A stretch of DNA of 25,598 bases from positions 1 through 25,598 of the IMG/VR virus record IMGVR_UViG_3300025647_004352; one strand, 5' to 3'. The DNA comes from a virus. The position numbers and the translations under genes were made by a program. The notes beneath the pieces are model-generated. The model made no database searches. It worked only from the letters and a program-made list of their open reading frames with translations, and was not told the DNA's origin. Of this stretch, positions 1-25,598 are shown piece by piece (within the stretch, counting starts at the first letter, position 1; each line of letters starts with the position of its first letter).

Positions 1-647
1 CATCCTACTTCGGTGAAGGAGGATGGTGTGACTCTTGGTATACGTCAATTCATCCTGAAAAAGGACAATATAACTTTAATGATATTAAAGAGGCTTATAT
101 TAAAAACCCTCATATCAAAGAAATGATGCTGACAGGAGGATCACCCACAATGCACCCAGCCTTAGTAAACGAATTGACACACTTTGCACATGAAAAAGGT
201 ATATTTATTACTATTGAAACTGAAGGCTCGCATTTCCTTGCAACTGATTATCCTATTAACTTGCTCTCGATTTCCCCTAAGTTCTCAAATTCAGTTCCTG
301 TTGTTGGAGTGGAAACACCTCAAGGGGGGATCACGGACGAAAGAATGGTAAAACAACATAATAAGCTTAGACTTAACTATGAAGCAATAGCTAACTCAAT
401 TGCTTATCATTCTGATTATCACCTGAAGCCAGTACTTGATAAAGATCTGTCGATACTAGAGGAACTAGAAGGATTTGTAAAAATGTTAGATATACCAAAT
501 GAAAAAATCTGGTGCATGCCCGCAGGAGATGATATCCCTGCACTACTAGAAAGCTACGGTCCAGTAATGGATTTTGTAAGAGATAGAGGATGGAGATTTA
601 CAGGTCGTCCACATATAATAGGATTTGGTACAAAGAGAGAAGTTTGA
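1..647 (+). CDS. queE: 7-carboxy-7-deazaguanine synthase QueE (5' end cut off)
   Basis: The reading frame is open from the first bases of the window, so the start lies upstream and this is a partial gene. QueE is a radical SAM enzyme that converts 6-carboxytetrahydropterin (from FolE and QueD) to 7-carboxy-7-deazaguanine, the precursor of preQ0. Visible QueE features are WCDSWYTS near the cut end (probably the last Cys of the cluster motif), MLTGGSPTMHP (SAM-binding GGE-like motif with Ser for Glu), IETEGS, the SPK motif in LLSISPKFSN, and a C-terminal WRFTGRPHIIGFG segment matching the family's W-F-T-R-H-G-G ending. The first two cluster cysteines cannot be checked. folE, a dpdA-like gene and queF lie within 8 kb, which supports a 7-deazaguanine role. 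Function is quite sure; cellular or phage DNA use is inference. Confidence 0.88.
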   Translation, partial: SYFGEGGWCDSWYTSIHPEKGQYNFNDIKEAYIKNPHIKEMMLTGGSPTMHPALVNELTHFAHEKGIFITIETEGSHFLATDYPINLLSISPKFSNSVPVVGVETPQGGITDERMVKQHNKLRLNYEAIANSIAYHSDYHLKPVLDKDLSILEELEGFVKMLDIPNEKIWCMPAGDDIPALLESYGPVMDFVRDRGWRFTGRPHIIGFGTKREV

Positions 648-657
648 TTCCCAAAAC

Positions 658-684
658 GACTCCTATTTATATTAAATGGGAGTC
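658..684 (+). promoter_or_regulatory. Hairpin enclosing a promoter-like element and a ribosome binding site
   Basis: GACTCC (658-663) is perfectly complementary to GGAGTC (679-684). The loop contains TATTTATATTAAAT (664-677), one of the promoter-like elements of this window. The 3' arm holds GGGAG, a rare Shine-Dalgarno-like sequence placed just ahead of the ATG at 688. A read-through transcript would hide the ribosome site in the stem. A transcript started from the element inside would lack the 5' arm and leave it free. This matches the known T4 I-TevI arrangement; the regulation here is inferred. Confidence 0.55.
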
Positions 685-687
685 AAT

Positions 688-1242
688 ATGAGAAAAGCAA
701 GTAATAGAAAAGAAATTATACCAGGAACAGTATTTGGAGAATGGACTGTATTAGAGCAATTTACAGGTAGAGATAGTAAGGAAAGACATATATCAATGCT
801 AAAAGTTAAATGTAGTTGCGGTACTGAAAAAATAATTAGAAAGAGCGGAGTAGTAGAAGGGAGGTCAAAAGCCTGTAAACCATGCTCTTCAAGAATCAAA
901 GCAACTAATCCAGGGTATGAAGAATTAGGAGGAGGTCAGATATGGTTTATTAAACATGGAGCAAAGAAAAGAAACTTAGATTATTCAATTACGGGAGAAT
1001 ACATGTGGAATCTTTTAAAAACTCAAGAGTTTAAATGCGCATTGACAGGAATTCCTCTTATAATAGAGAAAGTAAGATCTCCAAAAGTAACAGCATCCCT
1101 TGATAGAATTGATAGTAAAAAAGGGTATATTGAAGGAAATGTAAGATGGGTTCATAAAAGAGTCAATATTATGAGAATGAATATGTCTGATGAAGAATTA
1201 TTAGAATGGTGTAGATTAATAATAGGATATAATAAAAAATAA
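688..1242 (+). CDS. HNH homing-type endonuclease with N-terminal zinc-binding region
   Basis: The 184-residue protein has four cysteines in pairs (C42/C44, C63/C66) that look like a structural zinc site. They are followed by a C-terminal HNH-type nuclease core: CALTGIPL (117-124), SLDRID (137-142), GYIEGNVRWVHKRVN (146-160) and a final helix ending LLEWC. This order is typical of free-standing phage homing endonucleases, which cut allelic sites lacking the gene and spread by repair. I chose ATG 688 over the in-frame ATG 676. The latter lies inside the promoter-like element and hairpin loop, while 688 follows a GGGAG ribosome site. It sits between queE and a run of tiny genes, with no visible intron boundaries, so it is probably free-standing. 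Confidence 0.78.
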   Translation: MRKASNRKEIIPGTVFGEWTVLEQFTGRDSKERHISMLKVKCSCGTEKIIRKSGVVEGRSKACKPCSSRIKATNPGYEELGGGQIWFIKHGAKKRNLDYSITGEYMWNLLKTQEFKCALTGIPLIIEKVRSPKVTASLDRIDSKKGYIEGNVRWVHKRVNIMRMNMSDEELLEWCRLIIGYNKK

Positions 1243-1246
1243 AAAT

Positions 1247-1327
1247 ATGGAAAATCAAATTACAAAAGCTGAAGAGTACATGCCAGAAGCTTTTAGAGCA
1301 TGTATGTTAATGTTCGCAGCAAAATAA
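1247..1327 (+). CDS. Very small hypothetical protein (26 aa)
   Basis: ATG 1247 lies 4 bases after the HNH stop and reads MENQITKAEEYMPEAFRACM and six more residues to TAA at 1325. It has phage-like composition and fills an otherwise empty gap in a tightly packed region, but it is short and I recognise no family. It could equally be non-coding spacer. Confidence 0.35.
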   Translation: MENQITKAEEYMPEAFRACMLMFAAK

Positions 1328-1334
1328 AAGTATA

Positions 1335-1469
1335 GTGGATAAGCAAGAAGCCCTTTGTATATTAAGGGAAATAGAAGAGAATATCAATGTCTGTTGTGCC
1401 ATAACAATGGAACCGGATGAAGTACTAACCCTATGTGATAAATTAAAAAAGTATATAGAGAATGATTAA
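1335..1469 (+). CDS. Small hypothetical protein with GTG start (44 aa)
   Basis: A GTG-started frame reads VDKQEALCILREIEENINVC and on to IEND, ending 8 bases inside the next gene. The predicted protein is helical and acidic with amphipathic spacing (ILREIEENI, LCDKLKKYI). The start is 7 bases downstream of the previous small frame, and the short overlap with the gene at 1462 is the usual spacing here. No family is recognised. The non-ATG start makes it easy to overlook, and it lowers certainty. Confidence 0.5.
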   Translation: MDKQEALCILREIEENINVCCAITMEPDEVLTLCDKLKKYIEND

Positions 1470-1758
1470 TTTTAAAGAAATCTTAGAACACCTACCAAAG
1501 GACGAACACAGTAAGATAGTTACTGTAAACGGACATCCTGTATGGGATTATAAATCTGCTGGATTTGTAGTATACCTAATAGCAGAAGATCCCTGGCAAG
1601 GAGTCGAAGAGGAATATGTTACTGTAGAGGAACTAAAAAACTACTTAGTAGAAATAGGGATACCTTTCGAAAGTGCAGACTTTGCAACAGAAGCAGATAA
1701 AGAAAAACTAACAGTAGTTAGTTACGAAAATAATACAGTAACCTTTAATCATTTCTAA
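1462..1758 (+). CDS. Hypothetical protein (98 aa)
   Basis: A small acidic soluble protein with alternating strand and helix character, beginning MINFKEILEHLPKDEHSKIV. It has no signal peptide, membrane segment or cysteine motif, and I do not recognise its family. Its start overlaps the end of the preceding 44-aa frame by 8 bases and its stop is 4 bases before the next ATG. It is therefore probably co-transcribed with the small genes around it and the phosphoribosyltransferase at 1940. Coding is likely from length and codon use. Confidence 0.75.
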   Translation: MINFKEILEHLPKDEHSKIVTVNGHPVWDYKSAGFVVYLIAEDPWQGVEEEYVTVEELKNYLVEIGIPFESADFATEADKEKLTVVSYENNTVTFNHF

Positions 1759-1762
1759 TAAT

Positions 1763-1936
1763 ATGAACGAAAGAGAATTTGTAGAATGGTTTCGAGGATT
1801 TACTGAGGGAGTACACCATTACGGTATTAGTCCAAAGCAGTGGGATTACTTAAAGGAAAAGTTAAAAACAGTTACTAACACGAACAGTTCACATTCCTAC
1901 AATTTTACGGAGGACTGGGTAACAAATATAGCATAA
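1763..1936 (+). CDS. Small conserved phage-type protein (57 aa)
   Basis: The frame reads MNEREFVEWFRGFTEGVHHY, then GISPKQWDYLKEKLKTV, and stops at TAA 1934. The pattern of an acidic start, F-x-x-W-F-x-G-F and then S-x-x-Q-W-x-x-L-x-x-K-L resembles small uncharacterised proteins common in large tailed phages. The likeness is from memory, and no biochemical role can be given. It lies 4 bases after the previous stop and 3 bases before the phosphoribosyltransferase start, so it fits the operon exactly. Confidence 0.68.
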   Translation: MNEREFVEWFRGFTEGVHHYGISPKQWDYLKEKLKTVTNTNSSHSYNFTEDWVTNIA

Positions 1937-1939
1937 GTT

Positions 1940-2356
1940 ATGGCAGAAAAAATTAGATATAGTTGGCAGTGGGTAGATCAACAACTCAACACCATAGGAG
2001 ATAAATTGGAAGCAATCCAAAAACCTAAATTTGTTACAGGAGTTCCTAGAGGTGGACTTATCCCCGCTGTACTCCTCTCTCATAAATTCAATATACCTTA
2101 TATAGGACTTGAAGCAGCTAAGACACTTCCAGGAGAACTAAAAAAAAAGATACTCGTACTAGATGACATTTCAGACTCAGGGAATACTTTAAAGCAGATT
2201 GAACGGCATAGTTTTATAACTGCAACCCTAGCAATGAGAAGATCTACCACATACGTACCAGAATACGTAGGAGAGATGATATTAGATGATCGGTGGCTAG
2301 TGTTTCCTTGGGAAGATATTAGCTCAAAATCAATACAAGACTATCTTGTAAAGTAG
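1940..2356 (+). CDS. Phosphoribosyltransferase (PRTase type I fold)
   Basis: The 138-aa protein carries the PRPP-binding signature ILVLDDISDSGNT (71-83) and the upstream GVPRGGLIPA loop (34-43) typical of purine and xanthine-guanine phosphoribosyltransferases. It ends in DRWLVFPWED, a pattern seen in Gpt-like short PRTases. Such enzymes join a purine base to PRPP to form the nucleotide. In this setting it could salvage guanine or hypoxanthine, or even activate a 7-deazapurine base, but the base specificity cannot be read. The start codon is directly preceded by AAGTT, the window's typical start context. It is followed by a promoter-like element and folE. Confidence 0.85.
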   Translation: MAEKIRYSWQWVDQQLNTIGDKLEAIQKPKFVTGVPRGGLIPAVLLSHKFNIPYIGLEAAKTLPGELKKKILVLDDISDSGNTLKQIERHSFITATLAMRRSTTYVPEYVGEMILDDRWLVFPWEDISSKSIQDYLVK

Positions 2357-2368
2357 AACTATTTTTCA

Positions 2369-2393
2369 TATATTAAAGTATAAAAGCAGTTAT
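2369..2393 (+). promoter_or_regulatory. Promoter-like element before folE
   Basis: TATATT (2369-2374), AAAG, then TATAAAAG and AGTTAT lie in the 41-base gap before folE. The arrangement matches other gap elements in this window (at 3789, 4640, 8941). It is a motif by similarity only; no transcription start is known. Confidence 0.5.
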
Positions 2394-2397
2394 TCAA

Positions 2398-3105
2398 ATG
2401 GCAAAAAAATTTATAGAAGGAACCGAATTGGTTCAAGCAGGGTTCGCAAACGGGATCTCAACGCAATTAGCAGCAGCACAGAGCTCTTTAGGAGTTGCAG
2501 CAACACTGACCGAAAAAGATAAAGAGAAAATCGTAGATGAAGCAGCAACCCACTTTGGAAGATTTCTAACAGCACTAGGATGTGATTGGGAAAATGATCC
2601 AAACTCCAACAACACCCCTATGAGAGTAGCAAAATCGTATATGGAAAAATGGCAGGGCAGGTACGAACCATTACCTCCTATGACCGGGTTTCCTTCAGAT
2701 GGATACGATGGCCTTGTTGTAGAATCTAATATTCCACTTACTTCAATGTGTTCGCATCATCATGAAACAATTCAAGGATTCGTTACTATTGCATATGTGC
2801 CTACTCTTGAGGGAAAGGTAATAGGACTGAGTAAGTTGAATAGAATAGTGGAACACTTCGGAAGAAGAGGACAAATTCAAGAGCAATTAACTGTAGCAAT
2901 TCATAACGCAGTGGATAAGGTCTGTGAAAAAAATCAAGGTATAGCAGTTTCTATAGACGCAACACACAGCTGTGTAAGTTGTAGAGGAGTTAAACATTCC
3001 GGAGCATCTATGCAAACAACAAAACTCTCAGGATGTTTTATGAAAGAGGACTCTGCTAGATCGGAGTTTATGATGCATGTTAGTGATGCTGTGAAAAAAA
3101 GATAG
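2398..3105 (+). CDS. folE: GTP cyclohydrolase I (type IA)
   Basis: FolE converts GTP to 7,8-dihydroneopterin triphosphate, the first step of both folate and 7-deazaguanine synthesis. The 235-aa protein has the full C-terminal catalytic domain. C118-x2-H121 in TSMCSHHHE and C192 in ATHSCVSCRGV match the zinc ligands C110, H113 and C181 of the E. coli enzyme. VIGLSKLNRIVEHFGRRGQIQ (about 141-161) is the family core. Residues 1-40 form an Ala/Gln-rich N-terminal extension without clear homology. Together with queE, the dpdA-like gene and queF in the same window, it most likely feeds preQ0/preQ1 production and not folate. A promoter-like element precedes it. Confidence 0.95.
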   Translation: MAKKFIEGTELVQAGFANGISTQLAAAQSSLGVAATLTEKDKEKIVDEAATHFGRFLTALGCDWENDPNSNNTPMRVAKSYMEKWQGRYEPLPPMTGFPSDGYDGLVVESNIPLTSMCSHHHETIQGFVTIAYVPTLEGKVIGLSKLNRIVEHFGRRGQIQEQLTVAIHNAVDKVCEKNQGIAVSIDATHSCVSCRGVKHSGASMQTTKLSGCFMKEDSARSEFMMHVSDAVKKR

Positions 3106-3118
3106 AATTAGCAAGCAT

Positions 3119-3550
3119 ATGCCGTCATTAGAATATAGACCCTGGGGTTCATACGAAGTATTACACGATACTTCAGAAGCTAAAATTAAGATTATAGAAG
3201 TTGATCCTAGAAATAGACTATCATACCAGTACCACACAAAACGTCAAGAACAGTGGACTGTTATATACGGTGAACTAACTATTATTCTTGATGATGAGAA
3301 AGTATTTAGAAAGGCAGGAGAATCTATTAAAATACCATTAGGAGCTAAACATAGAGCTTGGAATGAAACAGATAAACCAGTTAGGTTTATAGAAGTACAG
3401 ACTGGAACCTATTTTGGTGAAGACGATATTGTACGGTTAGAAGATGATTATAATAGAGCAGACGAAAATCCATTTTTTCATTTAGAAGATGGTAATTACA
3501 TAGGAGGTTTAACAATGCCTAAAGAGAATACTAATAAACTAAACAAATAA
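3119..3550 (+). CDS. Mannose-6-phosphate isomerase type II-like cupin
   Basis: A single cupin domain of 143 aa resembles the C-terminal domain of bifunctional mannose-1-phosphate guanylyltransferase/mannose-6-phosphate isomerases. It opens with RPWGSYEVL, has RLSYQYHTKRQEQWTV for the first metal-binding stretch, IPLGAKHRAWN for the last metal His, and the family's IEVQTGTYFGEDDIVRLEDD segment. The expected Glu/His pair around Q-E-Q-W is partly replaced by Gln, so catalytic competence is not assured. A role in nucleotide-sugar supply fits the three glycosyltransferases and the sugar dehydratase further on. It may instead act as a small sugar-binding or epimerising cupin. It lies 13 bases after folE. 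Confidence 0.85.
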   Translation: MPSLEYRPWGSYEVLHDTSEAKIKIIEVDPRNRLSYQYHTKRQEQWTVIYGELTIILDDEKVFRKAGESIKIPLGAKHRAWNETDKPVRFIEVQTGTYFGEDDIVRLEDDYNRADENPFFHLEDGNYIGGLTMPKENTNKLNK

Positions 3551-3554
3551 AGAT

Positions 3555-3758
3555 ATGACAAACTATTGGCAAGTAACTGCCCAATTCGAAAGAGAAAACG
3601 ATAGAGGAAGGGTACAGAAAGTAAAAGAAATATATCTAGTAGATGCAATGACAGGCACAGAAGCAGAAGCTAAGACATATAAAATGTTAGAACAGTTGAG
3701 TGAAACCAACTTTAAAATTGTAAGTCTTGCAGAATCAAGAATTATAAAAGTAATTTAA
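3555..3758 (+). CDS. DUF4494-like small protein
   Basis: The 67-residue protein reads W-x-V-T-A-x-F near the start, then KVKEIYLVDAMTGTEAEAKT, and ends in a short basic beta stretch. The order Trp start, K-V-x-E-x-Y-L-V-D-A, T-E-A-E-A is the signature I associate with DUF4494, a family of Bacteroidota and their phages. No activity is known. It is the last gene before a clear terminator, so it closes the block that starts with the promoter-like element before folE. The family likeness is one of the better host clues in the window. Confidence 0.8.
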   Translation: MTNYWQVTAQFERENDRGRVQKVKEIYLVDAMTGTEAEAKTYKMLEQLSETNFKIVSLAESRIIKVI

Positions 3759-3767
3759 GAACTACTT

Positions 3768-3786
3768 GGACCTACGGGTCCTTTTT
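3768..3786 (+). terminator. Rho-independent terminator
   Basis: GGACC (3768-3772), TACG tetraloop and GGTCC (3777-3781) form a perfect 5-bp stem followed directly by TTTTT. It ends the folE-cupin-DUF4494 block and is followed within 3 bases by the next promoter-like element. Confidence 0.85.
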
Positions 3787-3788
3787 CG

Positions 3789-3808
3789 TATATTATTATA
3801 AAATAAAA
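3789..3808 (+). promoter_or_regulatory. Promoter-like element before the MazG-like gene
   Basis: TATATT, ATTA, TAAAATAAAA lies between the terminator at 3768 and the ATG at 3812. The position right after a terminator is the best argument that this recurrent motif starts transcription. Confidence 0.6.
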
Positions 3809-3811
3809 TAC

Positions 3812-4456
3812 ATGGCAACAAAAAGTATGAGAGGGGAATCTCTCGAAAGAAAAATAGGAGGGCTAGTAGGTAGAGTAAAACAGAATATGAGCTTTATCAC
3901 TCCTGAAGATATCAAGATCTTAGAATACTTAGCTACTAAGGGAGATTATCCTGAATATGAAATTAAAGTAGTGAAGAAAGGGTACGTACCTTTTGTAGAT
4001 GAAGTAGAAACGTTTAATACAACATTTGGAAAACCAAACAACTATGAACCTATCATTCCTGAAGAAAAAGAATGGAAATTTGTGTATGACTTTATCCTCG
4101 AAGAATTGGAAGAATATAAACAAGCTTGCGAACGAGGAGACATCGTGGAAGTTTTGGACGCTCTTTGCGATATTACTTATGTTTCCCTTGGGAACGGTGC
4201 TATGTTACATGGCCTTAAGGATAAGATATGGCCGGCCTATCAAGAAGTACAAGCAAGCAATATGTCGAAAGCTTGTAAAACTGAGGAAGAAGCCGTACTT
4301 ACCGTCAGCAAGAGAAGTGAGGAACAAGGTGAAGCCTGTCATTATGAGAAACTTGAGAATAGACTCTATATTGTCTACCGATCGAGAGATAAAAAAGTAA
4401 TGAAATCAATAAATTACTTTAGACCTAATTTAAAACAGTTTTTCAATGCCAATTAA
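3812..4456 (+). CDS. MazG/HisE-like nucleotide pyrophosphohydrolase
   Basis: The protein (214 aa) contains an all-alpha NTP pyrophosphohydrolase core. FILEELEEY (about 94-102) supplies the E-x2-E metal motif and EVLDALCDITYVSLG (113-127) the paired E-x2-D helix. The downstream AYQEVQASNMSKACKTEEEA resembles HisE/MazG-like proteins of Bacteroidota. Family members cleave NTPs to NMP and PPi, so phage copies may tune nucleotide pools or ppGpp. Substrate is unknown, but a role in sanitising or preparing purine nucleotides is plausible next to the 7-deazaguanine genes. The C-terminal half, with an RSRDKKVMKSINYFRPNLKQ stretch, seems characteristic of this longer subfamily. A +3 shadow frame at 4026-4400 is not a gene. 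Confidence 0.82.
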   Translation: MATKSMRGESLERKIGGLVGRVKQNMSFITPEDIKILEYLATKGDYPEYEIKVVKKGYVPFVDEVETFNTTFGKPNNYEPIIPEEKEWKFVYDFILEELEEYKQACERGDIVEVLDALCDITYVSLGNGAMLHGLKDKIWPAYQEVQASNMSKACKTEEEAVLTVSKRSEEQGEACHYEKLENRLYIVYRSRDKKVMKSINYFRPNLKQFFNAN

Positions 4457-4634
4457 CATAGAAGCTCACAAAGTATATGTAGACTCCCTAAAGATGGAGA
4501 TGGTTCCTTATTCAATAGTACTCCAAGCCTTAAATGAAGTAAACGATATAGATACAGAAAAATATACTAAAGAATTAGATAGTGCTTTAGCGGAATTTCA
4601 TAAAGCATTAAAGAGTATCAAAGTAGATAATTGA
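4446..4634 (+). CDS. Small hypothetical protein (62 aa)
   Basis: The frame overlaps the 3' end of the MazG-like gene by 11 bases and encodes an acidic helical peptide (MPINIEAHKVYVDSLKMEMV, then a long helix ending KALKSIKVDN). There is no membrane segment or known motif. The overlap suggests translational coupling with the MazG-like protein. Coding is plausible from composition, and function is unknown. Confidence 0.65.
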   Translation: MPINIEAHKVYVDSLKMEMVPYSIVLQALNEVNDIDTEKYTKELDSALAEFHKALKSIKVDN

Positions 4635-4639
4635 AATAG

Positions 4640-4665
4640 TATATTAGAATATAAATTAAAATAGT
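4640..4665 (+). promoter_or_regulatory. Promoter-like element before the dpdA-like gene
   Basis: TATATT, AGAA, TATAAATTAAAA, then TAGTT immediately before the ATG at 4667. It is a full match to the shared gap motif plus the AGTTATG start context. Confidence 0.55.
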
Positions 4666-4666
4666 T

Positions 4667-5464
4667 ATGGCAATACGCATAGCCCATGAGGCACCAAAAA
4701 GCATTTTCCAAGAAGTAAATGAACTTACCTCGTACAGTTACGCTCTCGTACATTTATTTGAAGAAGATAAAGAATACCTTAGTCAATTTAAAGAAGTAAT
4801 AAGAAAAGGGAGAGAGGTTATTTTAGATAATTCAATTTTTGAATTAGAAGAAGCTTTTGATGCAGATAGATTTGTCTACTGGGTTAAAGAAATAAGACCT
4901 ACTTGGTATATAGTACCTGATGCTTTAGAAGATGCAGAAAAAACTATGTTTCAAATGGGAGAATGGAATGCTAATTATACTAATATCCCCGGTAAAAAGA
5001 TAGGAGTAGTTCAAGGTAAAACTTACCAGGAGATAAAGAAATGTTATGAGTTTATGGATAAACATTCAGGAGCTGATATGATTGCTATTTCTTTTGATTA
5101 TTCGTATTATACTAAATCAGTCCCCCACCCTAACAAATACGTTAGTTGGTGCCTTGGACGTGTTAAGCTACTGGGAGACTTAATGAGAGACGGTATTATC
5201 AATAAAGATAAGCCTCATCACTTATTAGGAAGTTCACTATACTGGGAAGGTCAGTTTTATAAGCATTCTAATTATAGCTGGATATATTCGATGGATACTT
5301 CAAATCCTGTAGTATTTGGAATTAAAGATAGAGAGTACGGAGGATTAACATGGGATAAACCAAGAGAAAAAGTATTTACATTAATTAATCAGGAACTAAC
5401 TGATAGCCAACTACAAAAGGTTATTAGTAATATAAAGCAATTTAAAAAAGCCTGGAATGGCTAG
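4667..5464 (+). CDS. dpdA: DpdA/TGT-like 7-deazaguanine transglycosylase
   Basis: The 265-aa protein looks like the phage branch of the tRNA-guanine transglycosylase superfamily, which exchanges guanine in DNA for a 7-deazaguanine base. Landmarks in TGT order are ILDNSIFE (52-59, with D54), YIVPDALED (81-89), IGVVQGKTYQE (112-122), MIAISFDYS (138-146) and SMDTSNPVVFG (208-218). D210 is placed like the nucleophilic Asp of TGT. It is shorter than bacterial Tgt (about 375 aa) and lacks that family's Cys-rich zinc site, as expected for phage DpdA-type proteins. folE, queE and queF nearby support a DNA or tRNA 7-deazaguanine role. Assignment is by motif memory, without a search. Confidence 0.75.
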   Translation: MAIRIAHEAPKSIFQEVNELTSYSYALVHLFEEDKEYLSQFKEVIRKGREVILDNSIFELEEAFDADRFVYWVKEIRPTWYIVPDALEDAEKTMFQMGEWNANYTNIPGKKIGVVQGKTYQEIKKCYEFMDKHSGADMIAISFDYSYYTKSVPHPNKYVSWCLGRVKLLGDLMRDGIINKDKPHHLLGSSLYWEGQFYKHSNYSWIYSMDTSNPVVFGIKDREYGGLTWDKPREKVFTLINQELTDSQLQKVISNIKQFKKAWNG

Positions 5465-5505
5465 TTTAGAATAGATAATTAGAGTAATTTAAGAAAAGAC
5501 AATAA

Positions 5506-5676
5506 ATGGTAAAGAGTAAAAAATATAAAGCAGGTCAAATTCTAGAATTTAACTTTGCTGGATCAGTACACCAAGGAGAAGTCACATCAGTCGATAGTGA
5601 TGGAAAAGTTAAGTTATTTGATGGAAAATACAAATATGTAGTACAATCTGAAAAAATAATAAAAGTTATAAAATAA
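5506..5676 (+). CDS. Small beta-rich hypothetical protein (56 aa)
   Basis: The frame reads MVKSKKYKAGQILEFNFAGS, then VHQGEVTSVDSDGKVKLFDG, and ends YVVQSEKIIKVIK. The alternation of short strands with Gly/Asp turns suggests an SH3-like or KOW-like barrel, a pattern seen in small uncharacterised phage proteins. It lies 41 bases after the dpdA-like gene. The segment directly downstream (5681-5756) can fold strongly. No function can be given. Confidence 0.68.
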   Translation: MVKSKKYKAGQILEFNFAGSVHQGEVTSVDSDGKVKLFDGKYKYVVQSEKIIKVIK

Positions 5677-5680
5677 AAAA

Positions 5681-5756
5681 GGTATACTTAACTGTATCTC
5701 ATAAGTAAGCATAGTAGTAGCTTAATACAGAGCGGTAGAGGTCCGTATATACTACC
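5681..5756 (+). ncRNA. Candidate structured RNA element between two genes
   Basis: The 108-base gap before the formyltransferase gene can fold into several nested stems. CTGTAT (5692-5697) pairs with ATACAG (5725-5730). Directly inside, TAAGC (5706-5710) pairs with GCTTA (5720-5724). GGTAG (5734-5738) pairs with CTACC (5752-5756). Alternatively GGTATA (5681-5686) can close the whole with TATACT (5748-5753). It has some tRNA-like words but no proper T arm. A leader structure controlling the formyltransferase gene, or a small RNA, is possible. The fold is by eye only. Confidence 0.35.
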
Positions 5757-5784
5757 AGAGATAATTTAAATAAAAAAAATAAAA

Positions 5785-6330
5785 ATGAGTAAAAATCCAA
5801 GATGTTGGATAGTTTTTTTTTCACAAACTGGAAGTGAAATAGTAGACTTAGCTAAAGAATTAGGAAAATGGCCAGATATTATAATTACTAATAAAAGGCC
5901 GGATAATTTAAGAAAAATTCATCCCGAATTAGAAAACAAAGTAACTTTTGTTGAAAATAAACCTTCCCAAGAAGAACTAACAGCAATACTATCTCAGTAT
6001 AATAATCCATTAATTACCTTACACGGGTGGTTAAGAGTTATACCTCCAGCAATATGTGAGAAATACAGAATATATAATGGACACCCGGGATTAATTACAG
6101 AATACGACCACTTAAAAGGAAAAGATCCCCAAATAAGAGCTTTTAGAGAAAAATTACCGATTATGGGATGTGTTATACATAGAGTAGTAGCAGGAGTTGA
6201 TCAAGGAGAAGTAATAGCACAAGAAAGGTTCAATGCTTTTAATATTACAGAAGAAGAAATGTGGGAGGCAACCAGAGACAGGTCTCTATACCTATGGACT
6301 CAGTTTTTTATAAAAACAATTGGATATTAG
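5785..6330 (+). CDS. PurN-like formyltransferase
   Basis: The 181-aa protein is a single formyltransferase domain of the PurN/Fmt fold, which moves a formyl group from 10-formyl-tetrahydrofolate to an amine. The catalytic triad of PurN (Asn, His, Asp) is present: NGHPG (98-102, N98 and H100) and D139 in VIHRVVAGVDQGEVIAQERF (130-149). LHGWLRVIPP (79-88) is the family strand before the active site. The N-terminal nucleotide-like loop is short and the C-terminal Fmt domain is absent. Substrate is unknown. Glycinamide ribonucleotide (purine synthesis) is the textbook one. Next to dpdA- and queF-like genes, the aminomethyl group of preQ1 or its DNA nucleoside is an attractive alternative. Confidence 0.85.
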   Translation: MSKNPRCWIVFFSQTGSEIVDLAKELGKWPDIIITNKRPDNLRKIHPELENKVTFVENKPSQEELTAILSQYNNPLITLHGWLRVIPPAICEKYRIYNGHPGLITEYDHLKGKDPQIRAFREKLPIMGCVIHRVVAGVDQGEVIAQERFNAFNITEEEMWEATRDRSLYLWTQFFIKTIGY

Positions 6331-6342
6331 AAGAAATCTTCG

Positions 6343-6370
6343 TATCTTAATAGAAATAAAAAAAAGAAGT
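6343..6370 (+). promoter_or_regulatory. Promoter-like element before the P-loop gene
   Basis: TATCTT, AATA, GAAATAAAAA, then AGAAGTT immediately before the ATG at 6372. It is one mismatch from the other gap elements. A small GAAG/CTTC inverted repeat (6330-6341) lies just upstream. Confidence 0.45.
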
Positions 6371-6371
6371 T

Positions 6372-6890
6372 ATGAATAGGAGAATAGCTCTTGTAGGAGC
6401 ATCATCAGTAGGAAAGACCACGGTATACGAACTCTTAAGAAATAAACTAACAGAATGGACTTTTATAAATGAATCTACTAGAACTGTAGCTGGGTATGGA
6501 TTTCCTATTAACGAAAAAGGAACTTCTAAAACTCAACTTGCCATAAGTAGCTTCCACTTAGAGGCTCTACTACGTCCCGGTAACTTACTATTAGATAGAT
6601 GTTATATGGACCTCATGGTATATTCTAATTTTATGCCAGGAATAGACGCACCTACTCATGCCTATATAGAAGATACTTGGGGTAGAGTTAAAAACGAATA
6701 TACACATTATGTTTACTTTCCTATTGAATTTAAATCAGTAGATGATGGAGTTCGAAGTGTAAACGAAGACTGGAGAGAGAAAATAGATAAAGAATTTCAA
6801 CTTCTTCTAGAAGGAGTTAGAAAACCCTTCCTAACTGTAACCGGATCACCCTTACAGAGAGTTGAACAAATTTTAAACTTTATACAGTAA
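6372..6890 (+). CDS. P-loop nucleotide kinase-like protein (AAA_28/NadR-type)
   Basis: The protein (172 aa) starts with a Walker A motif, GASSVGKTT (9-17), on the first strand. LLLDRCYMDLMVYSNF supplies a DR-type second catalytic stretch as in nucleoside and NMP kinases, and VNEDWREKIDKEF is a lid-like basic segment. The fold resembles AAA_28/NadR-type kinases that phosphorylate nucleosides or NMPs. In T4-like phages, analogous genes make special dNTPs, so a role with modified deoxynucleotides is possible. The substrate cannot be deduced. The start carries the AGTTATG context. The stop overlaps the next ATG by one base (TAATG). Confidence 0.75.
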   Translation: MNRRIALVGASSVGKTTVYELLRNKLTEWTFINESTRTVAGYGFPINEKGTSKTQLAISSFHLEALLRPGNLLLDRCYMDLMVYSNFMPGIDAPTHAYIEDTWGRVKNEYTHYVYFPIEFKSVDDGVRSVNEDWREKIDKEFQLLLEGVRKPFLTVTGSPLQRVEQILNFIQ

Positions 6891-7336
6891 TGGCAGATAT
6901 CTTAGATAAAATGTTATTAGAGAAAAGAAATACTAACACAGAACTTTGGCAAAAAGTTCCTACCTGGGCTAGGAAAATATACGTATTCCAATTTAAGAAA
7001 GGGGTACACACCTTTTTAAAGGTCGGAGTAACTGATTATATGGAAGCCTATGATAGAATAATTGCTAACCATGCTATATTCAAGCAGGGTAAAGAAGAAG
7101 CCTGGGTAAAAACAACGATGTTCGAATACTTCGATGAAATCAAGATTATGACTAGTGCAATGTTACCACAAGAGAAAGCAAATAAACTAGAGGAAATTAT
7201 ACTCCTAGCATGGGGAGTTCAAGATTTAAACTTACCTAAAATGAACGGAATGTCAGAAATACGTCAATATACCTTGCCAAGACTTAAACAAGCAAGAGCT
7301 ATCATAGAAGAAAGTAGATATAAAAAACTAAACTAA
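6890..7336 (+). CDS. Hypothetical protein, possibly GIY-YIG-like (T5orf172 type)
   Basis: The 148-aa soluble protein has RKIYVFQFKKGVHTFLKVGV (residues about 28-47) followed by EAYDRI. This resembles the Tyr-strand-K-V-G-x-T-x-R region of T5orf172/GIY-YIG-type nucleases. A later EKANKLEEIILLAWGVQD helix sits where those proteins have their catalytic Glu. The similarity is weak and catalytic residues are not securely placed, so a non-enzymatic hypothetical protein is equally possible. It is translationally coupled to the kinase-like gene by a one-base overlap. Confidence 0.65.
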   Translation: MADILDKMLLEKRNTNTELWQKVPTWARKIYVFQFKKGVHTFLKVGVTDYMEAYDRIIANHAIFKQGKEEAWVKTTMFEYFDEIKIMTSAMLPQEKANKLEEIILLAWGVQDLNLPKMNGMSEIRQYTLPRLKQARAIIEESRYKKLN

Positions 7337-7358
7337 GGTAACATATAAAACAGTAATA

Positions 7359-7724
7359 ATGTACAAATACGGAGCAAAGTTAATAAGAGTGGTAGATGGG
7401 GATACAGCAGAATGTATGATCGACCTAGGGTTTAACACCTGGATAAAAGCAACCTTGAGATTTATGGGAGTTGATACCTGGGAAAGTAGAACAACAAACT
7501 TAGAAGAAAAAGCTAAAGGGAAGTTAGCGTCTACCTACACAAAAGAAATGTTAGAAAAAAACGATGGTAAATTTACTCTTCAATCTTACGGAAAAGGTAA
7601 GTTTGGCAGGGTACTTGCTGAAATATTTATACAAGGAGAAGAAACCTCTTTAAATAAACTACTAATCGAAAACGGCCACGCGTATGCATACGAAGGCGGT
7701 AAAAAACAACTATTTAAAGGATAA
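7359..7724 (+). CDS. Staphylococcal-nuclease-like (thermonuclease) protein
   Basis: The 121-aa protein is a short SNase/OB-fold nuclease. LIRVVDGDTAECMIDLG (8-24) is the classic opening with D13. TLRFMGVDTWES (32-43) carries the equivalents of catalytic R35 and E43 (here R34 and E42) and calcium-site D39-T40. GKFGRVLAEI (80-89) carries R84 for R87. All catalytic positions of the family are therefore present. It lacks a signal peptide, so it probably acts on nucleic acid inside the infected cell, perhaps for host DNA breakdown or nucleotide recycling. It is 4 bases upstream of queF. Confidence 0.85.
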   Translation: MYKYGAKLIRVVDGDTAECMIDLGFNTWIKATLRFMGVDTWESRTTNLEEKAKGKLASTYTKEMLEKNDGKFTLQSYGKGKFGRVLAEIFIQGEETSLNKLLIENGHAYAYEGGKKQLFKG

Positions 7725-7728
7725 AAAA

Positions 7729-8640
7729 ATGGAAAAAGTAAAAGACAATCAAGCAGCATTATTTGCTGTAGCCAGCAAGCATTTAGGAAAAACAGGAGGA
7801 GAAGGATACTCAGACCAGTATAATGCAGAGCTATTAGTAAAGATACCTCGTTACCTAAATAGAGAAGGCTACGGATTAACATCAGACTCCTTTATAGGAG
7901 TGGATACCTGGAATGCATACGAAATCTCAGCTATTACAACTAAAGGACAGCCAGTAGCAGGAATGCTTAAGATAGTATGTCCTGCCGACTCAGCCCATCA
8001 CGTAGAATCTAAGTCAATTAAACTATACTTAAATTCTTTTAATATGACTCGCATCGGGGATACAGCAGTAGAATGCATAGCAGGAATAGAAGCAAGAGTT
8101 AAAAGAGACTTAGATGAGTTACTCGAAACAACAAATACAGTAACCTTTTACACCTCCAACGACGATGGAATTACACTATCTTTTGAAGGGTATAGCGATG
8201 TTGCTGATTTAGCTAATTTAGATGAAATTGACTTTACAGCATTCCAATCAGATGCCTCTCAACTAGAAGTAGTAGAATCAAATGAATCAGCACAACTTAA
8301 ATTATCATCTAATCTACTCAGATCTAACTGCAGAGTTACAAATCAACCAGATTGGGGGGATGTTTATATTAAAATAAAAGGAAAGAAGCTTCCAACACCG
8401 GCTTCAATTGCAAAGTATATTGTATCCCACAGAACTGTATCACACTTTCATGAGGAGGTAGTAGAGATGATGTTTAAACATTTAAGCGATGCTTTTGAAC
8501 CGGAAGAATTGATGGTATGTGCATTGTATACTAGAAGAGGAGGATTAGATATTAATCCAATTAGAGCTACCCACCCTCACTTAATTCCAGACTTTTTTAC
8601 TAACCCAGCTTATAGAATAACTAAAACACTTAGACAGTAA
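7729..8640 (+). CDS. queF: NADPH-dependent 7-cyano-7-deazaguanine reductase (QueF)
   Basis: QueF reduces the nitrile of preQ0 to the aminomethyl of preQ1. The protein (303 aa from ATG 7729) is of the long, two-module proteobacterial type. The N-terminal part has GVDTWNAYEISAI and the NADPH motif ESKSIKLYLNSFN (93-105). The C-terminal part has LLRSNCRVTNQPDWG (196-210) with catalytic C201 and D208, SHFHEE with H241 and E242, and YTRRGGLDINPIR. All key residues are intact, so it is likely a true reductase and not an amidating QueF-like variant, though those are hard to separate by eye. ATG 7729 (after an A-rich run, 4 bases past the SNase stop) is preferred over in-frame ATG 7684 inside the SNase gene. 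Confidence 0.92.
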   Translation: MEKVKDNQAALFAVASKHLGKTGGEGYSDQYNAELLVKIPRYLNREGYGLTSDSFIGVDTWNAYEISAITTKGQPVAGMLKIVCPADSAHHVESKSIKLYLNSFNMTRIGDTAVECIAGIEARVKRDLDELLETTNTVTFYTSNDDGITLSFEGYSDVADLANLDEIDFTAFQSDASQLEVVESNESAQLKLSSNLLRSNCRVTNQPDWGDVYIKIKGKKLPTPASIAKYIVSHRTVSHFHEEVVEMMFKHLSDAFEPEELMVCALYTRRGGLDINPIRATHPHLIPDFFTNPAYRITKTLRQ

Positions 8641-8903
8641 TGGTAAAAGAAGTTATAGAAGATTTAGAACTCATCGCAGAAAGAGTACCCCCTGGAGATA
8701 ACTGGGAACTAGTAATCGATCGAGATAAGGCTATTGACGGATTAGTTCAAACACTTACCCAGTATATGCGTAAGACCAAATTCAAAGGACATTACCGGTT
8801 AGAGCCACTTAACGGTAAACTATTTGCTCTAATAAAAAGAGAAGTAGTTGTTGAAGAACCCGAACCAGAAGTATGGGACTTATATGGGGAAGGCTCCTAT
8901 TAA
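8640..8903 (+). CDS. Small acidic hypothetical protein (87 aa)
   Basis: It shares one base with the queF stop (TAATG). The sequence has a helical first half (VKEVIEDLELIAERVPPGDN), a basic middle with YRLEPLNGKLFALIKRE, and an acidic tail rich in Glu and Pro. No family is recognised. It is followed by a terminator, so it is the last gene of the block that includes queF. Confidence 0.72.
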   Translation: MVKEVIEDLELIAERVPPGDNWELVIDRDKAIDGLVQTLTQYMRKTKFKGHYRLEPLNGKLFALIKREVVVEEPEPEVWDLYGEGSY

Positions 8904-8911
8904 AGTAGAGG

Positions 8912-8938
8912 AAAGAGTTGCTTAATTGCAACTTTTTT
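8912..8938 (+). terminator. Rho-independent terminator
   Basis: AGTTGC (8916-8921), loop TTAATT, and GCAACT (8928-8933) form a 6-bp stem. It can extend by an A-tract paired with the T-run, which ends in TTTTTT. It is placed right after the gene at 8640-8903 and directly before the next promoter-like element. Confidence 0.85.
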
Positions 8939-8940
8939 CG

Positions 8941-8966
8941 TATATTCAAGTATAAATAAAAACGGT
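8941..8966 (+). promoter_or_regulatory. Promoter-like element after the terminator
   Basis: TATATT (8941-8946), CAAG, TATAAATAAAAA and CGGTTAT lie before the ATG at 8973. TATAAATA is identical to the T4 late -10 box. Like the copy at 3789, it follows a terminator immediately. Confidence 0.6.
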
Positions 8967-8972
8967 TATATT

Positions 8973-9269
8973 ATGCTAAAAGCAGAAAAACATTACCAAG
9001 CATGGCCATTGGAAGAATGTCGTCTATACTTTGATCGATACTTATCAATGGTTAAGAACAAAGATGTAAGAACTATACGTGAAATCTTAGCAGAAGAGTT
9101 TGGAAGAACTGTGAGTGCTATTGGATTTAAAGAAAGGGAGGTTATAGGAGTTCTTACCCAAGGTAGAGAAGGTATATACACTTACGGAGAGGCTATGGTA
9201 AAAGCTACTTACGAAGCTTTAGAAAAGTCCGGAATGTCGGTTACAAGATTTAGAATATTATTTGAATAG
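8973..9269 (+). CDS. Hypothetical protein with helix-turn-helix-like segment (98 aa)
   Basis: The protein begins MLKAEKHYQAWPLEECRLYF and contains IREILAEEFGRTVSAIGFKE (about 33-52). The pattern L-A-x-x-F-G-R-T-x-x-A-I recalls the recognition region of Myb/SANT-like or sigma-type helix-turn-helix proteins. A Trp near the start and a trailing helix-rich end fit a small DNA-binding protein. It precedes DNA polymerase by 20 bases in the same transcription block. The DNA-binding idea is inference from one motif only. Confidence 0.68.
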   Translation: MLKAEKHYQAWPLEECRLYFDRYLSMVKNKDVRTIREILAEEFGRTVSAIGFKEREVIGVLTQGREGIYTYGEAMVKATYEALEKSGMSVTRFRILFE

Positions 9270-9289
9270 TATGTTAGAGAAAAGTTAGA

Positions 9290-11608
9290 ATGCAGATAGA
9301 AAAGAAATTAGAAAAGAAATACTACACAGTTAGGGACCAAGAAACACTAAAACTACTATTCCAACACATTCAGGAATCAGAGGTAATTGCCTATGATACA
9401 GAAACCACCTCTCTTAATATGAGAAAAGGGAAAATTGTAGGATGGTCGATCTCCGGAGATGAAGGAATAGGATTCTACTTCCCTACTCTAGTATGGAATA
9501 CTGAAAAAGAGCTTTTAGAAGAGCAAGTTATTAACGGCCAAGGAGCAGAAGACTTATCCAGGAAATTATTAGGAATGCTAAAAGGTAAAAAGCTAGTAAT
9601 GCATAATGCTTCGTTTGACTGCCGTTTTACTAAAAACTACTACGGAGTAGATTTATTAGAAGATCTCTGGGTAGATACAGCTCTACTAGTTCATACAGTT
9701 CAAGAGGAAGGAGCAGGTATGGGGGTATTTGGACTGAAAGCATTAGCAATATCAGTTCAAGAACATATAGGATTAGATGTAGAAAAAGCAGCAAACGAAG
9801 AGCAGCTAGAGTTAAAAGAGTCGATAAAGAAGAACGGCGGCGGAGTAACTAAAGACAACTTTGAAATCTATAAAGCTGATTTAGAGGTACTATCTAAGTA
9901 TGCTGCAGCCGATACTGATTTAACTTTAAGGCTTTGTAATTATTTCCTAAAAAAATTAAAAGAGGAGAATCTAGAAAAATTCTTTTTTGAGGAAGAGGTA
10001 ATGCCGATTTATAAAGAAGTTACTATTCCAATGGAAGAGTACGGAGTAGATTTAAATATGAAGCTTCTATACGAAACTCAAGAAAATCTAATACAAGATC
10101 TTAAAAGTAACAAAGAGATAGTAATGAAAAGTCTCTTAACTACATCAGAAGCAAAGACCTGGGTCATGCAAACAGCTTTTAGTAATTTTCCTCCTAACCA
10201 TAAAGGAAGCTGGGCTCAAAAACTAGCTCAGAGATACTCACTTGCAATTCCTAAAGCATCTTCAGGAAAGTACTCTCTTACGTCCAAAAATATAGAACAA
10301 CTAGAAGATAGTCCAGCTAAGGAATTTTTACTAACTGGGGATACAAAGACTTTAGAAGAGATTGAAATTGCAAGAATCTCAATGGCCCTATGGAAGGAGA
10401 AGAATGATGGAGAGTACATAAACATACAATCAAAAAAACATTTAGGAGAGATAGTATTCAAGTATATGGGGATAAAAGCTCAAAGCCAGACTAAAAAAGG
10501 GCAAGACCAGTTTGATATGGATATGCTTGAAGAGTTGTCAAAGACCTACGACTGGGCTGAAAATTTAAGAATATATAACAAATTGCTTAAAATTAAATCA
10601 ACGTATGTTGATAGGTTTCTAGACAACAGGGAAGATGGACGATACTACTTTTATTATAAACAACATGGAACAGTATCAGGAAGATATGGATCAGATGCCC
10701 AACAACTACCTAAACCTAAAGAAGAGGGAGAAGATGCACCTATTATAGTAAAGTATACGAATACAGTGAGAGCTTTCTTAATATCAGGGGAAGGTAGAAA
10801 GATAATTGATTCCGATTACGAATCGTTAGAACCTCACTGCTTTGCGTCTGTTACAGGAGATATAAGATTACAGGAGATATTTAATAACGGATGGGATTTT
10901 TATTCAACTGTAGCGATACAAACAGAAAAACTAGAAGGAGTATCAGCAGATAAAGCATCACCTAATTTCTTAAAGAAAGTAGATCCTGTCAAAAGAAATC
11001 AAGCTAAAGCATACTCGTTAGGTATTGCATACGGAATGGAAGCTTATGCATTAGGGAAGACGTTAAATATTCCAAATAAAGAAGCAGAAAAACTTGTAGC
11101 AGGATACCTGGATGGATTTCCTGAACTTAAAGCATGGAGAGAGAATTCAAGAAAACAAATTAAAGAATACGGATACATAGAAAACTATGTAGGGCGTGTT
11201 AGACATTTACCTAAAGTAAAAAAAATATACGAAAAGTACGGCGAAAGAATTATGGACTGGAAGTTTAGAAATGAACTGGCAACTCAGTACGGAAAAGAAC
11301 AAGTACTGCAGGTATATAGAGATTATAGGAACGGACTTAATAACTGTTTAAACTTTCAACTTCAAAGTTTAGCAGCATCCGTAGTTAACCGAGCAGCCTT
11401 AAAGATTAATCGCAAAGCTAAGGAACTAGGTATAGATGCAATAGTACAAGCACAGGTACATGATCAACTTATCATAAACGTAAGAGAAGACCAAGCAGAA
11501 CAATTTGCACCCATAGTACAACATATTATGGAAACTAACCTAGTTCTTCCTGGTGTAACCCTAAAAGCACCTCCAGAAATAGCTGATAACTGGCGCGAAG
11601 GCCATTGA
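9290..11608 (+). CDS. polA: DNA polymerase I (family A) with 3'-5' exonuclease, no 5' nuclease
   Basis: The replicative-type polymerase has 772 aa. The exonuclease domain has AYDTETT (D36, E38), LVMHNASFDCRF (N106, D110) and KYAAADTDLT (Y204, D208). The polymerase domain has motif A DSDYESLEPH (D509, E514), motif B KRNQAKAYSLGIAYGM (R569, K573, Y581) and motif C QVHDQLIINV (H724, D725). Catalytic aspartates are intact. Two variants stand out. The residue equivalent to E. coli F762 is Leu (L577), and motif C reads HDQ where HDE is usual. There is no N-terminal 5' nuclease domain, as is usual for phage copies. It presumably copies the phage genome, including any 7-deazaguanine-modified template. 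Confidence 0.97.
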   Translation: MQIEKKLEKKYYTVRDQETLKLLFQHIQESEVIAYDTETTSLNMRKGKIVGWSISGDEGIGFYFPTLVWNTEKELLEEQVINGQGAEDLSRKLLGMLKGKKLVMHNASFDCRFTKNYYGVDLLEDLWVDTALLVHTVQEEGAGMGVFGLKALAISVQEHIGLDVEKAANEEQLELKESIKKNGGGVTKDNFEIYKADLEVLSKYAAADTDLTLRLCNYFLKKLKEENLEKFFFEEEVMPIYKEVTIPMEEYGVDLNMKLLYETQENLIQDLKSNKEIVMKSLLTTSEAKTWVMQTAFSNFPPNHKGSWAQKLAQRYSLAIPKASSGKYSLTSKNIEQLEDSPAKEFLLTGDTKTLEEIEIARISMALWKEKNDGEYINIQSKKHLGEIVFKYMGIKAQSQTKKGQDQFDMDMLEELSKTYDWAENLRIYNKLLKIKSTYVDRFLDNREDGRYYFYYKQHGTVSGRYGSDAQQLPKPKEEGEDAPIIVKYTNTVRAFLISGEGRKIIDSDYESLEPHCFASVTGDIRLQEIFNNGWDFYSTVAIQTEKLEGVSADKASPNFLKKVDPVKRNQAKAYSLGIAYGMEAYALGKTLNIPNKEAEKLVAGYLDGFPELKAWRENSRKQIKEYGYIENYVGRVRHLPKVKKIYEKYGERIMDWKFRNELATQYGKEQVLQVYRDYRNGLNNCLNFQLQSLAASVVNRAALKINRKAKELGIDAIVQAQVHDQLIINVREDQAEQFAPIVQHIMETNLVLPGVTLKAPPEIADNWREGH

Positions 11609-11695
11609 CCCTCTCTCCTATGTTTTGTGGGATGGAGTTTAGGAAATGAAAAATATTACCCCGATTATTTATATCAAGAGAGAAATCAAAAATAG
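11609..11695 (+). promoter_or_regulatory. Intergenic leader with weak promoter-like element
   Basis: The 87 bases between polA and the glycosyltransferase contain TATTTATATCAAGAG (11666-11680), a partial match to the shared motif, before an A-rich stretch and the ATG at 11696. The first half (pyrimidine-rich, then GTGGGATGGAG) shows only weak complementarity and no T-tract, so no terminator is called. Confidence 0.35.
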
Positions 11696-12304
11696 ATGGA
11701 CACTAGAAATTTAGCACACTTTATATGGATTGGAGACGATGGCCTGCCTGCTCTCTACCAAACGTGTATTAGTACCTTTTCAAGGCTACACCCATATTGG
11801 AAAATAAAAATTTGGAATAAAAATGATGTAGATCAGATAATTAGGGAGTCAAAATATAATTTTAACAAGTATAAAAGCTTTATCAATAGGTACAATTTTA
11901 TAAAATACCATATTTTAGCAAAAGAAGGTGGATGGTTTGTAGATCTAGACATAGAATGGAAAAAACCAATAGATCAAATATATACTGACAAGCTAAAGAA
12001 CAAGCCTTTCCCAGATCTGTTTGTTCCGGTACGTTCATTACCAATGGGAAAAGTAGATAATGTTAGATTTAATGATGATATGTTAATTTATTCTAGACAG
12101 GGGATATTCTACGAGTTACTGGAGTTTATTAATACAAGAGAAGATATAGATGAATCTAAAAAATACGAACCTTACGGACCTCTTTCTCTATCAAGGTGGT
12201 TAGATACAAGTAGCTTTACTAGAGAATACCTTTACGAAACTGAAATACAGCAGAACGGATATTATTGCAATCATTTAAATAAGAGAAGTTGGATATTTTC
12301 TTAA
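11696..12304 (+). CDS. DXD-type glycosyltransferase (Gly_transf_sug/GT32-like)
   Basis: The 202-aa protein opens with LAHFIWIGDDGLP, the IHxIWiG start of the sugar-transferase DXD family. Its metal and nucleotide-sugar motif is GGWFVDLDIEW (78-88, with D83 and D85). The run SFINRYNFIKYHILAKEGG matches the helix that precedes the DXD in that family. It should move a sugar from an NDP-sugar to an unknown acceptor, such as a virion protein, a cell-surface glycan or modified DNA. It is isolated from the other two glycosyltransferases by about 9 kb. The stop lies within the 5' arm of the next terminator stem. Confidence 0.82.
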   Translation: MDTRNLAHFIWIGDDGLPALYQTCISTFSRLHPYWKIKIWNKNDVDQIIRESKYNFNKYKSFINRYNFIKYHILAKEGGWFVDLDIEWKKPIDQIYTDKLKNKPFPDLFVPVRSLPMGKVDNVRFNDDMLIYSRQGIFYELLEFINTREDIDESKKYEPYGPLSLSRWLDTSSFTREYLYETEIQQNGYYCNHLNKRSWIFS

Positions 12305-12361
12305 AAGCTGCTATATTTATATAAAATAAAGATCGACCCTAGAGCAGTTTTTATTTTTATT
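12303..12361 (+). terminator. Terminator stem enclosing a promoter-like element
   Basis: AAAAGCTGCT (12303-12312) pairs with AGCAGTTTTT (12343-12352), including one G-U pair, and is followed by more T-rich sequence. The unusually long 30-base loop contains ATATTTATATAAAATAAA (12313-12330), a promoter-like element. Transcripts arriving from upstream can fold and stop. Transcripts starting inside would lack the 5' arm and run on to hsp20. A similar design is seen at 658-684. Confidence 0.55.
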
Positions 12362-12843
12362 AACCGAGAGCTGCGGCCTCACAAAAACTAAATGATATGA
12401 GTACATTACAATTACAGAAATGGCACCTAAGTCCTTTCGACATTCTTTTCAAAAATCACTTTAATGTTGGAGATCAATTCGCACCAGCATTAGATTCAAA
12501 ACAACCACATCCACTAAATATCTTCTATAATGATATAGGGCTTTATTTTGAAGTTGCCTGTACGGGACTAACTAAAAAAGACGTCATTATTGATATCGAA
12601 GGAGATATTCTAAAAATCACCTACAAAAAACCGCATGATGAAGCATTCCAAGAAGGTATGATTTATAATGGACTATCTAAAAAATCATTTGATTTAAGGT
12701 ATAAGATTGCACCTAAATTTGATTTATTACAAACAGATGCATCCTTAATAGATGGATTATTAGAGATTTTTATTCCACTAGCTGAAGAAGCTAAACCAAA
12801 ATCAATTAAAATTAAATAAACTTTTCTACTCTAGGGTTTGATC
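12331..12843 (+). repeat. Inverted repeat flanking the hsp20 gene
   Basis: GATCGACCCTAGAG (12331-12344) upstream and CTCTAGGGTTTGATC (12829-12843) downstream are complementary over CCCTAGAG/CTCTAGGG and GATC/GATC, with GA facing TTT between. The left arm starts right after the promoter-like element, so both arms would lie in the hsp20 mRNA. The span is given from arm to arm. Confidence 0.5.
12397..12819 (+). CDS. Small heat shock protein (Hsp20/alpha-crystallin)
   Basis: The protein has 140 aa with an alpha-crystallin domain. IGLYFEVACTGLTKKDVIID (about 47-66), EGDILKITYKK, GLSKKSFDLRYKI and DGLLEIFIPL make up the sandwich strands. A C-terminal K-P-K-S-I-K-I-K tail carries the I-x-I motif used for oligomer contacts. 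Hsp20 proteins hold unfolding proteins for refolding by other chaperones, and T4-like cyanophages also carry one. Its position directly before groES and groEL suggests one proteostasis module for capsid or tail folding. Its mRNA ends can pair with each other (see the repeat at 12331 and 12829). Confidence 0.88.
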   Translation: MSTLQLQKWHLSPFDILFKNHFNVGDQFAPALDSKQPHPLNIFYNDIGLYFEVACTGLTKKDVIIDIEGDILKITYKKPHDEAFQEGMIYNGLSKKSFDLRYKIAPKFDLLQTDASLIDGLLEIFIPLAEEAKPKSIKIK

Positions 12844-12858
12844 TTTAATAAAAAGATC
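12840..12858 (+). promoter_or_regulatory. Perfect hairpin/operator-like repeat before groES
   Basis: GATCTTT (12840-12846) and AAAGATC (12852-12858) are perfect complements around AATAA. There is no T-tract, so it is not an ordinary terminator. It lies directly upstream of the promoter-like element at 12860 and shares its GATC with the hsp20-flanking repeat, giving two alternative pairings. It may be an operator or an RNA switch. Confidence 0.5.
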
Positions 12859-12859
12859 A

Positions 12860-12888
12860 TATATTAATTAAACAAATAAAAAAGTTAT
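12860..12888 (+). promoter_or_regulatory. Promoter-like element before groES
   Basis: TATATT, AATT, AAACAAATAAAAAA, then AGTTAT three bases before the ATG at 12891. It matches the shared gap motif apart from a C in the A-rich part. Confidence 0.5.
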
Positions 12889-12890
12889 AA

Positions 12891-13202
12891 ATGAGTAAAA
12901 CACTTATTCCACAAAATGACCGTATCCTTATTAAACCTATCGACGAGGGTGAACAGATGTACGGGAACATTGTTATCCCCGATATGGGAAAAGAAAAACC
13001 AGAAATGGGCAAGGTCGTAGCAATTGGACCTGGTAGAAAATCAGAATTTGGACACTATATTGCAGTAAACTCCAAAGTAGGAGATACCGTACTAGTTCCT
13101 AAAATCGGTACTTTACGTATTGATTTTGAAGGAGATGAATATTTTATAGTTCAAGACAGGGAAGTATTAGCAACAATTCAAGAAACACAAGACAATGAAT
13201 AA
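12891..13202 (+). CDS. groES: GroES co-chaperonin
   Basis: The 103-aa protein has the GroES beta-barrel landmarks PQNDRILIKPID (start strand), GKVVAIGPGRK, VGDTVLVPKIGTLRIDFEGD and the ending YFIVQDREVLATI. The mobile loop (GEQMYGNIVIPD, about 21-32) ends in a hydrophobic I-V-I-P, as needed for docking onto GroEL. GroES caps the GroEL ring during folding. It overlaps groEL by 8 bases, as in a coupled operon. Phages often carry only one partner (T4 gp31 is a GroES analogue, some jumbo phages carry GroEL), so the complete pair is notable. Confidence 0.93.
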   Translation: MSKTLIPQNDRILIKPIDEGEQMYGNIVIPDMGKEKPEMGKVVAIGPGRKSEFGHYIAVNSKVGDTVLVPKIGTLRIDFEGDEYFIVQDREVLATIQETQDNE

Positions 13203-14826
13203 AAAAATAGTTTTTTCAAAAGAAGCTAGAAATCAACTGCTAGAAGGAGTAGATCAACTAGCAGATGCAGTAGTAGCTACATTAGGTCCATCAGGACGAA
13301 ATGTAATCATCGAACAGGATATGGGGAGTCCAATATCAACCAAAGATGGAGTTACAGTAGCTAAATCAATAGATTTAGAAGATAGGGTACAGAATATTGG
13401 AGCACAGTTAGTTAAACAGGCTTCAATCAGAACTGGAGAACAAGCCGGTGACGGCACAACAACCTCTACACTACTTGCTAGAGAGATATACAAACAAGGA
13501 CTCCAGTTTATGAAAAAAGGAGCTAATGCAGTAGATATTAAAAGAGGAATTGATCAGGCAGTAAAAGAAGTAGTAGAGTATTTAGAAAACTATTCAAAAG
13601 ATATAACGGACGAAGAACAACTTAAACAAGTCGCTACTATTTCAGCCAACAACGATACAGAAGTTGGTAAGTTAATTTCCACAGCCATGGATAAAGTAGG
13701 TAGAGATGGAGTTATTACAATCGAAGAGTCACGTACAGGAGAAACATACCTTGAAACAGTAGAGGGTATGCAATTCAATCGCGGTTACAAGTCTCCTTAC
13801 TTCGTAACAGATAATAACTCAATGCAAGCTGTTCTTCGTGATCCGTTAATTCTTATTACAGATAAGAGATTAAATCATGTTAAAGAACTACTTCCTATCT
13901 TAGAAGCAGTATCTCAACAGAATAAGGCACTACTTATCATCGCCGAAGATATCGACGGAGAGGCACTTTCTACCTTAGTGGTAAACAAGATGAGAGGCAT
14001 TCTTCAAGCCGTAGTAGTTAAAGCACCGGACTTTGGAGACCGTAAAAAAGCTATCCTAGAAGATATTGCTACACTTACAGGCGGAACGGTAATTTCAACT
14101 GAGAAAGGAATGAGACTAGATAAGTTTGATACTACCTGGTTAGGTAAAGCTAAAAAAGTAACAGTAGGAAAAGAAGTAACAACAATTATCGATGCACAAG
14201 GACAAGAAGAAAGTATAGAACAGCGAATAAATGAAATTAGAGCGCAAATTGATGAGAGTAACTCTCCTTATGAAATCGAGAAATTACAAGAAAGATTAGC
14301 ATCTTTCATTGGTGGAGTAGCAATCGTACATGTGGGAGGACATACAGAGGTTGAAATGAAAGAAAAGAAAGACCGTGTTGATGACGCACTACATGCAACT
14401 AAAGCTGCTCTAGAAGAAGGAATATTACCAGGAGGAGGGATAGCACTATTAAATGCATCTAAGATGTTAGCTCAAATTATAAACAAAGTAGAAGGAGATG
14501 AACAAGCAGGATACGACATTGTAGTACAGGCTACAGAAAAACCTTTCTACCAGATTTTAGAAAATGCAGGATATTCAAAGCAAGAAGCTCAAGACATAGA
14601 AGAAGAAATAATGAACGCTAAAGAAGAGTGGTACGGATATAATCCAAGAATTAAAGAATACGCACATATGCTAACCTCAGGAATTATAGATCCAACTAAA
14701 GTTACAAGGCTGGCACTAGAAAATGCTGCTTCAGTAGCAGGTACAATGTTAATAACAGAAGCAGTAATATCTAATATCAAAGAAAAAGATACTGCCAAAG
14801 AAGTTGATCCAAATATGTTTATGTAA
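13195..14826 (+). CDS. groEL: GroEL chaperonin
   Basis: A full-length chaperonin of 543 aa. ATP-binding and hydrolysis motifs are intact: [61 protein letters not shown], and the end [10 protein letters not shown]...[22 protein letters not shown]. The apical domain (about 185-370) is complete. The usual Gly-Gly-Met repeat at the C-terminus is missing; it ends DPNMFM, so the cavity floor tail differs from that of bacterial GroEL. With groES (8-base overlap) and hsp20 it forms a chaperone island that probably folds phage structural or replication proteins independently of host supply. Host origin by transfer is likely, but codon use matches the neighbours. Confidence 0.97.
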
Positions 14827-15128
14827 TGGATAACATTATAGTTAGAGAATATAAGAACAGTTACGGATTACTAGATAAATGGACGTATAGGGGTAATACG
14901 TTAATTAAAACAGAATTTTCATACCCAAAACAGATTACAAATAAAAAAACAAAAACAATGAGTAAAAAACAAGAAGTATTTGAACAAATTGAAGCTCTTT
15001 ACCAATCTTTTGCAGAAGAGCATAACGGAAAGACTAAAAAATCTCAATCTAATGCTCGTAAGTATATTGGAGAGATTAAAAAGCTAGTTACAGAATACCG
15101 AAAGGAATCAGTAGCAGAAAGCAAGTAA
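14826..15128 (+). CDS. Histone H1/Hc1-like protein, with possible N-terminal extension
   Basis: Residues 45-100 of this frame read MSKKQEVFEQIEALYQSFAE and QSNARKYIGEIKKLVTEYRK, with a basic end. This matches the short Hc1-type histone-like proteins of Bacteroidota, which bind and compact DNA. An internal ATG at 14958, after a long A-rich stretch typical of starts here, gives the normal 56-aa form. The frame is open back to ATG 14826, which overlaps the groEL stop (TAATG) as other coupled genes do. That adds 44 residues ([20 protein letters not shown] and on) with no resemblance to the family. Either both forms are made or the longer one is a fusion. The DNA-binding role is by family. Confidence 0.72.
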   Translation: MDNIIVREYKNSYGLLDKWTYRGNTLIKTEFSYPKQITNKKTKTMSKKQEVFEQIEALYQSFAEEHNGKTKKSQSNARKYIGEIKKLVTEYRKESVAESK

Positions 15129-15306
15129 ATGAGCAAAGGGAGGGGGCGCTACTCTCTCTTGGCTTTGCCACGCGCAAATTAATAAAAGAACTTACCACGC
15201 TTTAACGGATTAGGGACTCCCCAGTCGAGCGTACCAAGGCAGGTCATTTGTAAAGGCCCTTTCGATATCGGACGGGTCTTTTCAATAACAATAAGGGAGT
15301 ACAGTT
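15129..15306 (+). ncRNA. GC-rich, foldable segment; candidate non-coding RNA
   Basis: This 178-base gap is visibly richer in G and C than the rest of the window and has no convincing coding frame (a 17-codon frame starts at 15129). It contains several stems. GCGC (15146-15149) pairs with GCGC (15172-15175) around TGGC-TTT-GCCA. CGCT (15198-15201) pairs with AGCG (15228-15231) around GACT-CCCC-AGTC. A terminator-like hairpin lies near the end. An independently expressed small RNA or a long structured leader would explain it. It has no tRNA or tmRNA layout. Confidence 0.4.
15253..15284 (+). terminator. Terminator-like hairpin at the end of the GC-rich segment
   Basis: AAGGCCC (15253-15259) pairs with GGGTCTT (15274-15280), with one G-U pair. 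The loop holds the palindrome CGATATCG, and TTTT ends the structure. It could terminate the groEL-histone transcript or define the 3' end of a small RNA. Confidence 0.5.
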
Positions 15307-15444
15307 ATGAATAAAACAAAGAAATTAGAGACAGTAGCGCTAACCTCCCAAGAATGGATGGAAGCATTAGTAGTCCCCTTGCCCGAGAAAAATAAAAAGA
15401 AATACATAAGGAAGCAAAAACATAAAAATAAAAGTTATGAGTGA
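15307..15444 (+). CDS. Small basic hypothetical protein (45 aa)
   Basis: The frame begins at an ATG preceded directly by ACAGTT (AGTTATG context) and reads MNKTKKLETVALTSQEWMEA, ending in a Lys-rich tail (KNKKKYIRKQKHKNKSYE). It overlaps the next gene by 8 bases. The very basic C-terminus could bind nucleic acid. No family is recognised. Confidence 0.6.
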   Translation: MNKTKKLETVALTSQEWMEALVVPLPEKNKKKYIRKQKHKNKSYE

Positions 15445-15634
15445 TTCTATTAAAAAGTATTACGAACTTGTGGAAGATGGCAAGATCGATACATACAACA
15501 AGACTGTGAGTACTTACACTGAATTAGAACTAGCAGAGACTGTAGTAAATATTGCGCGACATTATAAAGAGGCGCAGGCTGGTCTGGTCTTGAAGATGGC
15601 TAAAGATGAATTGAATGCAAAAAAAAGTACGTAA
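15437..15634 (+). CDS. Small hypothetical protein (65 aa)
   Basis: The frame starts in the AAAGTTATG context and encodes a soluble, mostly helical peptide (MSDSIKKYYELVEDGKIDTY, then LAETVVNIARHYKEAQAGLV). It overlaps the basic 45-aa gene by 8 bases, so the two are probably translated together. There is no membrane segment or metal motif. Function is unknown. Confidence 0.7.
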   Translation: MSDSIKKYYELVEDGKIDTYNKTVSTYTELELAETVVNIARHYKEAQAGLVLKMAKDELNAKKST

Positions 15635-15669
15635 CTAACCCTAAATACACCACCTTACTAAAAACAAAT

Positions 15670-15891
15670 ATGGAACAAAACCTAAGCTTAGACCTCTCAC
15701 AAACCTCTTCAATAAGTTGTGAAGAATGCGGTCACATACATTTTCAACAAGTCCTAATTATTAGAAAAGCCTCAGGACTATTAACCGGAACAGGTAAACC
15801 TACTTACATACCGATACCTGTATTTGCCTGTACAAAATGCGGGCATGTAAATACGGAATTTTTGCCCAAAGAAGTACAAACATTAGATTAA
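15670..15891 (+). CDS. Zinc-ribbon protein (73 aa), conserved phage type
   Basis: Two CxxC pairs, CEECG (17-21) and CTKCG (54-58), are separated by about 36 residues and flank a basic beta hairpin (QVLIIRKASGLLTGTGKPTY). They define a zinc ribbon. The segments PIPVFACTKCGHVNTEFLP and LDLSQTSSISCEECGH resemble small zinc-ribbon proteins found near structural genes of large phages of Bacteroidota and T4-like groups. That likeness is from memory. A structural or regulatory scaffold role is possible. It is followed by a strong terminator. Confidence 0.78.
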   Translation: MEQNLSLDLSQTSSISCEECGHIHFQQVLIIRKASGLLTGTGKPTYIPIPVFACTKCGHVNTEFLPKEVQTLD

Positions 15892-15921
15892 AATAAACTT
15901 AATACATTTTAAACCTAGAGT

Positions 15922-15954
15922 ATGCCCCCTCTCTAAGGTAGGGGGTATTTCTTT
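15922..15954 (+). terminator. Strong Rho-independent terminator
   Basis: ATGCCCCCT (15922-15930) pairs with AGGGGGTAT (15940-15948), a 9-bp stem with one G-U pair, then TTTCTTT. It separates the zinc-ribbon gene from the lysis module. Confidence 0.9.
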
Positions 15955-15972
15955 ATGTACAAATAGGTACAT
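15955..15972 (+). promoter_or_regulatory. Perfect inverted repeat after the terminator
   Basis: ATGTAC (15955-15960) and GTACAT (15967-15972) flank AAATAG. It lies about 145 bases upstream of the lysis genes. No T-tract follows. It may be an operator or part of an extended terminator. The rest of the gap to 16073 is pyrimidine-rich with no gene. Confidence 0.35.
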
Positions 15973-16073
15973 GCCTATCCTTACTAATCTTACTAAAGAA
16001 TTAGCAGTTTTCCTTTCAATAATACCTCCTCCTCTTCTTTAATTCCAAAAGTAATGGAAAGCATAATATTCAC

Positions 16074-16091
16074 TATTTATATTAGAATAAA
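16074..16091 (+). promoter_or_regulatory. Promoter-like element before the lysis module
   Basis: TATTTATATTAGAATAAA lies 27 bases before the ATG at 16118. It matches the extended form of the motif at 18311 and 664, following a strong terminator at 15922. Confidence 0.55.
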
Positions 16092-16117
16092 TCAGTTTCT
16101 TATTAATATGTTATTAT

Positions 16118-16402
16118 ATGTTTAATTACTTAAAAAATAAATTTATGGCATTTAGAGACATCTTCAAAAAGTCAAGTGATTTCAATGAAAAAACAGTTAT
16201 TGGGTTTTTAGCATTTGCAGTAATGGTATTTGCAATTGTGGTTGACCTGATAACAGGATTTTTAGGAAGGTCGTTAGAAATAAACGAATATATCTTCGAT
16301 GCATTCATGTGGATCGTACTAGGATCATTCCTACCGGATGTATTAGAAAAATTTGCAGAAATAAGAAATAATAAAAAAAATAACAACACCGAAGAAACAT
16401 AA
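16118..16402 (+). CDS. Small membrane protein, holin candidate
   Basis: The protein (94 aa) has two predicted membrane segments, TVIGFLAFAVMVFAIVVDLI (about 26-45) and YIFDAFMWIVLGSFLPDVLE (about 58-77). The N-terminus and the tail (EIRNNKKNNNTEET) are charged. Size, topology and position 3 bases before the endolysin gene suggest a class II-type holin or an accessory lysis membrane protein. ATG 16145 (MAFRDIFKK) is an alternative start that would keep both segments. The gene at 17037 is a second holin candidate, so which of them forms the lesion is unclear. Confidence 0.75.
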   Translation: MFNYLKNKFMAFRDIFKKSSDFNEKTVIGFLAFAVMVFAIVVDLITGFLGRSLEINEYIFDAFMWIVLGSFLPDVLEKFAEIRNNKKNNNTEET

Positions 16403-16405
16403 CCT

Positions 16406-17023
16406 ATGAGCTTAAAAAGTTTACAAGAAAAGGTAGGAGTAGCAGCAGATGGAATATTCGGACCAGGTACAATGAAAGCAGCTATGGCGTTCTATAAACT
16501 AACACCTGTTAGAGCAGCACACTTCTTTGCTCAAACAGCCCACGAATCTGGAAACTTTAAAACATTTTCAGAAAACTTAAATTATTCAGCAGACGGACTA
16601 AATAAAATCTTTCCTAAGTATTTTAAAAATGCCGGTAAAGATGCTAACAACTACAGTCGTAACCCAGAAAAAATAGCAAACGTTGTATATGCCTCAAGAA
16701 TGGGCAATGGGAATGAAGCATCAGGAGAAGGTTGGAGATTCAAAGGCAGAGGAGCTCTTCAACTAACAGGAAAAAGTAACTACCTAGCATTTGCAGAATA
16801 CCTGAATAAACCTGAGATTACAGATAACCCAGACTTAGTGGCAACTACGTATTCTTTTGAATCAGCAATGTTTTTCTTTGACAAGAATAAATTATGGAGT
16901 ATCTGTGACAAAGGAGTAGACGACACAGCTATAACAACTCTTACTAAGAGAATTAACGGAGGTACTCATGGATTAGAAGACCGAATAGAGAAAACTAGAA
17001 AATACTTCCAATACGTTAAATAA
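16406..17023 (+). CDS. GH19 endolysin with N-terminal peptidoglycan-binding segment
   Basis: The 205-aa enzyme begins with a short peptidoglycan-binding repeat (LQEKVGVAADGIFGPGTMKA, 6-25) followed by a chitinase/lysozyme-type GH19 domain. FFAQTAHESGNFKTFSENLN (40-59) places catalytic E47 and the second acid E56. GWRFKGRGALQLTGKSNY is the substrate-cleft signature. These enzymes cut the beta-1,4 glycan of peptidoglycan. There is no signal peptide, so release depends on a holin, and candidates flank it on both sides. It is the endolysin of the lysis module with high confidence. Confidence 0.93.
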   Translation: MSLKSLQEKVGVAADGIFGPGTMKAAMAFYKLTPVRAAHFFAQTAHESGNFKTFSENLNYSADGLNKIFPKYFKNAGKDANNYSRNPEKIANVVYASRMGNGNEASGEGWRFKGRGALQLTGKSNYLAFAEYLNKPEITDNPDLVATTYSFESAMFFFDKNKLWSICDKGVDDTAITTLTKRINGGTHGLEDRIEKTRKYFQYVK

Positions 17024-17036
17024 CTAAATAGGTAAT

Positions 17037-17456
17037 ATGAAAACTCCACTTCTAATCACACTATCCTTGACAACAGCCTGCGCATTTATAGGGACATATT
17101 TTATGGACCTAACAACTAGTAACATTGAACAATACCTTTCTGTAGCATTTGTAGTATTTGCTGATGGATTCTTTGGTATATGGGCTGGAACTAAAAGAGA
17201 AGGGTTTCAAACCTACAAAGCATTAAAAGTACTAAAGACATTTGGATTTTGGATAATAATACTCTCAGCAATACTGACTATTGAGAAAGGCTTTGATGGT
17301 ACATCTTGGCTGAGCGAAACTATCATAGCTCCTTTCCTAATATTTCAGTTAATTTCTATACTTAAAAATGCATCGATGGTTGGTATAATAAAAAATGAGT
17401 TAGTAAATCAAATACTTGATAAACTAGATAGACATAAAGGAGAAAGAGAAGAATGA
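17037..17456 (+). CDS. Holin-like membrane protein (Phage_holin_4-like)
   Basis: The protein (139 aa) has about four membrane segments: LLITLSLTTACAFIGTYF, IEQYLSVAFVVFADGFFGIW, FGFWIIILSAILTI and ETIIAPFLIFQLISIL. A charged loop AGTKREGFQTYKALKVLKT follows the F-x-D-x-x-x-G-I-W motif, as in toxin-secretion/phage-lysis holins (Phage_holin_4). The tail is basic and acidic (LDKLDRHKGEREE). It lies 13 bases after the endolysin and overlaps the next gene by 4 bases. It most likely forms the membrane lesion that frees the endolysin. Confidence 0.75.
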   Translation: MKTPLLITLSLTTACAFIGTYFMDLTTSNIEQYLSVAFVVFADGFFGIWAGTKREGFQTYKALKVLKTFGFWIIILSAILTIEKGFDGTSWLSETIIAPFLIFQLISILKNASMVGIIKNELVNQILDKLDRHKGEREE

Positions 17457-17587
17457 AAGACACACTTGTAAATAAAGATTATAAGTACTTTACGGACGGT
17501 AAATACGATGTTAATATCATAGGAATTAGAAATTCATCAACACATGATGATACTACTAACAAGTTTGACGATACCATTACACTTTGA
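17453..17587 (+). CDS. 44-residue protein, possible 5' remnant of a larger gene
   Basis: ATG 17453 overlaps the holin-like stop (ATGA). The frame reads MKDTLVNKDYKYFTDGKYDV, then NIIGIRNSSTHDDTTNKFDD and TITL, ending at TGA 17585. The run D-G-x-Y-D-x-N-I-I-G-I-R-N and N-K-F-D-D-T-I looks like the N-terminus of a larger phage protein family I have seen near lysis genes. Continuing past the TGA in frame gives YKDDANE before a TAG at 17609, which also looks like such a protein. It may therefore be a truncated remnant, or a short gene in its own right. Confidence in the remnant idea is low. Confidence 0.5.
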   Translation: MKDTLVNKDYKYFTDGKYDVNIIGIRNSSTHDDTTNKFDDTITL

Positions 17588-17594
17588 TATAAAG

Positions 17595-18011
17595 ATGATG
17601 CTAATGAATAGCAATATTATTAATACGAAACTAAAGAATATCTACAGCTACTTACTATTTGCAATCGTTGGAGGCTTCATAGCATGGATGGTATTTGGGC
17701 AGGAACCTATTAAGGTAGACGTCAAAGGATACAAGATTAAAATCTCTAACTTAGAAAAATTAGTTGATTCAACATATAGTATGAATACAGAGTTAACATC
17801 TAAGGTTAACGAACTGACTACTATAGTACAAGAGTCAGATACAAAGATTAAACAACTAAACGGACGAATTTGGACCATTAAAAAAGAAACAGATGAAAAA
17901 CTCAATACTGTTAATAGTTATTCTGATGATGAACTTATCAGCTTTTTCACAGAACGCTACAGATACCTTAAAGATTCAATTGCCAAAGGTAATAGTAAAG
18001 GAAGTAATTAA
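17595..18011 (+). CDS. Membrane-anchored coiled-coil protein, i-spanin-like candidate
   Basis: From ATG 17595 the product is 138 aa. It has a short basic start, one membrane helix (YSYLLFAIVGGFIAWMVFGQ) and a long coiled-coil-like periplasmic part (ISNLEKLVDSTYSMNTELTS, KVNELTTIVQESDTKIKQLN). It ends in DDELISFFTERYRYLKDSIA. One N-terminal membrane anchor plus a coiled coil just after the endolysin and holin is the layout of i-spanins (Rz). The upstream in-frame ATG 17544 lies inside the 44-aa frame and is less likely. ATGs at 17598 and 17604 are further options. Its last 119 bases overlap the next gene in another frame. Confidence 0.72.
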   Translation: MMLMNSNIINTKLKNIYSYLLFAIVGGFIAWMVFGQEPIKVDVKGYKIKISNLEKLVDSTYSMNTELTSKVNELTTIVQESDTKIKQLNGRIWTIKKETDEKLNTVNSYSDDELISFFTERYRYLKDSIAKGNSKGSN

Positions 18012-18300
18012 AGACTTAATTAAAGGAGACGCCAGCAAAAAAGAAGTAGAAGTACTGAATGATATCATTACTCAGAAAGACATCCAGCTTACCGCTAATG
18101 ATACAATTATAGCTACGTTAAATCAAAAGATTATAAATTTCGAATATATTATTCTTAATAAAGATAAACAAGGTACTTTATCAGAACAACTAACAAAAGA
18201 TTTAGAGAAAGCTTTAAAACAATCTAAAAGAAGGACATTTTTCTACAAAGTAGGAACTGGAGTGGGTGCAGTCGCAGTACTATTGCTACTGTCTAAGTAA
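17893..18300 (+). CDS. Secreted coiled-coil protein with C-terminal membrane segment (overlapping gene)
   Basis: The 135-aa product starts inside the previous gene, in a different frame, and overlaps it by 119 bases. It has a clear signal peptide (MKNSILLIVILMMNLSAFSQ) with a cleavage end AFSQ often seen in Bacteroidota, and a helical/coiled middle with KDIQLTANDTIIATLNQKII. A C-terminal membrane helix after RRTFFYKVGTGVGAVAVLLL completes it. There is no lipobox Cys, so it is not a classical Rz1 lipoprotein. A deep out-of-frame overlap of two envelope-spanning proteins after an endolysin recalls Rz/Rz1, so a spanin-type pair for outer membrane disruption is the best guess. Confidence 0.75.
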   Translation: MKNSILLIVILMMNLSAFSQNATDTLKIQLPKVIVKEVIKDLIKGDASKKEVEVLNDIITQKDIQLTANDTIIATLNQKIINFEYIILNKDKQGTLSEQLTKDLEKALKQSKRRTFFYKVGTGVGAVAVLLLLSK

Positions 18301-18310
18301 TATATTCCTC

Positions 18311-18329
18311 TATTTATAATTAAATAAAC
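18311..18329 (+). promoter_or_regulatory. Promoter-like element before the large membrane protein
   Basis: TATTTATAATTAAATAAAC lies directly before the ATG at 18332 in a 31-base gap. It is of the same type as the copy at 16074. Confidence 0.5.
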
Positions 18330-18331
18330 AC

Positions 18332-19573
18332 ATGCTGAAAAGAATTAGAAAAGGAATATTTCCATCTATAATAGCCTTCTCTGCACTATCAGTCTCAGCT
18401 TCTGCTGCTTTTTACTCAGTTAGCGGACTTAGCAAACTATTTGCTGGAGCATCTTTTGAAGTTGTAATTATGGCTAGTTCCTTAGAAGTGGCTAAGCTAG
18501 TTATAGCGTCTCTCCTGTATCAATACTGGAATGATTTAAATAAGTACCTTAGGACGTATTTATCTATCTCATCTCTTATACTAATCTTGATTACCTCAAT
18601 GGGTATTTACGGATTTCTATCAGCAGCTTACCAAGAGACAGCTAATAAAGCTGGGAATATAGATGCACAAGTAGCTCTTATACAAGTTAAGAGAGATAAT
18701 ATAAAAGAACAATTAACTACATACACTCAGGAAAAGACCTCCGTTAATACCTCTATCAATGAACTCCGAACAGGCCTGTCAAATAATAAAATCCAATACA
18801 GAGATAAAGACGGGAATATAATTACATCTACCTCCAGTGCAACTAGAAAAGCCTTAGAAAAACAATTAGAACAAGCTACAGAAAGACAGTCTGCTGTAAA
18901 TACAAAAACAGATGAATTAAATGAAAAACTATTTGAATACGAGACCGAAATAGTAGAAATATCTAATAATTCAGAATTAGCAGGAGAATTAGGACCCTTG
19001 AAATACCTATCAGGGCTTACAGGGGTACCTATGGATAAAATTATAAACATACTGCTTTTAATTATTATATTTGTTTTTGATCCACTAGCAATATCCTTAG
19101 TAATAGCAGCTAACTTTGCTTTTGATAAAGCATACCCTAAAAAAAAATATAAAGAAAACCTATATGGGGAATTTGAAGAAGACGGCCCATGGAATGACTT
19201 AGATGACGAACTACCAGAACCTAATGAAGAAGTTAAAGAAGTACAAAAACAAATAACTATTGATATGATGGAGGCTGATGAAGCATCTGGGCCATATAAT
19301 GAAGAGAAAAATGATAAAAGGATGGAAATTATAGGCGAAAATAGAAATGATAGAAAATATTATTCAGAAATAGAAGCAGCAGGTGAAGAACTGGCAATAC
19401 CGGAACAACCCTCAGAGAGCGACATAACAAACCTGAGGTCTGAAAAAAAAGAAATAGAGAGGATATTGCAGAAAACACCAAGCAAGTATAGAGTAAAGTT
19501 TACGGACGGAACAGAAGGATGGATTCCAAAGAATATGAAAGATTTAGAGGAAAATAAAATAATATACATGTAA
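18332..19573 (+). CDS. Large coiled-coil membrane protein (413 aa), unknown function
   Basis: The protein has three membrane segments near the N-terminus (about 10-30, 40-64 and 76-98). A coiled-coil stretch follows at about 110-210 (RDNIKEQLTTYTQEKTSVNT, ALEKQLEQATERQSAV), then a fourth segment (about 236-264, INILLLIIIFVFDPLAISLV). A long acidic cytoplasmic tail ends in a small beta motif KYRVKFTDGTEGWIPKN. The stretch FSALSVSASAAFYSVSGLSK resembles uncharacterised membrane proteins of large phages of Bacteroidota. The topology with a loop facing the periplasm and a large acidic tail could anchor something to the membrane. It has its own promoter-like element. Function is unknown. Confidence 0.85.
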   Translation: MLKRIRKGIFPSIIAFSALSVSASAAFYSVSGLSKLFAGASFEVVIMASSLEVAKLVIASLLYQYWNDLNKYLRTYLSISSLILILITSMGIYGFLSAAYQETANKAGNIDAQVALIQVKRDNIKEQLTTYTQEKTSVNTSINELRTGLSNNKIQYRDKDGNIITSTSSATRKALEKQLEQATERQSAVNTKTDELNEKLFEYETEIVEISNNSELAGELGPLKYLSGLTGVPMDKIINILLLIIIFVFDPLAISLVIAANFAFDKAYPKKKYKENLYGEFEEDGPWNDLDDELPEPNEEVKEVQKQITIDMMEADEASGPYNEEKNDKRMEIIGENRNDRKYYSEIEAAGEELAIPEQPSESDITNLRSEKKEIERILQKTPSKYRVKFTDGTEGWIPKNMKDLEENKIIYM

Positions 19574-19584
19574 TATCAAAATTA

Positions 19585-19616
19585 AAGTTCGTATATTATA
19601 TCTACCTAAAGAACTT
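19585..19616 (+). promoter_or_regulatory. Inverted repeat enclosing a promoter-like element
   Basis: AAGTTC (19585-19590) and GAACTT (19611-19616) enclose GTATATTATATCTACCTAAA, which contains the TATATT half (19592-19597) of the shared element. The ATG at 19619 follows two bases later. It is a third example of the element held inside a stem. Confidence 0.45.
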
Positions 19617-19618
19617 AA

Positions 19619-19879
19619 ATGAAGCTACCAATTATAAGAACGCTCGTTCAAAACGATAATCTAAGTGATACTGATTTTCAGGCAGCAACCAGGGTGTTAG
19701 AGACAATAGCAGGAGCTAGAGGACTTACAGAAGAAGAGTTAGATGTTATTGGAGAACTACTCTCTAATATAGAAGGAGCAAAGAGAGTTTGGGATGATTA
19801 TAGAAATGTAGGAACTCCATTAAGGGATGCATTAAATAAATTTATGCAAAAAGTTATAAAATCAACTAAATTACTATGA
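19619..19879 (+). CDS. DUF6952-like small protein
   Basis: The 86-aa helical protein opens with MKLPIIRTLV and contains VLETIAGARGLTEEELDVIGELLSNIEGA (30-58). The pattern K-L-P-x-I-R and L-x-x-E-E-L-D-V-I-G-E-L-x-S-N-x-x-G-A is the one I associate with DUF6952, small proteins of Bacteroidota and their phages. The tail GTPLRDALNKFMQKVIKS appears to be the phage version. No activity is known. It overlaps the DUF3310 gene by 4 bases. Confidence 0.75.
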   Translation: MKLPIIRTLVQNDNLSDTDFQAATRVLETIAGARGLTEEELDVIGELLSNIEGAKRVWDDYRNVGTPLRDALNKFMQKVIKSTKLL

Positions 19880-20187
19880 CAAAAAACAGTGAAATTTATG
19901 GAGATGTAGTAAAACATACTGACCATAAAATAAAAAAAGAATGGGTTAATCATCCTGACCACTACGGAGGAAAAGATAACCCTTACGAAGCTATAAAAGT
20001 TATTGAAGCTTGGGAATTAGGATTTTGCCTAGGCAACACAATTAAATATATATCCAGAGCAGGTAAAAAAAATAATATAGTACAAGAGCTAAAAAAAGCT
20101 CTTTGGTATTTAGAGAGAGAAATTAAAAATCAAGAAAGTTGTGCCAAAAAAGATACCAAAAAAAGTAAAGGAAGTCTGGAACCATAA
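19876..20187 (+). CDS. DUF3310 protein (T7 gp1.7-like nucleotide kinase family)
   Basis: The 103-aa protein has the DUF3310 core: VNHPDHYGGKDNPYEAIKVI (about 24-43), EAWELGFCLGNTIKYISRAG (44-63) and ELKKALWYLEREI. This family is widespread in tailed phages, and T7 gp1.7, a member, phosphorylates dTMP/dGMP-type nucleotides. The Lys-rich C-terminus is outside the core. It overlaps the nuclease gene by 47 bases in another frame, which suggests coupling. A role in dNTP supply is plausible; the substrate is unknown. Confidence 0.87.
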   Translation: MTKNSEIYGDVVKHTDHKIKKEWVNHPDHYGGKDNPYEAIKVIEAWELGFCLGNTIKYISRAGKKNNIVQELKKALWYLEREIKNQESCAKKDTKKSKGSLEP

Positions 20188-21079
20188 GGTAGAGCAAAAC
20201 TACCAAGAGAATCTACATATTTCATATAGCGGCCTAGTTCATTACGCCACCTGTCCTAGACAGTGGCAAGCTCTACATCTTACAAAAGAAGTACCAATGC
20301 CACCTTCTATCCATATGACATTTGGAACAGCAATACATGAGACTCTTCAATCATGGGTAGAGGTACTATATAATGGAAAGGTTAAAGATGCTAATGAAAT
20401 GAAACTTGATAGTATCTTATATGAAAATATGATAAAAACATACGTCAAGGATAAACAAAGAAACAATCTACAGGATTTTACTACTGCAGCTGAAATGCAA
20501 ACTTTCTACTTAGACGGTAAACACATTTTAGATTTTATAAAGAGAAAAAGAGCAGCATACTTTACAACTAAGGGAGTTTATTTGGCAGGCATAGAGACGG
20601 TTCTTTATAGAGAGTTACGCCCTAAGGTGTTCTTTAAAGGTAAAATTGATTTAGTATTTTATGATGAAAGAGTAGATAAATGGTTGATTGTAGATATTAA
20701 GACTTCTACTAAAGGTTGGAACCAGTACCAAAAAGCAGACGATAATAAAAAAGCACAAATACTTCTATACAGATACTTCTTTAGTAAGCAGTTTGATATT
20801 CCTCTAGATAAAATTGAAGTGCTTTACTTTATAGTAAAGAGGCAAGTACCTAAAGAAGCTGAATTTGCTTCAATGCAAAAAAGAGTACAGGAATTTATAC
20901 CTCCATCAGGCCCTAAAAAAATGAATCAAGCAGTTGCTCTACTAAGTAACTTTGTATCCCAAGCAGTAGGAGAGGATGGAAAACATATACACAAAAAATA
21001 CAGAACTACACCTTCAGTAGATGCGTGTAAATTTTGTGAGTTAAAGAAAAATAGGATATGTTCTGATGCTATTTTGTAA
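20141..21079 (+). CDS. PD-(D/E)XK nuclease, Cas4/RecB-like with Fe-S cysteines
   Basis: The protein has 312 aa with a GTG start at 20141, since no ATG lies before the first motif. ISYSGLVHYATCPRQWQALH (27-46) carries C38. FGTAIHETLQSW (61-72) has H66. KGKIDLVFYDERVDKWLIVDIKT (166-188) gives the catalytic D170 and D185-x-K187. KKAQILLYRYFF is the Q-x3-Y helix. C-terminal C296-x2-C299-x7-C307, together with C38, makes the four-Cys Fe-S site of Cas4 and AddB-type nucleases. It probably processes DNA ends in recombination, replication or packaging. The first 15 codons overlap the DUF3310 gene. Confidence 0.9.
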   Translation: MPKKIPKKVKEVWNHKVEQNYQENLHISYSGLVHYATCPRQWQALHLTKEVPMPPSIHMTFGTAIHETLQSWVEVLYNGKVKDANEMKLDSILYENMIKTYVKDKQRNNLQDFTTAAEMQTFYLDGKHILDFIKRKRAAYFTTKGVYLAGIETVLYRELRPKVFFKGKIDLVFYDERVDKWLIVDIKTSTKGWNQYQKADDNKKAQILLYRYFFSKQFDIPLDKIEVLYFIVKRQVPKEAEFASMQKRVQEFIPPSGPKKMNQAVALLSNFVSQAVGEDGKHIHKKYRTTPSVDACKFCELKKNRICSDAIL

Positions 21080-21082
21080 AAG

Positions 21083-21110
21083 GTATATATTTATATACGT
21101 AAAATAAAAA
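21083..21110 (+). promoter_or_regulatory. Palindrome overlapping a promoter-like element before the RHH gene
   Basis: GTATATA (21083-21089), TT, TATATAC (21092-21098) is a perfect palindrome. It covers the TATATTTATAT half of the shared element, and GTAAAATAAAAA follows to the AGTTATG start at 21114. Since the gene downstream encodes a ribbon-helix-helix protein, this is a plausible autoregulatory operator. Confidence 0.5.
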
Positions 21111-21113
21111 GTT

Positions 21114-21287
21114 ATGCGCAATAGTGATAAAAAACTAACCTCTGTTAGATTAGACCCAGAAGTTTATCAAGAATTCCAAATGCAATGCTTGAAAGATAGT
21201 TTTTCTTTCCAAAAGCTTGCGTCCCGTGCAATTTATCTTTATCTTAATGATAAGGACTTTAAACAAAAACTACATAAACAAAAATAA
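21114..21287 (+). CDS. Ribbon-helix-helix (Arc/MetJ-type) DNA-binding protein
   Basis: This 57-aa protein reads MRNSDKKLTSVRLDPEVYQE, then FQMQCLKDSFSFQKLASRAI and YLYLNDKDFKQKLHK. The beta strand KLTSVRLD followed by two helices with a hydrophobic S-F-x-K-L-x-x-R-A-I-x-L-Y-L pattern is the ribbon-helix-helix fold. RHH dimers bind palindromic DNA through the strand, and a perfect palindrome lies 16 bases upstream. Self-regulation and control of the following glycosyltransferases are inferred. The start has the AGTTATG context. Confidence 0.82.
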   Translation: MRNSDKKLTSVRLDPEVYQEFQMQCLKDSFSFQKLASRAIYLYLNDKDFKQKLHKQK

Positions 21288-21296
21288 ATTAGTTAC

Positions 21297-22745
21297 ATGA
21301 AAAATAAGTTTCGTTATTTAGAGCAAAAAGATCGGAAAAAGATTCTACTGTTATGTGATGATATTCGGATGCATTCCGGAGTAGGGAACATGGCCAAAGA
21401 GATGATAATATCAACAGCACACCACTTCAATTGGGTTAACCTAGGAGCAGCCATAAAACATCCAGAAGAAGGTAAGGTATTTGATATATCTGCGCAAGTA
21501 AATAAAGAAGCAGGGATAGAAGATTCTTTTATTAGGTTAATTCCTTGCTCAGGGTATGGAGATTCTAAGAAAATTAGAGAGATTATAAGTATTGAAAACC
21601 CTGATGCTATTTTTATTTTTACAGATCCTAGATACTGGACTTGGTTATTTGAAATAGAAAGAGAGATCAGATCTAAAATGCCAATTTTTTGGTTAAATAT
21701 TTGGGATGATTATCCAGCTCCTCTATACAATAAATCTTATTACGAATCTGTAGATGTTTTAATGGCTATCTCAAAACAAACAAAAAACATTAACGAAATC
21801 GTATTAGGAGAGAAATCTAAAGAAAAGTTAATTAAGTACGTACCTCATGGAATAAATGAGAAATCCTTCTACCCTATTAAAGCATCGCACCAAGATTATG
21901 GGAAAGTCCTAGAGTTTAAGAAAGCTATTTTAAAGAGCGAGGAAATAGAGTTTGTACTTTTTCATAACTCTAGAAACATTAGAAGAAAAAGTACAGCAGA
22001 TATTATTTTAGCATACAGGCACTTTTGTGACCTCATAGGAAAAGAGGCAGCTAAAAAATGTGCTTTCATCTTACATACAGATATACAAGACCAGCATGGA
22101 ACAGATCTCAAAGCAGTTAGAGAAGCTTTCTGTGATCCTAGTTATGTCAATGTATACTTCTCAACCGACAAAATAGAAGTAGCACAGCTAAACCTGCTCT
22201 ATAATATTGCTGATGCAACAATTATGCTCTCCTCAAACGAAGGTTGGGGATTATCATTGACCGAGTCATTAATTACCGGTACTATGGTTATTGCTAACGT
22301 AACAGGAGGTATGCAAGATCAGATGAGATTTGAAGGTCCGGACGGAGAATGGATAGATTTTACACCTGACTTTCCTTCTAACCATAGAGGGACAATTAAG
22401 CAATGTGGGGAATGGGCAGTACCGGTCTTTCCTTCTAACATTTCAGTAGCAGGCTCTATCCCAACACCTTATATTTTTGACGATAGATGCTCAGCAGAAG
22501 ATGGAGCACAGGGAATTTTAAAAGTATATAAAATGACTAAAGAGCAACGAGATGAAAATGGAATGAAAGGATATGAATGGGTAATAGGAGATGAGGCTAA
22601 TATGACAGCTCGTAAAATGGGACAAACTGCAATCGAGGTTATTGATGAAGGTTTTGACAAGTTTATTCCAAGAAAGTCTTTTGACTTTCATACAATAGAA
22701 GATAGGCCACCAAAATATATAGAGCATAAATTAACAGGGTACTAG
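21297..22745 (+). CDS. GT-B glycosyltransferase (GT4-like)
   Basis: The protein (482 aa) has two Rossmann-like halves. The first begins KILLLCDDIRMHSGVGNMAK (14-33), the usual glycine loop of GT4 enzymes. The second carries VLFHNSRNIRRKSTADIILA and the donor-site motif MLSSNEGWGLSLTESLITGT with the acidic E-x7-E equivalent (E-G-W-G-L-S-L-T-E). These retaining enzymes use NDP-sugars. The acceptor is unknown and could be a virion or tail glycan, a host surface sugar or DNA. The start is 9 bases after the RHH stop. It forms a sugar cluster with the genes at 22823 and 24572. Confidence 0.9.
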   Translation: MKNKFRYLEQKDRKKILLLCDDIRMHSGVGNMAKEMIISTAHHFNWVNLGAAIKHPEEGKVFDISAQVNKEAGIEDSFIRLIPCSGYGDSKKIREIISIENPDAIFIFTDPRYWTWLFEIEREIRSKMPIFWLNIWDDYPAPLYNKSYYESVDVLMAISKQTKNINEIVLGEKSKEKLIKYVPHGINEKSFYPIKASHQDYGKVLEFKKAILKSEEIEFVLFHNSRNIRRKSTADIILAYRHFCDLIGKEAAKKCAFILHTDIQDQHGTDLKAVREAFCDPSYVNVYFSTDKIEVAQLNLLYNIADATIMLSSNEGWGLSLTESLITGTMVIANVTGGMQDQMRFEGPDGEWIDFTPDFPSNHRGTIKQCGEWAVPVFPSNISVAGSIPTPYIFDDRCSAEDGAQGILKVYKMTKEQRDENGMKGYEWVIGDEANMTARKMGQTAIEVIDEGFDKFIPRKSFDFHTIEDRPPKYIEHKLTGY

Positions 22746-22822
22746 TATGCTGTTAATAAATAATTTCTATTGGAGTTCTGAAATTAAATCTTTAAATTAC
22801 TATAAATTAAAAAACTTACTAA

Positions 22823-24112
22823 ATGAATAAAATAAGTTGTGTTATATCAGCGCCTGCAGATACCTATTCTGGCTACGGAGGAAGATCTAGAGACTTTATC
22901 AAAGCAATTATAGAATCAAAACCTGATTGGGATGTAAAAATACTGCCACAACGGTGGGGAGAAACTAGGTGGGGCTACTTAAAAGATCATGAAAGAACAG
23001 ACCTCAGCTCTAGACTTATCCATCAACTAACTGAACAACCCGATATTTGGATACAAATCTCAATCCCTAACGAGTTCCAGAAAGTAGGGAAATACAACAT
23101 AGGAGTCACTGCAGGAATAGAAACCACTTTGTGTGATGTATCCTGGATAAGAGGAGCAAATAATATGGACCTACTTCTTGTTTCCTCTAATCATGCAGTA
23201 GAGTCATTTAATAGAAGTAAGTACAATGTACAAGATAACAATACCGGAAAGGTAACTGAAACAATCACTCTAACAACCAAGATAGAAGTGTTATTTGAAG
23301 GAGCAGATCTACAAAAATATTTTCAAACAAAGATAAAAAAAGACTCAGAACTAAATAAAACACTAGATAGCATACCTGAGACGTTCTGCTTCTTAACTAC
23401 AGGGCACTGGATGCAAGGAGATTTTGGAGAAGACAGAAAAAATATGGCATTTACTATAAAAGCTTTCTTAGAAACATTTAAAAATAAGACAAACCCTCCA
23501 GCACTGGTTATGAAATCCCATAGCGTAAATACTTCTATTCTAGACAGGGAGAGAATGTTAGATAAAATTAATGAAGTCAGGAGAACAGTAAAAGGTAAGT
23601 TACCCAATATTTACCTTATTCATGGAGAAGTATCTGATGAAGATATGAATCAGTTATACAATCATCCAAAAATCAAAGCTCTCGTTTCATTACCGAAAGG
23701 AGAAGGATTCGGTAGACCGTTCCTAGAATTTAGTTTGGTTAATAAACCAATTATAGCTTCTTCTTGGTCAGGGCAAACTGATTTCCTAGACAAAGAATTT
23801 GTTAGGTACATAAAGGGGGACTTAACAAACGTACATCCTTCCGCAGTGGTGCAGAATATTCTACTTAAAGAGAGTCAATGGTTTACTAGCGATCCAATTG
23901 ATGTAGGTAATGCATATAAGGAGGTATATAAGAATTACAAACAGTGGACTATAAATGCAAAAAGACAGGGACATAAGAGCAGAACAGAGTTTAGTTATGA
24001 AAAGATGGTAGAGACGTTAGATACCCTTCTAACACAGGCTGTACCTTCCTTTCCTAAACAAGTTCAATTAACTTTACCTAAAATAAAATTACCTGAATTA
24101 AAGAAGATATAA
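22823..24112 (+). CDS. Second GT-B glycosyltransferase (GT4-like)
   Basis: The protein (429 aa) starts ISCVISAPADTYSGYGGRSR with a short glycine-rich loop. It has a nucleotide-sugar site in ALVSLPKGEGFGRPFLEFSL (286-305, E-x7-E pattern) followed by VNKPIIASSWSGQTDFLD. It looks like a distant homologue of the gene before it, perhaps an old duplication, but the N-terminal halves are clearly different. The donor and acceptor are unknown. The 77-base gap before it contains only a doubtful 27-codon frame and an A-rich leader. Confidence 0.87.
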   Translation: MNKISCVISAPADTYSGYGGRSRDFIKAIIESKPDWDVKILPQRWGETRWGYLKDHERTDLSSRLIHQLTEQPDIWIQISIPNEFQKVGKYNIGVTAGIETTLCDVSWIRGANNMDLLLVSSNHAVESFNRSKYNVQDNNTGKVTETITLTTKIEVLFEGADLQKYFQTKIKKDSELNKTLDSIPETFCFLTTGHWMQGDFGEDRKNMAFTIKAFLETFKNKTNPPALVMKSHSVNTSILDRERMLDKINEVRRTVKGKLPNIYLIHGEVSDEDMNQLYNHPKIKALVSLPKGEGFGRPFLEFSLVNKPIIASSWSGQTDFLDKEFVRYIKGDLTNVHPSAVVQNILLKESQWFTSDPIDVGNAYKEVYKNYKQWTINAKRQGHKSRTEFSYEKMVETLDTLLTQAVPSFPKQVQLTLPKIKLPELKKI

Positions 24113-24113
24113 A

Positions 24114-24572
24114 ATGGACAAAGATAAACTAGTAGAATGCAAAAGATGCGGAGGTAACGCATGTTACGAACAACACTTAGAAGGAGGGGTAACCACTTGG
24201 TTAGATTTCGGGTGTGGATTTACTACTTCTACCTTAATGGTAAAAGGAAGTGAGATAATTCAACAAGCAGTAGAAACCTCTCCCGAATTGTATAAAGACT
24301 TAATGTTTGAAGACTCGGATAATAGAACCTGGCTACCGTCAACATTAACACTTCCGGGGAAAGGAATGGTATTTGTAGACGGAACAGCTAAAGATAGTTG
24401 GAGATGGGCTGCAGTTAGAGCAATCCCCTTAGAGGAGGAAGATAAAAAAGTATCTAAAGAACAGACTCATAAAATGGATATGAAAAATGTAAAGTACTTT
24501 GCTGAAAAAGATTTTATGGAAGCTTGTGACTTTATCGAAATGTTCGAAATAGATACTGTAGAGGGCCTGTAA
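24114..24572 (+). CDS. Hypothetical protein with N-terminal zinc-binding motif (152 aa)
   Basis: The first residues hold CKRCGGNACYE (9-19) and then WLDFGCGFTTSTLM (29-42), three or four cysteines that fit a small zinc ribbon. The rest is acidic and mixed alpha/beta, with GKGMVFVDGTAKDSWRWAAV (82-101) looking like a conserved core. I do not recognise its activity. It is sandwiched between a glycosyltransferase (one base upstream) and the sugar dehydratase (one-base overlap, TAATG), so it is surely co-expressed with them. Confidence 0.78.
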   Translation: MDKDKLVECKRCGGNACYEQHLEGGVTTWLDFGCGFTTSTLMVKGSEIIQQAVETSPELYKDLMFEDSDNRTWLPSTLTLPGKGMVFVDGTAKDSWRWAAVRAIPLEEEDKKVSKEQTHKMDMKNVKYFAEKDFMEACDFIEMFEIDTVEGL

Positions 24573-25501
24573 TGAAGAATAAAAAAATATTCATAACTGG
24601 AGGAGCTGGTTTTCTAGGAAAACACCTAGTCAAGCACTATTATAAGGATAATGAAGTTACTATATACTCCAGAGATGAGGCTAAGCACTACTACCTTAAG
24701 AAAGAATTCCCAAATATCAACTGCGTTATAGGAGATATTCGCAATTTTGATCTTCTTAAAAGAGCAAGTATAGGGCACGATTTAGGAATATTTACTGCTT
24801 CTTTAAAACAAATAGAGGCTGTAGATCAAAATGTAGAAGAGAGTATAAAAGTTTTAATAGATGGTGCTATCAATTCAAGAAGAGCAGCAGAAGAAAATAA
24901 ATTCGAAGCAGCATGCTTTATATCCTCAGACAAATCGAGAGCAGCAACTACTCTGTACGGTGCAATGAAGTTTGTAGCAGGAGAATCGTTTATAGTTAAT
25001 TCTGAAAAATCTAATGTAAGACTTTCTACTGCGATATATGGGAATGTACTCAACTCCACAGGAAGTATAATACCCTTAATATGGGAGTCTATCAAGAAAA
25101 AATACCCACTAACTCTATACTCTAATAATATGACTCGCTTTATGATTTCTATAGAACAGGCTATAGATTTGATAGAAGAATCTCTTAAACTAAGTGGATA
25201 TAATATAATTCCGGATATACCAGCTTTTAGAGTTAAAGATTTGTTTGAGATATACCAAGAAGAGTTCGGCTTAGAGTACAAAATAGGTCAACCTAGAATT
25301 TCAGAAAAACTGCATGAAATGATGTTTTCTATAGAGGAGTCTACTAGAGTTAAAAAACATAACAAAACCTACTTAATGCATTACCGGGACATAGCAGGAG
25401 AAGAATTACCTTTTAGAGAATTTACAAGTGATAAAGTCTGTGTAACTAAGGAAGATTTAAAGCAACTTTTACACGACAGTAACTACTTTAAGCCACACTA
25501 A
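24572..25501 (+). CDS. NDP-sugar 4,6-dehydratase-like SDR (CapD/FnlA/PseB type)
   Basis: The 309-aa extended short-chain dehydrogenase begins KKIFITGGAGFLGKHLVKHY (4-23) with the G-x2-G-x2-G NAD site. SSDKSRAATTLYGAMK (118-133) has the catalytic Y129-x3-K133 and the S-S-D-K variant of the S-T-D-K motif of UDP-GlcNAc 4,6-dehydratases such as PseB and FlaA1. These enzymes convert UDP-GlcNAc to 4-keto-6-deoxy sugars for polysaccharides or protein glycans. The shorter C-terminal domain fits that family (about 320 aa). With two glycosyltransferases just upstream it forms a sugar-supply unit. Sugar type is not fixed by the sequence. Confidence 0.88.
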   Translation: MKNKKIFITGGAGFLGKHLVKHYYKDNEVTIYSRDEAKHYYLKKEFPNINCVIGDIRNFDLLKRASIGHDLGIFTASLKQIEAVDQNVEESIKVLIDGAINSRRAAEENKFEAACFISSDKSRAATTLYGAMKFVAGESFIVNSEKSNVRLSTAIYGNVLNSTGSIIPLIWESIKKKYPLTLYSNNMTRFMISIEQAIDLIEESLKLSGYNIIPDIPAFRVKDLFEIYQEEFGLEYKIGQPRISEKLHEMMFSIEESTRVKKHNKTYLMHYRDIAGEELPFREFTSDKVCVTKEDLKQLLHDSNYFKPH

Positions 25502-25519
25502 GTATAATTCTCAATACCG

Positions 25520-25540
25520 AACTTTATTGTAAATAAAGTT
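25520..25540 (+). promoter_or_regulatory. Perfect 9-bp inverted repeat (operator or terminator)
   Basis: AACTTTATT (25520-25528), GTA, AATAAAGTT (25532-25540) is a perfect inverted repeat between the dehydratase stop and the next start. The following bases are not a T-run, so a simple terminator is less likely than an operator or an RNA-processing stem. A weak TATATAAAAG element lies just after (25549-25558). Confidence 0.5.
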
Positions 25541-25576
25541 GTAGACACTATATAAAAGTACTATATTATTATTATT

Positions 25577-25598
25577 ATGAAAATAAGTTATGGAATAA
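25577..25598 (+). CDS. Start of a possible next gene (cut at window end)
   Basis: ATG 25577 follows a promoter-like stretch and reads MKISYGI to the window end. Only seven codons are visible, so neither coding nor product can be judged. An out-of-frame ATG at 25590 would stop at once, so it is not the start. Confidence 0.3.

Follow-up and report, generated by a model that had tools for sequence, protein, structure and literature searches.

The closest described systems are those in which phages carry 7-deazaguanine derivatives in their DNA. Cui et al. reportedly detected fdPreQ1, 7-(formylamino)methyl-7-deazaguanine, in the DNA of phages and put forward DpdN as its dPreQ1 formyltransferase (NAR, 2023). 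That system has the same predicted product and enzyme class as the cassette described here, together with DpdA and the preQ0/QueF pathway; our likening to DpdN is by these features. The genome of Flavobacterium phage vB_FspM_immuto (MW353175-7, Immutovirus) shares with our locus the order queE-PRT-folE-mazG-dpdA-formyltransferase-kinase-queF-polA-groES-groEL and has queD and queC besides.

The DNA analyzed here, referred to as the window, is the entire viral record IMGVR_UViG_3300025647_004352 (25,598 nt), and the cassette occupies positions 1-8640. This region encodes QueE, a phosphoribosyltransferase, FolE, MazG, a DpdA-type transglycosylase, a PurN-like formyltransferase (FT), a P-loop kinase and QueF. 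All of these genes had been named in an initial annotation of the 8.6 kb, and all were recognized by profile, homology or structure. An HNH endonuclease, a cupin, an SNase and one further ORF, absent from that annotation's list, also lie in the cassette. The features are as follows:

3..647, plus strand: QueE, 7-carboxy-7-deazaguanine synthase, truncated at its 5′ end by the start of the record (phrog_2076 QueE-like radical SAM, 6.5e-32)
676-1242: HNH endonuclease
1940..2356, plus strand: phosphoribosyltransferase, xanthine-PRT-like (Pfam Pribosyltran, 1.8e-7; NCBIfam, 2.8e-12, below cut-off)
2398..3105, plus strand: FolE, GTP cyclohydrolase I (Pfam, 2e-44)
3119-3550: cupin
3812..4456, plus strand: MazG-like nucleotide pyrophosphohydrolase (PRA-PH, 2.7e-9; phrog_671, 1.5e-28)
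4667..5464, plus strand: DpdA-type DNA guanine transglycosylase (homology to immuto DpdA; TGT fold in the predicted structure)
5785..6330, plus strand: PurN-like formyltransferase, candidate (d)PreQ1 formyltransferase, DpdN-like (Formyl_trans_N, 6.6e-13)
6372..6890, plus strand: P-loop kinase-like protein that constantly accompanies DpdA (AAA_28, 9.6e-15)
6890-7336: ORF
7359..7724, plus strand: SNase-like nuclease, between kinase and QueF (Pfam SNase, 5.2e-10)
7684..8640, plus strand: QueF, preQ0 reductase yielding preQ1 (QueF_N, 3.3e-28; QueF, 4.5e-17)

The window and immuto proteins share 57-69% identity for FT, DpdA, kinase and QueF, whereas similarity at the DNA level is slight, and the HNH endonuclease, the cupin, the extra ORF and the SNase are found inside the cassette of the window but not in that of immuto. 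The SNase is a recurrent cassette passenger, present in 13 cassettes among the matches listed. The phosphoribosyltransferase gene is kept in most of the related IMG/VR cassettes among the matches listed. Its recurrence, with unchanged gene order, in immuto and dozens of IMG/VR contigs shows that the clustering is not accidental. With respect to the fdPreQ1/DpdN system, the window has QueF, a DpdA of the TGT superfamily and an FT of the PurN superfamily linked to both. Of the preQ0 genes, FolE and a truncated QueE are in the window, and QueD and QueC are in immuto. The window phage is a different species from the fdPreQ1/DpdN phages and is represented by a fragment lacking queD and queC. The cassette is probably another member of the fdPreQ1/DpdN system and not new chemistry.

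Comparison with immuto QueE indicated that about 44 residues are missing from the N terminus of the QueE of the window, and with them two of the three cluster cysteines. At the other end of the cassette, the true start of QueF is likely the ATG at 7729, directly past the SNase stop codon. This QueF is bimodular, matches the solved QueF 3bp1 (2e-45) and conserves the active-site motifs SNC/TNQPDWG and ESKS/KLYLNS. The absence of queD and queC, already noticed in the initial annotation, holds for the full 25.6 kb, which is the complete record. Both genes are presumably encoded beyond the record ends; QueC was found in all 12 large relatives tested.

The DpdA of the window had no Pfam match, and a profile search against PDB chain sequences returned no match; its fold was visible by structure comparison only. 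The predicted structure has the tRNA-guanine transglycosylase fold (VIA Z 18.2), and Foldseek also matched it to the DpdA structure 7ui4. Residues D54, D85, D144 and D210 are invariant in the DpdA alignment. The protein is 65% identical to the immuto protein annotated as DpdA, and the next best match, 37% identical over 98% of its length, is that of Campylobacter phage CP220. We take the transglycosylase of the CP220 group to be DpdA3, and the protein of the window probably belongs to the same subfamily.

These features make it very probable that the locus is a DNA hypermodification cassette of the immuto type that yields a formylated preQ1-type base in DNA. In the proposed pathway, FolE, QueD, QueE and QueC would produce preQ0, which QueF would reduce to preQ1, a base bearing a primary amine. 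The TGT-fold DpdA would swap guanines in the phage DNA for the 7-deazaguanine, and the PurN-like enzyme would transfer a formyl group from 10-formyl-THF to the preQ1 amine, either while the base is free or once it is in DNA. The product would be 7-(formylamino)methyl-7-deazaguanine, which may shield the DNA from restriction. This pathway is the best explanation of the observed gene identities, TGT fold, catalytic residues and near-invariant linkage, from which we infer the substrate, the order of the steps, the final base and the protection. A formylated preQ1 had been put forward in the initial annotation as a new base outside the enzymes described. The mechanism is well supported by which genes are present, by their catalytic residues and by a linkage that is both tight and conserved, but the claim of novelty is, to our knowledge, wrong, given the 2023 report of fdPreQ1 and DpdN.

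Calling the formyltransferase PurN-like leaves its substrate unfixed. FT and PurN, the GAR transformylase, have in common the Formyl_trans_N fold and the N/H/D triad, which is invariant in the FT alignment (N98/H100/D139). The enzyme could be an ordinary PurN that serves the phage as an auxiliary gene product, raising purine synthesis (GAR to FGAR) in the infected host, its deazaguanine neighbors being accidental. PurN is indeed the closest curated family (TIGR00639, 3.7e-14), the solved relatives of FT are mostly PurN, and the immuto protein is annotated as phosphoribosylglycinamide formyltransferase. However, the match to TIGR00639 reached 52.7 bits, far under the curated cut-off of 150.1. 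Moreover, the protein carries SQTGSE where PurN has the GSGSN phosphate loop, and, in contrast to true PurN, none of the 79 FT sequences listed has a GSxxN loop. Other motifs are conserved in the family: N-x-H-P-G occurs in 78 of the 79 sequences among the matches listed, and HGWLR and HPGLITEYPELKGKDPQ-type motifs are conserved in the alignment.

The location of the gene also bears on its function. Scanning of IMG/VR confirmed at least 501 FT relatives. DpdA was present at every viral FT locus among the matches listed (80/80), and the few loci without QueF among them were contigs ending nearby. The order DpdA-FT-kinase-QueF was found in 63 of the 64 listed IMG/VR cassettes with enough downstream flank, and the position of FT between DpdA and kinase-QueF is fixed across diverse phages. 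An FT accompanied by neither dpdA nor queF, the pattern that the initial annotation had named as speaking against its proposal, was thus unseen in viral contigs. The cut-off, the replaced phosphate loop and this fixed linkage led us to set aside an ordinary purine-pathway PurN as highly improbable; the comparative evidence favors action of FT on the preQ1 amine. The wider FT family is not tied to deazaguanine, since a Microcoleus MAG holds a remote relative (40%) that adjoins a DegT aminotransferase, and no DpdA is found there. With its many viral relatives, the fragment belongs to a widespread and little-known form of phage DNA disguise.

Formylation could also be an intermediate or protecting step, after which the kinase or another partner would elaborate the base beyond formyl-preQ1. 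P-loop kinases serve to activate bases in other phages with hypermodified DNA, and the kinase of the cassette is as tightly linked as QueF (63/64 cassettes among the matches listed). A search among PDB sequences gave no useful match for this kinase. Nonetheless, it is retained where FT is absent, and a relative lies directly downstream of DpdA in CP220-type Campylobacter phages, in whose genome the FT of the window had no match and which are reported to carry dADG (cited in PMC6884629). Further elaboration of the base is unlikely, and the pattern is more in keeping with a DpdA helper or a role in nucleotide supply than with tailoring of the base. A constant kinase partner of DpdA, found also in Campylobacter phages, raises a concrete question about how these transglycosylases work.

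In three lineages lacking FT, the DpdA-QueF interval holds different genes that are candidates for acylating an amine, a pattern that also favors the formylation reading of FT:

Loci L123, L122 and L188: FkbH-GNAT protein and VOC enzyme
Locus L107: kinase-GNAT fusion
Loci L103 and L109: GNAT and amidoligase-like protein

No FT was found over the full length of each of these contigs, which are fragments, in a search set that held no positive control. At locus L224, FT lies 3.7 kb away from DpdA, so absence of FT from a fragment is not proof of its loss. We tentatively suggest that the DpdA-QueF interval may be an interchangeable amine-acylation slot in which most of these phages would formylate preQ1 while sister lineages swapped FT for other acyl-transfer-type enzymes, and that the latter may carry N-acetyl, N-glyceryl-type or aminoacyl-type preQ1. 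The swap appears to be new, and we know of no description of any of these bases in DNA. If the pattern is true, the contigs listed above are predicted to bear new acylated 7-deazaguanine DNA bases, and phages would be varying what caps a single modified base, plausibly as a way past restriction or base-specific defense enzymes. In FT-positive cassettes, 58 intervening ORFs were scanned, and none of them had an acetyltransferase match. The individual gene calls differ in strength. At L103, the GNAT has weak profile matches (Pfam, 0.003; phrog_1249, 8e-4) and a low-confidence AlphaFold model (pLDDT 41), and the amidoligase-like call comes from three weak matches (0.035-0.072). The FkbH domain at L123 passed the TIGR01686 cut-off (151.2 vs 146.65 bits).

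The window is the entire 25,598-base virus record and its sequence starts at position 1. The cassette genes named in the initial annotation were recovered, all on the + strand, and queD and queC, as it had stated, were not on this fragment. The features of the cassette are as follows:

3-647, + strand: QueE, N-terminus missing
676-1242: HNH endonuclease, endonuclease VII-like (phrog_3322, 3.6e-23)
1940-2356, + strand: phosphoribosyltransferase
2398-3105, + strand: FolE
3119-3550: cupin, mannose-6-phosphate isomerase C-terminal type
3812-4456, + strand: MazG
4667-5464, + strand: DpdA
5785-6330, + strand: PurN-like formyltransferase (Formyl_trans_N, 6.6e-13)
6372-6890, + strand: P-loop kinase
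6890-7336: further ORF between the kinase and SNase
7359-7724: SNase
7684-8640, + strand: QueF, likely start 7729

The HNH endonuclease, probably a homing endonuclease, lies within the cassette and is not found at the corresponding place in Flavobacterium phage vB_FspM_immuto (immuto). The cupin is also absent from immuto and was found again in a subset of relatives.

The formyltransferase scored 52.7 bits against the PurN model, under the cut-off of 150.1. Its catalytic N-x-H...D triad (N98, H100 and D139) is invariant in the first nine sequences, and N-x-H-P-G was found in 78 of 79 formyltransferases, the remaining one being lost at its contig end. The PurN loop GSGSN/GSGTN binds the phosphate of GAR. 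In an alignment with the true PurN proteins of two genomes, which score above the cut-off, the window protein has SQTGSE in place of this loop, and GSxxN was present in none of the 79. With the phosphate loop replaced, the sequence would fit an amine formyltransferase that has given up GAR. QueF, which would make the primary amine (preQ1), carries the motifs SNC-x-x-TNQPDWG and ESKS-KLYLNS of its solved relative 3bp1.

The gene order of immuto matches that of the window: queD, queE, phosphoribosyltransferase, folE, mazG, dpdA, formyltransferase, kinase, queF, polA, groES and groEL; queC lies further upstream, some 12 kb from queE. Identities are 57% for the formyltransferase, 65% for DpdA, 69% for the kinase and 62% for QueF. 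Since immuto carries queD and queC, and QueC is encoded in 12 of the 12 large relatives tested (139-191 kb), the pathway from GTP to preQ1 is probably phage-encoded, though these two genes are not on the window fragment. The cysteine spacing of immuto QueE (L001:8579-9352) is C-x3-C-x7-C, versus the usual C-x3-C-x2-C. Scanning IMG/VR with the formyltransferase alignment confirmed at least 501 relatives, and DpdA was present at all of the best 80 viral loci; the contrary pattern named in the initial annotation, a formyltransferase found consistently in relatives lacking dpdA and queF, was not seen among these loci. Of 79 formyltransferase-positive loci that differ in DpdA sequence, 64 extend more than 3.5 kb downstream of the formyltransferase. 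Both kinase and QueF are encoded at 63 of these; the remaining contig is phage-like and belongs to the bin of a Clostridiales MAG.

These motifs and the fixed linkage make it probable that the mechanism proposed in the initial annotation, in which QueF makes the amine, DpdA inserts the base in DNA and the formyltransferase formylates it, is right. The proposed novelty of the base does not appear to hold. Cui et al. in 2023 reportedly described four new phage 7-deazaguanines, including 2'-deoxy-7-(formylamino)methyl-7-deazaguanine (fdPreQ1), and are said to have predicted a dPreQ1 formyltransferase, DpdN, together with DpdM, DpdL and the subfamilies DpdA3 and DpdA4. The immuto record, too, is already annotated with QueD, QueE, FolE, QueF and DpdA. 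The supposed new base is therefore a rediscovery, and the window is a further member of a known phage 7-deazaguanine system. Protection of phage DNA from restriction by 7-deazaguanines is established (PMC6884629).

The window DpdA had no Pfam match and no sequence match in PDB. Its predicted structure (AlphaFold2, ten aligned relatives, pLDDT 87) gave tRNA-guanine transglycosylases and the DpdA crystal structure 7ui4 as top Foldseek matches, and aligned to archaeosine TGT with Z 18.2 and rmsd 3.0 over 234 residues (VIA-align). D54, D85, D144 and D210 are invariant across relatives. After immuto, the closest phage group is that of the Campylobacter CP220-type phages (37%), whose DpdA we take to be of the DpdA3 subfamily.

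The P-loop kinase (window 6372-6890) equals QueF in constancy. Because it is kept where the formyltransferase is absent, and a relative directly adjoins DpdA in CP220-type phages, for which the base is reported as dADG (as cited in PMC6884629), a helper of DpdA or a role in nucleotide supply is more likely than a tailoring enzyme. The pairing of kinase and DpdA extends to phage CP220 (L186:8995-10355), which also has an HD plus P-loop protein (gp055) on the opposite flank of DpdA.

The interval between DpdA and QueF possibly holds a nuclease slot: SNase occupies it in 13 cassettes and a DNA/RNA non-specific endonuclease in 8, and no cassette has both. The endonuclease of one relative (L118:8522-9136) starts with a signal-peptide-like stretch, which the window SNase lacks.

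Three lineages have DpdA, kinase and QueF without the formyltransferase. The first (L123/L122/L188; L123:6918-8812) encodes an FkbH-domain protein (TIGR01686, 151.2 bits, above cut-off) with an extra C-terminal GNAT domain (2.8e-11), followed by a methylmalonyl-CoA-epimerase-like VOC protein and the kinase, with QueF in L123. L123 and L188 were counted as one lineage because they are close relatives (flanks 92-97%) with a diverged DpdA region (80%). In the second (L107:6123-7079), the kinase carries a GNAT-like domain (0.0023) as a C-terminal fusion. The third (L103/L109; L103:10444-12447) has a weakly matched amidoligase-like protein between DpdA and the kinase and a GNAT-like protein (0.003; phrog acetyltransferase 8e-4) between the kinase and QueF. 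The formyltransferase was not found elsewhere on these contigs, which are fragments; in another locus, L224, it lies further downstream. As a control, ORFs between DpdA and QueF, other than formyltransferase, MazG and kinase, were taken from 68 formyltransferase-positive cassettes with both genes. Excluding close copies, 58 were scanned; no acetyltransferase appeared among the 25 listed of 29 families matched at E <=0.1, and the clear families were for the most part SNase and endonucleases of the non-specific or homing type. Candidate acyl-transfer-type genes occur in 3/3 lineages versus 0/68 cassettes (Fisher p = 1.7e-5, indicative only, the cassettes being related and the former inspected unblinded). 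In the DpdA tree, the loci without formyltransferase stand at separate positions among the positive ones, some rows so labelled being contigs that end early. It is possible that the preQ1 amine is a common substrate whose acyl cap is swapped between lineages, an aspect worth following; the occurrence of such alternative genes in this interval appears to be a new finding.

A formyltransferase 40% identical to that of the window, in a Microcoleus MAG (L083:6752-10537), adjoins a phosphoribosyltransferase, a DegT aminotransferase, a thymidylate-kinase-like protein and a radical SAM protein; the 20 kb of its sequence covered revealed no DpdA. Elsewhere in the window, 12397-14826 encodes an Hsp20-like protein and, after it, GroES and GroEL, and 21297-25501, near the record end, encodes two group-1 glycosyltransferases, the first 74% identical to immuto at the DNA level, and a polysaccharide-biosynthesis epimerase/dehydratase.
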